The notes below the pieces were generated by a model. It saw only the letters and a program-made list of their open reading frames with translations. It was not told the origin of the DNA and did no database searches. Positions 1-64,000 of a stretch of 64,000 nt of DNA are shown here, in pieces. How positions within the stretch are numbered: the stretch's first letter is position 1; every line of letters starts with the position of its first letter. The position numbers and the translations under genes were made by a program. This DNA is from Paraeggerthella hongkongensis (GTDB lineage: Bacteria > Actinomycetota > Coriobacteriia > Coriobacteriales > Eggerthellaceae): positions 62,001 to 126,000 of the forward strand of contig NZ_PPTQ01000007.1 of assembly GCF_003340345.1 (NCBI RefSeq), given 5' to 3'.

Positions 1-95
1 AAATCCATGGTTTGTTCGAGCATCTTTTCGCGCAATGCTGGTATCATGGCTACCAATAAATCCAGCGCATCCCTATCTGATTTGAGGCATAAGCT

Positions 96-3000
96 ATGGC
101 ATTCGTCCACTTGCACAACCACACCGAATACTCGCTGCTTGACGGCGCGACGCATGTGAAGGACATGGTCAAACGCGCAGCTGAGCTGGGTATGCCTGCC
201 GTGGCGATCTCCGACCACGGCGTGATGTCCGGCGTGCCCGAGCTGTGCGACGCGTGCGACGCGGTCGAGAAGGAAACGGGCATCCGCGTCAAGCCCATCT
301 ACGGCTGCGAGGTGTACTTCACAACCGACGAAGAGCTGCGCAAAGACGTCAAGCCGAAGCTCTACCACCTGCTGCTGCTGTCCAAGACCAACGAGGGCTA
401 CCACAACCTGCTTCGTCTGGTCAGCGAGTCGCACGTCGACAACTTCTACTACAAGCCGCGCACGACCTTCAGCATGTTGCAGAAGTACGGCAAGGGCATC
501 ATCGGCTCGTCCGCCTGTATCGCGGGCATCATCCCCAAGCTGCTCGACAACAACCAGTTCGACGAGGCGCTGGAGTGGGCGCACAAGCTGGCCAGCTGCT
601 TCGATCCGGGCGACTTCTACATCGAGCTGCAGAACCAGGGCATCATGACCGACGCCGGCCTTACGCAGACGCAGCTCAACCATCAGCTGACGAAGCTGGC
701 TCAGGCCGCGGGCCTCAAGACCATCGCCACGAACGACTTCCACTACTTGACGCGCGAGGACGCCCGCGCGCAGGACATCATGCTGTGCATCGGTACGGGC
801 AGCGCCATGAACGATGCGAACCGCATGCGCTTCGAGAACGATCAGTTCTACATGAAGACCGAAGAGGAAATGCGCGAAGCGCTCAAGGACTTCCCCGAGG
901 CGTGCGACAACACGGTGGAGCTGGCGGCCAAGTGCGACGTGGTGCTCGAGCGCGATTCGGTTCTGCCGCGCTTCCCGCTGCCCGAAGGGGAAACCGAGGA
1001 CAGCTGGTTTCGCACGCGCGTCCAGGAAGGCCTGATCAAGCGCTACGGGGATCCGGTGCCGCAGGAGGCGCAAGAGCGCGCCGACTACGAGATGGGCATC
1101 ATCATCCAGCAGGGATTCCCGGCGTACTTCCTGATCGTGCAGGAGTACATCGAGTGGGCTCGCAGCCAGGGCATCGGCGTTGGCCCGGGCCGTGGATCGG
1201 CCGCAGGCGCCATCGTGGCGTACGCCATGGGCATCACCGACTTGGACCCGCTTTCCAACGGCCTGCTGTTCGAGCGATTCCTTTCGCCCGAACGCGTGGA
1301 GATGCCCGATATCGACGTCGACTTCGAGGATGAACGTCGCCAAGAGGTCATCGAGCACATCAAGGAAGTGTACGGCGAGGATCACGTAGCCGGCGTTATC
1401 ACCTTCGGCAAGCTGCAGGCGAAAAACGCCGTGCGCGACGCCGCGCGCGTGCTGGACTACCCGTACAGCACGGGCGACAAGATCACGAAGATGATCGGCG
1501 ACGAGCTGGGCATCACCATCGACAAGGCGCTCGAGACAAACCCCGACCTCAAGAAGGCGTACGAGACCGAAGAGGACGTGAAGGCCGTTATCGACGCGGC
1601 CAAGTCCATCGAAGGCCACGTGCGCGGCGAGGGCGTGCACGCGTGCGCCACCATCATCTGCCGCGATCCCATGAGCGAGCACGTGCCCATGAAGCGCGAT
1701 ACCAAGGGCGGCGGCATCATCACGCAGTACGACGGTCATTACACGCCTGACCTGGGCTTGCTGAAGATGGACTTCTTGGGCTTGCGCACCCTGGGCGTGC
1801 TGTCGCGCGCGTGCCGCAACATCGAGGCGCGCTTCGGCACCAAGGTGATCCCCGAGGAGATCCCCATCGACGACGAGCGCGCGTTCGTGCTCATGCAGTC
1901 GGGCAACATGGACGGCTTGTTCCAGGTGGAGGGCGCGCTGTACGTGGGCTTGTTCGCGCGGCTCCCACCGAAGCGCTTCTCGGACATCGTCGCCTCGATC
2001 GCGCTCAACCGTCCGGGCCCGTTGGAATCCGGCATGGTGGACGACTACGTGAAGGTGGCAAGCGGCAAGACGCAGATTCACTACTACGACGAGCGTTTGC
2101 GCCCCATCTTGGAGGAAACGTACGGCACCATGGTCTACCAAGAGCAGATCATGCAGATCTCCATGGCCATGAGCGGCTTTTCCGCCGGTAAAGCCGACAA
2201 GCTGCGCAAGGCAATGGGCAAGAAGAAGCTCGACGTCATGCGCGGGTTGCAGGAAGACTGGAACAACGGCGCGGTGGAGAACGGCTACTCGCTTGAGATC
2301 GCCAAGCAGATCTGGGAAGACGCCGAGAAGTTCGCTAAGTACGCGTTCAACAAGTCGCACTCGGCCGCATACGCCATCTTGGTTATGCGCACCGCGTATT
2401 TGAAGGCGCACTATCCGAACGACTTCATGGCGGCCGTTCTATCCAGCTACATGGGCAACACCGATCGCTTGATTCGCTATATCTCCAGCTGCAACCACAA
2501 CGGCACGCCGGTGCTGCCTCCCGACATCAACTCGTCGAACGCCGAGTTCACGCCGGTTGAAGAGGGCATTCGCTTCGGCCTGGTCGGCGTGCGCGGCGTG
2601 GGGCGCAACGTTGCCGACGAGATCATCGCCGAGCGCGAGGCGAACGGCCCGTACACGTCGCTGCACGACTTCGTGAACCGTTTGGACGCGAAGTGCTACA
2701 ACCGAAAGACGCTCGAAGCGCTCATCAAGGGCGGGGCGTTCGATTCGACGGGCTACACGCGCAAGCAGCTCATGTACTTCGTGGACGAGACGCCGCTTCT
2801 GGAAAGCGCGTCGAAGCGTCAGAAGGACCGCGAGCGCGGGCAGGTGTCGATGTTCGACCTGTTCGGCGACGACCCCGACTCGGGCTTCGAGGAAGAGGTT
2901 CCCGCTCCGGACGGAGTGGAGTGGCCGAAGCGCCAGCTGTTGACGTTCGAGAAGGAGATCATGAAGATCTACGTCTCGGACCATCCGCTGCGTCCGTACG

Positions 3001-3557
3001 AGAACTACATCGCCCGCATGACGAAGTTCCAGCTGGGCGATCTGGCCGAGCGCACGAAGGAGATCAAGTCGGCCGTGTTCATCGGCATGATCTCGTCCGT
3101 GGTGACGAAGCTGACGAAGCGCGGAACGAAGATGGCCACGTTCTCGTTGGAGGATACGACGGGCCATGTGGAGTGCATCTGCTTCAAGTACGACGAGAAC
3201 GCCGAGGCGATTCAGGAAGACGCTATCGTCAAGGTGAAAGGCAAGTTCGAGCACAGCGACCGCGGCAACCAGATCATGGCGTTCGAGGTGGAGGCGCTGG
3301 AGCTGAGCGAGGACGACGCACGTCCCTCGCACCTGGAACTGCGCGTGCCGATGGCCGACTTCGACCAGTCGAAGTCCTTGCGGTTGAACCGCATTTTGAA
3401 GTCGTATCCCGGTCGCGACGGCGTGGTGCTGTTCGTTCAGCAAAACGACGGGCACAAGTTCCGTGCCGAACTGCCCATAACCGTGGACTCGAACAGCCCC
3501 ATCATGAAATCGGAGCTGCAAGAGCTGTTCGGCGCGCAGGTGTGGAGGGCGTCGTAA
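96..3557 (+). CDS. dnaE: DNA polymerase III subunit alpha (DnaE)
   Basis: This is the catalytic subunit of the replicative DNA polymerase, 1153 residues, normal for DnaE1. The N-terminus is a PHP domain (HLHNHTEYSLLDG near residue 5, SDHG near residue 40). The polymerase core carries the PDIDVDF catalytic aspartates near residue 404. An OB-fold region lies around residues 985-1060 (TFSLEDTTGHVE). The ATG at 96 has GAGG eight bases upstream and starts directly with the conserved FVHLHNHTEYS, so the start is secure. It stands alone, followed by about 150 bp of featureless GC-rich DNA. Bases 1-95 hold no gene I can recognise. Confidence 0.98.
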   Translation: MAFVHLHNHTEYSLLDGATHVKDMVKRAAELGMPAVAISDHGVMSGVPELCDACDAVEKETGIRVKPIYGCEVYFTTDEELRKDVKPKLYHLLLLSKTNEGYHNLLRLVSESHVDNFYYKPRTTFSMLQKYGKGIIGSSACIAGIIPKLLDNNQFDEALEWAHKLASCFDPGDFYIELQNQGIMTDAGLTQTQLNHQLTKLAQAAGLKTIATNDFHYLTREDARAQDIMLCIGTGSAMNDANRMRFENDQFYMKTEEEMREALKDFPEACDNTVELAAKCDVVLERDSVLPRFPLPEGETEDSWFRTRVQEGLIKRYGDPVPQEAQERADYEMGIIIQQGFPAYFLIVQEYIEWARSQGIGVGPGRGSAAGAIVAYAMGITDLDPLSNGLLFERFLSPERVEMPDIDVDFEDERRQEVIEHIKEVYGEDHVAGVITFGKLQAKNAVRDAARVLDYPYSTGDKITKMIGDELGITIDKALETNPDLKKAYETEEDVKAVIDAAKSIEGHVRGEGVHACATIICRDPMSEHVPMKRDTKGGGIITQYDGHYTPDLGLLKMDFLGLRTLGVLSRACRNIEARFGTKVIPEEIPIDDERAFVLMQSGNMDGLFQVEGALYVGLFARLPPKRFSDIVASIALNRPGPLESGMVDDYVKVASGKTQIHYYDERLRPILEETYGTMVYQEQIMQISMAMSGFSAGKADKLRKAMGKKKLDVMRGLQEDWNNGAVENGYSLEIAKQIWEDAEKFAKYAFNKSHSAAYAILVMRTAYLKAHYPNDFMAAVLSSYMGNTDRLIRYISSCNHNGTPVLPPDINSSNAEFTPVEEGIRFGLVGVRGVGRNVADEIIAEREANGPYTSLHDFVNRLDAKCYNRKTLEALIKGGAFDSTGYTRKQLMYFVDETPLLESASKRQKDRERGQVSMFDLFGDDPDSGFEEEVPAPDGVEWPKRQLLTFEKEIMKIYVSDHPLRPYENYIARMTKFQLGDLAERTKEIKSAVFIGMISSVVTKLTKRGTKMATFSLEDTTGHVECICFKYDENAEAIQEDAIVKVKGKFEHSDRGNQIMAFEVEALELSEDDARPSHLELRVPMADFDQSKSLRLNRILKSYPGRDGVVLFVQQNDGHKFRAELPITVDSNSPIMKSELQELFGAQVWRAS

Positions 3558-3715
3558 GGCCGCAGAGCGCGTTGCCCGGTCGCTCGGCGGCCCTGGGCTC
3601 GCACGGACAGCCCGCTGGGTCATCCGTTCGTGCGGAACTCGCTTGACGTGCAGCGTGCCCTGTGGGCCGACTGCGCGGCGGTGATTGACGATTTGGCAAG
3701 GGAGGGCGGTTGCGC

Positions 3716-3744
3716 TTGGTTGTGCAGCCGCCTTCGTTTATGAT
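3716..3744 (+). promoter_or_regulatory. Sigma-70-like promoter of truA, probably leaderless
   Basis: A TTGGTT -35 (3716-3721) and TATGAT -10 (3739-3744) are separated by 17 bp. Transcription would begin near 3751, right at the ATG at 3752, and no Shine-Dalgarno precedes that ATG. This suggests a leaderless mRNA; the start point itself is inferred. Confidence 0.5.
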
Positions 3745-3751
3745 GGGTGCT

Positions 3752-4594
3752 ATGAATACGACTACTTCTTTCCAACAATCTTGTTCTTCAGAGACCTGCG
3801 GTGTGCCCGGTGCGTTCGTGAAGCCCCAGCTCGACCATACGCTGGCGCTGACGCTGTCGTACAACGGCGCGCCGTTTTGCGGGTTTGCCCGCCAGCCGGG
3901 CAAGCTGACGGTGCAGGGCAATCTGGAGGAGGCGTTGTGCCTGCTGTTCAGGCGCGACGTGGAAACCACCTGCGCGGGGCGCACCGACTCGGGCGTGCAC
4001 GCGCTGGGCCAGGTGGTGAGCTTCGACGTGAGCGACGAGGATTTGAACGGGCGGTCGCTCTTCTCGCTGCGCCGGTCGCTGAACGCGCTTACGCACGATG
4101 GCATCACCGTGCGCGAGGTAGAGCCCAAAAAGCCTGGGTTCTCGGCTCGCTTCGACGCGCGAGCGCGCGAGTACCATTACCATCTGTGCGTGGACAGCAC
4201 GGCCCCCATCTTCATGAAGGATTTCTCGTGGTTCGTGCCCGGCGGGTTGGACATGTCCGCCATGGAGGCGGGCGCTCGTCATTTGCTGGGGGAGCACGAC
4301 TTCAAGAGCTTCTGCATGGCGGCTTCCGCGGTGGACAAGCCGACGCATCGCAATGTTCGCGAAATCTCGTTTCATCCCGAAACGTTCATGGGCGAGAACA
4401 TCATCACCATCAAGGTGGTGGGAAACGCGTTCCTCCATTCCATGGTGCGCACGATCGTGGGCACGCTGGTAACCGTGGGGCGCGGCCAGCGCGATGCCGA
4501 TTGGGTGGGCGAGGTTCTAGCGGCGTGCGATCGGCGTGCGGCGGGGGAGAACGCCCCTGCTCAGGGCCTCGTGTTCTGGCGCGTTATCTACTAA
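3752..4594 (+). CDS. truA: tRNA pseudouridine(38-40) synthase TruA
   Basis: TruA converts uridines 38-40 of the tRNA anticodon arm to pseudouridine. From the chosen ATG the protein is 280 residues, close to the family length. The family core begins at LALTLSYNGAPFCGF, and the catalytic aspartate lies in GRTDSGVHALGQV near residue 77. In-frame upstream starts exist (ATGs at 3740 and 3743, TTG at 3710). I chose 3752 because a good -10 element lies just upstream of it and overlaps the upstream ATGs. A 65-residue gene follows 38 bp downstream and probably shares the transcript. Confidence 0.95.
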   Translation: MNTTTSFQQSCSSETCGVPGAFVKPQLDHTLALTLSYNGAPFCGFARQPGKLTVQGNLEEALCLLFRRDVETTCAGRTDSGVHALGQVVSFDVSDEDLNGRSLFSLRRSLNALTHDGITVREVEPKKPGFSARFDARAREYHYHLCVDSTAPIFMKDFSWFVPGGLDMSAMEAGARHLLGEHDFKSFCMAASAVDKPTHRNVREISFHPETFMGENIITIKVVGNAFLHSMVRTIVGTLVTVGRGQRDADWVGEVLAACDRRAAGENAPAQGLVFWRVIY

Positions 4595-4632
4595 GGAAGT
4601 ACGGGAACCTTTCAGTCGCAAGGCGGTGCAGC

Positions 4633-4830
4633 ATGTTCGAGAACAAGAAGCCTTCGCCCGCATCGCGCGCTGCCGACGAGGGAAAGGCGCGCCGGACGGT
4701 CGATCCCGCTGCGCGGCACGATGCGTTCGCGCGGTTTCGCCGTCTGTACGAAAGCCGCGATGGCGGCCTGTGCGTGTTCGAGGACGAGCACGGCCATCTG
4801 GTGGCCGTCGATGCGTCCAAGCTGGTGTAA
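4633..4830 (+). CDS. Small hypothetical protein (65 aa)
   Basis: This is a short charged protein beginning MFENKKPSPASRAADEG and ending VAVDASKLV, with no membrane segment or recognised domain. It sits 38 bp after truA and directly before a strong terminator, as expected of the last gene of the truA transcript. Coding is supported by the tight fit between truA and the terminator; the function is unknown. Confidence 0.6.
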   Translation: MFENKKPSPASRAADEGKARRTVDPAARHDAFARFRRLYESRDGGLCVFEDEHGHLVAVDASKLV

Positions 4831-4874
4831 AACGTAAGGCCCGCCGGTTGTGCTCGGCGGGCCTTACGTTTTTT
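4831..4874. terminator. Bidirectional intrinsic terminator between truA unit and asnB
   Basis: A perfect 16-bp inverted repeat (4831-4846 with 4855-4870) has an 8-base loop. A T run follows on the plus strand and an A run precedes it. It lies between the stops of the convergent 65-residue gene and asnB and can serve both. Confidence 0.92.
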
Positions 4875-4881
4875 CGATTCG

Positions 4882-6837
4882 CTAGGCGGCGGGCTTGTCC
4901 GGGATGCTCCGATCCACGAAGTAAATCTTGTACCACATGAGGAACATGTAGACGATCCAGATCTTGCGGGAGCGGTCGGCTCCGGCCTTGTGCTCGTCGA
5001 GCAGCTTCACCAGTTCGTTGGTGTTGAAGAACGTGCTTGCAAGCTCGCCGGTGAACCATTCCTTGATCTGGTTGTAGTAGCGCTCCTGGCGCAGCCAGTT
5101 CACCACGGGCACGGGGAAGCCCAGCTTCTCCTTCTGCGCCCAGTCCTTCGGGATAGCGCGCTCGGACGCTTCGCGCAGCGTGAGCTTCGTTTGCTCGCCG
5201 TTTGCTTTCAGGCGCGTGGGAATGGTGCGCGAAACGTCGAACACCTGCTTGTCCAGGAAGGGCACGCGGCTTTCCAGCGAATGCGCCATCGACATCTTGT
5301 CCGTTTTCAGCAAGATGTCGCCTACCAGCCAAAAGTGCAGGTCAACGTATTGCATACGCGTAGTCTCGTCAAGGTTTTCGACCTCGGCGTACACCGGGGC
5401 GGTCAGCTTCTGCGGCGAGCACGCTTGCACGGGCCGGCGCAGAAGGCGCTCGCGCTCCTCGGGGCTGAAGGCCACGCCGTTCGCGTTGGTGTAGTACCAG
5501 TCCTCGACGGTCTCGCTTGCGCGCTCCAGGTAGTTCGCGCCGCGGACGCCCAGCGCCCGTGCGGCTTTCGACGCCCCGCGCAGCAGGCCCTTCGGCGCCC
5601 AGGACAGCTTCGCGTTGGCGAACGGGGTCTGGTAGATGCGGTATCCGCCGAAGAACTCGTCGGCTCCTTCGCCCGACAGCACGGCCTTCACCTTTTTAGC
5701 GGCCTCTTGATCGACGAAGTAGAGCGCTACGGCGCTCGGATCGGCCGAGGGCTCGTCCATATGCCATTGCACGCGCGGAAGGCTTGCCCAGTACTCCTCT
5801 TCGGAGATGTGCTTCGAGTTGTTTTCGATCTTGAGCTCGTCGGCCAGCTCGCGAGCCCAGGTGATCTCGTCGCGCTCGCCCTCGTATTCGGCGAAGCCTA
5901 CGGTGAACGTTTTGATGTCCGGGTTTTCCTTGGCCAGGCACGCGGCCATGTAGCTGGAATCGATGCCGGAGGACAGGAACGATCCCACCTCCACGTCCGC
6001 TACGTTGTGATAGCGCACCGACTCGCGCATGGCGGCGTCGATGGCGTCCACGGTGTCCTGGCGGCTGCGGTTCTCGTCGAATTCGTAGGTGGGACGCCAG
6101 TAGCGGCGCATGGCGATGGAGCCGTCCGCGCGCACGGTCATGCAGTGCGCGGGCGGAAGCTTGAAGATTCCCTTGAAGAACGTCTCGTCCAGAGCCGAGA
6201 ACTGGAAGCACAGGTACTGCTCAAGCGCCTCTTCGTTGAGCTCGCGCTGGTAGGCGGGATGCTCGAGGATGCATTTGATCTCGGACGCGAAGACGAACCG
6301 GCCTTCTTGCACGGTGTAGTAAAGCGGCTTGATGCCGAAGAAATCGCGTGCGCAGAACAGCTCGCGCGTCGTGCGGTTCCAAATGGCGAACGCGAACATG
6401 CCGCGCAGGCGGTCGAGCACGCTTTCGCCCCAGGCGAGGTAGCCGGTGAGTAGCACCTCGGTGTCGGAGTTCGTCTTGAACGTCCAGCCTTCGGATTCCA
6501 GCTCGGCGCGCAGGTCGCGGTAGTTGTAGATTTCGCCGTTGAACACGATGGCGAAGTCGCCCTTCGCCGCGGCGGCTTCGGGCCCGGCGATGGGGGATCC
6601 GTCGCCTGCAAGGGCGGGGGACGTGATGGCGGCGTCATGCTCGGCGGTGGCGCGCACCATGGGCTGGTTGCCTCCCGCAAGGTCGATGAGGGACAAGCGC
6701 CGATGCCCGAGCGCGACGCCCTGGTCGAGGTACTGGCCCTCGCCGTCGGGACCACGATGCGCCATGACGTCGCACATGGCTTTCAGGATGGGCGCGTCAG
6801 CCTCGTTCGCCCCGGTGAACCCGCAGATTCCGCACAT
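4882..6837 (-). CDS. asnB: Asparagine synthase, glutamine-hydrolysing (AsnB)
   Basis: AsnB makes asparagine from aspartate, ATP and glutamine. The protein begins MCGICGF, so Cys2 is the glutaminase nucleophile of the class II amidotransferase domain. The synthetase domain carries the ATP-pyrophosphatase loop in FLSSGIDSSYMAA. At 651 residues it is longer than the ~554-residue E. coli enzyme; part of the excess is an Ala/Gly-rich insertion around residues 68-95, between GGNQPM and FAIVFNGEIYNY. The ATG at 6837 has AGGAG upstream and fixes the catalytic cysteine. It is divergent from the TetR gene and ends at the shared terminator. Confidence 0.97.
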   Translation of the reverse strand: MCGICGFTGANEADAPILKAMCDVMAHRGPDGEGQYLDQGVALGHRRLSLIDLAGGNQPMVRATAEHDAAITSPALAGDGSPIAGPEAAAAKGDFAIVFNGEIYNYRDLRAELESEGWTFKTNSDTEVLLTGYLAWGESVLDRLRGMFAFAIWNRTTRELFCARDFFGIKPLYYTVQEGRFVFASEIKCILEHPAYQRELNEEALEQYLCFQFSALDETFFKGIFKLPPAHCMTVRADGSIAMRRYWRPTYEFDENRSRQDTVDAIDAAMRESVRYHNVADVEVGSFLSSGIDSSYMAACLAKENPDIKTFTVGFAEYEGERDEITWARELADELKIENNSKHISEEEYWASLPRVQWHMDEPSADPSAVALYFVDQEAAKKVKAVLSGEGADEFFGGYRIYQTPFANAKLSWAPKGLLRGASKAARALGVRGANYLERASETVEDWYYTNANGVAFSPEERERLLRRPVQACSPQKLTAPVYAEVENLDETTRMQYVDLHFWLVGDILLKTDKMSMAHSLESRVPFLDKQVFDVSRTIPTRLKANGEQTKLTLREASERAIPKDWAQKEKLGFPVPVVNWLRQERYYNQIKEWFTGELASTFFNTNELVKLLDEHKAGADRSRKIWIVYMFLMWYKIYFVDRSIPDKPAA

Positions 6838-6868
6838 AGTGAATGCTCCTTCGTTTCGGTACCCGACC

Positions 6869-6897
6869 ATGATAGAGGAAAGCCGGCGTTGTCCCAA
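6869..6897 (-). promoter_or_regulatory. Predicted asnB promoter
   Basis: On the minus strand TTGGGA (6892-6897) and TATCAT (6869-6874) are 17 bp apart, about 30 bp upstream of the asnB start codon. Assigned by motif and position only. Confidence 0.5.
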
Positions 6898-7067
6898 GCG
6901 CCATGCGTCCATCACGCCAAAACCGCAGATTTGCCGCGGTGTTCGGGCGCGCCCGGCAAGCAGGCGCTGGCTTGGGGGCGTCGTGGACGGCAGGAGGCTC
7001 CGGTCGGGTGCGTTCGGTTCGGATGCGCTATCATGGTGGCCACGTGAAAAGATGGGACGGGCTGCCG

Positions 7068-7736
7068 ATGGTGACGATGGATGGACGGGCAACGGCGAAG
7101 GCGACGGAGCATGCCGCACCGCCTGCTCGCGCGCGTATTCTGAACTGCGCGGTGAGGGAGTTTTTGGACAAAGGGTTCGCCGAGGCGTCGCTTCGCTCGA
7201 TCGCTGCTGCGGCGAACGTGACCACGGGCGCCATCTACGGGCACTTTTCCGGCAAAGAGGCGTTGTTCGACGCGCTGGTTGGACCTGCGGGAAACGAGCT
7301 GTATCGGCGCTACGCAACCATGCAGGAGCAGTTTTACACCTTGCCCGAAGACCGCCAGACTCTTCAAGGCATGCAGGGGTTCGAGCAGGTCCTGATCCAT
7401 GACATGCTGGACTACGTGTACGATCATCAAGATGAGTTCGTGCTGATTCTGACAAAAGCGGCGGGTACGGCATGGGAGGGATATCTTGACAGGTTCGTCG
7501 AGCTTGAGCGGGAGAGCACCCATCGCTACGTTCGCATGATGCGCGCACGTGGGAAGACCATCGCGGACATCGAGCCTGCTACGGCGCGCATTCTGGCAAG
7601 CATGTTCTTCCGGGGCTATTTCGAACCGCTTGTCGGCGGCATGAAGCGCGACGAAGCGCATGCCTTCATCGCGTCGCTCGAGCGGTTCTTCCACGCGGGC
7701 TACGTCGAGCTCATTGCGACGCGCGAACTTGGGTAG
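7068..7736 (+). CDS. TetR/AcrR-family transcriptional regulator
   Basis: The N-terminus is a TetR helix-turn-helix: ARILNCAVREFLDKGFAEAS, then ASLRSIAAAANVTTGAIYGHF and KEALFDAL. The remainder (about residues 75-222) is a variable ligand-binding helical domain. The ATG at 7068 is my choice; a GTG at 7044, adding eight residues, is also possible, and neither has a strong Shine-Dalgarno. The gene lies 460 bp upstream of the ABC uptake locus in the same direction. A perfect 15-bp palindrome overlapping the transporter's -10 element (8137-8151) is a likely operator for it, by inference. Confidence 0.88.
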   Translation: MVTMDGRATAKATEHAAPPARARILNCAVREFLDKGFAEASLRSIAAAANVTTGAIYGHFSGKEALFDALVGPAGNELYRRYATMQEQFYTLPEDRQTLQGMQGFEQVLIHDMLDYVYDHQDEFVLILTKAAGTAWEGYLDRFVELERESTHRYVRMMRARGKTIADIEPATARILASMFFRGYFEPLVGGMKRDEAHAFIASLERFFHAGYVELIATRELG

Positions 7737-7765
7737 AGGGTTGGCTCCAGATCTGGAAAAGACGA

Positions 7766-7796
7766 AAGCCCGCAAGAGGGGGGACCTTGCGGGCTT
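7766..7796 (+). terminator. Hairpin downstream of the TetR gene
   Basis: An 11-bp perfect inverted repeat (7766-7776 with 7786-7796) has a purine-rich 9-base loop and lies 29 bp after the TetR stop. There is no clear T run, so termination is only probable. Confidence 0.5.
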
Positions 7797-7913
7797 CGCT
7801 GCGATGGCTGGCCAGACGAGAGAAAACCACCATCGCTCGGTAAAGCAAAGAGGAGAAGTCGTCAAAGGGAGCGTCGATGCTTTTTCGGGAATCAGGAAAG
7901 GCATCACCTTCAT

Positions 7914-7942
7914 TTGACATTTGTTAGTTTAGGCTAACTTTT
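7914..7942 (+). promoter_or_regulatory. DtxR/IdeR-type iron box overlapping a promoter
   Basis: A consensus -35 TTGACA (7914-7919) is followed by TTAGTTTAGGCTAACTTTT (7924-7942), which matches the core of the DtxR consensus TTAGGTTAGGCTAACCTAA. The box would cover the -10 region, so iron-bound repressor should block transcription. A partial copy, TAACTTTTAGGAAA, recurs at 8173-8186 next to the ribosome site of the ABC gene. No gene is visible between 7943 and 8196. Confidence 0.75.
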
Positions 7943-8136
7943 AGGAAAAGTCGAGCGGCGGCTTTTAATAGGCGAGGGATTCACCGTTTCTTCACAAGTG
8001 CGCTGCGCGCGAAAGGAAGCGGAGATGGACGGCGGGCTTTCTGCTGCGGCGTGCATGCTGGCTGGGGCGCCCGCAAAACGAGCGAGGGTCGAAGATCGGA
8101 CGGATCGAAGAGGCTCAAATTCTAGTAGCGTTGCCA

Positions 8137-8153
8137 TATAACAGTGTTATACT
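8137..8153 (+). promoter_or_regulatory. Palindromic operator over an extended -10 element
   Basis: TATAACA-G-TGTTATA (8137-8151) is a perfect 15-bp palindrome. It overlaps the extended -10 TGTTATACT (8145-8153), whose transcript would start near 8160 and lead into the ABC gene at 8197. Size and symmetry suit a TetR-family operator, and a TetR gene lies just upstream. Confidence 0.6.
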
Positions 8154-8196
8154 CCTGAAAGTAAACCATAGATAACTTTTAGGAAAGGGGCTGTGT

Positions 8197-10062
8197 ATGG
8201 ACGTTGGGAACGAGGCCGCAGCGGGCGGTGCGGTTTCGACCGAGCATCATGCCTCGAAGGCGTCGAGCGAGCGCAAGGGCGGCCTGCAGGGGTCGAACCC
8301 GATTTCCCTGCTGCTTGACTGGGCTGGCGGCGTGAATCGAGCGCGCTTTGCGCTATCGGTGGTGTTGGCGGTAGTGGGCGTGGCCGGCAGCATCGTGCCG
8401 TACTACGCTGCCGGCCAGATGATCGTGGGCGTGCTGGGCGGCGTGCGCGAGTTCGGCTTCTACCTTGGCTGGTGCGGCGTGGCCGCCGCGGGCTATGCGC
8501 TGCATATCGTGTTCCACTACGCCTCGACCACGGTGTCGCACGTGTCGGCGTTCTCTACCATCTCGATGATTCGTCGTCGGATAGCCGATAAGCTGACGCG
8601 CGTGCCGTTGGGCTACGTGCTGGACACTCCTTCGGGCAAGCTCAAGAACATCATGGTGGAGAAAACCGACAGCATAGAGCCCACGCTTGCCCATCTTGTC
8701 CCGGAGATGACGTCGAACCTGCTTGTTCCGTTGGCGGTGGTCGTGTTCATGTTCGTGCTCGATTGGCGCATGGCGCTTGTGGCGCTGATTACGCTGCCGG
8801 TCGGGCTTGTGGGATACCTGGGCATGATGAAGGATTATGCCGTGTGGTACAACAAAACGGTCAAGGCGGGGGAGGATATGAACTCGGCATCGGTCGAGTA
8901 CGTTAACGGCATCGAGGTGATCAAGGCTTTCGGGCAATCGGCCAGCTCGTACGAGAAGTTCTCCCAGGCGGTGGACCGCTACTCTCGCTCGTTCATCGAT
9001 TGGATGAGCCACGTGCAGGTATTCCAAGACCTGGGCCTTTCCATTTGGCCGGCCACGCTGGTGACGGTTCTGCCGGTGGGTTGCCTGTTCGTTATGCAGG
9101 GCACGCTCGATCCGGCGACGTTCGTCGTGCTGGCGGTGCTGTCGCTGTCCATTTTCCCGCCTTTGTACGCGGCCATGAACTTCATCGATACGCTTGCGCA
9201 AATCGGCACCGTGGTCGAACAGATTTCCTCGGTTGTCTACCAGCCCGAACAGCGTCGTCGCGACACGCCCGCACGTGTGGAGGGCTCCCGTATCGAGCTT
9301 GACGACGTGCGGTTCTCCTACGGTCGCGAAGAGGTGATACGCGGAGCGAGCCTGGTTATCGAACCGGCGCAGGTGACGGCGCTCGTTGGGCCGTCGGGTT
9401 CGGGGAAGTCGACGCTCGCGCGCCTGATTGCGGGCTTTTGGGATGCGGGCGAAGGACGGGTTGCAATAGGAGGCGCGCGGATCAACGACATGACGGCTTC
9501 CCAGTTGAGCGGGTGCGTTTCGTTTGTCGAGCAGGACAGCTACCTGTTCGACGATACGGTCATGAACAACATTCGCAGGGGACGGCCGGGCGCGACCGAT
9601 GCGGACGTGGTGGCCGTGGCGAAAGCGAGCGGATGCCATGAGTTCATCGAGGGCCTTGAGAACGGCTACGAAACCGTGGTCGGCGGTGCGGGCGGCCACT
9701 TGTCGGGCGGCGAACGCCAGCGCATCGCCATTGCGCGCGCGATGCTCAAGGATGCGCCGGTGGTCATTCTCGATGAAGCGACGGCGTATACGGATCCCGA
9801 AAACGAAGCCGTCATCGAGCAAGCGGTAGGCCAGCTTGTGGCGGGCAAGACCCTCGTCGTTGTGGCGCACCGGCTTTCGACTATCGTCGACGCCGACAAA
9901 ATCGTGGTGGTAAACGATGGGCGCATCGAGGCCGAGGGAACGCATGCCCAGCTCATGGAATCATGTGCGCTGTACGCCGGCATGTACAACGCGCATATCG
10001 ACGCCAAAGACGCAACGCTTGCCGAGTCGGACAAGGGAGATCAGCATGTTGTCAACGTTTAA
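8197..10062 (+). CDS. ABC half-transporter, membrane + ATPase (IrtA/YbtP-like)
   Basis: The protein fuses a six-helix type-IV (exporter-fold) membrane domain (about residues 45-330) to an ABC ATPase domain (about 370-600). Walker A is GPSGSGKST near residue 397, the signature LSGGERQR near 502, and Walker B VVILDEATA near 521. AAAGGGG at 8184-8190 supports the ATG at 8197. It overlaps the next gene by 17 bp, and the two almost certainly form a heterodimer. Pairs of this type include exporters but also the siderophore importers IrtAB and YbtPQ. The upstream iron box, AraC gene and ECF module favour iron-compound uptake here; that is inference. Confidence 0.93.
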   Translation: MDVGNEAAAGGAVSTEHHASKASSERKGGLQGSNPISLLLDWAGGVNRARFALSVVLAVVGVAGSIVPYYAAGQMIVGVLGGVREFGFYLGWCGVAAAGYALHIVFHYASTTVSHVSAFSTISMIRRRIADKLTRVPLGYVLDTPSGKLKNIMVEKTDSIEPTLAHLVPEMTSNLLVPLAVVVFMFVLDWRMALVALITLPVGLVGYLGMMKDYAVWYNKTVKAGEDMNSASVEYVNGIEVIKAFGQSASSYEKFSQAVDRYSRSFIDWMSHVQVFQDLGLSIWPATLVTVLPVGCLFVMQGTLDPATFVVLAVLSLSIFPPLYAAMNFIDTLAQIGTVVEQISSVVYQPEQRRRDTPARVEGSRIELDDVRFSYGREEVIRGASLVIEPAQVTALVGPSGSGKSTLARLIAGFWDAGEGRVAIGGARINDMTASQLSGCVSFVEQDSYLFDDTVMNNIRRGRPGATDADVVAVAKASGCHEFIEGLENGYETVVGGAGGHLSGGERQRIAIARAMLKDAPVVILDEATAYTDPENEAVIEQAVGQLVAGKTLVVVAHRLSTIVDADKIVVVNDGRIEAEGTHAQLMESCALYAGMYNAHIDAKDATLAESDKGDQHVVNV

Positions 10063-11818
10063 GAAGTACTTCGCCTTCGGGGGCAGCTACGTTGCCTACC
10101 TGAAGCGCGGAATGGTGTGGTCGGTGCTCAACTCGTTCTTCGAAGCATGGCAGATGATGGCGCTTGCCGTGGTGCTGCTCGCGTTAGCGGACGGAGCCGT
10201 GACGGAGTCCACGCTGTGGACGTCGCTGCTCATCATGCTGGGGAGCATCGTCGGATGCTTCGTCACGATGCATTTCAAGAGCAGGAATTTCTGCAAAGGG
10301 AACTTCTCCATGACGGGCGAGAAGCGTACGCAGATCGGCGATCGCATGCGCTACCTTCCCATGGGCTACTTCAACGAGAACAGCCTGGGCGACATCGCGT
10401 CGACCATGACCAACACGCTCGACGACGTGCAGAACGCGGGCGGCCAGGTGTACATGAACGTCATTTCGGGATTTGTGTTCTCGGCGATCGTCGCGGTGAT
10501 GCTGGTGTTCTTCGATTGGCGCCTTGGGCTGGTGGTCGTGGCCACGATTGCTGTTTTTCTGCTGGTCAACGCCTGGATGCAGCGCGCGGCGCGCAACGTG
10601 TCCGGCCGACGCGTGGCGGCTCAGAGCGCTATCGTGGGCGCTGTTTTGGAATACGTTCAGGGAATGAGCGTGGTGCGCGCGTTTTCGCTGACGGGGGACG
10701 CGGAGCGGCGCCTTGATGCGGCTATCTCCGAATGCGAGCGCATGAACGTGGCGATAGAGCTGCGCTTCATGGGGTTCGCCATTTTACAGGCGCTGGTAAC
10801 GAAGACGTCAAGCGTGGCGATGTGCCTGGCATCCGCGTGGTTCTGGATTCAGGGAACCATGGATGCAGGCGTGTGCCTGGTGGCCATCGTCGCGTCGTTC
10901 ATGGTGTACGGGAAGCTGGAAGCCTCGGGCTTGTTCGCCAGCCTGCTGCGCCAGATCGACATTTGCATGGACAAGGTGAACGACATGATAGCCACGCCGG
11001 CCATGAGCGAAGGCGCGGGCGTCTCGTGCGCGCGCAACCTTGACATCGAGGTGCAGGACGTTTCGTTCGGGTACGGCGATCGTACGGTGATCGACCGGGT
11101 CTCCCTGGCCATTCCGCAGAACACCACGTGCGCCATCGTGGGGCCGTCGGGGTCGGGCAAGACCACGCTCACCCAGTTGATCGCACGATTCTGGGATGTT
11201 GACCAGGGGCGCATCACGCTTGGCGGCACCGATGTGCGCGACTGGAAGGTGGACGACCTGCTTGCCAATTTCTCGATGGTGTTTCAGGGCGTGTACCTGT
11301 TCGACGACACCGTCGAGAACAATATCAGGTTCGGTCGCCCGAACGCTTCGCGCGCGGAGGTCGAGGAGGCTGCTCGGAAAGCATGCTGCCACGAGTTCAT
11401 CGAGAAGCTGCCCCAGGGGTACGAGACGCGTCTGGGGGAGGGCGGCGCTACCGTGTCGGGCGGCGAGCGGCAGCGCATCTCCATTGCGCGCGCCATCTTG
11501 AAGGACGCTCCCATTGTCATCTTGGACGAGGCTACGGCCAACGTGGACCCGGAGAACGAGCGCGACTTGCAACGGGCGGTGGAAGCGCTCACGCGCGACA
11601 GGACCGTTATCATGATCGCCCACCGGTTGAAGACCGTTCGCAATGCCGATCAGATCATCGTGCTTGACCGGGGACGTGTTGCGCAGCGCGGTACGCACGA
11701 CGAGCTGATTCGCCAGCGGGGCATCTACGCCGACTTCGTGGGCATGCGCGAAAAGGCGATCGGCTGGAAGCTGGGCGGCGCGTCGAGCGGCGTGCCTGCG
11801 GCTGCTTCGGGCTCGTAG
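10046..11818 (+). CDS. ABC half-transporter, membrane + ATPase (IrtB/YbtQ-like)
   Basis: This is the partner of the preceding gene, 590 residues, with six predicted membrane helices and an ATPase domain. Walker A is GPSGSGKTT near residue 365 and the signature is VSGGERQR near 471. I chose the ATG at 10046, inside the end of the preceding gene, because GGGAGA lies just upstream and the protein then begins MLSTFKKYFAFGG, a plausible cytoplasmic start. The 17-bp overlap indicates translational coupling. Likely role: the second half of an iron-siderophore or haem importer, inferred from context. Confidence 0.93.
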   Translation: MLSTFKKYFAFGGSYVAYLKRGMVWSVLNSFFEAWQMMALAVVLLALADGAVTESTLWTSLLIMLGSIVGCFVTMHFKSRNFCKGNFSMTGEKRTQIGDRMRYLPMGYFNENSLGDIASTMTNTLDDVQNAGGQVYMNVISGFVFSAIVAVMLVFFDWRLGLVVVATIAVFLLVNAWMQRAARNVSGRRVAAQSAIVGAVLEYVQGMSVVRAFSLTGDAERRLDAAISECERMNVAIELRFMGFAILQALVTKTSSVAMCLASAWFWIQGTMDAGVCLVAIVASFMVYGKLEASGLFASLLRQIDICMDKVNDMIATPAMSEGAGVSCARNLDIEVQDVSFGYGDRTVIDRVSLAIPQNTTCAIVGPSGSGKTTLTQLIARFWDVDQGRITLGGTDVRDWKVDDLLANFSMVFQGVYLFDDTVENNIRFGRPNASRAEVEEAARKACCHEFIEKLPQGYETRLGEGGATVSGGERQRISIARAILKDAPIVILDEATANVDPENERDLQRAVEALTRDRTVIMIAHRLKTVRNADQIIVLDRGRVAQRGTHDELIRQRGIYADFVGMREKAIGWKLGGASSGVPAAASGS

Positions 11819-11841
11819 CGCACGGCGGGAGGCGGTCGGCC

Positions 11842-12831
11842 GTGCTCGCTACCGAATACGGGCTTGTGCGCGAAGACGGCGCAGCGGACGCCCGCGCGAA
11901 GACGCTGTCTTCGCAATTTGCTCGAAGCGCGGTGGACGTTGTCGTGCCTTTAGCCCCCGACCTAGGGTCGGGTTACTATCGGCGTCTATCCCCGTGCTCG
12001 GGGATAGACGTGTACGTGGGCGATGTGACGTTTCGCGAAGACGTCGCCTTGGTTGAGCGCGCAGTGCGCGAGACGTTCTCGCTCACCTTCTGTCTTTCGG
12101 GCGAGCTCGAGTGGCGGAAGGTGGGCGAGTGCGGCGGGGTGCGACTCGAGCGCGGCGATTGCTGCGTGTACCGCAACGGCGCATTCGCGTTCGAGAACCG
12201 CTACGAGGCGAGCAGGCGTTCGTTCGGCATGGGGATAGACCTGCATCCCGGTCGATTCGGATCGGTGATGCGCCGTCTTGCGGACAGAGGCTTCGTCGCC
12301 GATTGTCGAGAACCGTCTTCTTGCGTGAAGAAGGTTCGGCCTTCGCGTTCGATCGAGCCTCTCGTGTACGATCTTCTGAGCTGTTCGTACTCCCATGATC
12401 TGAAGGCGCTGTATCTTGAGGGGAAGGTGCTCGAGATCGTTTCGGCGCTTCTGAGCGAGGTTGTGCCCGAAGCAGGATCGGACGGCGGTGCGTGCAGGCC
12501 GGCGTTGGCCGAGGTCGACGCTTTGGAGCGCGTGCGCCGCGCGTTGGACGAGCGGTGCTTCGAGCATGTTTCCGTTGCCGAGTTGGCCAAGCTGTCGCTC
12601 ATGAGCGAATCACGGCTTCGCAGCGAGTTCAAGTTGCGTTACGGGACGTCCGTCCATCAGTACCTGCTGGACCGGCGCATGGTTCGAGCGTGCGAACTGC
12701 TTGAACGCGGTTACCGGGTCAAGGACTCCGCCGCGATGGCGGGATACAGCAACATCAGCCACTTCGGCGACCAGTTCAAGCGAAGGTGCGGCATGACGCC
12801 GGGCGAGTACGCTCGGCGCTTCCGGGAATAA
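11842..12831 (+). CDS. AraC-family regulator (YbtA-like position)
   Basis: The protein has 329 residues. The C-terminal ~100 form a double helix-turn-helix of AraC type (VSVAELAKLSLMSESRLRSE, then AAMAGYSNISHFGDQFKRRC). The N-terminal part looks like a ligand-sensing domain and contains several cysteines. The GTG start at 11842 is supported by GGGAGGCGG just upstream. It follows the two ABC genes by 23 bp in the same direction, so it is probably in their operon. In yersiniabactin-type systems the AraC protein YbtA senses the siderophore and activates uptake genes; a comparable role is inferred. Confidence 0.9.
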   Translation: MLATEYGLVREDGAADARAKTLSSQFARSAVDVVVPLAPDLGSGYYRRLSPCSGIDVYVGDVTFREDVALVERAVRETFSLTFCLSGELEWRKVGECGGVRLERGDCCVYRNGAFAFENRYEASRRSFGMGIDLHPGRFGSVMRRLADRGFVADCREPSSCVKKVRPSRSIEPLVYDLLSCSYSHDLKALYLEGKVLEIVSALLSEVVPEAGSDGGACRPALAEVDALERVRRALDERCFEHVSVAELAKLSLMSESRLRSEFKLRYGTSVHQYLLDRRMVRACELLERGYRVKDSAAMAGYSNISHFGDQFKRRCGMTPGEYARRFRE

Positions 12832-12903
12832 CCTGTCGTTTCAAGCGTTTCGGAGTACGGAAAAAGCGTTTTCGGGGAGAAACGAGGAGGTCCTTTCGTT
12901 ATT

Positions 12904-12923
12904 GTTAGTTTTAGTTAACTAAC
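12904..12923 (+). promoter_or_regulatory. Iron-box-like palindrome upstream of the ECF module
   Basis: GTTAGTTTTAGTTAACTAAC has perfect 7-bp arms around a 6-bp centre and resembles the other DtxR-like sites in the window, closest to 50526-50541. It lies 37 bp before the S-component gene. Confidence 0.7.
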
Positions 12924-12960
12924 AAGCGGCACGTCCGCGTATCGACGATAGGAGAATGCG

Positions 12961-13572
12961 ATGGAGAGCGCGACGCAGGAAAAGAAAAAACTTGGAATCA
13001 AGGACTTCGCCCTCATGGGCATTTTCGGGGCGGTCATGTTCGCCCTGGCCATGGTTCTTATGATGGTGACCGGCGTGACCCCTGTCGTGTACTTGTTCTA
13101 CCCGGCCGTGTTCGCGTTCGCAAGCGGCCCGCTTTTCATGCTTGTCGCGGTGAAGGTGCGCACGTTCGGGGCGTTTCTCGTTCCGTCGGCGGTCATGGGG
13201 GTTCTCCTGGGACTCATGGGGGCTCAGACGCTGCTGATTACCGTGATCGTATTCGGCCTGATTGCTGAGGCCATAGCCAATTCCGGCTCGTATCGCGACT
13301 TCAAGCGCATAGCGATTGCGTACGTCGTGCTCATGCTGGGATTCTACGCAGGGGACATCGCTCCTATCTACGTATTCACCGATTGGTACATCCAGCAGGC
13401 GACCGGCGGAGCTGCCGGCGTTGACATGACGTACCTCAACGAACTGATCGGTACCGCGAAAAGCTGGTTGGGAATCGCGTCGGTCATCGCTTGCGTCGTT
13501 GGCGCTGCGGCGGGAGTGGTTGTCGGGCGCAAGATACTGAGGAAGCACTTCGTAAAGGCCGGCTTGGTGTAG
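12961..13572 (+). CDS. ECF transporter substrate-binding (S) protein, Trep_Strep family
   Basis: This is a 203-residue integral membrane protein with about five to six hydrophobic segments and a short charged N-terminus ending KKKLGIKDF. It resembles the Trep_Strep (MptD-like) family of ECF S components, which bind the substrate in the membrane. AGGAGA precedes the ATG. The next genes encode EcfT and a double ATPase, completing an ECF importer. The substrate is not visible from sequence. The iron box in front and the IrtAB-like pair upstream suggest a siderophore, haem or metal complex, as inference. Confidence 0.85.
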   Translation: MESATQEKKKLGIKDFALMGIFGAVMFALAMVLMMVTGVTPVVYLFYPAVFAFASGPLFMLVAVKVRTFGAFLVPSAVMGVLLGLMGAQTLLITVIVFGLIAEAIANSGSYRDFKRIAIAYVVLMLGFYAGDIAPIYVFTDWYIQQATGGAAGVDMTYLNELIGTAKSWLGIASVIACVVGAAAGVVVGRKILRKHFVKAGLV

Positions 13573-13621
13573 CCGCTCGTCCAAAAGGGCGATTGCGGAA
13601 TCCCGAAGATAGGAGCGTTTG

Positions 13622-14356
13622 GTGGATCAGTCTTTCGTCTTGGCGAGTCCCGCCTGCATCAGGTACATCGATCCGCGCGTGAAGCTCGTGCACGTTGCGA
13701 TTGCCGGTGTTTTGCTGTTCGTGGTGCGGTCTACCGGGGGAATCTTGCTCAGCGATGCGTTCATGGTCGTCGCGCTGCTGTTCTTCGGATTGTACGGCTG
13801 CGCCGCGAGGCTGATTGCCGTTACGGGCGCGTTGCTGGCGGCTTCGCTTCTGCTTGCGAGCGTTCCCGGTGCGGTTGCGGCTGCAGCGGGCATGTCCGTT
13901 TTCATATTCTTCAAGTTCACGCCCCTTGCCGGCGTGTACTTCATGATGACGAAAAGCGTCAGCCCGAGCGAATTGGCGAACGCGCTCGAACGGCTCAGGC
14001 TGCCGCGCGCCCTTACCATCACGCTTGCCGTGACGCTTCGCTTCCTTCCCACGATCGGGCAGGAAGTGGGGGCCATGCGCGACTCCATGAGGATACGCAA
14101 CATTCCCTTGACGGTTCTCAACGTGCTCAAAGCTCCCTTGACCATGATGGAGTTCGTTATGGTTCCTCTTATGATGCGGTTCGTCAAGGTGGCCGAGGAG
14201 CTTGCTGCTGCGGCTTGCGTACGCGGTATCGAACGTCCGGGCGTCAGGGGATCCCTGCTTGAGATGCGGCTGCGTTTCAGGGATTTCGCGTACCTTGGTG
14301 CGGTGGTGGGTTGCGCTGCGTTTCTAGCATGCTTCGAAAGCAGGATGATTTCATGA
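13622..14356 (+). CDS. ecfT: ECF transporter transmembrane protein EcfT
   Basis: EcfT couples the ATPases to the S protein. The 244-residue protein has several membrane helices and the charged coupling region around LERLRLPRALTITLAVTLRF. I prefer GTG at 13622, six bases after AGGAG (13611-13615), over the TTG at 13619, which is only three bases away. The gene overlaps the ATPase gene by 4 bp (ATGA), consistent with translational coupling. Confidence 0.9.
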   Translation: MDQSFVLASPACIRYIDPRVKLVHVAIAGVLLFVVRSTGGILLSDAFMVVALLFFGLYGCAARLIAVTGALLAASLLLASVPGAVAAAAGMSVFIFFKFTPLAGVYFMMTKSVSPSELANALERLRLPRALTITLAVTLRFLPTIGQEVGAMRDSMRIRNIPLTVLNVLKAPLTMMEFVMVPLMMRFVKVAEELAAAACVRGIERPGVRGSLLEMRLRFRDFAYLGAVVGCAAFLACFESRMIS

Positions 14357-15942
14357 ACATCGTTGAAATGGAGCACGTGAGCTTTTCCTATCAAGGTGCG
14401 CAGGGCGCAGCCTTGCACGATGTTGCCCTATCGGTTCGCGAAGGCGAGTTCGTGCTGGCCACCGGACGCAGCGGATGCGGAAAAACCACGCTTACGCGGC
14501 TGATGAACGGCTTGATCCCTCATTTCTTCCCGGGCAACCTGTCGGGCAAGGTGTTGGTGGGGGGAAGGGACGTACGCCAGCTTGCCACGTACGAATTGGC
14601 CGCCACGGTAGGGTCGGTGTTCCAGGATCCTCGATCGCAGTTCTTTACGACGAACACGGTGTCCGAGGTGGCGTTTGGCTGCGAGAACCTGGGTTTACCT
14701 TCCGACAGGATCGCATCGCAGGTCGAGGGTGCCTTCGCCGATTTCGCCATCGAGCATTTGAGGAACCGGAGCATCTTCGATCTTTCAAGCGGCGAGAAGC
14801 AGAAGGTGGCGCTTGCGTCTACGTACGCAATGGAGCCCAACCTGTTCGTCCTTGACGAGCCGTCCGCCAATCTTGACGTTCGGGCTACGCTCATGTTGGC
14901 CGACGTTTTGGCGGAACTGAAGAGGCGCGGGCGCACCGTCGTGGTGTCTGAGCATCGCCTGTACTACCTTATGGAGCTTGCCGATCGAGTAGTGTTCATG
15001 GAGGATGGGAGGATCGTGGACCAATGGACGCCCTCCCGGGCTCGTTCCCTTTCGCGGGACGAGCTGATGCGTCGTGGGCTTCGATTGTTCGATCTTGACG
15101 ATGTGGCGCCTGCGCGCGCTGGTTCGGCAGCGGCGGACGGCAGGGCGGGGCGTGCGGCGGGCGATGACGGCGCCGCGCCTGCATCTGCGGATCGGCGGGT
15201 GCAGGCGGATGTGCCCGTGTCGCCGCTTTTGCACGTGCGCGACGTGCGGCTGTCTTTTGGCGAGCGCGCTGTGTTGCGCGGCGTGGAATTCGATGCAGGA
15301 GGGCATGCGGGCGCCCGCTGCGCGCAGCGGGCGGAGGTTATCGGCATAACCGGGCCCAACGGGGCGGGAAAGACCACGCTCGCGCGTTGCCTTTGCGGTC
15401 TTTCGCGCCGCTGCCGCGGAACTGTAGAGCTTGACGGGCGCATGCTTCGTCGCCGGGCGCGCTCCCGCTCGATGTACTTCGTCATGCAAGATGCGGATTA
15501 CCAACTGTTCACCGAAAGCGTCGAGGACGAGTTGCGCCTTGGCAACGAGGACGACGGGACCCTTGACGAACGGGTGCGCGACGTGCTTGAGCGGTTGGGG
15601 ATGGCGTCGCTGCGAGGCGTTCATCCGATGGCGCTTTCGGGCGGGCAGAAGCAGCGCGTGACCATTGCATCCGCCGCTGTGAGCCCCGCGCGCGTTCTGC
15701 TTTTCGACGAACCGACAAGCGGGCTTGACGGCCACAGCATGCGCAGCGTGTGCGATATCGTGCGCGACCTTGCTTCTCGGGGGCGGCTCGTGTTCGTAAT
15801 CTCCCATGATCTCGAGTTTTTGGCGGGAGCGTGCGATCGGATCATCCACGTGCGCGACGGGGAAGTGACCGACGACTTTCTTCTGGTTGGACAAAACGTC
15901 GCTCGGCTTCGGTCGTTGCTGTTTCGCGGCGCCTCTGCTTGA
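14353..15942 (+). CDS. ecfA: ECF transporter ATPase, two fused ABC domains
   Basis: This 529-residue protein carries two complete ABC ATPase domains. The first has Walker A GRSGCGKTT near residue 39 and signature LSSGEKQK; the second has Walker A GPNGAGKTT near residue 333 and signature LSGGQKQR. A roughly 40-residue Ala/Arg-rich linker joins them. It therefore supplies both EcfA and EcfA' from one chain. The ATG at 14353 overlaps the EcfT stop. It is the last gene of the ECF operon. Confidence 0.93.
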   Translation: MNIVEMEHVSFSYQGAQGAALHDVALSVREGEFVLATGRSGCGKTTLTRLMNGLIPHFFPGNLSGKVLVGGRDVRQLATYELAATVGSVFQDPRSQFFTTNTVSEVAFGCENLGLPSDRIASQVEGAFADFAIEHLRNRSIFDLSSGEKQKVALASTYAMEPNLFVLDEPSANLDVRATLMLADVLAELKRRGRTVVVSEHRLYYLMELADRVVFMEDGRIVDQWTPSRARSLSRDELMRRGLRLFDLDDVAPARAGSAAADGRAGRAAGDDGAAPASADRRVQADVPVSPLLHVRDVRLSFGERAVLRGVEFDAGGHAGARCAQRAEVIGITGPNGAGKTTLARCLCGLSRRCRGTVELDGRMLRRRARSRSMYFVMQDADYQLFTESVEDELRLGNEDDGTLDERVRDVLERLGMASLRGVHPMALSGGQKQRVTIASAAVSPARVLLFDEPTSGLDGHSMRSVCDIVRDLASRGRLVFVISHDLEFLAGACDRIIHVRDGEVTDDFLLVGQNVARLRSLLFRGASA

Positions 15943-16013
15943 TCGGGCGCGGAAGATTCGGCGCGTCGTGCGACGAGCACCGAGTTTTGCTGCGGCCGAT
16001 AGTGATAGAGATG

Positions 16014-16227
16014 ACTTGCGCGCAAAAACCTGCCCTCGCTGGCAGGTTTTTGCGTTTAGGGGTCGTTGAGTCGGGCGTTGTTCCGGGCGTCGCTTCGCTT
16101 GCTTTTCGTCTTGCCTGGTCACGAAGCTGTGCTGCTGTGCTATGCGCTCGCGCTGGTTCGCTCGGCTGGATCAAACGACCGCAAACCGTCAAAACCTGCC
16201 AGCGAGGGCGGTTTTTCGCGCGCAAGT
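16014..16227. repeat. MITE-like element, copy A (terminal inverted repeats)
   Basis: About 214 bp bounded by ~40-bp inverted repeats: the left end begins ACTTGCGCGCAAAAACC and the right end is its complement with a few changes, both followed by CCCTCGCTGGCAGGTTTT. The interior contains TTGCCTGGTCA. A second copy, in the opposite orientation by its interior, lies at 56029-56256. No transposase is present. Short open frames through it are not convincing genes. It fills most of the 15943-16405 gap. Confidence 0.8.
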
Positions 16228-16308
16228 CCTGTTCGCGCGGGGAAGGGGCGCCCGTTCGCGCTTCGAACCCCTTGTTGTTCGGCTGCGATCCGACGCGTTT
16301 TGAAAATA

Positions 16309-16338
16309 GTAACCTTTAGCTAACAATTGAGGTATGAT
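16309..16338 (+). promoter_or_regulatory. Iron-box-like site and -10 element before the Crp-family gene
   Basis: GTAACCTTTAGCTAAC (16309-16324) resembles the window's DtxR-like half-sites. TATGAT at 16333-16338 is a good -10 element. The Crp-family start codon is 68 bp downstream. Confidence 0.5.
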
Positions 16339-16405
16339 GGAGCATGGACATGATGAACGGATGGGGGGCGAGGCAAGCTGAACGTGTGGTGAAGGAGGGC
16401 GAAAG

Positions 16406-17065
16406 ATGGCGGATCCGATTGACGTGCGACCTTTGAGCGAGTCTCCCGTGTTTGCCGGCATACCGATGGAAGAGCGTGCGTCTTTGATTGCGGATGCGAA
16501 GGGCATGCTGCGCCGGTACCCTGGCGGCAGTTTGGTGCGCCGAGCGGGCGACGGGCTTGATTTCTACCCGGTGGTCGTGTCCGGCCGCGTGCAAGCTTCT
16601 TTGCCGCAGGGCGGGCTGGACCGCATCGTGTCCCTATTCGGCCCAGGCGATTCGTTCGCCGAGGCCGTCGCTTCGTCTTTGCGGCGCTGTCCCGTTGACA
16701 TTCGCGCGCTTGAGGACACGGTGCTGCTGTGCATTCCCGCTGCCGGGCTTCGCGCCTGCTCCCATGCGTGGGCATCGACTTTGCATGGAAACCTCATGAG
16801 CGAGATGTCGAAGAAGGTGCTGGTCCTCAGTCGCAGCCTTGCGGTCTTGAGCGAGCCGCGCCTGTCCGATCGCGTTCTGGCGTATCTGGACACGCTGCCG
16901 CGCAATGCGGACGGGAGCGTGACCGTTCCGTTCGGGCGCAGGGAATGGGCGGCGTGCCTGCGCGTGGCGGACAAGTCGCTGATCCGCGAGCTCAAGGTCA
17001 TGCAGGATGACGGCGTCATCGAGGTGGACGGTCGCACGGTTCGCGTGTTGCGGCAAGCTCGCTAG
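16406..17065 (+). CDS. Crp/Fnr-family transcriptional regulator
   Basis: The protein has 219 residues. An N-terminal cyclic-nucleotide-binding-like beta domain (about 10-120; IVSLFGPGDSFAE matches the family turn) is followed by a helix (about 125-150) and a C-terminal winged helix (about 165-218, RREWAACLRVADKSLIRELK). There is no N-terminal cysteine cluster like that of Fnr. The start is supported by GAAGGAGGG. The gene is flanked on both sides by iron-box-like sites and precedes the NEAT-like genes, so it may help control them; its ligand is unknown. Confidence 0.85.
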   Translation: MADPIDVRPLSESPVFAGIPMEERASLIADAKGMLRRYPGGSLVRRAGDGLDFYPVVVSGRVQASLPQGGLDRIVSLFGPGDSFAEAVASSLRRCPVDIRALEDTVLLCIPAAGLRACSHAWASTLHGNLMSEMSKKVLVLSRSLAVLSEPRLSDRVLAYLDTLPRNADGSVTVPFGRREWAACLRVADKSLIRELKVMQDDGVIEVDGRTVRVLRQAR

Positions 17066-17139
17066 AGGGGGTGGCGGCCCCAGCTCGTCGGCTGCAAATC
17101 GCCTTTCCCATTCTTGGCGGGCATACCTTCTCAAAAAAA

Positions 17140-17193
17140 GTTATACAAAGGTAACATAGATCACTGACAAGGGGATTTCGCACTGCGTATACT
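17140..17193 (+). promoter_or_regulatory. Regulatory site and promoter upstream of the NEAT-like genes
   Basis: GTTATACAAAGGTAAC (17140-17155) resembles the reverse complement of the site at 16309-16324. It is followed by CTGACA (17164-17169) and TATACT (17188-17193), an 18-bp-spaced promoter. Transcription would start near 17200, leaving a ~250-nt leader before the next gene. Whether the site belongs to DtxR or to the Crp-family protein is open. Confidence 0.5.
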
Positions 17194-17287
17194 GCGCTCA
17201 TGCGGATTGCCGAATGCCTGCCAACAACAGGTGGGCGAGGGTTGACGCGCTGCGCCGAGGGATGGTTCCGGTCGGGCGGTGCGATGG

Positions 17288-17316
17288 AGCTGCAGGGCAA
17301 GAACTTGCAGCTTTTA
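17288..17316 (+). terminator. Possible weak terminator or attenuator in the leader
   Basis: AGCTGCA (17288-17294) pairs with TGCAGCT (17306-17312), followed by a short T run. It lies between the promoter at ~17190 and the iron-box-like site at 17329, so it could end a short transcript. The stem is only 7 bp. Confidence 0.35.
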
Positions 17317-17328
17317 AAATACCCTGAA

Positions 17329-17347
17329 GTTAGCCTTGGTTAATTAA
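17329..17347 (+). promoter_or_regulatory. Iron-box-like site before the Tat-exported NEAT-like gene
   Basis: Read on the minus strand the site contains AAGGCTAACTT, matching the core of the DtxR consensus; on the plus strand it is GTTAGCCTTGGTTAAT. It lies about 105 bp before the start codon at 17452. Confidence 0.55.
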
Positions 17348-17451
17348 ATACGGCAACCGCGCATGAAGGTCCCCCGTGGAGCGGGCGGAGCGCATGCCGC
17401 CCGCTTGCGAACGCGAAGCGATAGAGCCAGTTCAGTGAAAGGATAGGCAAC

Positions 17452-18084
17452 ATGACCGAGATACGCGAAGGCATGCAGGATGCGTCCTTGTCACGCCGCG
17501 ACTTCCTCAAGGCGGCAGCAGGTGCCGCCGTTGTCGCAGCGGCGGCGGGCGTGGCGCTGCCGGACATCAACGCGAGCAAGGCGTTTGCGGCAAGTGCGGT
17601 GCCGCTGTCGGGCGCTTATGCGGCACCGGGCACTTACACGGTGACGGCGAACTTGTACGTGGACAAGCGCGATTCGCCTATCGGCAAGAACGCGTACGTC
17701 ACGAATCCGGGAAACCCGCCCTTCAACAAGCCCACTTCGCCCGTTGCGAACAATGCGACGCTCGTGGTGGTCGAGGGCGGTGCGAAGCTCTTGACCGTAC
17801 CCATTGTGAACAGCTCGTTCGGCGTATTGGAGATCGCTTCGGCCTCGCAAGACGGCCTGGTGCGCATCACCGAGAAGAAGATGGGGAAGTGGGTCATGCC
17901 GAACTTCCTGTGGTCTTCTCCTTACGACGAGCGCGTTGTCTCGCTGACGTTCGACGTGACGAACTTCGCCGGCGGCTCGGCGGTCGCGACGTTCGGCCCT
18001 TCGGCCGAGTACGCATCGTTTCCCCTGTACAAGGGACGCAAGACTTGGGATCTGCATCTTGTTGCCGATTTGGGCGCTGCGTAA
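17452..18084 (+). CDS. Tat-exported protein with one NEAT-like domain
   Basis: The protein has 210 residues. Residues 1-47 are a twin-arginine signal (SRRDFLKAAAGAAVVAAAAG), so it is exported folded. One domain follows (about 56-200) beginning APGTYTVTANLYVDK and containing NNATLVVVEGGAKLLTVPIV. That pattern (GTYTV start, NA-LVV, then a valine-rich strand) resembles iron-regulated NEAT haem-binding domains, and related repeats occur three times in the next gene. The NEAT assignment is by pattern and iron-box context, not by proven homology. A terminator-like hairpin separates it from the next gene. Confidence 0.75.
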   Translation: MTEIREGMQDASLSRRDFLKAAAGAAVVAAAAGVALPDINASKAFAASAVPLSGAYAAPGTYTVTANLYVDKRDSPIGKNAYVTNPGNPPFNKPTSPVANNATLVVVEGGAKLLTVPIVNSSFGVLEIASASQDGLVRITEKKMGKWVMPNFLWSSPYDERVVSLTFDVTNFAGGSAVATFGPSAEYASFPLYKGRKTWDLHLVADLGAA

Positions 18085-18100
18085 CGTTCCCTATGCGCTG

Positions 18101-18134
18101 AAGCCGGCTGCTGCATCTGCGGCAGCCGGCTTTT
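18101..18134 (+). terminator. Intrinsic terminator after the NEAT-like gene
   Basis: AAGCCGGCTGC (18101-18111) pairs perfectly with GCAGCCGGCTT (18122-18132) and runs into TTTT. It probably reduces, rather than abolishes, read-through into the large surface-protein gene. Confidence 0.8.
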
Positions 18135-18236
18135 CGAGGTTCCGTGACAGGTGCGCTTGGCGCTGGAGGCGCTGCGCGAACGGCCTGCATCGCGGTTGAT
18201 CGCACGTTGCATGAAACAGAAACGAGGAATGAAACC

Positions 18237-21200
18237 ATGAAGAACAAGGTGAACAGAGCAAGCGATTCGCTTGCGGGCGCCGTTCTTGCCGTGCTCTTGG
18301 TCGCTGCGTTGGTTCTGTCGCAGACGCCGGCCGGTTTTGCGTACGCATCTGCGCTCGGGCTGGCGGACGCGCCGGCGCATGCGCAAGGCGCAGAGGCTGC
18401 CGACGCTGCCGAAGGCGGCGCCCCTGGCGGCGAGGGCAAAGACGCGGCTGCGGCGCCGCTTGCGGAGCGCAGCGGGGAAGCGGACGATGCGGCGCGCAGG
18501 TCGCTCGACCGGGTTGACTCGCCGGACGGGAGCGCATCTGCGAAGGATGCTACGTCTTCTTCTGAAGAGCGCGCACCGGACGCCGTCGAAAAGCCGGCAT
18601 CGACAAACGCGGAAGGCGAATCCCGGGAAGGGGGTGCGAGCCTTGCCGTCGTCGAAGGCAAGGCTTCCGGCGAGCAGGCGGGGCCGCAAGGCGAAGGCTC
18701 CGAACCGTCGCGGGCCGCGCTCGGCAGCGCGCAAGGCGAAGGCTACGTTGCCCCTCAGGGCGCGAGCAGCGCCGAGCTTGCCGCAGGAACCTATACGGTT
18801 TCCGCCAACGTGTCCATGATGACGCCGATGGGCATTCGCGGGTATGCGACCAATCCCGCGAACCCTGAAGGAATCGGCGGCCAGATGGGCGTTCCTGCTG
18901 CGGCCGTGACGAACGGCAGCACGTTGGTCGTGGCGGCCGACGGAACCAGAACGCTCACGTTTACGCTGATCAACCCCGTGTTCACGGTGCAAGCCGCAGG
19001 GTCTTCCCCCAGTGCTTCCGTGGTGGAGGCCACGCGGGTTCCCATCGAGCTGAAAAGCGACGACAGCCAGTACAACGACGATCTGGCCAGCGCCGGCATC
19101 ACGTCGCGCATTTCCACGGTTACGGTGGAGTTGAAGGACTGGAGCGGAACGTACACGCTCCAGGGCTGCACGGAGTACGCCACCACGTTGAGAAAGTCGT
19201 TCAACATCGACCTGGACTTGACGGTTGATCTTGCCAACGCCGTGCGCGTTGTCGAGGGAGATTTCTCGAAGACGTTCGTTGACGACGAGGCGCGCGTGTC
19301 GGTGACGGTAAACGTGGAGGAGGGTTCGTCGGCGTTCGAATCGATCCAATCCGCCGAGCTTTCGGCGCAGCTCGTCGAAGACGAAGGACGCCGCTCGGCG
19401 GTGAAGCCCGCGCTCGGTCGGCAGTATCAGAAGGCTCCCGACTTCAGCTTGCTGGACGTGCGCCTGATTTCGGGCGGCGCGGATATTGCGGTTGACGACA
19501 AGGTGAAGTTCTCCGTTTCGCTGCCGGGCGAAAGCGGTTCCGAGGTGTTCTTGCACAAGGGCGCATCCCTGACTGCTCTTCCGGCTGCGCAGGCGGACGG
19601 CTCCCTGACGTTCGACAGCGCGCGGCTGGGATCGTTCGTGGTGACTTCGGCTCCAGGAGAGGCGAACGTTCGGTGGCTTCGGTCGTACACGTACGCCGAC
19701 GACGCTTCGGGCACGTCGGCAACGTGGGTGACCAACGGCTACAACGAAGCCGTGAACAACGACGCGTTGGATATGGACAAAGAAGAAGTCTTGTCGAATT
19801 TGTACGAAAGGTTGTACTTGCCCTTCGTGGGCGCCGTGGGCGCTCGCGCGCATGACGGAGCCGCGGTCGATCAGGCGTTGGAGCTGGTGAAAGAGTCGTC
19901 CGGCTTCAGCGATCCCGCCATCGAGGGTCTGTACGCGATGGGGCTCCATGTCGACATGACCTCTTTGGGAAGCAACCGAGTGCCCCTGGCGGCCGGGTTC
20001 GTGTCGACGATCGGCAACGGCAACTGCGCCTTGAGCGGCACGCTTCCGGTAAGCGGCAAGAACGTGGCGATCTATCTGGTGGAAGGAACGGCGGACAAGC
20101 TGACCAGCGCGACCAAGGTCGACGCGGCTATCGGCGGCGGCACGGCGTTCTTCGACATCCTTCCCGTTGACGGCAACGCCGTTGCGAACCTTGACGGGCT
20201 GGACGGCAGGTTGCTCAACGGCGCGTACCTTCTGAACGGGCACAAGGACTGGATGAACTCGGAAAACGTGGCGTACTACGTGGCGGTGGCCGAGGCTCCT
20301 GCGAAGATCGAGAAGCCGACCCCTGCCCAGGGCCTGGTGTACAACGGGCAGGAGCAAACAGGCGTCGCTCCGGGCGAAGGCTATCGCGTTTCCCTGACAG
20401 GTTCGGCCGTTGATGCCGGCTCCTATACCGCGCTGGTCACGCTCGAGGACGGCTATACGTGGGCGGACGGGTCGAAGGGCGCTGCGACGCTTGCATGGAC
20501 CATCGGGAAAGCGCAGCTGACCGCCGCGTACCGCAGTGAAACGGTCGCTGCGAACGAGGCTCCGCGACTGTCCGTGGACGTGTCCGGGTTCGTGAACGGG
20601 GAGACGGCGGCCTCGGCGAAGGGCTTCGCCGCGCCGACGGTTTCCGCCCCGGCGTCTTTGGAAGCGGGTGTAGCGTACAACCTGACGCCTGTGGGCGGCG
20701 CGGCTGCGAACTACGCGTTTTCCTACCGCAGCGGCGTGCTGACGGTTGCCGAAGCGCAGGCTCCGGCGCTTGCGCCCGGCACGTACGCAGTGACGGCGAA
20801 CCTGTTCGTTCCCTCGTCTGAAAACGACATTTTGCATCTGACGGCCTACATGACCAATCCCAAGAACCCAATGGAGCCCGAGGGAAGCCCGAACTTCGGG
20901 ATTCCCACCGACCCGATGTCCGACAACGCGAAGCTCGTGGTCAAGGAGGACGGTACGAAGCTGCTCGAACTGGAGCTGCCGAATCCGGCGTTCACCCTGA
21001 TCGATTTCGGAACGCCGGCGAGCGGCGCGCAGGTGCTCGGCATCGAGCGCGACGGCAAGCCGTACGGCGCCAACGCGCAGGGCCGCATCGTCAAAGCCGT
21101 TGTCAAGCTGGACGGCAACGATCCCGTCTTGACGTTTCCCGGGAGCCACGTGTATGCAGCTCCCTTGCGCCTGGATAAAACGTGGGGCCTGTCGCTGGCC

Positions 21201-22166
21201 GTGGACTACGCCAGCGCCGTGAAGCTGTCCGACAGCACCGACCTGGCCGTTCCGGGCGACAACGGAGGCTCTGCAGGAGGCGGTTCCGGCGGGGCGGGCT
21301 CTGCTGGGGAATCCTCCGGCAATGGCGGCGGATCCGCAAGTGCGGGCGGCTCCGGCAGCGCGAGCAGCGGCTCGGGCAACGCTGCCAGCGGCGAGGACGT
21401 TCGGCGCGGCACGCTGGCCGCCGGCACCTACACGGTGTCCGCCAATATCTGGCTGAGCAAACAAGACACGGGGCTTCCGTTGAATCCGCATCTGACCAGC
21501 GGGGATTTCCCGCCCATGAACCCGGTGGCGCGCAACGCCGTCCTGACCGTCGATGCTGCCGGGCGCGCTGCGGTGCAGGTTCCCATCGTCATTCAGTCGA
21601 GGATCATGACGGTGAACGCCATCAGCGGCTTGCGTATCGTGGACTCCAGCTCGAACGGCGGCGGCCTGTCTTCGATCACGGTCGACCTGGGCGTGCTGGA
21701 AGACGCCGCTTCGGTGGTCTCGCGATCGTGCACGGTGGACGTTACCATCGGGGATATGGCCATGGCTATCGGCGGGTCCATCTTCGGCGGCGAGCGCAAC
21801 CATACGTATCCGGCTACGTTCCAAATGAACCTCTCCGGCGTGCCCGCTTCGGGCGGCGGCTCGATTCCCGCTGCGGCCCTGGCCGTGATGAACGGCTCGG
21901 CGTCGGGCGATGCGGCGGCCAATGCTGAAAAGGCCACCGCCGAAGCTCTGGCTGCGGCCGAGGACAAGGCTGCGCGCGCCAAGGCCAAGGGCGTTGCGAC
22001 GAAGTCGAACCCGGCGCAAGCCGAAGCCGACAGCGCTTCGGCCGGCGATCCGGCTCTTGCGATCGGTTTGGGCGCGCTGGCCACGTTGGCCGTGGCCGGA
22101 GCGGCGGCGGGCACGTTCGCCTACCGCAGGAAGCGCGTGCCTTCGAAGGCTAAGGCCCGCTTCTAG
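18237..22166 (+). CDS. Large surface protein with three NEAT-like repeats
   Basis: The protein has 1309 residues. Residues 1-40 form a signal peptide. An Ala/Glu-rich acidic stretch runs to about 175. NEAT-like repeats start near 182 (LAAGTYTVSAN), 844 (LAPGTYAVTAN) and 1059 (LAAGTYTVSAN), each resembling the single domain of the preceding gene. Between them lie Ig-like and MBG-like segments (about 695-840, GLVYNGQEQTGV) and a Ser/Gly linker (about 1005-1055). The C-terminus is one membrane helix and a basic tail (YRRKRVPSKAKARF) without LPXTG, so it is membrane-anchored. The ATG at 18237 has GAGGAA upstream. Likely role: haem or metal capture at the surface, inferred. Confidence 0.85.
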   Translation: MKNKVNRASDSLAGAVLAVLLVAALVLSQTPAGFAYASALGLADAPAHAQGAEAADAAEGGAPGGEGKDAAAAPLAERSGEADDAARRSLDRVDSPDGSASAKDATSSSEERAPDAVEKPASTNAEGESREGGASLAVVEGKASGEQAGPQGEGSEPSRAALGSAQGEGYVAPQGASSAELAAGTYTVSANVSMMTPMGIRGYATNPANPEGIGGQMGVPAAAVTNGSTLVVAADGTRTLTFTLINPVFTVQAAGSSPSASVVEATRVPIELKSDDSQYNDDLASAGITSRISTVTVELKDWSGTYTLQGCTEYATTLRKSFNIDLDLTVDLANAVRVVEGDFSKTFVDDEARVSVTVNVEEGSSAFESIQSAELSAQLVEDEGRRSAVKPALGRQYQKAPDFSLLDVRLISGGADIAVDDKVKFSVSLPGESGSEVFLHKGASLTALPAAQADGSLTFDSARLGSFVVTSAPGEANVRWLRSYTYADDASGTSATWVTNGYNEAVNNDALDMDKEEVLSNLYERLYLPFVGAVGARAHDGAAVDQALELVKESSGFSDPAIEGLYAMGLHVDMTSLGSNRVPLAAGFVSTIGNGNCALSGTLPVSGKNVAIYLVEGTADKLTSATKVDAAIGGGTAFFDILPVDGNAVANLDGLDGRLLNGAYLLNGHKDWMNSENVAYYVAVAEAPAKIEKPTPAQGLVYNGQEQTGVAPGEGYRVSLTGSAVDAGSYTALVTLEDGYTWADGSKGAATLAWTIGKAQLTAAYRSETVAANEAPRLSVDVSGFVNGETAASAKGFAAPTVSAPASLEAGVAYNLTPVGGAAANYAFSYRSGVLTVAEAQAPALAPGTYAVTANLFVPSSENDILHLTAYMTNPKNPMEPEGSPNFGIPTDPMSDNAKLVVKEDGTKLLELELPNPAFTLIDFGTPASGAQVLGIERDGKPYGANAQGRIVKAVVKLDGNDPVLTFPGSHVYAAPLRLDKTWGLSLAVDYASAVKLSDSTDLAVPGDNGGSAGGGSGGAGSAGESSGNGGGSASAGGSGSASSGSGNAASGEDVRRGTLAAGTYTVSANIWLSKQDTGLPLNPHLTSGDFPPMNPVARNAVLTVDAAGRAAVQVPIVIQSRIMTVNAISGLRIVDSSSNGGGLSSITVDLGVLEDAASVVSRSCTVDVTIGDMAMAIGGSIFGGERNHTYPATFQMNLSGVPASGGGSIPAAALAVMNGSASGDAAANAEKATAEALAAAEDKAARAKAKGVATKSNPAQAEADSASAGDPALAIGLGALATLAVAGAAAGTFAYRRKRVPSKAKARF

Positions 22167-22180
22167 CGTGCACGACTGAA

Positions 22181-22230
22181 TGCGAGCCCGTCCGCCAGTC
22201 GCGTCGTGCGGACGGGCTCGCAGCTCTTTA
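22181..22230 (+). terminator. Intrinsic terminator after the large surface protein
   Basis: A perfect 14-bp stem (22181-22194 with 22209-22222) is followed by the T-rich CTCTTTATTT. It ends just before the Shine-Dalgarno of the next operon. Confidence 0.85.
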
Positions 22231-22261
22231 TTTGAAGGAACGACCCGGAAACGAGGTAGGC

Positions 22262-23374
22262 ATGAATCTGACAAGACGCGCGTTCTGCGCGTTTGCGAGC
22301 ACGGCCGTAGCAACGGCGGCCGTGGGTTTGGCGGGCTGCTCGTCGAGCGGCCCCGATCAAGGCGATGCGGCGCTCGGCACGATCGACCTGGTTGCGCAGC
22401 CCGAAAGCCGCGAGCTCATGGGCAGTCCCGATGCGTGCACTGCGCGCGTCGGCTTGATCATGGGCCCGCCATCCATGGGCCTTTCGCAGTTCATCGTGGC
22501 GGCGCGAGCCGGCAAGACGTTCAACGACTTCCAGTTCGAGCTGAGCGGCGTGGACTACGTGGGCCTTTCCGCCGCGTTCAACCAGGGCAGCTACGATATG
22601 TGCACGCTGCCGTCCAATATCGGCCCCATCCTGTACAACAACAAGGAGCTGAAGAACGACTACCAGGTAATAAGCGTCAACAACCTGGGCGTGCTCTACG
22701 GCATCACCACCGATCCGTCGGTGGCTGCCGTGGACGACCTTGCGGGTCGCACGGTGTACAGCTACGGCGAAGGCGGCACGCCCGAGTACACGATCGAGGC
22801 GTTGCTGGGCAAGATGGGCAAGGCGGGGTCGTTCAACCTTGAGTTCAAGTCGTCGCCGTTCGAAGTGCTGAACCTTTTGCAGGACGAACCGAACTGCGCG
22901 GCCATCCTTCCGCAGCCGTTCGTGTCGCTTTCGAAGCTCATGGTGGACCCCCTGTACGCGCCTATCGACATCGCCAAGGAATGGGATGCGGCGTTTGCCG
23001 ACACGGGGAGCCAGGTCGTTACCACGACCACGATCGTGAATCGGAAGTTTCTCGAAGAGCACGAGCAAGCCGTGATCGAGTACCTGCGGATGGCGGGACA
23101 ATCGGTGGCGTGGTCGCTCGAGAACATGTCGGCCGCGGCCGCTCTGCAAGAGGAGCTGGGGACGTTTCTGAACAACGCCGTGGCGCTGGACGCTATGCCC
23201 CAGATCAGCATGGTGAGCTTGACGGGAACCGACATGCGCACGGCGCTTTCGGGCTTTCTCGAGGAGCTGTACCGCTCGAACCCCGACTGGATTGGCGGCA
23301 AGGTTCCAGACGACGGGTTCTATTACCTGCCTCCCGTGGGCCAGCTTGACGATGCGGGCAGCGCGGGCGTGTAG
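22262..23374 (+). CDS. ABC importer substrate-binding lipoprotein (NitT/TauT-like)
   Basis: The protein has 370 residues, with a lipoprotein signal (LTRRAFCAF... lipobox LAGC near residue 28) and a periplasmic-binding-protein fold resembling the SsuA/TauA/ThiY group. The following permease and ATPase genes are 3 bp away and overlapping respectively, forming a complete importer. GAGG precedes the ATG at 22262. The ligand cannot be read from sequence. Its operon continues into an activase-type ATPase, which is unusual for this transporter class. Confidence 0.9.
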   Translation: MNLTRRAFCAFASTAVATAAVGLAGCSSSGPDQGDAALGTIDLVAQPESRELMGSPDACTARVGLIMGPPSMGLSQFIVAARAGKTFNDFQFELSGVDYVGLSAAFNQGSYDMCTLPSNIGPILYNNKELKNDYQVISVNNLGVLYGITTDPSVAAVDDLAGRTVYSYGEGGTPEYTIEALLGKMGKAGSFNLEFKSSPFEVLNLLQDEPNCAAILPQPFVSLSKLMVDPLYAPIDIAKEWDAAFADTGSQVVTTTTIVNRKFLEEHEQAVIEYLRMAGQSVAWSLENMSAAAALQEELGTFLNNAVALDAMPQISMVSLTGTDMRTALSGFLEELYRSNPDWIGGKVPDDGFYYLPPVGQLDDAGSAGV

Positions 23375-23377
23375 GCC

Positions 23378-24625
23378 ATGGGCGAACGGCGATCGAAAGA
23401 GCTGCTGAGGCGGCTGGGCGTGCGCATCGGGCGGGCGCGCGAAACGCGTGATACGGGCGAGGCCCCGCGCATGCAGGTGGCTCAGATAGCGCAGAAGCTG
23501 GGCATGCCCGAGGACAAGGTTGCGCAGGTTGTGCAGATGGTCAGGGAAAACGGCATGGACGACGCCCAGATGGGCTTCATGATGAGAACGGCCGTGTCCC
23601 GCGGCGTCGGCAGAGATCAGATCATGCAGATGATGACCTCCATGGGCGTTTCTTGCCAGCAGGTGGTGCGCGTCATGCAGGCGCAAAGCCTCATGGACGA
23701 CGAGGAAGCGCAGCTTGTTTTGGAAGAGGAGCGCGCCGGGCGGGAGCGCGTCGTTGCCACCCGAGGCGCGTCAAGGCGCATCGCAGGGGCGAAAAAGGCG
23801 CTGATCGTGCTGTTTTGGCTGGTCGTATGGGAAGTGCTCGATCGGGCGGTGGACAACCGCTTGGTTCTAGCCGGTCCTGTTCGGGTGCTGGAGGCGTTGG
23901 CGGAGCAGGTGGCGAAGCCCGACTTCTGGCTGATCTGCGGCGCTTCCACGGCGCGTATCGCCGCGGGGTTTCTCCTGTCGTTTTCCGTAGGGTTGCTGTT
24001 GGCTTTATTGGCGTACCGTGTGGCCGTCGTGCGCGACTTCATCGATCCCGTGATGTCGCTTCTGCGCACCATTCCCGTTATCTCGTTCATCATCATGCTG
24101 CTTATCTGGGTGGGCAACCAGGCGTTGACCGTGTACCTGGCGTTCTTGATCGTGCTGCCGCTGGTCTACACGTCCACGCTTGCCGGATTCGAGAGCGTGG
24201 ACCGGCACCTGCTGGAGATGGCGCGGGTGTTCAAGCTGTCCAGATGGCGCACGTTCATGTACGTGTACCGCCCTGCGTTCATGCCGTTTCTGGTGGCAAG
24301 TTCCCGCATATCGCTGGGAATGAGCTGGAAAAGCGGCATCATGGCCGAGGTTCTGGCCGTGCCCAAGCCCTCTATCGGCAAGGAGATGAGCCTGTCGCGC
24401 ACGTACCTGGACACGCCCGATCTGTTCGCGTGGACGGTGATGGTCATGGTGCTGAGCTTGGCGTTCGAGAAGGCGTTCATGGCGCTGCTGAAGCGCGCCG
24501 GACGTCCGCTGGGCGGCTTTTTGGGCGTGCGCGACGACGAGCGCGAAGGGCGCGCCCGACGAGGGCGGCGCGACGAGGGCGGCGCGAGCGACGCGGGAAA
24601 GGGCGATGCCGCATGGACATCGTGA
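23378..24625 (+). CDS. ABC importer permease with Met-rich N-terminal extension
   Basis: Residues ~140-380 are a typical NitT/TauT (SsuC-like) permease with about six helices and the EAA loop around LLEMARVFKLSRWRTFMYVYRPAFMP. The first ~125 residues are an extra soluble helical region with repeated, methionine-rich units (KLGMPEDKVAQVVQMVRENG, then QIMQMMTSMGV). I know of no standard permease with this extension. The C-terminal ~45 residues are Arg/Asp-rich. It overlaps the ATPase gene by 13 bp. Confidence 0.9.
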   Translation: MGERRSKELLRRLGVRIGRARETRDTGEAPRMQVAQIAQKLGMPEDKVAQVVQMVRENGMDDAQMGFMMRTAVSRGVGRDQIMQMMTSMGVSCQQVVRVMQAQSLMDDEEAQLVLEEERAGRERVVATRGASRRIAGAKKALIVLFWLVVWEVLDRAVDNRLVLAGPVRVLEALAEQVAKPDFWLICGASTARIAAGFLLSFSVGLLLALLAYRVAVVRDFIDPVMSLLRTIPVISFIIMLLIWVGNQALTVYLAFLIVLPLVYTSTLAGFESVDRHLLEMARVFKLSRWRTFMYVYRPAFMPFLVASSRISLGMSWKSGIMAEVLAVPKPSIGKEMSLSRTYLDTPDLFAWTVMVMVLSLAFEKAFMALLKRAGRPLGGFLGVRDDEREGRARRGRRDEGGASDAGKGDAAWTS

Positions 24626-25212
24626 TGGAGCGCGTGGACAAGTCGTTCGGAGACGCGCGCGTGCTGGCGGGCGTGACGTGCACGCTTTCCGAAGGCGGCG
24701 TGTACTGCCTGATGGGGCCTTCGGGCGCGGGCAAGACCACCTTGCTGCGCGTGCTGCTGGGCCTTGAGCGCGCCGACGCGGGGCGCATCGAGGGCGCGAC
24801 TTCCGGCGCGGTCTCAGCGATGTTTCAGGAGGACCGCCTGTGCGAGACGCTGACGGCCGTGGAGAACGTGGCGTTGGTGCTGCCCGCGCGGGCCAGCCGA
24901 CGCCAGATCCGCTGCATGCTGGAGAAGATCCTTCCCGCGGATTGCCTGAAGCGCCCGGTGATGCAGCTTTCGGGCGGCATGCGCCGACGCGTTTCGCTGG
25001 CAAGGGCGGTTGCCTATCCCGGCAGCGCGATCGTGCTGGACGAGCCGTTCACCGGGCTCGATGGGCAAACCAAGCGCGCGGTCATCGAGTTCTTGCTGGC
25101 CGAGCGGCGCGGACGCACGCTTTTGGCGTCAACGCACAGCGACGAGGACGTTGCGCTTCTGGGCGCCCGAAAAATCATGTTAACCGATATAACGAAGGGG
25201 GCTGCGCGATGA
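24613..25212 (+). CDS. ABC importer ATP-binding protein (SsuB/TauB-like, short)
   Basis: The protein has 199 residues with Walker A GPSGAGKTT near residue 36, Q-loop FQEDRLCETL, signature LSGGMRRR and Walker B AIVLDEPFTGL. FQEDRLCETLT is typical of the nitrate/sulfonate/taurine ATPases. It is shorter than the usual ~250 residues because the C-terminus stops soon after the H-loop (STHSDED). It overlaps both neighbours and energises the preceding permease. Confidence 0.92.
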   Translation: MDIVMERVDKSFGDARVLAGVTCTLSEGGVYCLMGPSGAGKTTLLRVLLGLERADAGRIEGATSGAVSAMFQEDRLCETLTAVENVALVLPARASRRQIRCMLEKILPADCLKRPVMQLSGGMRRRVSLARAVAYPGSAIVLDEPFTGLDGQTKRAVIEFLLAERRGRTLLASTHSDEDVALLGARKIMLTDITKGAAR

Positions 25213-25418
25213 TAGACGCGACGAAGACCATGAAGCAGACGGTGCTGGACGAGCCTTTGTTCGGGGAGTTCCTGGTGTCGAAGGGGTTTCCGTTTTCACT
25301 GGACAACCCTATAGCCGACCTGGTGACGTTCGCCGACGTGGTGCAGGTGCGCCAGCTGGACGAGCGCGCGTTTCTGGCCGAGTACGAGCGGTATCGCGTG
25401 CGCGCGAAGGGGGAATAG
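25209..25418 (+). CDS. Small DUF1858-like protein (69 aa)
   Basis: The protein has 69 residues, starting with an ATGA overlap on the ATPase gene. Its layout (short N-terminal strand, LFGEFLVSKGFPF, then a helical part) resembles the small DUF1858 domain that accompanies redox enzymes, but it lacks the usual cysteines. Its place between an ABC importer and the double activase suggests a role in the same process. The family assignment is tentative. Confidence 0.65.
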   Translation: MIDATKTMKQTVLDEPLFGEFLVSKGFPFSLDNPIADLVTFADVVQVRQLDERAFLAEYERYRVRAKGE

Positions 25419-25427
25419 GGGGCGGGC

Positions 25428-28400
25428 ATGTACACCGTTGGCATCGACATCGGCGCATCGTCGGTGAAACTCGTGGCGCTTACGGACGCCGAGGAGCTTG
25501 CGTGGCGCGAAAGCCGCCTGCATCGCGGGGCCGCGCTCGCGTGCCTGCGCGATATGCTGGCCGTTTTGGCGTCCAAGCTGCCGGAGGGCGAGTGCGCGGG
25601 CTGGGCCGCCGCCGGATCGGGGGCGGCGGCGCTGCGGGGCATCGATCCCGCTTGCCTTATGCTGGAAGAAGTGCCGGCGGTGTGCCAAGGCGCGCAGCTT
25701 CTGGCGCCCGAGGCGCGCTCGGTCATCGAGATAGGCGGGCAGTCGGCGCTGTTCGTTACGGGCGTCGGGTCGGGGCAGGTGCCTCAGTTCGCCATGAACG
25801 AAAGCTGCGCGGCGGGCACGGGGTCGTTTTTCGAGGACCAGATGGAGCGCTTGGGACTTGCCCTGGAAGAGTACTCGGATCTGGTGGAGGGCGCGGTTTC
25901 GGTGCCGCGCATCTCCGGGCGCTGCGCGGTGTTCGCAAAAACCGACATCATCCATCACCAGCAGGAGGGCGCGTCGGTGCAGGACATTCTGCTGGGTCTG
26001 TGCTTCGCCATGGTGAAAAGCTACAAGGCCACCATCGTGCGCGGGCTGCCCGTGGCGCGCCCGGTGGCGCTTTCCGGCGGCGTTCTAGCGAACCGCGGGG
26101 TGGTGCGGGCGGCGCGCGAGGTGTTCGAGCTTGGAGAAGGCGAGCTTTTGCACGCGCCCGACCACCTGTTTTTCCAAGCGGCGGGCGCGGCGCGCGAGGC
26201 CCGGGCGCAAGGCGGGCGCGCGCTTTCCGGCAAAGACGGCTGCCGCCCCCTTGCGATAGGCGACCTTGCCGCGCGGCTGGCTGAGCATACGGTCGACGAC
26301 GACCTGCCCCGGCTGCGCGCGCTGCCGTCCGTGCCGGTCGAGGCGAGGCCCGGGTTTCGGCTGCGCCCGCGGCCCTGGTCGGCTTCGACGGGCGAGCCGG
26401 TGGACTGCGCGCTGGGAATCGACGTGGGGTCCACGTCGACGAACCTGGTGCTGCTGGACGCACGGGGCGCGTTGCTGGACGTGCAATACCTGCGCACGCG
26501 CGGCGACGCGCGACGGGCGGTGCGCGAGGGCTTGGACTCGCTTGCGAAGCGCCTGGGCTCCGCCGTTCGCGTGACGGCCGTGGGCGTGACGGGTTCGGGG
26601 CGCAGCATGATCGGGAAGATGGTTGGCGCCGATGCCGTACGCGACGAGATCACTGCGCAAGCGCGCGCCGCCGTGGCTGCCGACGCGCGGGTCGACACCG
26701 TGTTCGAGATAGGGGGCCAGGACTCCAAGTACGTCAGCTTGAAGGACGGGCGGGTGGCCGATTTCCAAATGAACAAGATATGCGCGGCGGGCACCGGGTC
26801 GTTCGTCGAGGAGCAGGCTGCGCGCCTGGGCATCGAGCTTGCCGACTACGGGCCGCTGGCGCTGTCCTCGAAGGCACCTATTGACCTGGGGGAGCGCTGT
26901 ACGGTGTTCGTGGAGACGGCCATCAACGCGGCTTTGGCGAAAGGTGCGTCGACGGCCGATGTGGCGGCGGGCCTGTGCTTGTCGGTGGTGCGCAACTACC
27001 TGCATCGCGTAGTGGGAACCAAGCCGGTGGGCGCCCATGTGGTGCTGCAGGGCGGCGTGGCCTACAACCCCGGCATCGTGGCCGCGTTCAAGGCGCACCT
27101 GGGCGACGCCCTTTCGGTGTCGCCGTGGTTCGCCGTGTCGGGCGCGGTGGGCGCGGCCTTGCTCGCGCAGGAGGCCGGGGCGGAGGCCACGGCGTTTCGC
27201 GGGTTCGACCTGACGCGCGCGCCGCAGGCTTCGAGGGCCGTCGACCGCGCGTCCGTCGAGGAGAATCGTCGGTTCTTTCGCAAGGTCGACGAGTTGTTCT
27301 TGGAGGGGTACGACGCCCGCATCGATCCGTCCAAGCAAACGGTGGGCATTCCGCGCTGCCTTATGCTGCACAAGCTGTTTCCCCTGGCAAACGCGTTCTT
27401 CAAGCAGTTGGGCTACAACGTGCTGCTGTCCGATGCGACCGATGAGGAAACGGTGCGCCTCTCCCAGCAGACGGCTCAAGGGGAGACATGCTATCCCGTG
27501 AAGCTCGTCCACGGCCATCTGGAGCAGTTGGCGCGGCGCGGCGTGGACTACGTGTTCATGCCGGCGGTGCGCACGATTCGCCACGTCTCTTCCAAGGTCG
27601 CGCACAACTACGCGTGCCCCTACATGCAGTCGGCGCCGATGCTGGCGGCCAAGGAGCTTGACTTCGAGGGCCGCGGCATTCGCCTTTTGAGCCCGGTACT
27701 GGACATGGATTTCGGGCAGCAGGCCGTTGCCGAAGCGCTGCTGGGCGTGGGCGCGCAGCTGGGAAAGGAGCCGCGTGAAACCGCCCGCGCCATGCTGGCG
27801 GGCGGTTTCGCGGTGCAGGAGTTCACGCGTAAGACCGAAGAGCTGGGAGAGCAGCTGCTGGGTTCGCTCGGCCCCGACGAGCGCGTGCTCGTGCTGATCA
27901 CCCGCAACTACGGCATTGTCGATCCGGCGCTCAACATGGGCATTCCCGATGCGCTCCTGGACCGTGGCCGGAAGGTGATCACGGTGAGCCATCTGCATGC
28001 GCATGACGTGGACGTGTCGCAGGATCATCCGGGGCTGTACTGGCCGTTCGGGCAGCATATCGTGTCGGGCGCGAAGCTGGTGCGCCGCGATCCGCGCCTG
28101 TTCGCGGTGTACCTGACCAATCACGGGTGCGGCCCGGACACCATGGTGAGCCACCTGTTTCGCGAGGAGATGGGCGACAAGCCCTACCTGCATATCGAGA
28201 CCGACGAGCATTCTTCGCAGGTGGGGGTCGTGACGCGCATCGAGGCGTTTTTGAACGCGATCGACCACTACGAGCCGCGCGACGAGCGCGCGCTGCCCCT
28301 GGCGGGCCGTCCGTACGAGGCGCCGCACGCGACGCTCGATGCGCGGCGGGTTGTGGCGCTGCCGTCGTTCGGGGCGTGGGGGCCCTTGGTGGGCGGCTGG

Positions 28401-29390
28401 CTGGAGGGGCGCGGCCTGCGCGTGGAATTGCTGGAACCCGACGACGCGGCTGTGGCCGCCGGACGTGCGCGCAGCGCTTCGAAGGAGTACCTGTCGTTCA
28501 CGGCGCTGCTGGGAATGTCGTTGCGGGCGGCTGCGAAAGCCTCGGCGGAACGTGCCGGTGCGAGCGGCTTGCAGCTGCTGCTGCCTTCGACGGAAGGCGC
28601 CGAGGCCGACGGGCAGTACGACCGCGTGATCCGCGCCGTCTTGGACGAGGAAGGGGCGGCCGACGCGAAGCTGGTTGCGCCGATCCTCGATCAGCTGCCT
28701 TGGTCGATGCCCGATCCCGAGGGCTTCTTCCTGCATCTTTTGGCCGGCGACGTAGCCTACGCGGCCGACCAGGACGATCGTCAAGAGGTGCTGGACGGGT
28801 TCCTGCGCGATGGCGTGACGTTCGAGCGCGTATGCGCCGCGGCCCGCCGAGCGGGGGATGCGGCCGAAGGGGGTTCGCGCCGCGCCCGCAAGACGCTTGC
28901 GCTGGTGGGCGAGTGGCCTTTGGTGTACGCCGACCAGCTGACGGGCGGACGCTGGGAGGGCCTTGAGCGCGCAGGGTACCGCCTGGTGCGCATGCCGCTG
29001 TCCGAGTACCTGTGGTTTCTGTGGCGCGATGCGCGTCAGCCCGACGAGCTGCTGGCGGCCTTCGCCGCGCAGATGGCCGAAGTGCACCGTTCGTTGGGCT
29101 GCGCCTCGCCGTTTTGCGCCAGCTTGGACGACCTGCGGATTGCGGCTGACGAGGCGCTGGGGGGCTATCGGGGCGCGAACGGAAGGTACCGAGCGGCTAA
29201 GGCGCGCTTGGCGGCGCGCGAGGCGGACGGCGTGATAGCGGTGTCGTCGATGTACGAGAACACCGGCATCGTGCTCAAGCTGCTCGACGATGCCGACGAC
29301 CTTGCGGCTCCCGTGCTGCACGTGTCGTTCGACGGCGCGCTCGACCAGGGCATCGACGAGCGCTTGCGGTCGTTTCTCTACTACGTGTGA
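25428..29390 (+). CDS. Double BcrAD/HgdC-type activase fused to DUF2229/HgdB-like region
   Basis: The protein has 1320 residues. Two ASKHA ATPase domains of the 2-hydroxyacyl-CoA dehydratase activase type start near 1 (YTVGIDIGASSVKL) and 327 (ALGIDVGSTSTNLVLLD). Each keeps the two cysteines expected to hold a shared 4Fe-4S cluster (ESCAAGTG/RCAVF and KICAAGTG/RCTVF). A DUF2229-like region starts near 638 (IPRCLMLHKLFPLANAFFKQ) with conserved QGETCYPVKLVHGH and NYACPYM, and an HgdB-like C-terminal part follows. Such proteins drive ATP-dependent low-potential electron transfer. Here it is the last gene of an ABC importer operon; the target reaction is unknown. Confidence 0.9.
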   Translation: MYTVGIDIGASSVKLVALTDAEELAWRESRLHRGAALACLRDMLAVLASKLPEGECAGWAAAGSGAAALRGIDPACLMLEEVPAVCQGAQLLAPEARSVIEIGGQSALFVTGVGSGQVPQFAMNESCAAGTGSFFEDQMERLGLALEEYSDLVEGAVSVPRISGRCAVFAKTDIIHHQQEGASVQDILLGLCFAMVKSYKATIVRGLPVARPVALSGGVLANRGVVRAAREVFELGEGELLHAPDHLFFQAAGAAREARAQGGRALSGKDGCRPLAIGDLAARLAEHTVDDDLPRLRALPSVPVEARPGFRLRPRPWSASTGEPVDCALGIDVGSTSTNLVLLDARGALLDVQYLRTRGDARRAVREGLDSLAKRLGSAVRVTAVGVTGSGRSMIGKMVGADAVRDEITAQARAAVAADARVDTVFEIGGQDSKYVSLKDGRVADFQMNKICAAGTGSFVEEQAARLGIELADYGPLALSSKAPIDLGERCTVFVETAINAALAKGASTADVAAGLCLSVVRNYLHRVVGTKPVGAHVVLQGGVAYNPGIVAAFKAHLGDALSVSPWFAVSGAVGAALLAQEAGAEATAFRGFDLTRAPQASRAVDRASVEENRRFFRKVDELFLEGYDARIDPSKQTVGIPRCLMLHKLFPLANAFFKQLGYNVLLSDATDEETVRLSQQTAQGETCYPVKLVHGHLEQLARRGVDYVFMPAVRTIRHVSSKVAHNYACPYMQSAPMLAAKELDFEGRGIRLLSPVLDMDFGQQAVAEALLGVGAQLGKEPRETARAMLAGGFAVQEFTRKTEELGEQLLGSLGPDERVLVLITRNYGIVDPALNMGIPDALLDRGRKVITVSHLHAHDVDVSQDHPGLYWPFGQHIVSGAKLVRRDPRLFAVYLTNHGCGPDTMVSHLFREEMGDKPYLHIETDEHSSQVGVVTRIEAFLNAIDHYEPRDERALPLAGRPYEAPHATLDARRVVALPSFGAWGPLVGGWLEGRGLRVELLEPDDAAVAAGRARSASKEYLSFTALLGMSLRAAAKASAERAGASGLQLLLPSTEGAEADGQYDRVIRAVLDEEGAADAKLVAPILDQLPWSMPDPEGFFLHLLAGDVAYAADQDDRQEVLDGFLRDGVTFERVCAAARRAGDAAEGGSRRARKTLALVGEWPLVYADQLTGGRWEGLERAGYRLVRMPLSEYLWFLWRDARQPDELLAAFAAQMAEVHRSLGCASPFCASLDDLRIAADEALGGYRGANGRYRAAKARLAAREADGVIAVSSMYENTGIVLKLLDDADDLAAPVLHVSFDGALDQGIDERLRSFLYYV

Positions 29391-29437
29391 GGAGCGGCTG
29401 CGAAACGCGCGGCTTCCCGGGCTGACCGCAGTCCTGC

Positions 29438-29471
29438 GACCGGCGGCGGGATCCAGGCCCCGCCGCCGGTC
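29438..29471. terminator. GC-rich hairpin between convergent operons
   Basis: A perfect 13-bp inverted repeat (29438-29450 with 29459-29471) lies between the activase stop and the stop of the minus-strand FtsX-like gene. It lacks a T run, so termination is likely but not certain. Confidence 0.55.
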
Positions 29472-29476
29472 GGGGC

Positions 29477-31912
29477 TTACTCCTGCGCTTTGAGCGCCAG
29501 GGCAAGCGGGACGCGCTTGATGCGCCTGGTGTGCAGAAACGCCACGACGGCGTACGTGGCAACGCCGATTGCCGCGATAAGCGCCAGGCGGTCGGCGGGC
29601 GCGTACGCCTCCATGTTGCCCCCGTATCCCGCGAGGGCAGCTCTGATCAGCGTCGATATACCCAGGACAACCAGGGGCAGGGATGCAAGGAGCGAGGCGA
29701 TCACCACGGTTGTGATGGAATGCAGGTACAGCTTGTTGATCTCGCGGTTTCGGTAGCCGAACACCTTCATGTACGAAATGCTGCGCGCGCTTCGATCCAG
29801 TACCGTTTTCGTGAGCAGGTACATGAGCACCAGGTAGACAAGCGTGGCCGCTGCCGTCATCATGTCCATCACATGGCCCATCGAGTCTTGCATCTGGGCG
29901 CTGATCTTGTCCATGTCGGCAGGGGCAAGATCGCTTGCCAGATAGCGTTCGTCCAGGTTGAGGCTTTCGTTCGACACGTATCCGTTGAAATAGCCGGCAT
30001 CGTTGCCGAACAGCTCGTTGAAGTCCTCGATGCTCAAGAACACCGCCATGCACGAGGAGCTGCCCCAAAGCGAGCTGGGGGTCAGCTCGTAGGCTGCGCC
30101 GTCGAACTTGTTCGAGAACGTTTGCGGCTCTCCGGGTTTCAGCCCGCATTTCTGCGCCAATCCGCGTCCTACGGCCACCTTTCCCTCGCCGACGTCGACG
30201 TCGTTCCAGTAGCGGGATCCTTCCGCGATGCCGTACACGACGACCTCTTCGTTCCCCTGTGCCAAGCGGGCGGTTTCCAGGCGCCCTGCGGCGAACTTCT
30301 CGGCCTGCTCGATGACGCTGCGGTCGTTCGGCTTCACGTTGACGGGGTGGGCTCCTTCCTGCACCGTCGAAGCTTTTTGCGCGAGCGCGGCAAGCTCGAT
30401 CGGGTCCATGGCTTCAAGTTGGGACTGCTCGGTTGCGGCCAGCGCGGTCGCGGCTGCGAACGCCTCGCGCTCGTCGTCGGTCGCGTCGATTTCGAGCGGC
30501 GCCTTGAGCAGGTACTGGTGCTCGGCCACCAGATCGTTGCGCAGGGAATCGGCGTAGTGCTCGATGGTGGGCATCATGCACAGCCCGAACAACAGCAGCA
30601 TGCTGGCGAACGCGATCCCCACGAACAGCGTGGCGAAGTGCGAAAGGTTGCGCAGGAACACGCGCAGCCTGAACCGCGCCGAAAAGCCAAGGCGCTCGGG
30701 AAGCTTCAGGGTTGCGCGCATGCCGGCCTTCGCCGTTTCGCGCCGTAGGAACATGAGCGGCGTGCAGCGCATCTTGCGCGCCAGCCCGACGGACGTGATT
30801 GCCATGAGCAGGAAAAACGGGATGACGGTGGTCAATCCGAAGGCGCGCCAGCTCCAGGCGGCAACGTAGGGCGGCAGGCTGTAGCTGTTGTAGTACAGGC
30901 CTTTCATGGGGTCGACCATGACGGTGTATCCCAGTACGTTGCCCGCCACGGCCGCCGCCAGGCCTACCAAGCAAGGCAGCGCCAGGTAATGCGCGATCAG
31001 CTCGCGTTTGCGGTATCCCGAAGCCAGAAGCGTGCCGATGACGGCGCTCTCTTCGTCGATGGCGGCCGAGGTCAGCACCACGAACACGAACGCCATGATG
31101 ACGATGAGCAGAAACAGCATGGTCTCCCAGGTGACCTGATCGCCCGCCACGTCTTCGGCGGCGTAGGTGATCCCTTGGTTCGACGCGGCGTCCACCAGAT
31201 CGGTCAGCAAGGCTCCGTGGCTGGCCAGCGCATCGGCGATGTCCTGCTCGGCGTCGATGCGCTCGGGCAGGGGCAAGGCGCGGTCGTCGAACAGGAAGGA
31301 GTAGACGTGGGAGACGCTCGCGCCTTCGAAGGACGCGAACGCGGCTCGGTCCACAACGGCGGTGCCGAACGTGAGCGTGTTCATGACGAAATCGGAGTTC
31401 TTTTCGAAAAGAGCCGCATAGTCGGGAAGCGTCATGATGCCCGACACGGTCAGATCCCGCCCGCCCACGCGCACCGTATCGCCCGTTTCGATGCGGGCAT
31501 GCTCCGCGAAGGTCCGATCGAGCGCGATCTCGTCGGCTCCCTGCGGGGCTTCGCCCTGCGCGTAAGCGGCCTCGTTGAAGCCGTTGCGGTTGAGGTGCAC
31601 GCGCACCGTGGCGCCCGGTGCGTCGTCGCGCTCGAGCGGCAGGTCGTAGCTGAAGTTCTCGTGCACGGACGCGCCCAGGTCCTCGACGGCCGCAAGCGCT
31701 TCGGCGGGCGCTTTCCGGCTTGTCGTGAAGCGCCCGTCCTCGACGGCGTAGGCGTCGCGCATGCCGTCGGTGATGCGCTCGATGCTGCTGGCTGCTGCAA
31801 GGAAGCCGGACACGAGCGTGATGGAGATGGTCATGAGCAGGAAGATGCCCAGATACCTGCCGAAGTTGTGCCTGAGCTCGCGCGGAAGGCGGCGGACAAG
31901 AGGGGTTGCCAT
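29477..31912 (-). CDS. FtsX-like ABC permease (MacB-type)
   Basis: The protein has 811 residues: an N-terminal membrane helix (about 17-40), a large extracytoplasmic region, and three-helix FtsX blocks around residues 265-380 and near the C-terminus, with a further soluble region between them. This duplicated FtsX layout is typical of single-chain MacB-like permeases in Gram-positive bacteria, which move peptides, lipids or drugs. It starts 7 bp after the ATPase gene. An iron box precedes the operon. Confidence 0.9.
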   Translation of the reverse strand: MATPLVRRLPRELRHNFGRYLGIFLLMTISITLVSGFLAAASSIERITDGMRDAYAVEDGRFTTSRKAPAEALAAVEDLGASVHENFSYDLPLERDDAPGATVRVHLNRNGFNEAAYAQGEAPQGADEIALDRTFAEHARIETGDTVRVGGRDLTVSGIMTLPDYAALFEKNSDFVMNTLTFGTAVVDRAAFASFEGASVSHVYSFLFDDRALPLPERIDAEQDIADALASHGALLTDLVDAASNQGITYAAEDVAGDQVTWETMLFLLIVIMAFVFVVLTSAAIDEESAVIGTLLASGYRKRELIAHYLALPCLVGLAAAVAGNVLGYTVMVDPMKGLYYNSYSLPPYVAAWSWRAFGLTTVIPFFLLMAITSVGLARKMRCTPLMFLRRETAKAGMRATLKLPERLGFSARFRLRVFLRNLSHFATLFVGIAFASMLLLFGLCMMPTIEHYADSLRNDLVAEHQYLLKAPLEIDATDDEREAFAAATALAATEQSQLEAMDPIELAALAQKASTVQEGAHPVNVKPNDRSVIEQAEKFAAGRLETARLAQGNEEVVVYGIAEGSRYWNDVDVGEGKVAVGRGLAQKCGLKPGEPQTFSNKFDGAAYELTPSSLWGSSSCMAVFLSIEDFNELFGNDAGYFNGYVSNESLNLDERYLASDLAPADMDKISAQMQDSMGHVMDMMTAAATLVYLVLMYLLTKTVLDRSARSISYMKVFGYRNREINKLYLHSITTVVIASLLASLPLVVLGISTLIRAALAGYGGNMEAYAPADRLALIAAIGVATYAVVAFLHTRRIKRVPLALALKAQE

Positions 31913-31919
31913 GGCGCGC

Positions 31920-32729
31920 CTACCATTCCAGATCGCGCGCAGCGAGCACCTGCTGGTTGCGCGCGTCTTCGGCCAGGACCCCGTCGCGCAGCCGTAGGAC
32001 GCGATGGGCCATGTGCCTGATGGCGTCGTTGTGCGTGACGATAACGATGGTGCAGCCGTAGTCGCGGTTGACCCGTTCCATCAACTCAAATATCTCTTTC
32101 GAGGTTTGATAGTCCAACGCGCCCGTCGGCTCGTCGCACAGCAGCAGGCGAGGGTTTTTCACGAGCGCGCGCCCGATCGCGCAACGCTGCTGCTGCCCGC
32201 CCGATATTTGGCGCGGGAACTTTCCGCGATGGTCCCATAGCCCCAGCGAATGCAGCAGGTCGTCAAGGGGAAGCGGGTTTGCGCTGAGATGGCGGCACAC
32301 CTCGATGTTCTCGCGCACGGTCAGGTCGGGGATCAGATTGTAGAACTGGAACACGAATCCCAGCTCGCGTCGGCGGTACTCGCCAAGCTCCTTGTCGGAA
32401 AGGCCGGTCAGCTCAACGCCTCCCACGCGGATGGAGCCCGAGTCGGCCGGCTCCAGCCCGCCTACCAGGTTGAGGAACGTGGACTTTCCCGAGCCCGAAG
32501 GCCCGAGCAGCGCGCATACGGCGCCCTGTTCGATGGTCGTGGCAATGTCCGAGAGCACGGTGGCGCGCGCTTCGCCTTCTCCGTAGTGCTTGCAAAGGCC
32601 GTCGACCGACAGGAAGACGGGGTCGATCGCCGGGCGTTCGCGGCGTTCGTCGGAGTCGGCGTCTTGCGCCTTGCGGTTTTCGTGGGGGTCGTGCTTCTTC
32701 GGGGGGAAGAAGGCTGCTTGGTTGGACAT
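31920..32729 (-). CDS. ABC transporter ATP-binding protein (MacB/LolD-type)
   Basis: The protein has 269 residues with Walker [10 protein letters not shown] near residue 74, signature [15 protein letters not shown] and Walker [13 protein letters not shown], typical of the ATPase partner of FtsX-like permeases. An unusual charged extension of about 38 residues ([20 protein letters not shown]) precedes the domain. It is the first gene of the two-gene operon and lies 34 bp downstream of an iron-box-like site. Confidence 0.92.
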
Positions 32730-32763
32730 GGGTTCTCGTTTCCCCGCGTGAGCGGCTTATAAG

Positions 32764-32782
32764 TTTACTAAGGCTAACATTT
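32764..32782 (-). promoter_or_regulatory. Iron-box-like site before the MacB-like operon
   Basis: The plus strand reads TTTACTAAGGCTAACATTT; its AAGGCTAAC core matches the DtxR consensus. It lies just upstream of the ATPase start at 32729. The rest of the 32783-33106 gap is very GC-rich and shows me nothing beyond the rhomboid ribosome site. Confidence 0.6.
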
Positions 32783-33106
32783 ACCACAACGGAGAGGGAA
32801 ACACAACGACAAGGGGGAATACGGGCGCGCGCAGCGCCTTGCTCGGCCGAGGAGGGCTCTGCGGCGCGGTGGAGGTCGGCGAGGATCGGGCGGGTTGCGG
32901 GCCGCGCGCTCGGAAGGCGGTGCGATCGAGCGGGCTTCGTCGCGTGCCGGGGAGGCGGCGCGGGTCGGGCGGGGACCGCGTGCGGCGCGCAGCGGTGAAA
33001 CCGTGTTTTTGCCTCAACGGAAACGCGAAGGCTGCGTTGTCGCGCAAGCGACGTGGTAGGATTTCCCCTGAACCATGATCGAATTGCCGCATGCGAGGAG
33101 CAGCCA

Positions 33107-33895
33107 GTGCCGGAAAACCAGAACAACGTGCCGAACCCGACCAAAACCGTGATCGACGACGAGCAGTTGAAGCGGATGCTCAATCAAAGCGAGCCGTCCT
33201 TTTTCGAGCGAAACCGGTTTCGCATGGTCACGCTTATCCTGATCGCCCTCAACGTGATCGTGTTCGCGGTGGAGGCGGTGCTTTCGGGGTTCCGCGTGAA
33301 CGTGTCGACGTCGGTGCTCGTGCAGATGGGCGCCATGTACGCGCCGTGGATGCAGTCGGCGGCCGACCTGTACCGGTTCGTGACGCCGATGTTCTTGCAC
33401 ATGGACCTCATGCACCTGGGGTTCAACATGGTTGCGCTCTACAGCGTGGGCGAAGTGCTCGAACGCGTGCTGGGCAAAGGGAACTTCCTGGCGCTGTACT
33501 TCATCGGCGGCATCACGGGCAACGCGGTGTCCTACGCCGCCGACGTGTTCCTAGGCGGTGGCTCGACGGTGAGCGCCGGCGCTTCTACCAGCGTGTTCGG
33601 CCTGTTCGTGGCCGTAGCCCTGCTGGGTTTGCTGCACAAGGGGAATCGCTCGATGTTCGCGCAGTACAGCAAGGGCATGCTGGGCATCATCGCGGTGAAC
33701 GTCGCGTACACGTTCTTGGTGCCGGGAATCTCCGTGAGCGGGCACTTGGGCGGCGCGCTGGGCGGCCTGGTGGCCATGTTCATGGTGCCGGCGAAAAGCC
33801 TGCGCGTGCCCACCGTCGCGCGGGTGGCCGTGGGGGTTCTGTGGGTGGCTTCGCTGGTTTGGCTGCTGGCATCGCAGGGGCTGCTTTCCCTGTAG
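33107..33895 (+). CDS. Rhomboid-family intramembrane serine protease
   Basis: The protein has 262 residues with about six membrane helices. The rhomboid signatures are present: HMDLMHLGFNM in the second segment, the catalytic serine in GASTSVFG, and the catalytic histidine in GHLGGALGGL. I start at GTG 33107 because GAGGAG (33095-33100) lies six bases upstream; this leaves a ~40-residue cytoplasmic N-terminus. It cleaves membrane proteins in the bilayer; the substrate is unknown. No link to its neighbours is visible. Confidence 0.92.
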   Translation: MPENQNNVPNPTKTVIDDEQLKRMLNQSEPSFFERNRFRMVTLILIALNVIVFAVEAVLSGFRVNVSTSVLVQMGAMYAPWMQSAADLYRFVTPMFLHMDLMHLGFNMVALYSVGEVLERVLGKGNFLALYFIGGITGNAVSYAADVFLGGGSTVSAGASTSVFGLFVAVALLGLLHKGNRSMFAQYSKGMLGIIAVNVAYTFLVPGISVSGHLGGALGGLVAMFMVPAKSLRVPTVARVAVGVLWVASLVWLLASQGLLSL

Positions 33896-33985
33896 GGCGC
33901 GCACTGGCTTTCGGGAGGGTTTGCCCGACGTTCGCCGGCATGCGCCGACGTTCGCCGACGCCCGGAGGCGCGGCTTGCCGCCGCG

Positions 33986-34642
33986 CTATGCCAGGAACAG
34001 CTTGCGAACCTCGTCCATCAGCTGCTTTCGCATGAACACGAGCAGTCCCAGCAAGAACACGCTTGCTGCGAGCGCGCTCGAAAGCGCGGGGATCTCCCAG
34101 GTGGTAAGCCCCAGCGCGATGAGCGCAAGGGGAACCAGCCCCAGCACCACGTCGAAGAGCAGGTACTTCGCGTACCCGGCCACGAACGTGTCTTTGAACA
34201 CGGCCACGAGCACCGTGTCGAACACCAGCGCCACCAGGCATATTCCCGGTATGACGAACGTGGTGACCAGCGTGTTTCCCGTGACCAGAAACCATGCTGC
34301 CGCAATGCCCAGCAAAATGAGGAAGTAGCGTACCACCACGCGCAAAAAGTCCGGCGAATGCGCAAGGATGTTGCGTACGAACAGGTAGTTCACCACCAAC
34401 GCCACGCACACCGAAACCACGATGTCGCCCGGAAGCGACAGCATTCGTCCCAGAAACGCCATCACCAAAAGGCATGCTCCGCTCACGAAGGCCAAGACGC
34501 CAAGGGCCATGGCTCCCGACTTGCGCACTTCGTTTCGCGGAAACGCCGACGGCGTTGCCGTTCCGGCAAGCTCGGCTTGGCACAAGGGACAGCGATCGAG
34601 GTCGCCGGTGAATTCGACGCGGCACTTCTCGCAACGTCTCAC
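33986..34642 (-). CDS. Zinc-ribbon membrane protein (DUF6320-like)
   Basis: The protein has 218 residues. It begins with a zinc ribbon (RRCEKCRVEFTGDLDRCPLC, a CxxC-CxxC pair) followed by about six membrane helices. It is the last gene of a three-gene operon and overlaps the acyltransferase gene by 4 bp. Proteins of this shape commonly accompany HxxxDG acyltransferases; the function is unknown. Confidence 0.75.
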   Translation of the reverse strand: MRRCEKCRVEFTGDLDRCPLCQAELAGTATPSAFPRNEVRKSGAMALGVLAFVSGACLLVMAFLGRMLSLPGDIVVSVCVALVVNYLFVRNILAHSPDFLRVVVRYFLILLGIAAAWFLVTGNTLVTTFVIPGICLVALVFDTVLVAVFKDTFVAGYAKYLLFDVVLGLVPLALIALGLTTWEIPALSSALAASVFLLGLLVFMRKQLMDEVRKLFLA

Positions 34643-36000
34643 GGTCGTTCCCTTTCTCCTTCGGGTGCGCCGTCGTCGGCGCCTTCTTCATGTGCGGGAA
34701 CCTGGCCGCCCCATCGTTTGACCGAAGTCTCCAGTTTGGTTTCCAGGCGGTCCTCGGCTACTTCTTCGCTTGTTTTGTTGATGTTGACGTACCCTTCGAT
34801 GCCCTGGTCCGAGAAGTACCGGCAGAAGTTCTTGATCACGTCGGGGTTCGAGTACGTGGTGGATATGCCGATGCTCAGATCGTCTCCGAACGAGCACACC
34901 ATGAAGTTGAGCCCGACGGTGGAGGTCAGCACGTTGACGTTGCGGATGAACGGGGCCAGGCGCTCGTCGACGCCGATAGCTCCCAGGCTTGATACGGTCG
35001 TCGTGGTTTCGCGCTCAACCATGCGGTCTGCCAGTTCGAGCGCGATGTCCTTCACGAACAGCGGGGCGAAGCGCAGGGCCGGGTGCTTTTCGAGCGCGAT
35101 CATGCGGTTCATCCGCGGTTTGAGGTTTTCTGCCTCGGTCGCCACCTTCAGCTGGTCCTGCACGCGGGCGGCTACGACTTCCACGGGTTCGTCCTGATCG
35201 CCGGGCGTGTAGGACACGAAAGCCAAGCCGAAGAAGTTCTTGGTGGTGGCCGATTCGAAGATTCTCCGAAGGTCCACGGGCACGTCGATGCGAATGGCGC
35301 GATGGCGGTCGCGACGCGGCATCTCCGCGCGAATGGCGCACATCACCGCTGCGATCACAAGCGACGTCAGGCTCACTCCGTGCGAGCGCGCCAGGTCGAG
35401 CACGCGCTGCATGGGCAGGTGGTATTCCATGAACGTGGGGTCGGCCTTGTCGCGCCAGCCGGACAGCCGGTAGATCTTCGGCGCGCGCGTGCCCGCGGCC
35501 TTGTCCCGCTCAAAGTACTTGTCGAAGCTGTCCTCGTGCTTTTGGTGGTCAGATCCGTCGTATTCGAACGGCACCCCCTCCACGCCGTAGCGCTTTTGAA
35601 TGTAGACGTGCAGCAGCATCTTGAAGAAGCTCAAGGAGCCGCGCCCGTCGGAGACGATGTGGGAAACCTCCAAGTTGATGCGGTTTCGATAATAGCTGAC
35701 GCGGAACAGGACGCTTTTCGCGTCGACGTGCAGGCCGAAGCAAATCGGAAGGTTCTCGCGGCTGATTTCGGGCGGCTTCGGCGCTTGCTCCAGGTAGTGC
35801 CAAAACATGCCGCTGCGCAGGCACACGTTGAACCCGGGGAACGTGTCGACCGTCTTGTCGAGCGCGCGCTGCAGCGCCTGCGGGTCGACGTCGTCGACCA
35901 GCTCGGCTGCGTAGCGGAACACCGTTTGCGCGGAGCTGCCGGCTTGGGATGAGTAGAACTTGCCTACGTTGTCTAGTCGGTACCAAGTATTCCGAGCCAC
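34639..36000 (-). CDS. HxxxDG-motif acyltransferase (condensation-like)
   Basis: The protein has 453 residues. It carries SHIVSDGRGS near residue 137, the HxxxDG active site of the chloramphenicol-acetyltransferase-like superfamily (wax-ester/PapA/condensation enzymes, alcohol acetyltransferases). The start is GTG (36000), 28 bp inside the end of the hydrolase gene. It probably transfers an acyl group to an alcohol or amine; donor and acceptor are not readable. The neighbouring esterase suggests the operon makes or trims an ester. Confidence 0.85.
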   Translation of the reverse strand: MARNTWYRLDNVGKFYSSQAGSSAQTVFRYAAELVDDVDPQALQRALDKTVDTFPGFNVCLRSGMFWHYLEQAPKPPEISRENLPICFGLHVDAKSVLFRVSYYRNRINLEVSHIVSDGRGSLSFFKMLLHVYIQKRYGVEGVPFEYDGSDHQKHEDSFDKYFERDKAAGTRAPKIYRLSGWRDKADPTFMEYHLPMQRVLDLARSHGVSLTSLVIAAVMCAIRAEMPRRDRHRAIRIDVPVDLRRIFESATTKNFFGLAFVSYTPGDQDEPVEVVAARVQDQLKVATEAENLKPRMNRMIALEKHPALRFAPLFVKDIALELADRMVERETTTTVSSLGAIGVDERLAPFIRNVNVLTSTVGLNFMVCSFGDDLSIGISTTYSNPDVIKNFCRYFSDQGIEGYVNINKTSEEVAEDRLETKLETSVKRWGGQVPAHEEGADDGAPEGERERP

Positions 36001-36992
36001 GCCGGTTTGTCCTCTCGCTTCAGGTCGGTGCCGTCAAGGAAGTGCCCGATGATCCGGTAGGTGTCTCTGACCGCGCCGACCACCGAAGGATACAGCAGGT
36101 ACCCGTGCACGGCGTCGAGCACGCGGTAGCACTGCACGCTGCCGCCCTCCAGCTCCAAGCGCGCCGCGTATGCCTCGCCCTCGTCGCGCAGCGGGCAGTA
36201 CTCGGCTGTGACCACCAGGGTGCGCGGCTGGTCCGAAAGGTCGGGATCGAGCAGCGGCGCGAAGTAGGGGTTGGCGTAATCGGTCGGCGACGAACGGTAC
36301 AGCTCCATGTACCCGCGTATGTCGCGCCAGGTGAGCAGGTAGTCCTCGCCGTTTTCGCGCACCGAGTCGAACCATGAGGTTCGCGGGTCGTGATCGTCGT
36401 AGGTGACGGGGTAGAGCAGCACCTGCGTAGGCGGGCGAAACGCGCCGCGGTCGCGCGCCATGAGCGATACGACGGCGGCTAGATTTCCCCCTGCGCTGTC
36501 GCCGAGCAGCACGATGCGACGGGGATCGACGTCGGGCAGCAGCTTTCCCGCGAACAGCTGGCGCGTCACTTCGTAGCAGTCCTCGGAGGCCTGCGGGAAT
36601 CGGTGCTCGGGCGCGCGCCGGTAGTCCACCGACACCACGCGCCGCTCGAGTTTGAGCGCCATGGTGGAGCAAGCGTCGGCGTAGAAGTCCACGTCGCCGT
36701 TGACCCAGCCGCCTCCATGGAAGAACAGGATGGTGCCGCGCCAGTCTTCGGACACCTTGAAGCCCGAAGCAAGCGAGAAGTCGATGTCGAGCGGCGTGAA
36801 GATGCGCAGGGGCACGCGGTAGCCGTCCGGCATGACGGCGAAGGCGTCGTCGACGCGGCAGCGGGGATTGGGTATGGCCAGCTTGGCGCTGAGGTCCTCG
36901 GCGGCGCGCTGCGCCTTGTAGAACTCTTTGATGTCGGGCCTGATCCGCGTGGCGGCTCGATAGGCTGCCAGGATGGCCTTGTTCATGGGCAT
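35973..36992 (-). CDS. Alpha/beta hydrolase, HSL-family esterase
   Basis: The protein has 339 residues. Hormone-sensitive-lipase family motifs are present: the oxyanion loop HGGGWVNGD, the nucleophile elbow GDSAGGN, and the acid and base in CPLRDEGE and AVHGYL. AAAGGA lies nine bases before the ATG at 36992; an in-frame ATG two codons later is the alternative. It is the first gene of the hydrolase-acyltransferase-membrane protein operon. Confidence 0.92.
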   Translation of the reverse strand: MPMNKAILAAYRAATRIRPDIKEFYKAQRAAEDLSAKLAIPNPRCRVDDAFAVMPDGYRVPLRIFTPLDIDFSLASGFKVSEDWRGTILFFHGGGWVNGDVDFYADACSTMALKLERRVVSVDYRRAPEHRFPQASEDCYEVTRQLFAGKLLPDVDPRRIVLLGDSAGGNLAAVVSLMARDRGAFRPPTQVLLYPVTYDDHDPRTSWFDSVRENGEDYLLTWRDIRGYMELYRSSPTDYANPYFAPLLDPDLSDQPRTLVVTAEYCPLRDEGEAYAARLELEGGSVQCYRVLDAVHGYLLYPSVVGAVRDTYRIIGHFLDGTDLKREDKPAWLGILGTD

Positions 36993-37263
36993 GGTTCGTC
37001 GTCCTTTCGCGGAGACGGTGCCGCCCGGCGCGGTTGGCGCGGATCGGGCGGCGCGGCGGCGCGCCGCGTCGGTTCGTCTGAGCATCGTAGCACAAGCTTC
37101 GCGCGCGGGGCCTTTCGGAGCGAAGCCGACACATCGCTGCGGCGCATCGTCGCCCGGAATGCACCCGCCAGCCTTCGCCTTCGCCCGCGCTTGCCCGGCC
37201 GAATCCGCACGGGCGGCCGGGTGCGGGCGCGGGCGACGGCGGGCGAGGGGGCGGTTGCGCGGA

Positions 37264-37291
37264 CCGCTCGAAACCTGTACGTTTCGAGCGG
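37264..37291. repeat. 28-bp palindrome in the gap before queD
   Basis: CCGCTCGAAAC (37264-37274) and its perfect complement (37281-37291) flank CTGTAC. It lies in the divergent 36993-37411 gap, between the hydrolase and queD. Also there are two 12-bp direct repeats GATTCGCCGCGC (37321 and 37359) flanking a TATGAT -10 element (37340-37345). Role unknown. Confidence 0.6.
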
Positions 37292-37411
37292 CGATGACGT
37301 ACTTGCGCGCCGCGGGGGCCGATTCGCCGCGCGCTTTGCTATGATGGCGAAAAACGATGATTCGCCGCGCCCGATCGAAGGGCGACGGCTGCATGAGACG
37401 AGGAGCGTGCT

Positions 37412-37834
37412 ATGTACGGACTCAAAACGGAGGCGAGTTTCGATTCCGCCCATTTCCTGACCGATTACTATGGCAAGTGCGAGAACCTGCACGGCCATCG
37501 GTGGCGCACGGTGGTCTACCTGGAAACCGGCGAGCTCCAAACCGAAGGGACCATGCGCGACATGGTGCTGGACTTCGGCGTGTTCAAACGCGCGGTGCGC
37601 GATCTGGCGGAAGAGCTCGACCACACCTTCCTCGTGGAGGAGGGCTCGCTTGGCGAGGCCACGTTGGCCGCGCTCGCCGCAGAGGGCTTCAGCTTGACTG
37701 TGCTGCCGTTTCGCACTACGGCCGAGAACCTGGCGCGCTACGTTTGCGAACGCTTGACTGAGCAGGGCCTGCCCGTTTCGCAGGTGGACATGTACGAGAC
37801 TCCGAACAACTGCGCCGTGTACCGCGCGCGCTGA
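37412..37834 (+). CDS. queD: 6-carboxytetrahydropterin synthase-like protein (QueD family)
   Basis: The protein has 140 residues. The zinc-binding histidines (FDSAHFL, and LHGH in GKCENLHGH), the cysteine of the active site, DFGVFK, LDH and TTAENLARYV all fit the 6-pyruvoyl/6-carboxy-tetrahydropterin synthase family. QueD acts in queuosine and deazapurine synthesis. GAGGAG precedes the ATG. No queC or queE is in the window, so the exact pterin reaction is inferred from family alone. Confidence 0.88.
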   Translation: MYGLKTEASFDSAHFLTDYYGKCENLHGHRWRTVVYLETGELQTEGTMRDMVLDFGVFKRAVRDLAEELDHTFLVEEGSLGEATLAALAAEGFSLTVLPFRTTAENLARYVCERLTEQGLPVSQVDMYETPNNCAVYRAR

Positions 37835-37900
37835 TGCGACCGCGAACGGCAACGCGCGAACCTTCCCGAAGAGCCTCCGAATCCAGATGTGAAGAAATTG

Positions 37901-37955
37901 TATACCTAGGTTAACTCCCCTTGTCGGCACGTATAAGTTCACCTAAGATAACTCA
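37901..37955 (+). promoter_or_regulatory. Two iron-box-like sites and a promoter
   Basis: TATACCTAGGTTAACTCCC (37901-37919) and GTTCACCTAAGATAAC (37937-37952) each keep the TAxGxTAAC-type core. Between and over them lie TTGTCG (37921-37926) and TAAGAT (37944-37949), 17 bp apart. Iron-bound repressor would block this promoter. Transcription would start near 37956. Confidence 0.55.
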
Positions 37956-38083
37956 CATCGAACGAGGCGCTGCCTTATCGATTGTGAATCCGCTGACCCG
38001 GCGGCAGAGGCTCCTCTCGTCTGGCCGACTGCCGCATCATGCAAGCGGAGGGAAGATCCCCCCTTCTTCCCTCCGCTTTTCTT
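37956..38083 (+). ncRNA. Candidate iron-regulated small RNA (~125 nt)
   Basis: From the predicted start the sequence runs about 90 nt with no convincing gene, then ends in a strong intrinsic terminator: AAGCGGAGGGAAGA (38043-38056) pairs with its complement at 38065-38078, followed by TTTT. Because the terminator lies before the dtxR ribosome site, the promoter would yield a short RNA, or an attenuated dtxR leader. Both boundaries are predictions. Confidence 0.4.
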
Positions 38084-38128
38084 GTTTCGACTGGATTCGG
38101 GCATAGGGGGAGGGGAAGGAGGCGGGTC

Positions 38129-38533
38129 GTGGAGCGAATGTCCATGTCCGGCGAAGATTACCTGGAGGCTATCGTCGAGCTGAGCGGTCCCGAGCGGGCC
38201 GTCGTGCGCTCGGTTGACCTAGCCGACGCGCTATCGGTTTCCAAAGCGTCGGTGAGCAAGGCGGTGATCGTGCTCAAACGTGAAGGCTATGTCGACCAGC
38301 AGCCTTACGGCGGCATCACCCTGACCGAGAAGGGGATGGCGTACGGCACCTCCGTGCTCGACCGCCATAAGCTTCTTCTGGCGTTCTTGACAAAGGTCAT
38401 CGGCATCGATGAGGACGTCGCAGACGAGGAAGCCTGCAAGATGGAGCATGCCATTAGCGACGAGTCCTTCGAGCGTTGGGTCGCCTACGCTGACAGCATT
38501 GGCCTGAAGTGCTCCGAAAGGCCGCATTCGTAG
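38129..38533 (+). CDS. DtxR/MntR-family metal-dependent repressor
   Basis: The protein has 134 residues: an N-terminal winged helix (about 8-70, VDLADALSVSKASVSKAVIV) and a dimerisation/metal-binding helix region, without the SH3-like third domain of full-length DtxR. Metal ligands look mixed: GEDYLEA carries the Asp and Glu seen in MntR, while EACKMEH carries the Cys, Glu and His of DtxR/IdeR. GTG at 38129 follows AAGGAGG by six bases. Iron-box-like sites upstream suggest autoregulation, and this is the obvious candidate for reading the boxes elsewhere in the window. Confidence 0.9.
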   Translation: MERMSMSGEDYLEAIVELSGPERAVVRSVDLADALSVSKASVSKAVIVLKREGYVDQQPYGGITLTEKGMAYGTSVLDRHKLLLAFLTKVIGIDEDVADEEACKMEHAISDESFERWVAYADSIGLKCSERPHS

Positions 38534-38571
38534 CAGCACGGGTCCGCTTCTCTACCGTCCGCAGATTGAGA

Positions 38572-38600
38572 GTGTTACGAAATTGAATTCCGTGTTACGA
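38572..38600 (+). promoter_or_regulatory. Direct-repeat operator GTGTTACGA, 20-bp period
   Basis: GTGTTACGA occurs at 38572-38580 and 38592-38600 with AATTGAATTCC between. A closely matching arrangement lies on the minus strand at 42653-42711, before the receptor gene of the same transporter. The regulator is unknown. Confidence 0.7.
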
Positions 38601-38642
38601 TGCGCGACGAAACGGTTGCACATCGTACGGAAGGAATATGCC

Positions 38643-39188
38643 ATGCTGGACGAAACGTGGTGGACGCGGGCGGCGTCGTTTCATGGGCACACGTGCCCGG
38701 GGCTCGCTATAGGATTCAAAGCGTGCGAAGGGGCCATTGCGGAGCTGGGGCTCGATGCGGCGAAGCTTCCCGCCGTTGACGAGGAGATCGTGTGCGTGAC
38801 CGAGAACGATGCGTGCGGCGTGGATGCCGTGCAGGTTGTTCTGGGCTGCACGTACGGCAAGTCGAACCTGATTCCGCGATTGCGCGGCAAGATGGCGTTC
38901 TCGTTCTTCGTGCGCGGCACCGACCGCGCCGTGCGCCTTGTGTTCACGGCCCGATCCGGCGAGAGAAGCCGCGACGAATTTCAATCGTACATCCTGAGCA
39001 CGCCGTACGACCAGCTGTTCGACGTGGGGCTGCCCTCGTACGGTCTTCCGGAGCCTGCGCGGCTGTTCGCGTCGCAGGAGTGCGCGGTGTGCGGCGAATC
39101 GACGGCCGAGTACGGCCTGCGCGTGCAGCAGGGCGCTTTGGTGTGCCGCGATTGCTACGACGCGTACGCGCGGGAGGGAATCTGGTGA
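38643..39188 (+). CDS. FmdE-family protein with C-terminal zinc ribbon
   Basis: The protein has 181 residues. The FmdE-like part (about 8-130) contains FHGHTCPGLAIGF and TENDACGVDAVQVVLGCTYG; the C-terminus is a zinc ribbon (CAVCGES...CRDC). FmdE proteins were named from formylmethanofuran dehydrogenase operons but are often found with metal transporters. Here it is the first gene before a Fec-type permease and ATPase, with a GTGA overlap. Role in molybdenum, tungsten or iron handling is inferred. GGAAGGAA supports the ATG at 38643. Confidence 0.88.
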   Translation: MLDETWWTRAASFHGHTCPGLAIGFKACEGAIAELGLDAAKLPAVDEEIVCVTENDACGVDAVQVVLGCTYGKSNLIPRLRGKMAFSFFVRGTDRAVRLVFTARSGERSRDEFQSYILSTPYDQLFDVGLPSYGLPEPARLFASQECAVCGESTAEYGLRVQQGALVCRDCYDAYAREGIW

Positions 39189-40321
39189 TTCGGTCCCTGA
39201 TGGCTGCCGAAGGCGATGCGGGCGTTTCGGCTTCGGCTTCGGCTTCGGCAGCTTCGGCTTCGGCGGCCTCGGCGCGCGGTTCGGGAAGGGCGGCGCATGC
39301 TCAGGCGCGCATCGAGCGACGGAACTGGCTGGTTGTCGCCGTGCTCGTTGCCGTGTGCGTCGCGGTTTCTCTGTGCGCGCTCGCAAGCGGCGCTTCCGAC
39401 ATGAACCCGCTTGCCAGCGCGCAGGCGCTGTTGGGGATCGGGTCTGCGCAGGACGTCATGACCGTGCGATCCATTCGTCTGCCGCGCGTGCTGTGCGCTA
39501 TCGTTTCCGGCGCCGGCCTGGCGCTGGCAGGAGCCGTGCTGCAAAGCGTTCTGGAGAATCCGCTCGCATCCGCATCGACCGTGGGGATTTCCCAGGGAGC
39601 TGCCTTCGGCGCCACGTTGGCCCTTCTTGTGGTGGCTCCTGTTGTGGCGGGCGCTTCCACGGGGATCGGCATGGGTGCCGTCGCCCTGTTCGCGTTCGCT
39701 GGCGCCTTGGCGTCGAGCGCGGTGGTGCTGCTGTTCTCGCGGCTGGGGTCTTCCAGCCCGGAGAGCATCGTGCTGGTGGGTGTTGCGCTTTCGGCTTTGT
39801 GGGCGGGCGCGTCGACCATCATCCAGTATTTTTCGGACGATCTTGCCCTGACGAAAGTGATCTTTTGGCAGTTCGGCGATTTGGGCCGTGCAACGTGGTC
39901 TCAAATCGGCTTCATGGCCCTGGTGGGTGCTGCGTGCGCGCTGTACTTTTTCGCGAATCGCTGGAACTACAATGCGTTGCAAAACGGCGGCCAGGTTGCG
40001 GGCGGCTTGGGCGTGAACGTGGTGCGTTGCCGCGTGCTGGGCGTTGTGGCGTCTACGGTCATGGCGGCGGCGATGGTGTCGTTCGTGGGGCTTGTCAACT
40101 TCATCGGGCTCATTGCCCCTCATATTGCTCGCCGTCTTGTGGGCAACGACTACCGCTTCCTGCTGCCGGCATCGCTTGTCCTGGGGTCGATCATCATGCT
40201 GGCCAGCGACCTTGCGGCGCGCATGGTCATATCGCCCGTGGTGCTCCCCATTGGCGCCATCACGTCGTTTCTGGGCGCGCCGCTGTTTTTGTACCTGCTG
40301 TACAAGGGGTGCAAGCGATGA
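39185..40321 (+). CDS. FecCD-family ABC permease
   Basis: The protein has 378 residues with about nine to ten membrane helices and FecCD/BtuC landmarks (RLPRVLCAIVSGAGLALAG, GLVNFIGLIAPHIAR). The N-terminus holds a Ser-Ala repeat (SASASASAASASAASA) coded by a CTTCGG-type tandem run. GTG at 39185 overlaps the fmdE stop and follows GGGAGGG; an ATG at 39200 is an alternative. Fec-type importers carry siderophores, haem, cobalamin and, in MolBCA, molybdate. Confidence 0.93.
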   Translation: MIRSLMAAEGDAGVSASASASAASASAASARGSGRAAHAQARIERRNWLVVAVLVAVCVAVSLCALASGASDMNPLASAQALLGIGSAQDVMTVRSIRLPRVLCAIVSGAGLALAGAVLQSVLENPLASASTVGISQGAAFGATLALLVVAPVVAGASTGIGMGAVALFAFAGALASSAVVLLFSRLGSSSPESIVLVGVALSALWAGASTIIQYFSDDLALTKVIFWQFGDLGRATWSQIGFMALVGAACALYFFANRWNYNALQNGGQVAGGLGVNVVRCRVLGVVASTVMAAAMVSFVGLVNFIGLIAPHIARRLVGNDYRFLLPASLVLGSIIMLASDLAARMVISPVVLPIGAITSFLGAPLFLYLLYKGCKR

Positions 40322-41193
40322 GGTGCGAGCAGTTGGGGAAGGGCGATCCTGCCGTGAGCGTCGAGGAGGCGCGGGCGCTGCTCCAGGAGGTGTTCGACGC
40401 TCCTGCGGCTGATTCGCGGATCCCCGAGCGCCCCGTGCTGTCCGCCGAGGCAGTGGCGTATGCGTACCCCGCTGCCGAAAAGCCGGTGTTTCGCGGCATC
40501 GACGTGCAGGCGACCGCGGGGTCGATGCTGGCCATCCTGGGGAACAACGGAGCAGGGAAGTCTACGCTGCTCAACGTTTTGGCGGGCATCGTTCGCCCGA
40601 GCGAGGGGTCGGTGAAGGTCGATGGTCGCGACGTCGCGTCGCTCGGCCGCCGCGACGTCGCCCGCCGCATTGCCTTGGTTGCGCAGCAGCAGCGTATCCC
40701 TCACTTGAGCGTGTACGACCAGGTGCTGCTGGGGCGAAAGCCGCATGTTTCGTGGTCGTTGTCCGATCGCGATCGTCGGGTGGTGTCCGCTATGATCGAG
40801 CGTCTGGGGCTTGAGCGATTCGCCGCGCGCTATCTTGACGAGCTGTCCGGAGGCGAGCGTCAGAAGGTGTTCATCGCCCGTGCGCTTGCGCAGGAGCCGA
40901 AGGTTTTGCTGCTCGACGAGCCCACGAGCGCGCTCGATCCGAAGAACCAGCTGGAGGTTTTGGGCATCGTGCGCGACGTGACCGCTTCGGAGTCCATTGC
41001 TTCGGTGCTGGTGATCCACGACATCAACCTGGCATTGCGATTCTGCGATCGTTTTTTACTGGTGCGCGATGGCTGCGTGGTGGCGTACGGCAACCGCGAG
41101 GCGGTGACCGACGAGGCTCTGTCGGCCACGTACGACGTGGGCTTCAAGGTGGACGCGGTGGGCGACGTTCCGGTAGCCGTGCCGCTTGGTTGA
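40318..41193 (+). CDS. Fec-type ABC ATPase
   Basis: The protein has 291 residues with Walker A GNNGAGKST near residue 76, signature LSGGERQK and Walker B VLLLDEPTSALD. It overlaps the permease gene by ATGA. The receptor gene for this importer lies convergent, on the other side of a palindrome cluster. The first ~40 residues (EEARALLQEVFDAPAAD) are an extra N-terminal stretch. Confidence 0.93.
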   Translation: MRCEQLGKGDPAVSVEEARALLQEVFDAPAADSRIPERPVLSAEAVAYAYPAAEKPVFRGIDVQATAGSMLAILGNNGAGKSTLLNVLAGIVRPSEGSVKVDGRDVASLGRRDVARRIALVAQQQRIPHLSVYDQVLLGRKPHVSWSLSDRDRRVVSAMIERLGLERFAARYLDELSGGERQKVFIARALAQEPKVLLLDEPTSALDPKNQLEVLGIVRDVTASESIASVLVIHDINLALRFCDRFLLVRDGCVVAYGNREAVTDEALSATYDVGFKVDAVGDVPVAVPLG

Positions 41194-41250
41194 CGGCGCG
41201 GCGCAACGGGCGCTCGCTATCGTTCGCGGTCGCAAGGCGCGCCCGCTTTC

Positions 41251-41306
41251 ATTGTCGATCCAAAAACACGTTTTCGGGGCCGAAAACGTGTTTTTGGATC
41301 GACAAT
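41251..41306. terminator. 56-bp perfect palindrome between convergent genes
   Basis: Arms of 27 bp (41251-41277 and 41280-41306) are perfect complements with a 2-base centre; the arms include an A5 run and TTTTCGG. Further out, CGTTCGCGGTCG (41221-41232) pairs with CGACCGCGAACG, extending the symmetry. It could terminate both convergent operons, but its length and perfection exceed what termination needs. Confidence 0.75.
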
Positions 41307-41347
41307 TCCCGGAGCCGACCGCGAACGAGCGAGATGACGGGTGCCGC

Positions 41348-41411
41348 CGTCCCGTTGCGCGGGCGCGCAACGGGACGTTCGGGTGCTCGACGCCGAGGTC
41401 GAGCACCCGAA
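41348..41411. repeat. Two adjacent perfect palindromes
   Basis: The first (41348-41377) has 14-bp arms beginning CGTCCCGTTGCGCG around GG. The second (41378-41411) has 14-bp arms beginning TTCGGGTGCTCGAC around GCCGAG. They directly abut and follow the 56-bp palindrome. The remainder of the gap to 41468 is GC-rich without a gene. Confidence 0.8.
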
Positions 41412-41468
41412 CGCACGAATGCGGGAGGTTGCGCGGCTGCTCCGTAGCCCTGCGGCCGTGCTCGGGCG

Positions 41469-42614
41469 CTACAGGTTTGCCAGATCGATCTGCTTGAATT
41501 CGCACCCTTCGGCGGCAAGGTCGCTCGAAAGCCTGGCTCCCAAGAAGAACTCCGTGATCTCGTCGAGCTTTTGCGTGGGATCGATGTCAGCGAACTGCGC
41601 GGGGTAGACGGTTGCTCCTACTTGGTAGCAGTTTGCCAAGGCCAGCTCGATGTTGGTGGCGTAGAAGCGATAGGCGATGAGCGTGCTCACCTTGCCGTCC
41701 TGCACCGCCTTGAGCGCGGAGAAGTAGGAGGGATTGGCTTCGTAGTCCTCTTTCACGAGCGGCAGGTTCCCGCTTTCGACGAACACGTAGTCGGGCTGTG
41801 CGCTGGAGATGGCTTCGAGGTCGATGTCGAAAGCTCCGCTCGCGCCGTTCACGTCGGCGACGTTCTTCACGTTGGTCGCCTGGAAGGGCGGGAAGTTCGC
41901 TTCCGTTCCCGCGAAGCCGTGGCCGCCGCGGAAGCTGATGCCGGCTGCGTACGCCGTTTTGACCTGGTCGGCGGGAAGGCTAGCCGTGCGCTTCTCGAGG
42001 TCTGCGCGCGTGTCCTCCATGTAGCGGACGATGTCCGCCGCGCGCTCCTGCTTGCCAACGATGCTCCCAACCAGGTTGACGTTGTCGTAGAACGCCTGGT
42101 CGAACACCACGTTGCTCAAGGTCAGGCACACTACGGGAACGCCGGTCCTTTCTTGGAGGGCGTCGGCGGCGTCTTTGTCGATCGAGGCGAACACGACGTC
42201 GGGCGCCGCTTGCATGATGGCCTCCTCGTTTGGGGTGGTTCCCTTCGACCCTCCGTCGCCGATGACGGGCAGGTTCTTGAACGTTTCGTGGTTGACATGG
42301 CGATAGCTGCAGGTGACGTTGTCCTTCAGCTCGGACTGCTCCACGCCGACCACCTTGTCTGCGGCGTTCAGGTACGAGATCAGCCGCAGCGAGCTCGATC
42401 CGATGCCTATGAGGCGTTGCGCTTCGGCGGGGACTTCGACGCTGCGACCGAGCATGTCGGTAACCGTGACGGTTTGCGAAGTTGCCGGGGGATCCTGCTG
42501 TGCGCTCTCGGTTTGTCCGGCGCCGCATCCTCCTAGGCATAGGATGCTGATCGCGGCGGCCAGCAGCACCGCGGCGATCAGCCGAAGCCGTTTCGTCGTT
42601 TTCAGTTGGGGCAT
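41469..42614 (-). CDS. Fec-type substrate-binding lipoprotein
   Basis: The protein has 381 residues with a lipoprotein signal (lipobox LGGC near residue 29) and a helical-backbone periplasmic-binding fold (class III; VTDMLGRSVEVPAEAQRLIGIG, QAAPDVVFASID). It is the likely receptor of the FecCD/ATPase importer encoded convergently upstream. The shared direct-repeat operator supports that pairing. The ligand could be an iron complex, corrinoid or oxyanion. Confidence 0.92.
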   Translation of the reverse strand: MPQLKTTKRLRLIAAVLLAAAISILCLGGCGAGQTESAQQDPPATSQTVTVTDMLGRSVEVPAEAQRLIGIGSSSLRLISYLNAADKVVGVEQSELKDNVTCSYRHVNHETFKNLPVIGDGGSKGTTPNEEAIMQAAPDVVFASIDKDAADALQERTGVPVVCLTLSNVVFDQAFYDNVNLVGSIVGKQERAADIVRYMEDTRADLEKRTASLPADQVKTAYAAGISFRGGHGFAGTEANFPPFQATNVKNVADVNGASGAFDIDLEAISSAQPDYVFVESGNLPLVKEDYEANPSYFSALKAVQDGKVSTLIAYRFYATNIELALANCYQVGATVYPAQFADIDPTQKLDEITEFFLGARLSSDLAAEGCEFKQIDLANL

Positions 42615-42652
42615 GTTGATTCCTTTCGTTTAGGCCTCCCTCTTGCGCGATG

Positions 42653-42711
42653 GTAACACGGAATAGAAATTCGTAACATCAAATTAATACTAAATCGGAA
42701 TTCGTAACACC
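42653..42711 (-). promoter_or_regulatory. Direct-repeat operator, three TGTTAC units
   Basis: On the minus strand TGTTAC occurs three times. The two nearest the receptor gene are 20 bp apart and share the spacer pattern CGAA...ATTCC with 38572-38600; a third is 31 bp further. It lies between the divergent receptor gene and feoAB, so it could control both. Confidence 0.65.
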
Positions 42712-42879
42712 AAGAAGAGCGAGCGGTTGCGGGCGTTGCGGCGCTCATGCGTGCTCGACGTTTGCCTCGGGCAACTTTCTGTGCCCCAAGGCGTCCGTTT
42801 CGCGGTACCATGGTTGCGAGCAAAAGACGAGAGACGGCGGCTCGGCGGGGGATTCGCCGCAGCCGCGCAAGGAGACGCA

Positions 42880-45468
42880 TTGGGCACCCTGAACAACCTG
42901 CCCATTGGGAAGGCCGCCACGGTGGTGGGGGTTGGCGGCGAAGGATCGCTTCGCCAGCACTTCCTGGACATGGGCATTATTCCGCAAGTCGACATCGCCA
43001 TGGTGAAGCATGCTCCCATGGGCGATCCCGTGGAGGTGCGCGTCCACGGCTACGAGCTGACGCTGCGTTTGGACGATGCGCAGAAGATCGAGATCGACGA
43101 TGTGCGCGAAGCCAGCGAACCTCGCCGGGAGCCGCTTGCGCGGCGCCCCTTGCCTCACCCAGGTTTGGGCGAGGGCGGGAAGTTCCACGACAAGGCCGCC
43201 GAAAGCCCGCTGCCCGAAGGAACGCCGCTCACCTTCGCTCTCGTAGGAAACCAAAACTGCGGCAAAACAACCCTGTTCAATCAGCTGACCGGCGCGAACC
43301 AGCACGTGGGCAACTTCCCCGGGGTGACGGTCGACCGCAAGGACGGCGTGGTCAAGGGACATCCCGAGGCGTTGGTAACGGATCTTCCGGGCATCTACTC
43401 GATGTCGCCCCACTCGAGCGAAGAGGTGGTTACCAGGCGGTTTTTGCTGGAGGATCGTCCGCGCGGCATCATCAACATCGTGGACGCCACCAATATCGAG
43501 CGCAACCTGTACCTGACCATGCAGCTGCTTGAGCTGGACATACCCATGGTGCTGGCCCTTAACATGATGGACGAGATGGAGGGCAACGGCGGCACCGTCC
43601 TGGTGAACGAGATTGAAGAGCTGCTGGGCATTCCAGTGGTTCCCATTTCGGCGTCCAAGAACGCGGGCATCGAGGAGCTGGTGGAGCACGCGCTGCATGT
43701 GGCGCGTTTCCAGGAGCCGCCTGTTCGCCAGGACTTCTGCGCGGCTGACGAGCATGGCGGCGCCGTGCACCGCTGCCTGCACGGCATCATGGCGCTGATC
43801 GACGACCATGCCGAGCGCGCGGGCATTCCGCCGCGGTTCGCCGCCAGCAAGCTGGCGGAGGGCGACGCGCTTGTTTTGGAGAAGCTGCATCTGGATCAAA
43901 ACGAGAAGGACATGCTCGACCACATCGTGGCCCAAATGGAGGCTGAACGCGGTCTCGACCGCGCGGCGGCTATCGCCGACATGCGTTTCTGCTTCATCGG
44001 GCGCGTGTGCGAAGACACGGTGGTCAGGCCGCACGAGAGCCGCGAGCATGCGCGCAGCATGCTTGTCGATCGCGTGCTGACCGGCACCTATACGGCCATA
44101 CCCGCCTTCGCGGCCATCATGGCGCTTGTGTTCTGGCTTACGTTCGACGTGGTGGGCGCCTGGCTTTCGGAGGTTCTGGACGCCGGCATCGGGTGGCTTA
44201 CCGACGTGACCGCCGCTGCGCTGACCGCCGCCCAGGTGAACGAGGGGCTGCGATCGCTTGTCATCGACGGCGTGTTCAACGGGGTGGGAAGCGTGCTCAG
44301 CTTCCTGCCGATCATCGTCACGCTGTTCTTCTTCCTGTCGCTTCTTGAAGATTCCGGCTACATGGCGCGCGTGGCGTTCGTCATGGACAAGCTGTTGCGC
44401 AAGATAGGCCTGTCGGGGCGCAGCATCGTGCCCATGCTGATCGGATTCGGGTGCACGGTTCCGGCCGTGATGGCGTCGCGCACGCTGCCGTCCGAGCGGG
44501 ATCGCAAGATGACCATCCTGCTCACTCCGTATATGAGCTGTTCGGCTAAGCTGCCCATTTACGCGTTCTTCACGGCGGCGTTCTTCCCGACGAGCGGGGC
44601 CTTGGTGATGGTGGGCCTGTATTTCGGCGGCATTGCGGTGGGCGTGCTGGTGGCGCTGGCGTTGCGCCGCACGTTGTTCTCGGGCGAGGCCGTGCCGTTC
44701 GTCATGGAGCTGCCGAACTACCGCATGCCCAGCGTGCGCAGCGTCGGTCAGCTGCTGTGGGAGAAGGCGAAGGATTTCCTGGAGCGCGCCTTCACGGTCA
44801 TTTTCGTGGCGACCATCGTCATCTGGTTCTTGCAGACGTTCGACTTCAGCTTGAACATGGTGGCGAGCTCCGAGGACAGCATGCTGGCCGTGGTGGCCGG
44901 CTGGATCGCCCCGGTGTTCGCGCCGCTCGGATTCGGGGATTGGCGGATTTCGACGGCGCTCGTCACCGGCTTCATGGCCAAGGAAAGCGTCGTGTCCACG
45001 CTGTCCATCCTGTTCGGCAGCACGGCGAGCCTGGTTGCCGTCATGAGCTCCGTGGCTGCGTTGGCTTTGCTGGTGTTCTGCCTGCTGTACACGCCGTGCG
45101 TGGCGGCGGTGGCGGCGGTGAAGCGCGAACTGGGCGGGAAGTGGGCGCTCGGCGTGGTGTTCGGCCAGTTGGCGGTGGCGTGGGTTGCCGCGTTCGTCGT
45201 GCACGGCGTGGGAACGCTTGCGGTGGACGCCGGAGGGAACGCGTGGACGCTGGCGGTGGGCGCGCTGGTGGCGGTGCTCGTCGTGCTGGCTTTGGCGCGC
45301 ATGCGCTCGCGCCGCGCGAGGGGAAGCGGATGCGAGTCGTCGTGCGATGGCTGCGAAGGCTGCGCGCAGGTGCCGGTGCCGCGCGCGGCTGACGGGGACG
45401 GCGGGTCGTTCGAATCCGAGCCTGCGCGCGCCGATGCGCAGCATGACGATCGGGCGCGAAGGCGCTAG
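42880..45468 (+). CDS. feoB: Ferrous iron transporter, FeoA-FeoB fusion
   Basis: The protein has 862 residues. Residues ~1-75 are a FeoA domain (LNNLPIGKAATVVGVGGEGS, with RQHFLDMGIIPQ). The FeoB G domain follows at ~112 (GNQNCGKTTLFN, DLPGIYS, NMMDE). The C-terminal half holds gate regions and about eleven membrane helices (GFGCTVPAVMASRTL). A cysteine-rich tail (CESSCDGCEGCAQ, near 824) follows. The TTG start at 42880 is chosen because AAGGAG (42869-42874) precedes it and the FeoA domain begins at once. It imports Fe(II) using GTP. Confidence 0.95.
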   Translation: MGTLNNLPIGKAATVVGVGGEGSLRQHFLDMGIIPQVDIAMVKHAPMGDPVEVRVHGYELTLRLDDAQKIEIDDVREASEPRREPLARRPLPHPGLGEGGKFHDKAAESPLPEGTPLTFALVGNQNCGKTTLFNQLTGANQHVGNFPGVTVDRKDGVVKGHPEALVTDLPGIYSMSPHSSEEVVTRRFLLEDRPRGIINIVDATNIERNLYLTMQLLELDIPMVLALNMMDEMEGNGGTVLVNEIEELLGIPVVPISASKNAGIEELVEHALHVARFQEPPVRQDFCAADEHGGAVHRCLHGIMALIDDHAERAGIPPRFAASKLAEGDALVLEKLHLDQNEKDMLDHIVAQMEAERGLDRAAAIADMRFCFIGRVCEDTVVRPHESREHARSMLVDRVLTGTYTAIPAFAAIMALVFWLTFDVVGAWLSEVLDAGIGWLTDVTAAALTAAQVNEGLRSLVIDGVFNGVGSVLSFLPIIVTLFFFLSLLEDSGYMARVAFVMDKLLRKIGLSGRSIVPMLIGFGCTVPAVMASRTLPSERDRKMTILLTPYMSCSAKLPIYAFFTAAFFPTSGALVMVGLYFGGIAVGVLVALALRRTLFSGEAVPFVMELPNYRMPSVRSVGQLLWEKAKDFLERAFTVIFVATIVIWFLQTFDFSLNMVASSEDSMLAVVAGWIAPVFAPLGFGDWRISTALVTGFMAKESVVSTLSILFGSTASLVAVMSSVAALALLVFCLLYTPCVAAVAAVKRELGGKWALGVVFGQLAVAWVAAFVVHGVGTLAVDAGGNAWTLAVGALVAVLVVLALARMRSRRARGSGCESSCDGCEGCAQVPVPRAADGDGGSFESEPARADAQHDDRARRR

Positions 45469-45586
45469 AGCTTCAACGAAGGCGAAACGGGTGGCATCGA
45501 GGCTGCCCGCCGCCCTGCCGCGTCGAGCCGTTCGCGCGGGCGGCCATGCGAACGCGTGCTTGGGAATACGGGAGGATTGACTGCTG

Positions 45587-46297
45587 ATGGTCGAGATGGA
45601 CGGTGCGGCGTTGGGCTGCATTCTCGTGGTGGAGGACGACCCCGACATCAACGCGCTGCTGGGCACCGTCATGACGCGGGCCGGCTATCGCGCGGTGCAT
45701 GCGTATTCGGGCACCGAGGCGCGGCTTCATCTGGAGCGCGAAGCGTTCGACCTGGTTTTGCTGGACATGATGCTGCCGGGCATGGACGGCCCGGAACTGA
45801 TCGCGTTCATGCGCGGCGATCGGGGGCTGAAGACGCCCGTCATCGTGGTGTCGGCAAAGGCGGGGCTGTCCGACAAGGTGGACATGCTGGCACAGGGCGC
45901 CGACGATTACCTGGTGAAGCCGTTTCAGCCCGAAGAACTGGTCGCGCGCGTGCAGGCCGTGCTGCGGCGCGCGGGCGCCGCGTTGCCGGCAGAGCGCGAG
46001 GAGTCGTACTCGTTCAAGAACCTGCGCCTCGATGCGGCTACGCGCCGGGTGTTTCTCGGTGGCGAGGAGGTGGCGCTGACCGCGCACGAGTTCGATATTC
46101 TGCACGTGCTTATGCAGGCGCCCGACAAGGTGTTTTCGCGCGAGTTGCTGTACGAGCTGGTATGGAAGAGCGGCTACTACGGCGAGGACAACACGGTCAA
46201 CGTGCACGTGAGCAACATCCGCAAGAAACTTGCCGCCGTCGAGCCGGATGAAGAGTACGTCAAAACCGTTTGGGGCATCGGCTTCAAGCTGTCGTGA
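45587..46297 (+). CDS. OmpR/PhoB-type response regulator
   Basis: The protein has 236 residues: a receiver domain (acidic pair VVEDDPD, phospho-acceptor in LVLLDMMLPGMDG near residue 60, VSAK, KPF) and an OmpR-type winged helix (about 140-234). It is followed, after an inverted-repeat element, by an ABC ATPase, permease and histidine kinase on the same strand, an arrangement typical of antimicrobial-peptide sensing and export systems. Confidence 0.95.
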   Translation: MVEMDGAALGCILVVEDDPDINALLGTVMTRAGYRAVHAYSGTEARLHLEREAFDLVLLDMMLPGMDGPELIAFMRGDRGLKTPVIVVSAKAGLSDKVDMLAQGADDYLVKPFQPEELVARVQAVLRRAGAALPAEREESYSFKNLRLDAATRRVFLGGEEVALTAHEFDILHVLMQAPDKVFSRELLYELVWKSGYYGEDNTVNVHVSNIRKKLAAVEPDEEYVKTVWGIGFKLS

Positions 46298-46369
46298 GTC
46301 TTTCGGAGGTCCGGACGGGGCTGGTGGGATTGACGGGGGCGAACGCCTCAATTCGCCACGGAGGTTTCC

Positions 46370-46523
46370 AGGTTCTGTCAAAACGGACGAGTTTTGCGGG
46401 GATTTTTCGCCTCTTGCAGGCAGGTTGCCAAGGGGCGTTTTTCATCATGCCTGTTCAGAGGCTTGCGCGTTGCATTTATCCTGACTTGAGGACCAGCAAA
46501 ACTCGTTCGTTTTGACAGAACCT
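46370..46523. repeat. 154-bp element with 28-bp inverted ends
   Basis: AGGTTCTGTCAAAACG (46370) continues to 46397 and is complementary to 46496-46523 at 27 of 28 positions. An inner inverted repeat, GCCTCT-CAGGCA, is nested inside. It sits in the 46298-46792 gap between the response regulator and the ABC genes. The rest of that gap holds only the ABC ribosome site. No gene or transposase is visible. Confidence 0.75.
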
Positions 46524-46792
46524 CGATGAAGAGGGTGTGGCGGAGCGACGATGGGAAAAGGATGTGGCGGGACGAGTGCGTGGTTCGTCGGGCTCGGGCG
46601 GCCCGGCGGGTTCGACGGCGCGTCGGCCTCCTGCTGAAAGCTCGACGCGCGATCGCATCTTTATTCTTTCTTTATCCTTTCTTGAGGACTTATTTCACGT
46701 CGGGGCGGTAAGGTTCTCTCGTGCGATGGCGAGCCGAGATCGACGAGGTCCGCCCATTGCGAAGCGACGATGAGGAAAGGCAAGCGGAAACC

Positions 46793-47716
46793 ATGGAATC
46801 GGTTATCGAGACAAGAGGGCTGACGAAGCGCTACGGCGACGTTTGCGCGCTCGAAGACGTGAGCGTCATCGTGCGCCGCGGCGAGGTGTTCGGCCTGGTG
46901 GGAGACAACGGAGCCGGTAAATCGACTCTGTTCAAGCTGCTGTGCGGCCTTGCGTTTCCCACCGAGGGCGAACTGCGCCTGCTCGGCGCGAGCGCGCCGC
47001 GCAACCTTGAGCGGCAGCGGGCGCGCATCGGGGTCGTCATCGAGCAGCCCGGCTTCTATCCGGCCTTGAGCGTGGAGAAGAACCTGGAATGCTGCCGCAT
47101 CCGCAGGGGCGTTCCCGGCAGGGACGCGGTTTCGCGCGTGCTCGACACCGTGGGGCTGTCGTACGCGAAGGACCGTGCGTGCCGCGACCTGTCGATGGGC
47201 ATGAAACAGCGGCTGGGCCTGGCCATGGCGTTGCTGGGGGAGCCGGAGGTGCTTATTTTGGACGAGCCGACGAACGGGCTCGATCCCAGCGGCATCGTCG
47301 AGATGCGCGTTCTTCTGCAAAGGCTCAATCGGGAAAAGGGCATCACCGTGGTGGTGTCGAGCCATCATCTGGCCGAGCTTGAGCAGATGGCCACGGTCTA
47401 CGCGTTTTTGAGCAAGGGCCGGCTTTTGGAGCAGGTGGGCGCCGAGGAGCTTCGTGTGCGCTGCGCCGACTGCATAGACATCGCCGTGTCGGACACCCCG
47501 CGCTACGCGGTTCTTTTGGAAACCGAGCTGCACCACGACCGCTACCAGGTTCTTCCTGACTCCACGGTTCGCATTCTCGACCCGCAGCACGGCATCGAGG
47601 CGTTCAGCGCGCTGGCGAGCGCGCACGGCATGGGCGTTTCCAAGCTGGAACGTCGAAAGATGTCGCTTGAGCAGTACTATCTGGAAATGAAGGAGCGGGG
47701 GGCAACATGCTGCTGA
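46793..47716 (+). CDS. ABC transporter ATP-binding protein (BcrA-like)
   Basis: The protein has 307 residues with Walker A GDNGAGKST near residue 37, signature LSMGMKQR and Walker B VLILDEPTNGLDP, the pattern of bacitracin/lantibiotic export ATPases. The C-terminal ~90 residues are the extra domain usual in this group. GAGGAAAGG precedes the ATG at 46793. It overlaps the permease gene by 10 bp. Confidence 0.93.
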   Translation: MESVIETRGLTKRYGDVCALEDVSVIVRRGEVFGLVGDNGAGKSTLFKLLCGLAFPTEGELRLLGASAPRNLERQRARIGVVIEQPGFYPALSVEKNLECCRIRRGVPGRDAVSRVLDTVGLSYAKDRACRDLSMGMKQRLGLAMALLGEPEVLILDEPTNGLDPSGIVEMRVLLQRLNREKGITVVVSSHHLAELEQMATVYAFLSKGRLLEQVGAEELRVRCADCIDIAVSDTPRYAVLLETELHHDRYQVLPDSTVRILDPQHGIEAFSALASAHGMGVSKLERRKMSLEQYYLEMKERGATCC

Positions 47717-48483
47717 ACTATATGAAAAGCGAGTGGTACCGCATTGCGCGGAGCAAGGAAGGATACCTGCTCGTGGGCGTTTTGTGCGCGATCGTGCTGG
47801 CTGCGAACGTGCTTCTGGCCGTCATGGCCGGCACGCCCGACTTCCCGTACGCCACCGCGCGTTTTTCACTCAGCAACGTGATCATGTCGCTGGGGGCGTT
47901 GTTTCTCATGGCCGGGCTGCTGGTTTGGCTGTTGTTCGGCGACGATCGCAAGAACGGCACGCTCAAAAACGAGATAGCCCAAGGGCTTGCGCGGCGCGAC
48001 CTGTTCGCAGGTAAGTGCCTGGTGTCGATTGCGTGGGGCTTGATGGGGCTGGCGGTCATCCTGATCGTGTACGTTGGCAGCGCGGCGCTGCTTCTGGAAG
48101 GCCCCGTTTTAGAACCTGCGACGCACCTGGTCAAAGGCGTGCTCTCGGCTTTGCCGTTCACGGTGGCGTGCGTGGTGCTGGCAGTTGCCGCGTGCATCGT
48201 CTCGCCGAAGCCCGCCAACGCGTTTATGATATGGTTGACCGTCGTGTGCCTGGTTCCCATGGCGCTCGACGCGGTGGGCCGCGTGGTCGAGCCGGTGGCC
48301 GTGCTTGCCAGCTGGATGCCGTACAACTTCTTCGCGAACGAGGTGCTCATCAACATGAGCGGCGCGGCGGAGTTCTTATGGGATACGCCGCAAGGCTTGG
48401 CGAAGTGCCTGATCTCCGGGTTCGCGGGCATCGCGGCGTTCTCGGCGGCGGGCTTGTGGCGCATTGGAAAAACGGAACTGTAG
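47707..48483 (+). CDS. ABC-2-type permease
   Basis: The protein has 258 residues and about six membrane helices, with the loop DDRKNGTLKNEIAQGLARRDLF typical of BcrB/ABC-2 permeases. It partners the preceding ATPase. The kinase gene follows 15 bp later, so the three are cotranscribed. Confidence 0.9.
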   Translation: MLLNYMKSEWYRIARSKEGYLLVGVLCAIVLAANVLLAVMAGTPDFPYATARFSLSNVIMSLGALFLMAGLLVWLLFGDDRKNGTLKNEIAQGLARRDLFAGKCLVSIAWGLMGLAVILIVYVGSAALLLEGPVLEPATHLVKGVLSALPFTVACVVLAVAACIVSPKPANAFMIWLTVVCLVPMALDAVGRVVEPVAVLASWMPYNFFANEVLINMSGAAEFLWDTPQGLAKCLISGFAGIAAFSAAGLWRIGKTEL

Positions 48484-48498
48484 CGGAAGGGGGAGGGC

Positions 48499-49461
48499 AT
48501 GCCGAACGGGGCGTTCGCTATCGCGCTGCTGCTCGCGCTGGGCGCGGCGGCATGGTTCGGCATGCGCTGCTTCGCGCTCAAGCGGTCGCTGCGTCGCGCC
48601 GATCGCGAGCTGCGCGATATCGTGGAGCATCTGGAGGACAACCGCATCGTGAAGATGCCGTGTCCCGACCGCGACCTGGAAGCCTTCCTGCGCACCGTGA
48701 ACCGCGCGCTTGACGGCATCCGCCGCCAGTCGGTGCTCTACGCGCGTCGCGAGGTTCAGCTGAAAGAGCAGATCGAGCGTATAAGCCACGACTTGCGCAC
48801 GCCGCTCACTTCGATCCAGGGCTACTTGGCGCTTGTCGATGCGGGACCTTTGAGCGAAGAGGATCGCGCGGCGCTTGCCACGGTCGAGCGCAAGGCGGAA
48901 TCGCTGCAGCGCCTGATCGCGCAATTCTACGAGCTTTCGCGCGTGCGCGGCGAGGGGTTTTCCCTGGAGCTTGCAAAGGTGGACGCGGCAAGGCTGCTGC
49001 GCGAATCGATCGCGGGACAGTACCGGTTGCTGGAGAGGCGGGGGACGAGCGTGCGCGCGTCCATCCCGGACGGCCCGCTTTTCGCGCGCGCGAACGCCGA
49101 TGCCGTGGAGCGCGTGTTCGCGAACCTGGTGCACAATGCCGGCAAGTACGCGGCAAGCTGCTTTGTCGTGGACGCGGCGTACGCGCGCGAAGGATCGGCG
49201 CCGTGCGGCGGCTGGGTGACGGTGTCGTTTGCCAACGATGCCGAAGGCATCGACGAGCACCAGGTTGCGCGCTTGTTCGAGCCGTTTTACACGGTCGACT
49301 CCGCCCGATCCCAGGAAAGCTCCGGATTGGGGCTTTCGATCGCGCGTCACCTGGTGGAGCGTATGGGCGGCGCGCTTGATGCGCGCGTCGAAGCGCGGGA
49401 CGCGTCGACGTGGATCGTGTTCGAGGCTAGATTGCCCGCTTGTCCAAGCGATTCTCGGTAG
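48499..49461 (+). CDS. Sensor histidine kinase (short, few input residues)
   Basis: The protein has 320 residues. One N-terminal membrane helix (about 4-24) is followed by a linker, a HisKA domain with the phospho-histidine in SHDLRTPLTSIQGY near residue 97, and a HATPase domain (LVHNAGKYA, SSGLGLSIARHLVERM). There is almost no external domain, as in kinases that sense through a partner transporter. Its last 115 bp overlap the convergent AraC gene. Confidence 0.95.
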   Translation: MPNGAFAIALLLALGAAAWFGMRCFALKRSLRRADRELRDIVEHLEDNRIVKMPCPDRDLEAFLRTVNRALDGIRRQSVLYARREVQLKEQIERISHDLRTPLTSIQGYLALVDAGPLSEEDRAALATVERKAESLQRLIAQFYELSRVRGEGFSLELAKVDAARLLRESIAGQYRLLERRGTSVRASIPDGPLFARANADAVERVFANLVHNAGKYAASCFVVDAAYAREGSAPCGGWVTVSFANDAEGIDEHQVARLFEPFYTVDSARSQESSGLGLSIARHLVERMGGALDARVEARDASTWIVFEARLPACPSDSR

Positions 49462-50459
49462 ACGCTCGGGGTGGCGCCGTAAATGCGCGCGAACAGCTCG
49501 GCCAGCCGTTCGGGACGATAGCCCACGGTTGCGGCAGCTTGCGCGACGGACGCGCCGCTCGAGGCGAGCAGTTCGGCCGCGCGTGCGCACCGTTTTCGCT
49601 GACGGTATTCGACGATGGTGCACCCGTAGGCTTGCTTGAATGCTCGACGCAGCTTCGTTTGCCCCATGCACGCGATGCGCGTCAGTTCAAGGGCGCTGAC
49701 GGGATCGGCCAGCCGTTCGTCGAGGCGTTTCCGAACGCGTTCGATCGCGCGGGCGTCTTCGCGCGAAAGCGCGCTTGCGAACGGGCTTCTTGCTTCGTCG
49801 ATGCCCGACCGCGCGGCTAGGCTGCGCGACTTGTCCACCACAAGGGCCACCGCCTCCTCCACCTTGCTTCGATAGAACAGCCGTGCCGATGCCCCCGTGC
49901 CGCGGTACGCTTCGATTTGCTTCATCAGCACGATCATCTCGGAAAAATCGGTCAGTCCGTCAATGCTTGCGAACGCATCTTCGGCGGAAAAGGACTCTCC
50001 GCGGTATATCGCGCCCAGGTAGCGTTCGTAAAAGGGCGGCGTCAGCATGATGCCCACGCTGCGCAGAAGCTGGCCTGCTTTGTGGGAGGAGTTCCAGGAG
50101 CATCCTTTGGTGGCGTGCCCCTCCAAGTACGGGGCTTTTACGACGAGCCCCGTGTCCTGCCTGACGTACGATCCTGCTTGCAGGTAGCTCACCGACACGA
50201 GTCGCGGATGAAGGCAGTGCTGCTGAAAATCTCGGCGAAATCTCATCGAGGTAACCGATACGGCGAAATCCCGATTCGCGTACACCCAATAGTAGCCGGA
50301 TGCCTGGTCTTCGGGCGCGTAAAAGAAACGCCCTTCGCGCAGCGGCGTAGCGTGCCCGTCGGCGCTCGTGCGCGGAGCTTCGCGCATGTTCAGGTCGCGT
50401 ACGCAGGGCAGCACGATGTCTTGCATGATATTGAACGTAGAGCCTTCCTGTCGATTCAA
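49347..50459 (-). CDS. AraC-family regulator
   Basis: The protein has 370 residues with a long N-terminal sensing part and a C-terminal AraC double helix-turn-helix (VSALELTRIACMGQTKLRRA, then AAATVGYRPERLAELFARIY). I start at TTG 50459 because AAGGAGG (50465-50471) lies five bases upstream; the ATG at 50516 has no ribosome site. The last ~28 residues (after ESLGQAG) run antisense to the kinase gene. It is divergent from the MATE exporter with an iron-box-like site between, and probably controls it. Confidence 0.88.
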   Translation of the reverse strand: MNRQEGSTFNIMQDIVLPCVRDLNMREAPRTSADGHATPLREGRFFYAPEDQASGYYWVYANRDFAVSVTSMRFRRDFQQHCLHPRLVSVSYLQAGSYVRQDTGLVVKAPYLEGHATKGCSWNSSHKAGQLLRSVGIMLTPPFYERYLGAIYRGESFSAEDAFASIDGLTDFSEMIVLMKQIEAYRGTGASARLFYRSKVEEAVALVVDKSRSLAARSGIDEARSPFASALSREDARAIERVRKRLDERLADPVSALELTRIACMGQTKLRRAFKQAYGCTIVEYRQRKRCARAAELLASSGASVAQAAATVGYRPERLAELFARIYGATPSVYRESLGQAGNLASNTIHVDASRASTRASSAPPIRSTR

Positions 50460-50525
50460 CGCGACCTCCTTGCGATTCGACGCGTTTGCTCTCTTGCGCT
50501 TGCGCGTTGCTTGCATGACTCATAA

Positions 50526-50541
50526 GTTAGATAAAGTTAAC
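50526..50541. promoter_or_regulatory. Iron-box-like site between AraC and MATE genes
   Basis: GTTAGATAAAGTTAAC resembles the site at 12904-12923 (14 of 20 positions over the longer window) and lies between divergent genes, so it could govern either. Confidence 0.6.
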
Positions 50542-50609
50542 ATAAAAGGAGGAATGTGCGGCATCGCATGCCGTCGTTCGCAATAGTCACACGTTCCGAA
50601 GGAGACGCC

Positions 50610-52025
50610 ATGACTCGTCAGCAAGAAAAGCGCGCCGTTATGCTTGAGCAATCGCCCGGAAGGCTGATGGCGTCGTTGAGCCTTCCGGGCATCGTCGGCA
50701 TGCTCGTCATAGGCTTGTACACGTTCGTCGATGCCATATACGCCGGTCAGCTTATCGGCGTGGACGCCATGGGCGCCGTTTCGGTGGCGTATCCGTTCAC
50801 GTTCGTCAGCTCTGGCCTGGCGGCCATGATCGGCATGGGGTCGGCTTCGGTGCTCTCTCGCGCCATCGGCGCGTGCGACCAGCGAACCATCGAAAAGGTC
50901 ATGGGAAACCTTGTGGTTGCTAGCGTGGGATTTTCCCTGGTCATCACGGTGATCGGCGTCGTGTTCACGCGGCCGTTGCTGATGCTGACGGGCGTTGAGG
51001 GCCCGATGCTCGACATGGCCGTGTCCTACCTGCGCATTCTTTTCATGGGAAGCCTGTTCGTCAACTTCGCGCAAAGCTCGAACATGGTCATGCGCGGCGA
51101 AGGCGAGCTTGTTCGCGCTATGGCCATCATGGGCGGCGGTGCGGTTCTGAACATGGTGTTGGCTCCGTTGTTCATCCTTGCCTTGCGCGATCAGGGGCTG
51201 GGCATCGAAGGAGCGGGCATTGCCACCGTGCTTTCCCAGGTTGTTCTGGGAGGGGTCATGCTGTGGTGGTTCGTCAAGCGCGCGAAAACGGCGCGTATCG
51301 GACGGTTGGCCATTGATCGAGACGTTATGTCCGAAGTTCTGAAGGTGGGCGTGTCGGCTTTTCTCATGCAGGTGCTGACGCTGGTTCAGCAGGCCGTCGT
51401 GTACCGAGCCGCAGCTGAATGGGGCGGACCTGAATGGCAGGTGCTTTTCGGCGCCGCCATGCGCATCCAGGCGTTCGCCTTCATTCCCCTGTGGGGCATG
51501 AGCAACGGCTACCAGCCGGCGGTTGGAACGAACTTCGGCGCGGGAAGGTACGACCGCGTGCGCAAGGTGACGGCGGCTTTCTGTTTGGGATCGACGGGCT
51601 TGGCCTTGGTGTTCTGGGTTCCCGCCATGCTGGCTCCGCACGCGGCGCTTTCGCTTTTCATTACCGACCCGGCCATCGTGGCCATGGGCGCACAGGATTT
51701 CCGCATCCTGTTCTTCCCGTACGTTGCCATGGGGGCTATGGTCATGGGCATTACGCTGCTGCAGGCCGTTGGGCAGGGAGGCAAGGCGACCGTCCTTGCG
51801 CTGGCGCGCCCCATCCTTCTGTTCATTCCGCTGGTGCTGGCCGTTCCCCGCATTGCCGGTCTGGGCATTCACGGCGTGTGGCTGGCCTGCATGCTGACCG
51901 ACTCCCTGTTGGCGGTGGCTACGGTCATCGTGATGGTCTCGACGCTTCGCCGGATAGGATCGGGCGCTCGGCCTGCTGGCGCATGCGAGGCGCCGCCTGA
52001 TAACGAGGGTCTTGCGCAAGCGTAG
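50610..52025 (+). CDS. MATE-family efflux transporter
   Basis: The protein has 471 residues with about twelve membrane helices; LPGIVGMLVIGLYTFVDAIY and the repeated second half (GISNGYQPA-like MSNGYQPAVGTNFGAG) are typical of MATE transporters, which export drugs or metabolites using Na+ or H+. AAGGAG precedes the ATG. Divergence from an AraC regulator and the shared iron box raise the possibility of siderophore-related export, as inference. Confidence 0.93.
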   Translation: MTRQQEKRAVMLEQSPGRLMASLSLPGIVGMLVIGLYTFVDAIYAGQLIGVDAMGAVSVAYPFTFVSSGLAAMIGMGSASVLSRAIGACDQRTIEKVMGNLVVASVGFSLVITVIGVVFTRPLLMLTGVEGPMLDMAVSYLRILFMGSLFVNFAQSSNMVMRGEGELVRAMAIMGGGAVLNMVLAPLFILALRDQGLGIEGAGIATVLSQVVLGGVMLWWFVKRAKTARIGRLAIDRDVMSEVLKVGVSAFLMQVLTLVQQAVVYRAAAEWGGPEWQVLFGAAMRIQAFAFIPLWGMSNGYQPAVGTNFGAGRYDRVRKVTAAFCLGSTGLALVFWVPAMLAPHAALSLFITDPAIVAMGAQDFRILFFPYVAMGAMVMGITLLQAVGQGGKATVLALARPILLFIPLVLAVPRIAGLGIHGVWLACMLTDSLLAVATVIVMVSTLRRIGSGARPAGACEAPPDNEGLAQA

Positions 52026-52080
52026 GGCCTTGCGGGACGGACGGGTCGGGCGGGACGCAAGGCGTTGCGAGCGCCTCGCG

Positions 52081-52134
52081 CCGCTCGGCTCGGTTCGGAC
52101 TCCGCTCGGCTCGGCTCGGACTCCGCTCGGCTCG
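52081..52134. repeat. 21-bp tandem repeat, 2.6 copies
   Basis: The unit CCGCTCGGCTCGG(T/C)TCGGACT occurs at 52081-52101 and 52102-52122, with a partial third copy to 52134. It lies between the convergent stops of the MATE and flavoprotein genes. Confidence 0.85.
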
Positions 52135-52168
52135 CCCGCCCTTCGTTTGCGAGCGAGCGGCGGGCGCG

Positions 52169-53077
52169 CTAGCGTGAAGCGGCGTTGACGGCGGCCACGG
52201 CTCCGTCAGCTACGGCGGTGGCCACCTGCCGCACCTGCTTCACGCGAATGTCGCCGGCGGCGTACACGCCGGGCAGCGCGGTTTCCATGCGCTCGTTCGT
52301 AAGGATGTACCCGTCTTGCAGCACCAGCTGGTCCGCGTAGAGCTGGGTGTTGGGGGCGCAGCCCGCGTATACGAACACTCCGCAGCCGGGATCTTCGATT
52401 GTGCGCGTGCTGCCGTCTGCGAGCGATACGAGGTCGATCGCCTCCACGCGGTCGGCGCCGTGCAGGGCACCGACGGCCGTGAAAGGGATCACTTCGATCG
52501 CGGGGGTTGCTGCCACCTTGCGGCGGAATTCGTCGACGCAGGCAAGTTCGCGCTCCACGCACACGATGCGAACGCGATGCGCGAAGCGCGCGAGGAACAG
52601 CGCTTCTTTGACCGCTCCGTCCGCGCCTCCGATGACGTAGACGCTCTTTCCGCGATAGGCGGCCCCGTCGCGCGCGGCGTTGAGTCCGCAGCCCTTTCCC
52701 GTCAGCTCGACTTCGCCGGGCACGTCCAAGACGCGCGGCGTGCCGCCGTTTGCCAGCACGATGCGCGGCGCGCGGTAGACGTCCGTGCCGGTGCTGATCG
52801 TTTTGATCTCGTCGGCAAGCGCAACGCGTCGAACCTGCTGGTACGCGATGTCGACGCCCGCCGCGATCGCCTGGTCTTGCAGCCTCCGCGCGAACGCGGC
52901 GCCGGATTCCGCTTCGGGCATTCCGGCGTAATGGGTGACGGTCGATACGCTTCCGATGATGCCGCCCACCGACTCCCGCTCCAGCACAAGCGTCTTGAGG
53001 CCGCGGCTGACTGCGTAGATGCCGGCGCTGATGCCCGCTGGTCCCGCTCCTACGATGACGATGTCGTAATCGTGCAT
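52169..53077 (-). CDS. Thioredoxin-reductase-like flavoprotein without CxxC
   Basis: The protein has 302 residues. FAD binding (IVIVGAGPAGISAGIYA) and NAD(P) binding (VYVIGGADGAVKEALFLA) motifs and the C-terminal GVYAAGDIR match low-molecular-weight thioredoxin reductases. At the position of the redox CATC, before DG-x-YRGK, it reads NAARDGAAYRGK, so both catalytic cysteines are missing. It is therefore not a normal thioredoxin reductase; a ferredoxin/flavodoxin-NADP reductase or another role is likelier. AAGGAGG supports the ATG at 53077. Confidence 0.88.
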   Translation of the reverse strand: MHDYDIVIVGAGPAGISAGIYAVSRGLKTLVLERESVGGIIGSVSTVTHYAGMPEAESGAAFARRLQDQAIAAGVDIAYQQVRRVALADEIKTISTGTDVYRAPRIVLANGGTPRVLDVPGEVELTGKGCGLNAARDGAAYRGKSVYVIGGADGAVKEALFLARFAHRVRIVCVERELACVDEFRRKVAATPAIEVIPFTAVGALHGADRVEAIDLVSLADGSTRTIEDPGCGVFVYAGCAPNTQLYADQLVLQDGYILTNERMETALPGVYAAGDIRVKQVRQVATAVADGAVAAVNAASR

Positions 53078-53385
53078 GATGATGCCTCCTTCGCATGGCG
53101 TTTCGTCCATTGTAGGCGCGCGTGCTTCCGGGGTGCCCGCACCTTTGCTTATCTGCCTATAACGATGCGTTATGGATGCGGTCGGGGTGCGGTGGCTGCT
53201 TCGCAGGCGCTTGGCTCGCAAGTCCCTGCCGATCCGCGGGCGGCGCTTGTCGCGTCGGCAGCGCCCGGAAAAGCGGTCCGCACGTCTGCTTTTCGCGCAG
53301 GCGGCGCAGGTTAGCCGCTATCATGGGCTTGTTGAGAAACCCGACTGCCGACGGCATCCGTCGCTCTATCAGGAGGAAGGCCCTT
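53078..53385. other. Divergent intergenic region
   Basis: This 308-bp gap between the flavoprotein and thrH holds their ribosome sites, a short palindrome ATAACG-ATG-CGTTAT (53159-53173) and a TATCAT (53319-53324) that could be the thrH -10. I see no gene in it. Confidence 0.6.
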
Positions 53386-53968
53386 ATGAACCTGGTTTGC
53401 TTGGATTTGGAAGGCGTGCTGGTCCCGGAAATTTGGATCGCGTTCGCAAAGGAGACCGGCATCCCGGAACTCGAGCGCACCACGCGCGATGAGCCCGATT
53501 ACGACAAGCTGATGGCGTACCGCCTGAACATCCTGCGCGAGCACGGCTTGGGCCTCAAGGAGATCCAGGAGACCATCGCGCGCATCGATCCGCTTCCGGG
53601 CGCCAAGGAATTCCTGGACGAGCTGCGCGCCACAACGCAGGCTATCATCATCAGCGACACGTTTACGCAGTTCGCGATGCCTCTCATGGCGAAGCTGGGC
53701 TGGCCTACGCTGTTCTGCAACGAGCTCGAGGTTGCCGAAAGCGGCGAGATCACCGGCTTTCGCATGCGCTGCGAGCAGTCGAAGCTGACCACGGTGCGCG
53801 CGTTGCAATCGTGCGGGTTCGACACCATCGCCGCAGGCGACAGCTTCAACGACTTGGGCATGATCAAGGCCGGCAAAGCGGGCTTCCTGTTCAAGAGCCC
53901 CGATTCCATCAAGGCCGACAATCCCGAGCTGCCGGCCTTCGACGAATACGACGACCTGTTGGCGGCCA

Positions 53969-53988
<20 letters not shown>
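53386..53988 (+). CDS. thrH: Phosphoserine phosphatase/homoserine phosphotransferase (ThrH)
   Basis: The protein has 200 residues of the HAD superfamily. The first motif is LDLEGVLVPEIWIAFAKETG, the characteristic ThrH form, and the last motif is AAGDSFNDLGMI. ThrH removes phosphate from phosphoserine and can transfer it to homoserine. AGGAGGAAGG precedes the ATG. The 3' end overlaps the convergent P-type ATPase gene by 20 bp. Confidence 0.93.
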
Positions 53989-55923
<1,935 letters not shown>

Positions 55924-55930
<7 letters not shown>

Positions 55931-55979
55931 ATACCTATAGGGGTATATGTATAATAGCGCGCCGATAAAAATTATCCAA
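55924..55979 (-). promoter_or_regulatory. CsoR-type operator and promoter of the P-type ATPase
   Basis: TATACATATACC (55924-55935) and its perfect complement (55942-55953) flank TATAGG, giving the TACC-GGGGTA look of CsoR sites. On the minus strand TTGGAT (55974-55979) and TATTAT (55951-55956) are 17 bp apart, so the operator covers the -10 end and start point. Confidence 0.8.
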
Positions 55980-56028
55980 GGAAAACTTTTATGGTATGAA
56001 GCATGTTTCGCTGTCGTATAGGGGAGTA

Positions 56029-56256
56029 GCGGGGACCTTGCGCGCGAAAAACCGCTTTCGCTGGCAGGTTTTTGCGTTTAGGGGTTGTCGCATCCGTCCG
56101 GGTAGGCGTCTATGAACGCGCGCCGTGGAAGCCCAAAGCTATGACCAGGCAAAACGGAAAGCACGCTGTGCTTCAGCGAAGGGAAGGCTCGACCCGACGA
56201 CCTCAAACCGTCAAAACCTGCCAGCGAAGGCGGTTTTTCGCGCGCAAGGTCCCCGC
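56029..56256. repeat. MITE-like element, copy B (terminal inverted repeats)
   Basis: About 228 bp with ~45-bp inverted ends beginning GCGGGGACCTTGCGCGCG and continuing to CGCTGGCAGGTTTT, nearly perfect. The interior contains TGACCAGGCAA, the reverse complement of the motif in copy A at 16014-16227, so the two copies face opposite ways. It sits in the 605-bp gap between the P-type ATPase promoter and csoR. Confidence 0.82.
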
Positions 56257-56278
56257 TGCGAGGTATGCGGCGGCCGAA

Positions 56279-56371
56279 CCCGGGTCGACGACCCTGTCGT
56301 GCAGCCGCTCTCGGGTCGGCGACCTTGCCGTGCGGTCGCTCTCGGGTCGGCGACTCTGTCGTGCAGCCGAG
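56279..56371. repeat. 31-bp tandem repeat, three copies
   Basis: Three 31-bp units start at 56279, 56310 and 56341, each of the form CTCGGGTCGGCGAC...TGTCGTGCAGCCG with a few changes. They directly follow element B. No spacers, so not CRISPR. The remaining DNA to 56465 shows nothing. Confidence 0.85.
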
Positions 56372-56465
56372 CCCCGGCTTCAACTGCGCGGCAAGGCGAA
56401 GCGCGGCGGTCGGAAGCAACGGGGCGGGGCGTCGAAGCGACTCGCACGGTTTTTCGCGCGCGTAA

Positions 56466-56510
56466 AACGCCGAACGCTGCGAGCAGGTTGTGATCGCAGC
56501 GTTCGGCGTT
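56466..56510 (-). terminator. Intrinsic terminator of the MFS-csoR operon
   Basis: A perfect 17-bp inverted repeat (56466-56482 with 56494-56510) lies 25 bp beyond the csoR stop; on the minus strand it runs into TTTTACG. Confidence 0.85.
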
Positions 56511-56535
56511 GGGGCGCGGTGGCTCTTGCGCGCCG

Positions 56536-56811
56536 TCACTTCATGTTCGAAAAGCGCTCCACCGCTTTCGTGAAGCTTTCTATGGTCTTGTCGGCGTCGC
56601 CGTGCTCGATGCCGTCGCGTACGCAATGCTGGATGTGTCCCTCAAGAACTACCTGCCCGCACTTGTGAAGCGCCGATTTTGCGGCGTTGATCTGCGAAAG
56701 CACGTCTTCGCAAGGCACGTCTTGGTCCACCATGCGGTCGATGGCCTGCACCTGCCCGATGATTTTCTTCAGCCTGCGATGCAGGTTGTCGGCGTCCATG
56801 CACTGCTTCAT
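56536..56811 (-). CDS. csoR: CsoR-family metal-sensing repressor
   Basis: The protein has 91 residues, all helical, of the CsoR/RcnR family (LKKIIGQVQAIDRMV). The Cys-His-Cys copper(I) ligands of CsoR are present: Cys in DVPCEDV, His and Cys in EGHIQHC. An additional cysteine lies in LHKCGQ. It overlaps the MFS gene by ATGA and should repress the P-type ATPase operator at 55924-55953 until metal binds. Confidence 0.9.
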   Translation of the reverse strand: MKQCMDADNLHRRLKKIIGQVQAIDRMVDQDVPCEDVLSQINAAKSALHKCGQVVLEGHIQHCVRDGIEHGDADKTIESFTKAVERFSNMK

Positions 56812-58055
56812 GACGTTCCTTTCGACGGCGCCGCATGTCCCGTCGTTTGCGGCGCATGCTCGTATTGTACTGGAAAAGCGCAGCCGGCGCGTTCGGGCGC
56901 GACGCGGTAGCGCTTCTCGAACCGCAGGAAGAACGCCACCAGCAAACCGGCCGCCATAAGCGAGAACGGCACTCCCGCAAGGCTCGGCCACGCGTATCCG
57001 GCTCCTGCGTTGAGCACGGCCTGCCCGATCATCGCCCCGAACGCGTTGCCCAGGTTGTACGCCACCTGCACGCACGCCGACCCGATCATCTCGCCGCCGC
57101 CGCGCCCGACGTTCACCATGAGCAGCTGTTGGGGGCTGGATACGAAGAACATGCCGAACGCGCACGCGAACATGAGCGCGGCGGACGATGCCTGCGTTCC
57201 CGAGAACAGGAAGATAAGCGCGAGCATCGCGCACCCCACGGTCTGCCCGATTGCCGACGTCTTTCCCGGCGTGGTTCGGTCCGATACGCGCCCGCCCGCC
57301 AGCGACCCGATCACCATGCCCAGCCCCGCCAGCACCAAAAGCGCGGGAACCTGGGATGCGGAAAACCCTCCTACGTCGGTCAGCCAGGGCGAGACGTAGC
57401 TCCACCAGCAGAACACGCCCGTGTTTCCCAGCAGCACCGCGCCGATGACCAGCCAGGGGCCGGGTTTTTTCAGGAAACGGAACTGGCCGGCAAGGCCCGC
57501 GTCGGGAATGGGATCGACGCGCGGGACGAAGCGCAGCACGAGCAGCAGCGACCCGACGGCCCAAACCGCGACGAAAAGAAACGCCGCGCGCCATGACATC
57601 ATGCCCGCCAAAAGCGTGCCGCCGGGCACGCCGAGCATGTTCGCCATCGTCTGGCCGAGCACCATGATGGAGACGGCCTGGCCTTCGTGCCCCGGGTCGG
57701 CCAGCTTTTTGGCCGCGATGGTGGCGGTGCCGAAGAACGCGCCGTGGGGAAGTCCCGAAACGAAACGGGCCGCCGTGAGCGCTTCTGCACTGGGAGCTGC
57801 CGCGGCGGCGGCGTTGCCGACGATCATCAGCGCCACGAACAGGAGCAAGAGCCTTTTCGGAGGCACGCGCCTTCCGAACACCAGAAACAGCGTTCCTGCG
57901 CATACGCCCAGGGCGTACGAGGATATGAAGGTTCCGGCGTCCGGGACGCTGACGCCCAGGCCGGCCGCGGCGATGGGGAGGATGCCCATCATGACGAACT
58001 CGGAAAATCCCAAGGCGAACGATCCGGTGGCAAGGGCTATGAGGCTTCGTTTCAT
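56808..58055 (-). CDS. MFS transporter (DHA1, AraJ-like)
   Basis: The protein has 415 residues and twelve predicted helices. GFSEFVMMGILP in helix 1 and the loop FGRRVPPKRLL match the DHA1/AraJ efflux group. It is cotranscribed with csoR (4-bp overlap), so expression may follow metal status. The last ~30 residues are a soluble tail. AAAGGA precedes the ATG at 58055. Substrate unknown. Confidence 0.92.
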   Translation of the reverse strand: MKRSLIALATGSFALGFSEFVMMGILPIAAAGLGVSVPDAGTFISSYALGVCAGTLFLVFGRRVPPKRLLLLFVALMIVGNAAAAAAPSAEALTAARFVSGLPHGAFFGTATIAAKKLADPGHEGQAVSIMVLGQTMANMLGVPGGTLLAGMMSWRAAFLFVAVWAVGSLLLVLRFVPRVDPIPDAGLAGQFRFLKKPGPWLVIGAVLLGNTGVFCWWSYVSPWLTDVGGFSASQVPALLVLAGLGMVIGSLAGGRVSDRTTPGKTSAIGQTVGCAMLALIFLFSGTQASSAALMFACAFGMFFVSSPQQLLMVNVGRGGGEMIGSACVQVAYNLGNAFGAMIGQAVLNAGAGYAWPSLAGVPFSLMAAGLLVAFFLRFEKRYRVAPERAGCAFPVQYEHAPQTTGHAAPSKGTS

Positions 58056-58163
58056 GGGTCGGTGCGGTCCTTTCGAGATCGAGCCGACCCAGTATGCCAC
58101 CGCTGCTGCGGGCAGCGCGGCGATTTTACCAGGATTGAACGCGGGTTCACAAAATGTGCGGAC

Positions 58164-58253
58164 GTCGGGCGGGCGGCAGCCTCGGCCGCGCACGCGGCAG
58201 CCGCAACCGCGCACGCGGGCTAGGGCTGCAACCGCCTCAGCCGCCCGCCCGAC
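58164..58253. repeat. Inverted repeat with internal direct repeat after the flavodoxin gene
   Basis: GTCGGGCGGGCGGC (58164-58177) is perfectly complementary to 58240-58253. Between them CCGCGCACGCGG occurs twice (58186 and 58207). It lies 11 bp past the flavodoxin stop and may act as its terminator, although it has no T run. Confidence 0.65.
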
Positions 58254-58264
58254 GACTCAAATCC

Positions 58265-58687
58265 CTATTCGCCCAGCACGTTGCCCACGCGCACGCATTC
58301 GGCGCTGGCTTCGTCGTCGGGGTAGTCCTTGGCGATGACGGAGTCCGCTACGATCAAGCCGGCTTCCTCGGCTCGATGCTCCCAAAGCTCCATCCATTCG
58401 CCGTCGTTCCAATCGTACGAGCCGAACAGCACCACCGTGCGACCGGCCAGCTTAGGCTCCACTTCCTCGTACATGGGAAGAAACTCGCCGTCCTCCAGCT
58501 CCTCGTCGCCCATAGCGGGGCATCCCAGGGCGAAGGCGTCGTAATCGGCCACGTGGGATGCGTGGAAGTCGGACGCTTGGAAGATGTCCGCCGTGCTTCC
58601 CTTCGCGCGCACGCCCTGCGCTATAAGGTCGGCCATGGCCTCGGTGTTTCCCGTTCCGCTCCAGAAAACGATTGCGATCTTGCTCAT
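58265..58687 (-). CDS. Flavodoxin
   Basis: The protein has 140 residues. The FMN phosphate loop is WSGTGNTEAMAD near residue 9; GCPAMGDEELED and FGSYDWNDGEWM supply the isoalloxazine loops. Flavodoxins replace ferredoxin as electron carriers when iron is scarce. It follows the DUF3793 gene by 115 bp on the same strand, behind the best iron box in the window. Confidence 0.95.
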   Translation of the reverse strand: MSKIAIVFWSGTGNTEAMADLIAQGVRAKGSTADIFQASDFHASHVADYDAFALGCPAMGDEELEDGEFLPMYEEVEPKLAGRTVVLFGSYDWNDGEWMELWEHRAEEAGLIVADSVIAKDYPDDEASAECVRVGNVLGE

Positions 58688-58802
58688 GTCATGCTCCTAT
58701 CGGGTTGGTGTTCCTTCGCTGGTCGAGCGACGCGGACGCGTTGCCGAAACAAGCTGCGCGCCCGCGTCGCCCGACGCCTGCGTCGGGGTTCGGCACGTGG
58801 TT

Positions 58803-59495
58803 CTAGCCGGCGGCGCGAAACGCCTCTGCGGCGGGGAAGTCCTCGTCAAGCGAGGCGAGGCATTCCAGGGGAACCCCCTCGTCGAACAAGCACTCGTACA
58901 CGGTGGTGCAGTTTTTGTAGCAGCAGAAGCATGCTTGGGCGTCGCGTTCCTGCGCGTATACCTTCCAGCAGCCGCTGCACAGGAAGTTCTCGCCGCGGTT
59001 CTCGATGAATCCCACCACATCTTCGTAGGGGTAGCCCAAGAAGAACCCGATCTCGTGGGGGAACGAGCAGCAGCCGGTCAGCTGGCTTTTCACGTCCGTT
59101 CCGCAGATGCGGCGGTGCAGGCGCTCTATGCATGTGGAAAGGCAGGAGGGGTCGTAGCCTTCCTTGCGCAGGTATGCCGCTACGTTTTCCTGCTGGATGC
59201 TCAGCTTGAGAAGATGGGGCCGGTACACGTATACAAGGGGGCCGGCCGGTCGTCGCGCCAGCACCTCGATGCGCACGCCGCACGGTGCCAGCTTGACGCG
59301 CGCGGTGCGAAGCGCCTTCGAGAAGCTGTCCTGGTACTCGTGCGGGTCCACCGGGTTCGGTCCGTTTCCGCGAATTCCCGGCACCGATTCGTCGCGGCAG
59401 GTGAACAGGTTGGCCGGCTTGAGCGCTGCCAGCACGGGGGTGCAATGGTGGATGAGCTTTCGCTCGAAGTCCAACCGGTAGTGCATGTCGTCCAT
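58803..59495 (-). CDS. DUF3793-family protein
   Basis: The protein has 230 residues, soluble and cysteine-rich (CSGCW, CFCCYKNC near the C-terminus). It matches the DUF3793 pattern (HEIGFFLGYPYEDVVGFIENRG). The family is of unknown function and is often seen with flavodoxin in anaerobes. The start is ATG 59495, with an alternative three codons later (59486). It is the first gene after the strongest iron box, so it is probably iron-repressed; a role in haem or iron-sulphur handling is speculation. Confidence 0.88.
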   Translation of the reverse strand: MDDMHYRLDFERKLIHHCTPVLAALKPANLFTCRDESVPGIRGNGPNPVDPHEYQDSFSKALRTARVKLAPCGVRIEVLARRPAGPLVYVYRPHLLKLSIQQENVAAYLRKEGYDPSCLSTCIERLHRRICGTDVKSQLTGCCSFPHEIGFFLGYPYEDVVGFIENRGENFLCSGCWKVYAQERDAQACFCCYKNCTTVYECLFDEGVPLECLASLDEDFPAAEAFRAAG

Positions 59496-59518
59496 AATAT
59501 CCGTTCTACTCGGAAAAG

Positions 59519-59537
59519 TTAGGTTAGGGTAACTTAT
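59519..59537 (-). promoter_or_regulatory. DtxR/IdeR box, best match in the window
   Basis: TTAGGTTAGGGTAACTTAT matches TTAGGTTAGGCTAACCTAA at 16 of 19 positions. It lies 24 bp upstream of the DUF3793 start. The remaining 59538-59862 gap shows only the next gene's ribosome site (AAGGAGG). Confidence 0.85.
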
Positions 59538-59862
59538 AACGAACGAAGCGGTACGCGTCAAGGGATGCGTGCGAAAAAAGCTGCAAGATGCACTCGATTG
59601 CGCTGCGGCGGAGGGGGCCGCGCGCCAGCGACGCGGCGCGAAGGGGGCTTTTCGGCGTCGGCATCGTTTCGCATGCCCGTTCGCGGCAGGGAAGGAACCG
59701 GTCGCAGGCGGGTATCGGGGATGCCGGTTGACCTTGTAATTGTTGCAACCCCCAGGATGGACCCACGCCGAAAGCGATGAGCGCCCGTTTCGGTTTTCAT
59801 CCGCTTCGTTTCCGTTACGAACCTGTCCAAGCAAGAGCAGCGAAGAAGAAGGAGGCAGAACC

Positions 59863-60513
59863 ATGAAGGCAACCAATAAGAAGACAGCAGCGAAGAATGC
59901 TTCGGTCCGCTCGGCGGCGTCGGCATCGTATCCTGGCGCAGACGAGCTTGTGGCTCGAATCGGCCAGCTCCATGGGCAAGAGCTCCGCTGCGCCGTGCGA
60001 GGGCTTGACGAAGCCGAGCTTCTGGCGTTCGCGGCATCCGATCGGGTCAGCCGCGCCGCGCGCATCGCCGCCACGGCCGCGCTCGACGACGTCGACCTTT
60101 TGATCTCGCTTGCATGCGCCGACGTGGCGACGTTCGTCCGGCGCGACGCCTTGCGCCGCATCGAGGAAGTGCTCGACGGGGGTCCTGTCGCAGCTGAGAA
60201 GATCGAGCGCCTGCTGCCGTGCCTTGGCGATCCCGACCTGATCGCGTTCGCCGTGGCCCTGATGGACGAGAGCGGCTTCGACTGGTGCGCGCGCTGCGAT
60301 CGCGGCGTTGGGCACGTGCTGTGCGCGGCCATGAGCGGATGCCGCTCCATCAACGAGTCCGTTCTGCTGGAAGACGCGTTCGCCCAGCTGGCGCACTGCC
60401 GACCCGACCTGCGCGCCGACCTGCAGGCATGCACCCCGGAAAGCTTCATTCCCCGCACCGTGTACACCCCCATGATCGCGAGCGGACCGCTGCTCGTCGA
60501 CAACGTGGCGTAA
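59863..60513 (+). CDS. Hypothetical helical-repeat (HEAT-like) protein
   Basis: The protein has 216 residues. After a basic Ala/Lys-rich N-terminus it consists of repeated ~30-residue helical pairs (ELLAFAASDRVSRAARIAAT, LLISLACADVATFVRRDALR, DLIAFAVALMDESGFDW), like HEAT/ARM repeats used for protein binding. AAGGAGG precedes the ATG. It lies 28 bp before acs on the same strand, so the two may be cotranscribed. Function unknown. Confidence 0.8.
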   Translation: MKATNKKTAAKNASVRSAASASYPGADELVARIGQLHGQELRCAVRGLDEAELLAFAASDRVSRAARIAATAALDDVDLLISLACADVATFVRRDALRRIEEVLDGGPVAAEKIERLLPCLGDPDLIAFAVALMDESGFDWCARCDRGVGHVLCAAMSGCRSINESVLLEDAFAQLAHCRPDLRADLQACTPESFIPRTVYTPMIASGPLLVDNVA

Positions 60514-60541
60514 TCGACGAAAGAAAAGATAGGAGCCCGCT

Positions 60542-62536
<1,995 letters not shown>

Positions 62537-62552
62537 CCGGTCGATGGAATGG

Positions 62553-62592
62553 AAGAAGGGCCGCATCGAGGAAAGATGCGGCCCTTCTTTTG
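62553..62592 (+). terminator. Intrinsic terminator of acs
   Basis: A perfect 15-bp stem (62553-62567 with 62575-62589) with a 7-base loop is followed by TTTT. Confidence 0.92.
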
Positions 62593-62632
62593 CGTTGCAC
62601 CCGAATTTCAAGCTGCCCTTTGGTTCAAGGCT

Positions 62633-62688
62633 GCCGTGCGGGCGGGAGCCTCGCCGACCGAGGGCGCCGTTCGTTTCGCCCGCACGGC
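62633..62688. terminator. Hairpin downstream of the MerR-family gene
   Basis: GCCGTGCGGGCG (62633-62644) is perfectly complementary to 62677-62688, with a smaller nested hairpin (CCTCG-CGAGG). It lies 14 bp beyond the minus-strand MerR stop; without a T run its role is uncertain. Confidence 0.45.
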
Positions 62689-62702
62689 GCGCATGCGCGC
62701 CG

Positions 62703-63521
62703 TTACTCTTCTATCAAGGTGGATATGTGCAGAAGGTAGTCCTCGGGGGAATCCGAGGTCAGATACGAGTTCACGTCCATCTCGAAAATGGGCCCCGTCT
62801 GGGTGAACCCCTCTTCTTCGATGTAGGTCAGCAGGTCGGCGTAGGATTGCGCGACCGTACAAGGGCCTCCCTGGTGCAGGATGACCGCATACGTCCCCTT
62901 GGGCTTGCGCAAGATGCGCCCGTCGAGCTTCTCGGGGTTTTTCGGCGGATCGATCCAGGTGATCAGCTTGGTGTAGCGAAACGCTTCAGCGTGCTCGGCG
63001 TCCGGGACGTCCACGATCCTTCCCAGGGGAAACGTGGCAACGCTCGCGGCGGTCCTGCAGAACCGCGCGTGCTCGCTGATGGCTTGGGCGTAGGTGTGCT
63101 CCGTGTGCGAGCACGCGATGTCGGTGGTGATGAAGCAGAGCTCGTCCCAGTTGGCAAGCGAGGGCTTGCTTTTGGGGAAGCGAAGCGCGCGCTGGGTGAT
63201 GTAGCGCATCTTCTCCATCATGCCGATGCGCGCGTTCAGCACGTCGCGCTGGCGCTGCAGGCAATCGATGCGTTCTTGAATGCTTCCCAAGAACAGCTCG
63301 GTGGTGCGATGGTCTAGGTAATCGCGGATCTCCTTCGTCGACATGCCGGCGTCCATGAAGAAGCGGATGGCGTCGTAGAGGTACAGCTGCTCAAGCGAGT
63401 AGTACCGATAGCCGTTGTCGGCTATGATCTTGGGTTTTAGCAGGTCGATGCGGTCGTAGTGGATCAACAGCTCCCTGCTGATGTTGCACATGCGAGAGAA
63501 TTCTCCCGACGAGAGCAGCAT
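62703..63521 (-). CDS. MerR-family regulator with GyrI-like effector domain
   Basis: The protein has 272 residues: an N-terminal MerR winged helix (about 4-70, EFSRMCNISRELLIHYDRID, NGYRYYSLEQLYLYDAIRFF), a coiled-coil helix, and a C-terminal GyrI/BmrR-like ligand-binding domain (about 110-272; GTYAVILHQGGPC). Such proteins sense lipophilic compounds and activate efflux genes. AAGGAGG precedes the ATG at 63521. No target gene is adjacent. Confidence 0.92.
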   Translation of the reverse strand: MLLSSGEFSRMCNISRELLIHYDRIDLLKPKIIADNGYRYYSLEQLYLYDAIRFFMDAGMSTKEIRDYLDHRTTELFLGSIQERIDCLQRQRDVLNARIGMMEKMRYITQRALRFPKSKPSLANWDELCFITTDIACSHTEHTYAQAISEHARFCRTAASVATFPLGRIVDVPDAEHAEAFRYTKLITWIDPPKNPEKLDGRILRKPKGTYAVILHQGGPCTVAQSYADLLTYIEEEGFTQTGPIFEMDVNSYLTSDSPEDYLLHISTLIEE

Positions 63522-63710
63522 GGGCTGCCTCCTTTCGCGGGCGCGGCGCGGCGCCGGACGATCTTTGGTGCGGCACGGCGCGAGCGACCCGGCTCGAATC
63601 CGACCGTTGGTAAAAGGAAATATTAGCACGCGCGCGTACGCAATCGGTCGCGGAAACGGGCAGCGAGGGGAACGCGCCCGCAAGCGACCGTCAATCTTGC
63701 GTAAAAAGAG

Positions 63711-63790
63711 CCGGTACCTGTCAGAAAGTTCTTGATTTCCGACAGGTACCGGATTATTATGTGCTCCTGCATTATGAAAGGTACCTGTCA
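63711..63790. repeat. GGTACCTGTC inverted repeat plus extra copy
   Basis: CCGGTACCTGTC (63711-63722) pairs with GACAGGTACCGG (63741-63752), with GAAA/TTTC pairing inside. A third copy, AGGTACCTGTCA, lies at ~63779-63790, 22 bp before the next start codon. It may be an operator for the downstream regulator or a dispersed palindrome. The rest of 63522-63710 shows nothing clear. Confidence 0.7.
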
Positions 63791-63811
63791 AACCTTCTGG
63801 GGGAGCGCGAT

Positions 63812-64000
63812 ATGGACGAGAATTCGAAGTGCTCCAATCACGGGGGCGAAGGCATCGAGGCGGCGGCGAATCGGATCGTCGACGAGCCTGCGCTCGACGC
63901 CAACGTGCTGCTCTACGAAAAGCTCGTCGCGCTTCAGCACCTGCTTATACGAAGACGGTTCTCGGTCGAAGGCGGAAGTCCTTTGGCCGATCCGACGCGC
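63812..64000 (+). CDS. Probable MarR-family regulator, N-terminal part (runs off the window)
   Basis: An open frame of 63 codons starts MDENSKCSNHGGEG with GGGGGAG just upstream and continues past the window edge. The segment LLYEKLVALQHLLIRRRF followed by SPLADPTR resembles the N-terminus of MarR-type regulators in this group. The DNA-binding domain itself would lie outside the window, so the family call is tentative. Confidence 0.55.
   Translation, partial: MDENSKCSNHGGEGIEAAANRIVDEPALDANVLLYEKLVALQHLLIRRRFSVEGGSPLADPTR

Follow-up and report, generated by a model that had tools for sequence, protein, structure and literature searches.

NEAT domains are tools for the handling of haem and occur mostly in Firmicutes; to our knowledge, every characterised NEAT domain acts on haem or on haemoproteins. 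In the Isd and Shr/Shp/HtsABC haem relays, a surface receptor is followed by a small shuttle, a lipoprotein and finally an ABC importer, the lipoprotein being of the Peripla_BP_2 family and the permease of the FecCD class. The SxxxxY motif of the 3-10 helix is found in 71% of NEAT domains, and the haem-iron ligand motif YxxxY is absent from the clostridial members (PMC4143258). Moreover, ChtD and ChtE of C. perfringens bind haem without these tyrosines, and Shp ligates haem through two methionines (PMC5026354). Two further groups of described systems are close to the locus reported here, namely the NitT/TauT importers and the ATP-driven activators of 2-hydroxyacyl-CoA dehydratases with the related double-cubane reductases.

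Here we analysed a stretch of 64,000 nucleotides from Paraeggerthella hongkongensis (contig NZ_PPTQ01000007.1, positions 62,001 to 126,000; hereafter the window, numbered from its first base). Two of its exported proteins share a repeat that is likely of the NEAT fold, and both lie in a conserved cassette together with an ABC importer of another class and an activase-type enzyme.

Two exported proteins share a repeat

The two proteins, hereafter T and BIG, are encoded by the open reading frames given in the first-pass annotation of this DNA (17452-18084, 210 aa, and 18237-22166, 1309 aa). Their features are as follows.

17452..18084, + strand: T, Tat-exported protein of 210 aa with one predicted NEAT-fold domain (TIGR01409, BLASTP, AlphaFold, structural searches)
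17611..18081, + strand: predicted NEAT-fold domain of T (AlphaFold pLDDT 88.1, pTM 0.85; NEAT top in Foldseek and VIA-align)
18237..22166, + strand: BIG, surface protein of 1309 aa with a Sec signal, three predicted NEAT-fold domains, an MBG domain and a C-terminal membrane anchor
18765..19250, + strand: D1 of BIG (BLASTP, Smith-Waterman, family HMM)
20538..20744, + strand: MBG_2 domain of BIG (PF18676, 35.2 bits against a cut-off of 25)
20757..21239, + strand: D2 of BIG (BLASTP, Smith-Waterman, family HMM)
21402..21863, + strand: D3 of BIG, the best conserved class (AlphaFold pLDDT 87.9; NEAT/Shp as top structural matches; alignment)

It had been proposed that the two proteins leave the cell by different routes, and both signals were confirmed. 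T carries the twin-arginine signal SRRDFLK, with TIGR01409 above its cut-off, and a Tat signal is kept in 10 of 11 single-domain relatives of T; BIG has a Sec signal and ends in a transmembrane segment and a short basic tail without LPxTG. T shows 98% identity to its Paraeggerthella hongkongensis counterpart.

The repeat itself, said to occur once in T and three times in BIG, is real. In pairwise Smith-Waterman comparisons all four copies scored above shuffled sequences (64-182 against shuffle means of ~30), every pair exceeding the best of 500 shuffles, with narrow margins over that best shuffle for D2-D3 (64 against 63) and D1-D3 (74 against 66). BLASTP of T against BIG recovered the three copies at E values of 7e-17, 9e-13 and 7e-9. 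The motif reads GTYTVTANLYV...NATLVV in T, GTYTVSANVSM...GSTLVV in D1, GTYAVTANLFV...NAKLVV in D2 and GTYTVSANIWL...NAVLTV in D3. The domain as a whole covers ~150 residues and thus exceeds the motif that had been quoted.

A NEAT-type fold is predicted for the repeat domain

AlphaFold models of T and D3 were obtained with pLDDT values of 88.1 and 87.9 from shallow input alignments of 8 and 9 rows, made up of the window proteins and their relatives from related loci. With the model of T, the five best Foldseek matches were NEAT chains of IsdA and IsdC (E 0.016-0.031), and the first 20 rows of VIA-align were NEAT domains (Z 5.1-6.4, ~115/121 residues). With the model of D3, the haem protein Shp came first in Foldseek (E 0.13) and the first 17 rows of VIA-align were NEAT or Shp (Z 5.9-6.8). 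These matches span ~95% of the NEAT domain; all VIA Z values lie below 8, a range in which, as the tool warns, a common arrangement may suffice. NEAT or Shp ranked first for both models.

Profile-profile comparison gave a weak link to NEAT, yet one above shuffles and three control domains. By hhalign the repeat matched two sets of NEAT domains from its own bacterial family with probabilities of 35% and 70% (scores of 28 and 34.6), whereas 60 column shuffles reached at most 19-20 and none of three unrelated domains taken from these surface proteins exceeded 2.4% against NEAT; the two local NEAT sets matched each other at 94%. The D3 class alone showed no link to NEAT by this method (0.8-13%). 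Nor was the family linked to the local Shp set (<0.5%), a comparison that is insensitive because A4, a true NEAT set, reaches Shp at 93% whereas A5 does so at only 1%. The Pfam NEAT model PF05031 (gathering cut-off 32.8 bits) had no match in the window proteins at E values up to 1, and a single match, at E 1.2, among 43 family members. A full Pfam scan of the same 43 proteins returned scattered weak matches only (YtkA in 7, best E 0.007), and the domain profile had no meaningful match among PDB sequences (best E 0.25).

Because both structural programs, applied to two divergent sequences, and the profile comparison agree on one family, we consider a NEAT-type fold likely for this domain. The structural and profile matches therefore show that the first-pass guess at the fold, which was not an obvious one, was largely right. 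On the models, the repeat is a distant branch of the NEAT fold and not a set of standard NEAT domains. Like the Isd NEAT domains (IsdA, IsdC, IsdX1, Hbp2; PF05031), it is modelled as an eight-strand beta-sandwich, shows a colinear albeit weak profile match, and is found in a multi-copy surface protein with a single-copy partner. Unlike them, it runs to ~150 residues rather than 120, has a conserved Pro/Asn-rich loop between strands 1 and 2, lacks YxxxY and is missed by the Pfam model.

Distribution of the domain and its loop signature

A family HMM built from the four window copies (T, D1, D2 and D3) recovered 59 copies in 28 proteins from related loci, all of them in Eggerthellaceae except for one Collinsella locus. 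By alignment search, the domain is present in 17/395 genomes of Coriobacteriales, spread over three families; among genomes sampled across the phylum, 3/396 have it, all three of which are Coriobacteriales. Five genomes (G003, G008, G035, G042 and G130) had matches in one search that were absent from the alignment search and were not counted as carriers. Most loci pair a small protein that has a single copy with a large anchored one in which two to four copies are recognised.

The strand 1-2 loop carries the signature Y-x-TNP-x-NP. At one position of this loop a tyrosine occurs in 40 copies and a histidine in 17, which together make 57/59; the conserved tyrosine is residue 82 of T. D3 forms a well-conserved class of its own, in which a conserved histidine replaces the tyrosine of the other copies and the signature becomes H-x-T-x-FPP.

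T and BIG belong to a conserved eight-gene cassette

The suggestion that an importer lies nearby was borne out, in an order conserved across three families. The cassette runs from a Crp regulator through T, BIG, a binding lipoprotein, a permease, an ATPase and a 69-aa protein to a large activase-type protein (ACTIV). Besides T and BIG it comprises the following genes.

16406..17065, + strand: Crp/Fnr-family regulator, the first cassette gene in most loci (cNMP_binding and HTH_Crp_2 above cut-off)
22262..23374, + strand: substrate-binding lipoprotein (SBP), NMT1/SsuA-like, with a twin-arginine and lipobox signal (listed ORF start 22232)
23378..24625, + strand: ABC permease (BPD_transp_1, 65.4 bits against 26.4)
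24613..25212, + strand: ABC ATPase (PF00005, 89 bits against 25)
25209..25418, + strand: small protein of 69 aa (49-100% identity across related cassettes)
25428..29390, + strand: ACTIV, 1320 aa, two acyl-CoA dehydratase activase modules and DUF2229 (TIGR00241, PF01869, PF09989)

The order from T to ACTIV recurs in related loci. It also holds, over the extent of the retrieved loci, in two more genomes of another family that the alignment search added later. A homologue of the Crp/Fnr regulator adjoins the cassette in most related loci. Within the Eggerthellaceae, SBP orthologues (at least 49% identity) were found in exactly the 14/138 genomes that carry the domain, with no exception, whereas genomes without the domain have only SBP paralogues of at most 39% identity; a Fisher p value for this co-occurrence overstates the evidence because the genomes share ancestry.

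Two SBP orthologues score above the NMT1 cut-off (22.6-23.4 against 20.5), whereas the SBP of the window has no NMT1 match at E values up to 1; the solved sequence closest to it is 3hn0, named as a nitrate transport protein. The permease is of the nitrate/sulfonate/taurine class; its cytoplasmic N-terminal extension of ~130 residues is unusual, lies outside the Pfam match and is also present in orthologues. SaoP was discarded as a name for this permease, which scores 82 bits where the cut-off is 295. The importer thus resembles the NitT/TauT systems (SsuABC, TauABC, NtrB; SaoP) in the families of its binding protein, permease and ATPase, and differs from them in that all equivalog scores of the window proteins are far under the cut-offs, the permease is extended N-terminally and the genes are linked to surface proteins of predicted NEAT fold. 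These family names do not fix the substrate of SBP and permease.

The small 69-aa protein has no Pfam match; judged by eye, we take it to resemble DUF1858. ACTIV matches TIGR00241 in two stretches with 278.8 bits (cut-off 125.4), and the solved proteins nearest to it are ATP-driven activators that serve 2-hydroxyacyl-CoA dehydratases and related reductases. As in those proteins, there are two activase modules, each with a cysteine pair (127/166 and 452/491 here, invariant in all complete orthologues), and a DUF2229 region; cysteines 688, 730 and 901 are likewise invariant. In contrast to them, ACTIV is a single fusion of 1320 aa that lies inside a transporter cassette, and its HGD-D part is only weakly recognised (PF06050, 22.9 bits over 52 residues against a cut-off of 28.4; unlisted for the L053 orthologue at E values up to 0.1). 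From these families we infer a role of ACTIV in ATP-dependent low-potential reduction.

In L095 (G567), which belongs to one of the two genomes from another family, SBP, T and ATPase were each recovered by tblastn in several pieces, for which frameshifts in a decaying cassette or an assembly error are possible explanations. L086 encodes a diverged binding protein, a permease and an activase-type protein, with no BIG or T detected, and is possibly an ancestral form. Just upstream of the cassette (8197-15942), the window encodes two half transporters of the ABC exporter type, an AraC regulator similar to siderophore and YSIRK regulators, and the parts of an ECF importer (S component of the Trep_Strep/MptD type, CbiQ and a double ATPase). 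We set this group aside as apparently unrelated to the cassette, its AraC and ECF genes being shared with P. hongkongensis only.

Paralogous importers occur elsewhere. The same genome encodes a second binding protein of the NMT1 type and a second permease, accompanied by a separate Crp-like regulator (L076 8152-10722, G000:C2), adjoining a P-loop GTPase-like gene and another ATPase. In L079 (4586-10624), a paralogous importer lies directly downstream of genes that by eye resemble subunits of a hydrogenase or of an NADH-ferredoxin redox enzyme, hinting that this class of importer serves redox metabolism.

A proposed model of capture, relay and reduction

On balance, we favour a reading of the eight genes as an uptake system in which NEAT-fold proteins capture and relay a ligand that is reduced inside the cell. 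BIG, anchored C-terminally in the membrane, would display its three NEAT-fold domains and catch the ligand at the surface, and T would carry it on its single domain across the wall space to the lipoprotein SBP. The NMT1-type ABC transporter would then bring the ligand in, where cytoplasmic ACTIV would pass ATP-driven low-potential electrons onto it or onto a product made from it, with the Crp-family regulator presumably governing the cassette. The repeat family, its predicted NEAT-like fold, the conserved gene order and the co-occurrence are what the analysis shows; that a ligand is bound, which way it travels and that it is reduced are what we infer. Where the cassette is split, a palindrome common to the separate T and BIG or SBP loci (see below) also speaks for one system. 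We know of no precedent for a hand-over from a T-like shuttle to an NMT1-type binding protein.

The logic would be that of the Isd and Shr/Shp/HtsABC relays, with a multi-domain receptor and a single-domain partner that are conserved together. In contrast to those relays, the cassette combines an NMT1/SsuA-like binding protein with a BPD_transp_1 permease instead of Peripla_BP_2 with FecCD, and has a Tat-exported shuttle, an activase-type enzyme and an adjacent Crp-family gene. We do not regard it as a member of either relay family because its importer class differs and the NEAT sequence cut-off and motif tests came out negative.

Alternatively, the repeats may be structural or adhesive immunoglobulin-like units that keep BIG at a distance from the wall or attach to a host polymer, with the importer genes merely co-regulated. 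The MBG domain and the long low-complexity linkers of BIG are indeed typical of surface adhesins, and the fold scores are modest. However, many genomes produce one copy on its own as a soluble Tat protein, the copies are tied to one importer with no exception in 138 genomes, and the control surface domains do not match NEAT; we therefore hold this explanation to be improbable.

Haem as a candidate ligand

As for the cargo of the capture-and-relay importer, the first-pass annotation had proposed haem, which the analysis did not support. Beyond the missing PF05031 match, YxxxY occurs in 0/59 copies (1/15 of local canonical NEAT domains), SxxxxY in 9/59 against 11/15, and the importer is of the NMT1/NitT-TauT and not the FecCD class. 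Moreover, the haem-lip region of NEAT domains (PMC4143258) is replaced in the window family by a longer loop with its own signature. Elsewhere in the same genome lies the following operon.

L062 7024-12169 (G000:C23): canonical haem-type NEAT-Shp-FecCD operon

It encodes NEAT (59 bits), Shp (167 bits), Peripla_BP_2, FecCD and ATPase proteins. A canonical NEAT gene is commoner in genomes with the cassette (8/14) than in those without (5/124), a difference that is confounded by kinship.

In a haem relay, BIG would take haem from host or dietary haemoproteins, T would shuttle it and the adjacent ABC transporter would import it, as a second route beside the canonical operon and with the tyrosine or histidine of the strand 1-2 loop as iron ligand. 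The predicted NEAT fold of T and D3, the Tyr/His in 57/59 loops, the enrichment of canonical NEAT genes in cassette genomes and the published haem binding by NEAT proteins devoid of the classical tyrosines (PMC5026354) all speak for such a route. Against it stand the absence of YxxxY and scarcity of SxxxxY, an importer outside the FecCD class, the complete NEAT-Shp-FecCD operon already in the genome, the lack of any haem oxygenase-like gene seen in the cassette and the kinship behind the enrichment. We consider this relay rather unlikely as a whole: of the original proposal, the NEAT fold, the export routes and the nearby importer stood, whilst the specificity for haem did not, given the motifs, PF05031, the importer class and the separate haem operon.

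Haem thus remains a tentative candidate for the cargo of the cassette. For the capture-and-relay importer that we favour, the most likely ligand is a tetrapyrrole akin to haem or some other flat aromatic molecule, because all characterised NEAT domains that we know of work on haem or haemoproteins. It is also conceivable, if doubtful, that gut Coriobacteriia have reused the NEAT fold for a non-haem ligand, passed from a Tat shuttle to an NMT1-type ABC transporter and on to an ATP-driven iron-sulfur reductase; if true, the cassette would amount to an entire, still unnamed route by which a small molecule is taken up and reduced. The cassette would accordingly place a divergent, unannotated branch of NEAT in human gut Actinobacteria, as a new haem route or as the first NEAT-fold receptor for other cargo. 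In every case this branch goes with one importer, and in most with one ATP-driven redox enzyme; either reading would give a function to a gene set left blank by current databases.

A palindrome upstream of cassette genes

Lastly, we sought regulatory elements. An Rfam scan of 16000-29500 found no riboswitch. Several relatives have a near-perfect palindrome, TGTTGCNNNNGCAACA, upstream of T or BIG, and the window has a degenerate counterpart that is not significant alone.

17150..17165, no strand assigned: degenerate operator-like site GGTAACATAGATCACT

In G026, one contig has T and another the transporter genes, and TGTTGCNNNNGCAACA occurs at both. In G038 the palindrome is found at the distant T and at a contig-end gene which, judged by eye and with no database match, we take to be the start of BIG; another site lies ~680 bases upstream of genes that by eye are cytochrome c nitrite reductase-like (nrfA/nrfH-like). 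G047 has two sites genome-wide, one before the cassette and the other before a paralogous binding protein. The palindrome resembles the published HcpR2 box GTAACnnnnGTTAC (PMC1274295).

This likeness, together with the site upstream of the nitrite reductase-like genes in one relative, could mean that T and BIG report redox or nitrogen-oxide status to a Crp-controlled cassette and deliver no cargo. Such a sensing role seems highly improbable, as BIG has a short basic tail and no signal-transducing cytoplasmic part, and a full ABC importer accompanies both proteins.

The site ~680 bases upstream of nrfA/nrfH-like genes is at L088 7149, that upstream of a paralogous binding protein at L092 6872, and one with an imperfect centre lies beside a hybrid-cluster-protein-like gene at L091 5399 (genes identified by eye).

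Follow-up and report, generated by a model that had tools for sequence, protein, structure and literature searches.

The window analysed here, a stretch of 64,000 nucleotides from the 2.86 Mb Paraeggerthella hongkongensis genome, contains five plus-strand genes packed between positions 22262 and 29390. These encode a 370 aa substrate-binding receptor lipoprotein with a Tat/lipoprotein start (MNLTRR...LAGC; 22262-23374), a 415 aa permease of the NitT/TauT/SsuC type (23378-24625; Pfam BPD_transp_1, E 7e-18), a 199 aa importer ATPase (24613-25212; Pfam ABC_tran, E 6e-25), a 69 aa DUF1858-like protein which has no cysteines in the alignment of orthologues (25209-25418), and a 1320 aa protein combining a double BcrD/BcrA-type activase with a DUF2229/HgdB-like reductase part (25428-29390). 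The receptor and permease genes are separated by 3 bases, the permease and ATPase genes overlap by 13 bases, the ATPase and small-protein genes overlap by 4 bases, and a gap of 9 bases precedes the activase gene. This close packing, with gaps and overlaps of 3-13 bases, and the Pfam and NCBIfam matches of the permease, ATPase and activase bear out the five-gene arrangement proposed over this span in the first-pass annotation, but the span is incomplete, as the genes for NEAT-like proteins directly upstream (17452-22166) are part of the same locus. These surface proteins had been overlooked, and provide the best clue to the substrate.

The upstream region consists of a plus-strand gene for a Crp/Fnr-type regulator (16406-17065; Pfam cNMP_binding, E 4e-11, and HTH_Crp_2), which is probably part of the same system, followed by plus-strand genes for a 210 aa Tat-exported protein, identified by its Tat signal and by fold search as a single NEAT-like domain (17452-18084), and for a 1310 aa surface protein that contains an MBG_2 domain besides three or more NEAT-like domains and is anchored in the membrane at its C terminus (18234-22166). 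The domain copies in the latter are located at 18774-19253, 20769-21233 and 21411-21908. Further upstream of the Crp gene are an ABC exporter pair, an AraC regulator and an ECF transporter with an MptD/Trep_Strep S component (8197-15942), which were rejected as parts of the system since among the carriers they are found in the Paraeggerthella loci only. On the other side, an FtsX-like permease and ATPase pair on the minus strand (29477-32729) is convergent with the activase gene; in locus L036 the activase is also followed by a pair of this kind. An ordinary iron/tetrapyrrole-type importer set is found 9 kb downstream (38039-42614), comprising a DtxR-type repressor, an FmdE protein, a FecCD-like permease, a FecE-like ATPase and, on the opposite strand, a FecB-like receptor; these Fec parts (38.0-42.6 kb) were identified by reading the translations, with only the ATPase assigned by a model.

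One repeated domain of the surface proteins was modelled with AlphaFold2 from 30 sequences, giving a model with pLDDT 87 and pTM 0.84. A Foldseek search of the PDB placed IsdX1 first (probability 1.00, E 2.9e-3), with the NEAT domains of IsdX2-NEAT5, IsdA and IsdC among the further leading matches, and gave no match with E <1e-3. With VIA-align the 13 top structures were all NEAT/Shp, at moderate Z values of 5.6-6.2 and with the first unrelated fold at Z 5.5, and by both methods the model has the NEAT beta-sandwich fold. At the sequence level, none of the 30 domains matched Pfam NEAT (PF05031) at E<=1, an hhalign profile comparison with canonical NEATs gave 7% probability, and a PDB sequence search with the domain profile returned no match. 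Because Pfam and hhalign failed, we do not claim NEAT homology at the sequence level, the support being that of the fold search, and since the Z values are also moderate the domains are described here as having a predicted NEAT-like fold, not as members of the NEAT family. One alignment column contains Tyr (39) or His (19) in 58 of the 62 aligned domains and would suit a role as iron ligand; it falls in a different region from the canonical YxxxY heme-binding motif of strand 8, and a Tyr close to the last strands is found in only about half. Coriobacteriales bacterium DNF00809 additionally has a cluster of proteins whose NEAT domains are canonical (L094, L097; G079/G167 C8).

The importer combines a BPD_transp_1 permease with a SsuA/TauA-like receptor, and thus is of the NitT/TauT type, although the receptor match is weak (SsuA, E 0.055); the closest solved structure of the receptor is 3hn0 (E 1.5e-5). 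Importers of this type take up small organic compounds and anions, and with its BPD_transp_1 permease the operon does not encode a FecCD-type heme importer. The nearest NCBIfam model for the permease is SaoP (NF040733; 82.1 bits versus a cut-off of 295), with the nitrate, sulfonate and taurine permease models also near. The permease carries an N-terminal extension of approximately 100 aa which is rich in methionine (13 Met in 105 aa, window 23468-23782), and which is present in most orthologues and absent from those in L075 and L089. The DUF1858-like label of the small protein is weak: it holds for two of five orthologues (best Pfam E 0.0016), but not for the window's own 69 aa protein, which matched nothing in Pfam or NCBIfam; a PADLOC scan of this protein also gave nothing.

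In the activase, the BcrAD_BadFG domain (PF01869) is found in two stretches (E 3e-72), together with DUF2229 (E 8e-54) and a match to HGD-D (E 7e-5) which is under the curated cut-off; the score against TIGR00241 is 278.8 bits with a cut-off of 125.4. The ATPase halves match 4EHU, 1HUX and 9GAI, with Z ~30 for the first half, and a model of residues 1-1181 (pLDDT 81) also matches activases at Z ~30. In a PDB profile search, the best matches were MbdP for the first half and MbdQ and the Acidaminococcus activator for the second half. Both the ATPase domain model and the fold assign the protein to the activase family, as do two cluster-type cysteines per ATPase unit: Cys 127, 166, 452 and 491 in the ATPase halves are invariant in 19 sequences, and these four, like Cys 688, 730 and 901 of the DUF2229/HgdB part, do not vary in the clade or in paralogues. 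This parallels the pattern in the 2-hydroxyacyl-CoA dehydratases, where one [4Fe-4S] cluster is held by two cysteines per activase unit and the reductase cluster by three (review PMC11574389), and because of this parallel the chain appears to have everything required for ATP-driven injection of electrons into its own reductase part, with cluster binding presumed from the invariant cysteines.

A giant double activase is in itself nothing unusual, since stand-alone paralogues of 1300-1800 aa are found in almost every relative and also, at C45, in the source genome. Matches were obtained in 58 of 60 relatives, mostly as frames of 1300-1800 aa with 30-37% identity, whereas those found beside an importer stand out as a subset at 43-99% identity. 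A tree of 34 proteins places the 19 activases linked to the importer in one clade (support 100/100), separated from the paralogues by a branch of 2.87.

Conservation was surveyed by tblastn of the window genes over the neighbourhoods of relatives. The order receptor, permease, ATPase, small protein, activase is kept in at least 13 other loci from approximately nine genera, at 50-75% identity, and therefore is not a product of chance. The carriers are G001, G009, G012, G019, G078, G093, G118, G124, G125 (twice), G127 and G137, as well as Collinsella sp. AK_207A, of which the contig is possibly mis-binned, while in G083 the order is kept as far as the contig end. Counted with an optional Crp gene between the ATPase and DUF1858-like genes, the order is present in 14 loci, and NEAT-like genes are directly upstream in 13 of these. 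The NEAT-like domain, the DUF1858-like protein and the clade receptor (scored as present at >400 bits) have an identical distribution, in 14/138 genomes of the family and 9/48 genera, with Fisher's exact p values for co-occurrence of 2e-19 by genome and 6e-10 by genus, both uncorrected for phylogeny. A distant version in G020 and G076 (receptor 26%, activase 43-44% identity) is without the small protein and the NEAT-like domain, and Coriobacteriales bacterium DNF00809 (G079) has the receptor, permease, ATPase and small protein but lacks the activase of this clade. One or two small cupins directly follow the activase or importer genes in L037, L069, L088, L090, L091, L107 and L108, and are absent in the window.

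The position of the Crp-like gene varies, as it lies between the ATPase and small-protein genes in G083, G118 and G127 and upstream in other relatives; orthologues were identified by tblastn in L070, L073-L077 and L088. Several of the genes also share open frames: the ATPase and the DUF1858-like protein in G019, the permease, ATPase and DUF1858-like protein in G125, the Crp-like regulator and the DUF1858-like protein in G118, and the ATPase and activase in G020 and G076. Single ATPase-activase frames are located at 6741-11546 (minus strand) in L035 and at 8806-13503 in L103, i.e. in two species of one genus. Internal starts within such fused frames cannot be excluded in all cases, and in G020 the sole in-frame start at the activase is a TTG without a clear ribosome site. 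The tie between the activase and a dedicated importer, as proposed in the first-pass annotation, is supported by the conserved order, the single clade and the fused open frames, and the opposite outcome, an order unique to this genome with the activase usually standing alone, is not what was found for the importer-linked clade. The capture, import and activase genes very probably constitute one functional system.

The system extends beyond this family: in Flavonifractor sp. An100 and Intestinimonas butyriciproducens An565 the order is NEAT-like, NEAT-like, receptor, activase, cupin and DtxR-type repressor; this repressor matches the Pfam iron-dependent repressor (E 1e-10), and as its best NCBIfam model is MntR, below the cut-off, control by manganese is possible. 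A second copy in Flavonifractor consists of the activase gene with divergent Crp, receptor, permease, ATPase and two cupin genes, and has a heavy-metal P-type ATPase, AraC, FeoB and two DtxR genes within 10 kb. A similar heavy-metal P-type ATPase adjoins the system in two Firmicutes (L092, 2207-4297; L107, 10889-12979). Cohnella fermenti has the NEAT-like genes, receptor, permease and ATPase, and no activase of any kind. As Cohnella and G079 both have the NEAT-like importer and lack the clade activase, the importer can work without it, and with G020 and G076 lacking the NEAT-like domain, the surface/importer half and the activase half are separable. In view of Cohnella and G079, the earlier proposal that the imported substrate needs difficult reduction still stands as an inference.

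Gene content, gene order, shared distribution, the model fold of the NEAT-like domains, the activase architecture and its cysteines were all computed, and from these we infer a heme ligand, cluster binding and action of the activase on the imported compound. Our tentative reading, to which we give a little less than an even chance, is of a system for surface capture, import and ATP-driven reduction, most likely of heme or another tetrapyrrole as a source of iron. Heme or a tetrapyrrole is favoured because of the NEAT-like fold and the iron genes near the Firmicutes copies, and the window itself has the DtxR-type gene and Fec set described above, while the importer type, which is not FecCD, and the failed NEAT sequence tests stand against it; for heme itself as the ligand we consider the chances evenly balanced. 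Uptake for the supply of heme as a cofactor is unlikely, since ferrochelatase is present in all 14 carriers, and heme auxotrophy was accordingly rejected as the reason for uptake; searching for cytochromes with PF03264 yielded no informative contrast. What remains as the best reading is that the compound serves as a source of iron and is processed reductively, although that the imported ligand is reduced at all falls somewhat short of an even prospect.

In the proposed mechanism, the surface NEAT-like proteins would catch the ligand, for which heme or a related tetrapyrrole is the likeliest candidate, and hand it to the lipoprotein receptor of the NitT/TauT-type ABC importer. In the cytoplasm, ATP would drive low-potential electrons from a [4Fe-4S] cluster that the two ATPase halves share (Cys 127, 166, 452 and 491) to a second cluster in the HgdB-like part (Cys 688, 730 and 901), which may reduce the ligand, for instance with opening of the macrocycle or demetallation, so that iron would be freed without oxygen. 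Expression would be controlled by the Crp-like protein, with DtxR-type repressors added in some Firmicutes, and the DUF1858-like protein may serve the importer or the regulator as an adaptor.

It is rather unlikely that the compound captured and imported is not a tetrapyrrole but an aromatic or sulfonated organic molecule, of dietary or host origin, which the activase would reduce in the manner of benzoyl-CoA reductase, with the NEAT-like fold as a mere scaffold. The cargo range of NitT/TauT importers, the SaoP, nitrate, sulfonate and taurine models nearest to the permease, the resemblance of the activase halves to MbdQ and MbdP of 3-methylbenzoyl-CoA reductase and the failure of Pfam NEAT all fit such a compound, but NEAT structures head the fold search, the Firmicutes copies have iron-related neighbours, and the conserved set is without a CoA ligase or other catabolic gene. 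The activase might also leave the imported ligand alone and reductively activate or repair a separate metalloenzyme or cofactor, with the importer supplying a cofactor or metal complex; known small activases do work on a partner enzyme (review PMC11574389), and MCR is a tetrapyrrole enzyme with ATP-driven activation, though by a different ATPase (PMC12176620). As the HgdB-like reductase part with its three invariant cysteines is in the activase's own chain and the cluster is without a conserved partner enzyme, we regard this as unlikely.

A third explanation, in which the importer and activase are ordinary parts joined by chance or by shared regulation with no common function, could draw on their separation in G079 and Cohnella and on that of the NEAT-like domain and activase in G020 and G076, but is highly improbable given an order conserved over approximately nine genera and into the Firmicutes, a single activase clade, fused frames and identical distribution. 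If capture and reduction of a tetrapyrrole is indeed the function, this would explain the use of host or dietary tetrapyrroles by a group of anaerobic Coriobacteria from the gut and mouth (Paraeggerthella, Slackia, Senegalimassilia, Gordonibacter and others) and by some Oscillospiraceae, would provide the first testable substrate class for the giant double activases that are widespread in anaerobes, and would extend surface heme capture to bacteria without a Pfam-detectable NEAT domain. The furthest-reaching version, in which the activase would itself reduce the porphyrin or its iron at the expense of ATP, as a third oxygen-free heme-iron chemistry next to ring opening by radical SAM enzymes and de-chelation by HmuS, coupled to NEAT-like capture and to the first NitT/TauT-type tetrapyrrole importer, is doubtful.

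In agreement with the first-pass annotation, no described pathway of such composition was found in the limited open literature searched; the kinds of components are already known, and it is their combination for which no description was found there. The locus resembles the Isd-type NEAT uptake systems (IsdA/C/H, IsdX1/X2, Shp; IsdEF) in having secreted or anchored multi-domain proteins of NEAT-like fold beside a lipoprotein-dependent ABC importer, but its domains escape Pfam NEAT, its importer is of the NitT/TauT type rather than the FecCD type, and a giant ATP-driven activase takes the place of a heme oxygenase or IsdG. Carriage of heme by importers of other types has been described for LhaSTA (PMC7299338). 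The SAO (selenocysteine-assisted organometallic) systems share NitT/TauT-like ABC parts, and SaoP as the nearest permease model, but no selenoprotein frames were seen here, and membership was rejected on the SaoP equivalog cut-off (82.1 versus 295 bits). With HgdC, HadI, BcrAD and MbdPQ the activase shares ASKHA ATPase halves with two invariant cysteines each and an HgdB-like part, the first half being nearest to BcrD/MbdP and the second to BcrA/MbdQ, but here both halves and the reductase are in one importer-linked chain with no acyl-CoA genes nearby. The stand-alone giant double activases have the same domain order (BcrAD x2, DUF2229, HgdB-like) and the same seven invariant cysteines, but are only ~30% identical, belong to a separate clade and have no adjoining importer or NEAT-like genes. 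The MCR activation complex was rejected as a direct model, as its component A2 ATPase is an ABC protein and not an activase (PMC12176620). Anaerobic release of heme iron has been described for the radical SAM enzymes HmuW/HutW (PMC10404700), and for the NADH-dependent heme de-chelatase HmuS, which has a Met-rich insertion (PMC12583661) resembling the Met-rich extension of the operon permease. The operon would serve the same end, i.e. heme iron without oxygen, but with unrelated enzymes, and neither of these routes employs an ATP-driven activase.

What the first reader, a model, noticed from the sequence alone, without database searches (positions are those of the whole stretch)
41221..41411. 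Cluster of three perfect palindromes between convergent genes
A 56-bp palindrome with 27-bp arms, then 30-bp and 34-bp palindromes with 14-bp arms, abut with little spacing; an outer 12-bp pair encloses the first. One intrinsic terminator would suffice here. The array could be a transcription insulator, a recombination or methylation target, or a processed RNA.
Basis: seen in the sequence. Interest (0 to 1): 0.57.

Follow-up and report, generated by a model that had tools for sequence, protein, structure and literature searches.

The report
Dispersed palindromes tied to a nuclease
A 56-base mirror-image DNA sequence in this gut bacterium turns out to be one of about 28 copies scattered between its genes, and relatives of it across a class of bacteria sit beside the gene of one unusual, probably DNA-cutting protein, which looks like an undescribed kind of repeat system.

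Summary
The palindromes are real and far beyond chance. The first (41251-41306) is one of about 28 dispersed 56-bp palindromes in this Paraeggerthella-like genome (27 in P. hongkongensis); a covariance model finds them in 20 of 138 family genomes. The unit ends sharply. Stems are conserved (3.8% divergence per site, against 17.9% in the spacer and 10.8% in flanks), and about half of the stem changes are paired. The window copy is identical, 56 of 56 bases, to a palindrome just upstream of a gene for a ~350-aa protein with an AbiEi-like N-terminus and a Vsr/DUF559-like nuclease C-terminus. A paralogue is bordered on both sides by the second palindrome class. Across Coriobacteriia such genes are bordered by lineage-specific palindromes (16 of 27 loci, against 0 of 154 control windows; outside Eggerthellaceae 6 of 15 against 0 of 88). 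Arms of ~21 bp with a ~14-bp spacer resemble published AbiEi operators (23-bp repeats, 3 or 13 bp apart). Best reading: a REPIN/RAYT-like system whose partner is a restriction-fold nuclease, not a tyrosine transposase. Movement, binding and cleavage are inferred, not shown. Palindromes two and three are local, conserved hairpins, probably terminators.

The parts
41251..41306 (.). 56-bp dispersed palindrome, class I (21-24-bp conserved arms, variable centre)
   Evidence: identical 56/56 to G000:C2:90423-90478 beside the nuclease-like gene
41348..41377 (.). second hairpin, 14-bp perfect arms; local, not in the dispersed family; hairpin kept in P. hongkongensis with changed sequence; probable terminator
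41376..41413 (.). third hairpin, 16-bp perfect arms, 6-base loop; local; also a hairpin in P. hongkongensis; probable terminator
41220..41232 (.). left half of the outer inverted pair; only partly kept in P. hongkongensis
41316..41328 (.). right half of the outer inverted pair
40318..41193 (+). flanking gene: ABC transporter ATP-binding protein (PF00005)
41469..42614 (-). flanking convergent gene: periplasmic binding protein (PF01497)

Best explanation
The 56-bp palindrome is one member of a dispersed family of two-armed extragenic palindromes (about 21-bp arm, 14-bp variable spacer, 21-bp arm). The family's partner is a low-copy gene for a protein with an AbiEi-like DNA-binding N-terminus and a PD-(D/E)XK (Vsr/DUF559-like) nuclease C-terminus. 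Shown: dispersal, sharp ends, stem conservation, a partner gene bordered by matching palindromes, one palindrome class per paralogue. Inferred: two protein monomers bind the two arms, as AbiEi antitoxins bind paired inverted repeats, and the nuclease domain nicks or cuts at the element; that seeds copying of one arm from the other and, rarely, a new copy elsewhere. In effect it is a REPIN-like population kept by a restriction-fold nuclease instead of a RAYT tyrosine transposase. The two neighbouring hairpins (41348-41413) are most likely ordinary terminators of the two convergent genes.
For: Dispersal: 28 places in G000 (56 matches on two strands), 27 in G001 (54 matches), 20 of 138 family genomes. 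Unit: information falls from 2 bits at element position 1 to about 0.2 outside, with a partly conserved C next to it (0.9-1.0 bit); G004 holds five identical and three identical 55-nt copies with unrelated flanks. Conservation in 24 orthologous pairs: stem 3.8%, spacer 17.9%, flank 10.8% per site; 13 paired against 12 one-sided stem changes; covariation above all 500 shuffles. Partner: the protein is in 14 of 138 family genomes, 8 of them among the 20 palindrome genomes (Fisher p 8e-5, relatedness ignored). 13 of 16 gene loci have a long inverted repeat beside the gene, 7 on both sides. A model built from palindromes beside the genes finds copies in 7 of 9 gene-bearing genomes. Test on 27 loci: 16 against 0 of 154 control windows; outside Eggerthellaceae 6 of 15 against 0 of 88. 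Protein: AbiEi profiles reach 6e-11 over the N-terminus; E, D, ExDG and K are invariant in the C-terminus; a relative found by tblastn (5e-7) passes the DUF559 cut-off. Operator geometry: PMC7319586, passages read.
Against: No movement was seen: at the two sites present in only one of the two Paraeggerthella species the other species lacks or has replaced a larger, ragged stretch, with no clean 56-bp gap and no target duplication. 12 of 20 palindrome genomes lack the gene at E 1e-20, and G093 and G137 have the gene but no R2 hits. 9 of 15 loci outside Eggerthellaceae show no strong inverted repeat beside the gene. None of 14 members matches DUF559 in Pfam, one further homologue only weakly (0.022), and PDB sequences gave nothing. 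No binding or cleavage data exist.
Confidence: 0.6

Rival explanations
1. The palindromes are stationary operators or chromosome marks: the AbiEi-like protein is a regulator or DNA-organising factor that binds about 28 fixed sites, and its nuclease-like domain has a separate or defensive role.
For: A palindrome lies about 90-100 bp upstream of the gene in most Eggerthellaceae cases, as for AbiEi autoregulation. Most sites are shared by the two Paraeggerthella species and stems are under constraint.
Against: Few sites lie in divergent promoter regions: 2 of 28 in G000 and 1 of 27 in G001 (home-made gene caller, no baseline computed). Palindromes persist in genomes without the gene. Each lineage and each paralogue has its own palindrome sequence. 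G004 has sets of identical copies at unrelated places.
Confidence: 0.22
2. The palindromes are old MITE- or REP-like repeats spread by some other transposase, and the nuclease-like gene is only a frequent neighbour or fellow traveller.
For: 12 of 20 palindrome genomes lack the gene; Y1 transposases exist in 71 of 138 family genomes.
Against: No Y1 transposase in G000 itself. The palindrome class changes with the gene lineage, and palindromes border the gene in other families too.
Confidence: 0.13
3. All three are transcription terminators of the two convergent genes, the 56-bp one a bidirectional terminator.
For: The window site lies between convergent genes; 10 of 28 G000 sites are convergent. 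Stems are very stable. Likely for hairpins two and three.
Against: No stem followed by a T run was found in the region; the T runs of the 56-mer lie inside the stem. A terminator needs neither a fixed 56-nt length, a fixed ATTGTCG end, nor a link to one nuclease-like gene.
Confidence: 0.05

Closest known systems
REPIN/RAYT systems (REP doublets forming hairpins, with REP-associated tyrosine transposase)
   Same: Short extragenic palindromes made of two conserved inverted ends and a variable spacer, many copies, partner gene of low copy number bordered by the repeats, each partner lineage with its own repeat class.
   Different: Partner here is an AbiEi/PD-(D/E)XK nuclease-like protein; no Y1 transposase in the window's genome; no GTAG foot; arms pair to their outer ends, 55-57 nt in all.
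CGTC-tagged REPs (Di Nocera 2013, PMC3733652)
   Same: Dispersed palindromic repeats without a RAYT partner.
   Different: Those were reported in other phyla and carry a CGTC tag, a CCA-like tail and 4-5 base loops (passages); here ends are mostly ATTGTCG/CGACAAT, and a dedicated partner gene exists.
AbiE type IV toxin-antitoxin operators (AbiEi, Rv2827c)
   Same: Paired inverted repeats of about 23 bp, 3 or 13 bp apart, upstream of a gene for an AbiEi-type winged-helix protein (passages).
   Different: Here the repeats are dispersed across the genome, the protein carries a nuclease-like C-terminus, and no toxin gene was seen next to the G000:C52 gene.
Bidirectional intrinsic terminators
   Same: Strong hairpins between convergent genes (fits hairpins two and three).
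   Different: The 56-mer has no T run after its stem and is a dispersed family.

Membership tests
REP/RAYT (REPtron) | Y1 (HUH) tyrosine transposase in the genome, bordered by the repeats | tested here: not met
   PF01797 search: no match in G000; 71 of 138 family genomes have one
REP/RAYT (REPtron) | GTAG tag at the foot of the palindrome | tested here: not met
   Alignment ends ATTGTCG...CGACAAT with no GTAG
REPIN | Two conserved inverted ends with a variable spacer, dispersed, extragenic | tested here: met
REPIN | Evidence of excision or transposition | tested here: inconclusive
   No clean empty site at the two sites compared; identical copies with unrelated flanks in G004
CGTC REP | Unpaired CGTC tag at one end | tested here: not met
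   Ends mostly ATTGTCG, fully paired; some elements end ATCGTCG
MITE | Target-site duplication at an insertion | tested here: not met
   No duplication at the two sites compared
AbiE type IV toxin-antitoxin | AbiEi-type winged-helix protein with paired inverted repeats upstream | tested here: met
   PADLOC AbiEi profiles on P0001-P0003; upstream palindromes; the winged-helix fold itself was not modelled
AbiE type IV toxin-antitoxin | AbiEii toxin gene in the same operon | tested here: not met
   G000:C52 gene stands alone between two palindromes; other loci not examined for this
DUF559/Vsr-like nuclease | Profile match over the curated cut-off | tested here: not met
   None of 14 A3 members matches DUF559; Collinsella homologue 0.022, below cut-off; a tblastn relative passes it
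DUF559/Vsr-like nuclease | Conserved acidic core of a PD-(D/E)XK enzyme | tested here: met
   E207, D241, E255, D257, K261 invariant in A3 and A5; that these form the active site is recalled, not tested
Intrinsic terminator | Stem followed by a T run | tested here: not met
   0 found in 41150-41480
Integron attC | IntI integrase partner | not tested
   No search made

The most novel reading that the evidence does not exclude
A new kind of bacterial repeat system: a population of dispersed two-armed palindromes maintained and spread by a restriction-fold (PD-(D/E)XK) nuclease fused to an AbiEi-type operator-binding domain. Nicking at the palindrome lets one arm template the other and seeds new copies. 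An antitoxin operator would thus have become a mobile element, an independent counterpart of REPIN/RAYT.
Probability: 0.45. Interest if true: 0.86.

Novelty: new variant of a known kind. Interest (0 to 1): 0.72.

Why it matters
REP-type palindromes are common, yet the dedicated partners described for them are tyrosine (HUH) transposases, and CGTC REPs have been left without any dedicated enzyme (PMC3733652, passages read). A class of gut bacteria in which dispersed palindromes go with an AbiEi-nuclease fusion would give a second, independent case to test how such sequence populations arise and persist. It would also give a concrete route from a toxin-antitoxin operator to a mobile element, and a function for part of the AbiEi/DUF559 protein group. 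It is testable with one protein and one oligonucleotide.

Tried and rejected
Rfam: 22 matches at E up to 10, all below gathering scores, best 0.005 to a microRNA model; rejected. Y1 transposase as partner: rejected for G000. Precise 56-bp insertion with target duplication: not found. Viral origin: three viral-contig scans found no relative; one unannotated phage-labelled record has a distant relative. PDB sequence search gave only chance hits. The genome-contig scan gave one relative locus, which named P. hongkongensis. Papers: nine searches showed no description of Coriobacteria palindromic repeats or of a nuclease partner in their listings; the library is open-access only. Cassette exchange between palindromes (7.8-kb and 10-kb segments) was considered; ordinary recombination between the 136-225-bp direct repeats that contain a palindrome explains both as well.

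Full report
What is there. The window lies in a 2.86-Mb genome of 53 contigs (G000). Its nearest held relative, G001, is P. hongkongensis DSM 16106: G001 contig 5 has the length of NZ_QICD01000005.1, and the neighbouring protein is 93% identical. Between an ABC transporter ATPase (40318-41193, +) and a convergent periplasmic binding protein (41469-42614, -) lie three near-perfect palindromes: 41251-41306, 41348-41377 and 41376-41413. No perfect repeat with arms of 12 or more arose in 20 Markov sequences.

The first palindrome is a dispersed element. BLAST of the region against its own genome finds the 56-mer again on other contigs, while the second and third palindromes match only themselves. 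A covariance model (R1) built from 19 copies finds 56 matches on both strands, 28 places, in G000 and 27 places in G001. In the family it finds 20 of 138 genomes and 10 of 48 genera. Nearly all copies are 55-56 nt. In G000, read, there are 7 copies of class I (ATTGTCGATCC..., the window's class), 19 of class II (mostly ATTGTCGCCCGAAACGTACG...) and 2 with mixed arms.

Unit and constraint. Information per position is 2 bits at element position 1 and about 0.2 outside in G000; only the next base (C, 0.9-1.0 bit) is partly shared. So the repeated unit is the palindrome itself. Of the 28 G000 sites, 24 were paired with a full-length palindrome at the orthologous place in G001. One more faces a shortened form, two belong to a G000 segment that shares a single G001 site, and one has no counterpart. 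Over the 24 pairs the stem differs at 3.8% of sites, the spacer at 17.9% and the flanks at 10.8%. Of 25 changed stem pairs 13 changed on both sides; 6 of these 13 come from one site where the class itself switched. In the alignment of 19 copies, 10 of 24 pairs show double changes, above all 500 shuffles and all slid controls. In G004 variants differ at one stem pair (A/T, G/C or T/A) with otherwise identical arms and loop. This fits copying of one arm from the other; palindrome self-correction by the host would do the same.

The partner gene. Palindromes in pairs 1.2 kb apart led to a ~350-aa protein. G000 has two copies. One (C52) has class II palindromes on both sides. The other (C2) has upstream of it a class I palindrome identical in all 56 bases to the one in the window. 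The family search found 14 of 138 genomes with the protein. Eight of them are among the 20 genomes with R1 palindromes (Fisher p 8e-5 by genome, 1.6e-4 by genus; these ignore relatedness). Of 16 gene loci, 13 have an inverted repeat of 17 or more paired bases beside the gene, not counting repeats of terminator type, 7 of them on both sides. The sequence differs by lineage: ATCTTCGCTCC... in G004 and G097, ATGTGCGACCG... in G007, and so on. A second model (R2) from nine such palindromes found many more copies: 139 matches on two strands in G004, 69 in G097, 26 in G074, 16 in G007, 6 each in G075 and G077, 1 in G020, none in G093 and G137 (150 candidates scored per genome).

Test beyond the discovery set. 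Class-wide the protein is in 141 of 396 Coriobacteriia genomes at E 1e-25. I examined the 29 loci L225-L253 (best hits only, of many more matches); two gave no usable frame. Of the other 27, 16 have a strong inverted repeat next to the gene, 7 on both sides, against 0 of 154 control windows in the same loci. Restricted to the 15 loci outside Eggerthellaceae it is 6 against 0 of 88 (p 3.5e-6); nine loci there show none at that threshold, though one of them has weaker, matching arms on both sides. A Collinsella aerofaciens homologue (35% identity) has hairpin arrays on both sides, each hairpin 59 nt and repeating every 80-81 nt, with further copies in the 100 kb around it and none in another 50 kb. 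In another genus of the order (g77) the palindrome beside the gene recurs at 3 places in G329 and 2 in G312, and is not found in G255 and G352.

What the protein is. Pfam names little: AbiEi_4 in 6 of 14 members, best 7e-5, and 6e-4, under the cut-off, for P0002. PADLOC AbiEi profiles reach 6e-11 over about residues 30-170. The C-terminal half keeps E, D, ExDG and K in all members. A relative found by tblastn (5e-7) passes the DUF559 cut-off and comes near that of REase_MTES_1575. That these residues form a Vsr/PD-(D/E)XK site is from knowledge of those families. AbiEi binds two 23-bp inverted repeats 3 bp apart, and Rv2827c pairs of 23-bp repeats 13 bp apart (PMC7319586, passages). The palindrome here is about 21 + 14 + 21, strikingly similar. 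That the protein binds the arms is inference.

Mechanism, shown and inferred. Shown: dispersal, sharp unit, conserved stems, class-to-gene correspondence. Inferred: binding of two monomers to the arms; nicking by the nuclease domain; arm copying; occasional new copies. Against easy mobility: the two sites present in only one species face ragged gaps rather than clean ones. Sites avoid genes and rarely lie between divergent genes (G000: 10 convergent, 16 same-direction, 2 divergent; G001: 11, 14, 1 and one undetermined; home-made gene caller, no baseline), though two of the Collinsella spots are in divergent regions by the record's annotation.

Known relatives. REPINs are REP doublets in inverted order with a spacer (PMC3116915, passages), duplicated by single-copy, vertically inherited RAYTs (PMC8049555, passages). 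CGTC REPs have no dedicated transposase (PMC3733652, passages). The window's genome has no Y1 transposase and its palindromes no GTAG foot, so it is not a member of REP/RAYT; it works like one. Nine paper searches (listed under Tried and rejected) found no report of this pairing; subscription journals and preprints were not covered.

Hairpins two and three. In G001 both positions again form perfect hairpins (15- and 14-bp arms) with changed sequence. They are local and probably terminators of the two genes, although no T run follows.

Noticed in passing
G000:C50:72834-83154 (L170) against G001:C13 (L032): About 10 kb present in G000 and absent in G001, with three palindromes inside 136-bp direct repeats; two of them have arms mixed between class I and II, a sign of exchange between classes.
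   Followed up: partly
G001:C1:31697-39584 (L169) against G000:C23:29974 (L171): 7.8 kb lies between two palindromes in G001 where G000 has a single palindrome; about 225 bp are shared at both ends.
   Followed up: partly
G001:C3:101762-102795 (L188, L199): The P. hongkongensis copy of the nuclease-like gene is broken (two frames, one stop) although its palindromes persist on both sides.
   Followed up: no
G001:C5:34819, 41562, 41684 (L036): Three nearby palindromes share the unusual end ATCGTCG/CGACGAT, while the G000 counterparts keep ATTGTCG; looks like local concerted change.
   Followed up: no
L174:12991-13046 (G001:C18): Another 56-nt palindrome of unrelated sequence, found by the palindrome scan.
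   Followed up: no
L254:36235-36454, 42005-42144, 43248-43547; L255:1073-1291: Collinsella aerofaciens hairpins of exactly 59 nt in arrays with a period of 80-81 nt.
   Followed up: partly
window:4829-4872, 16021-16054, 29437-29472, 38043-38078, 62553-62589: Further perfect hairpins with arms of 14-18 bp in the window, probably terminators.
   Followed up: no
12 of 20 palindrome-bearing family genomes, e.g. G095, G096, G031, G118: Palindromes without a detectable nuclease-like gene at E 1e-20, with a gene-bearing species in the same genus for several of them.
   Followed up: no
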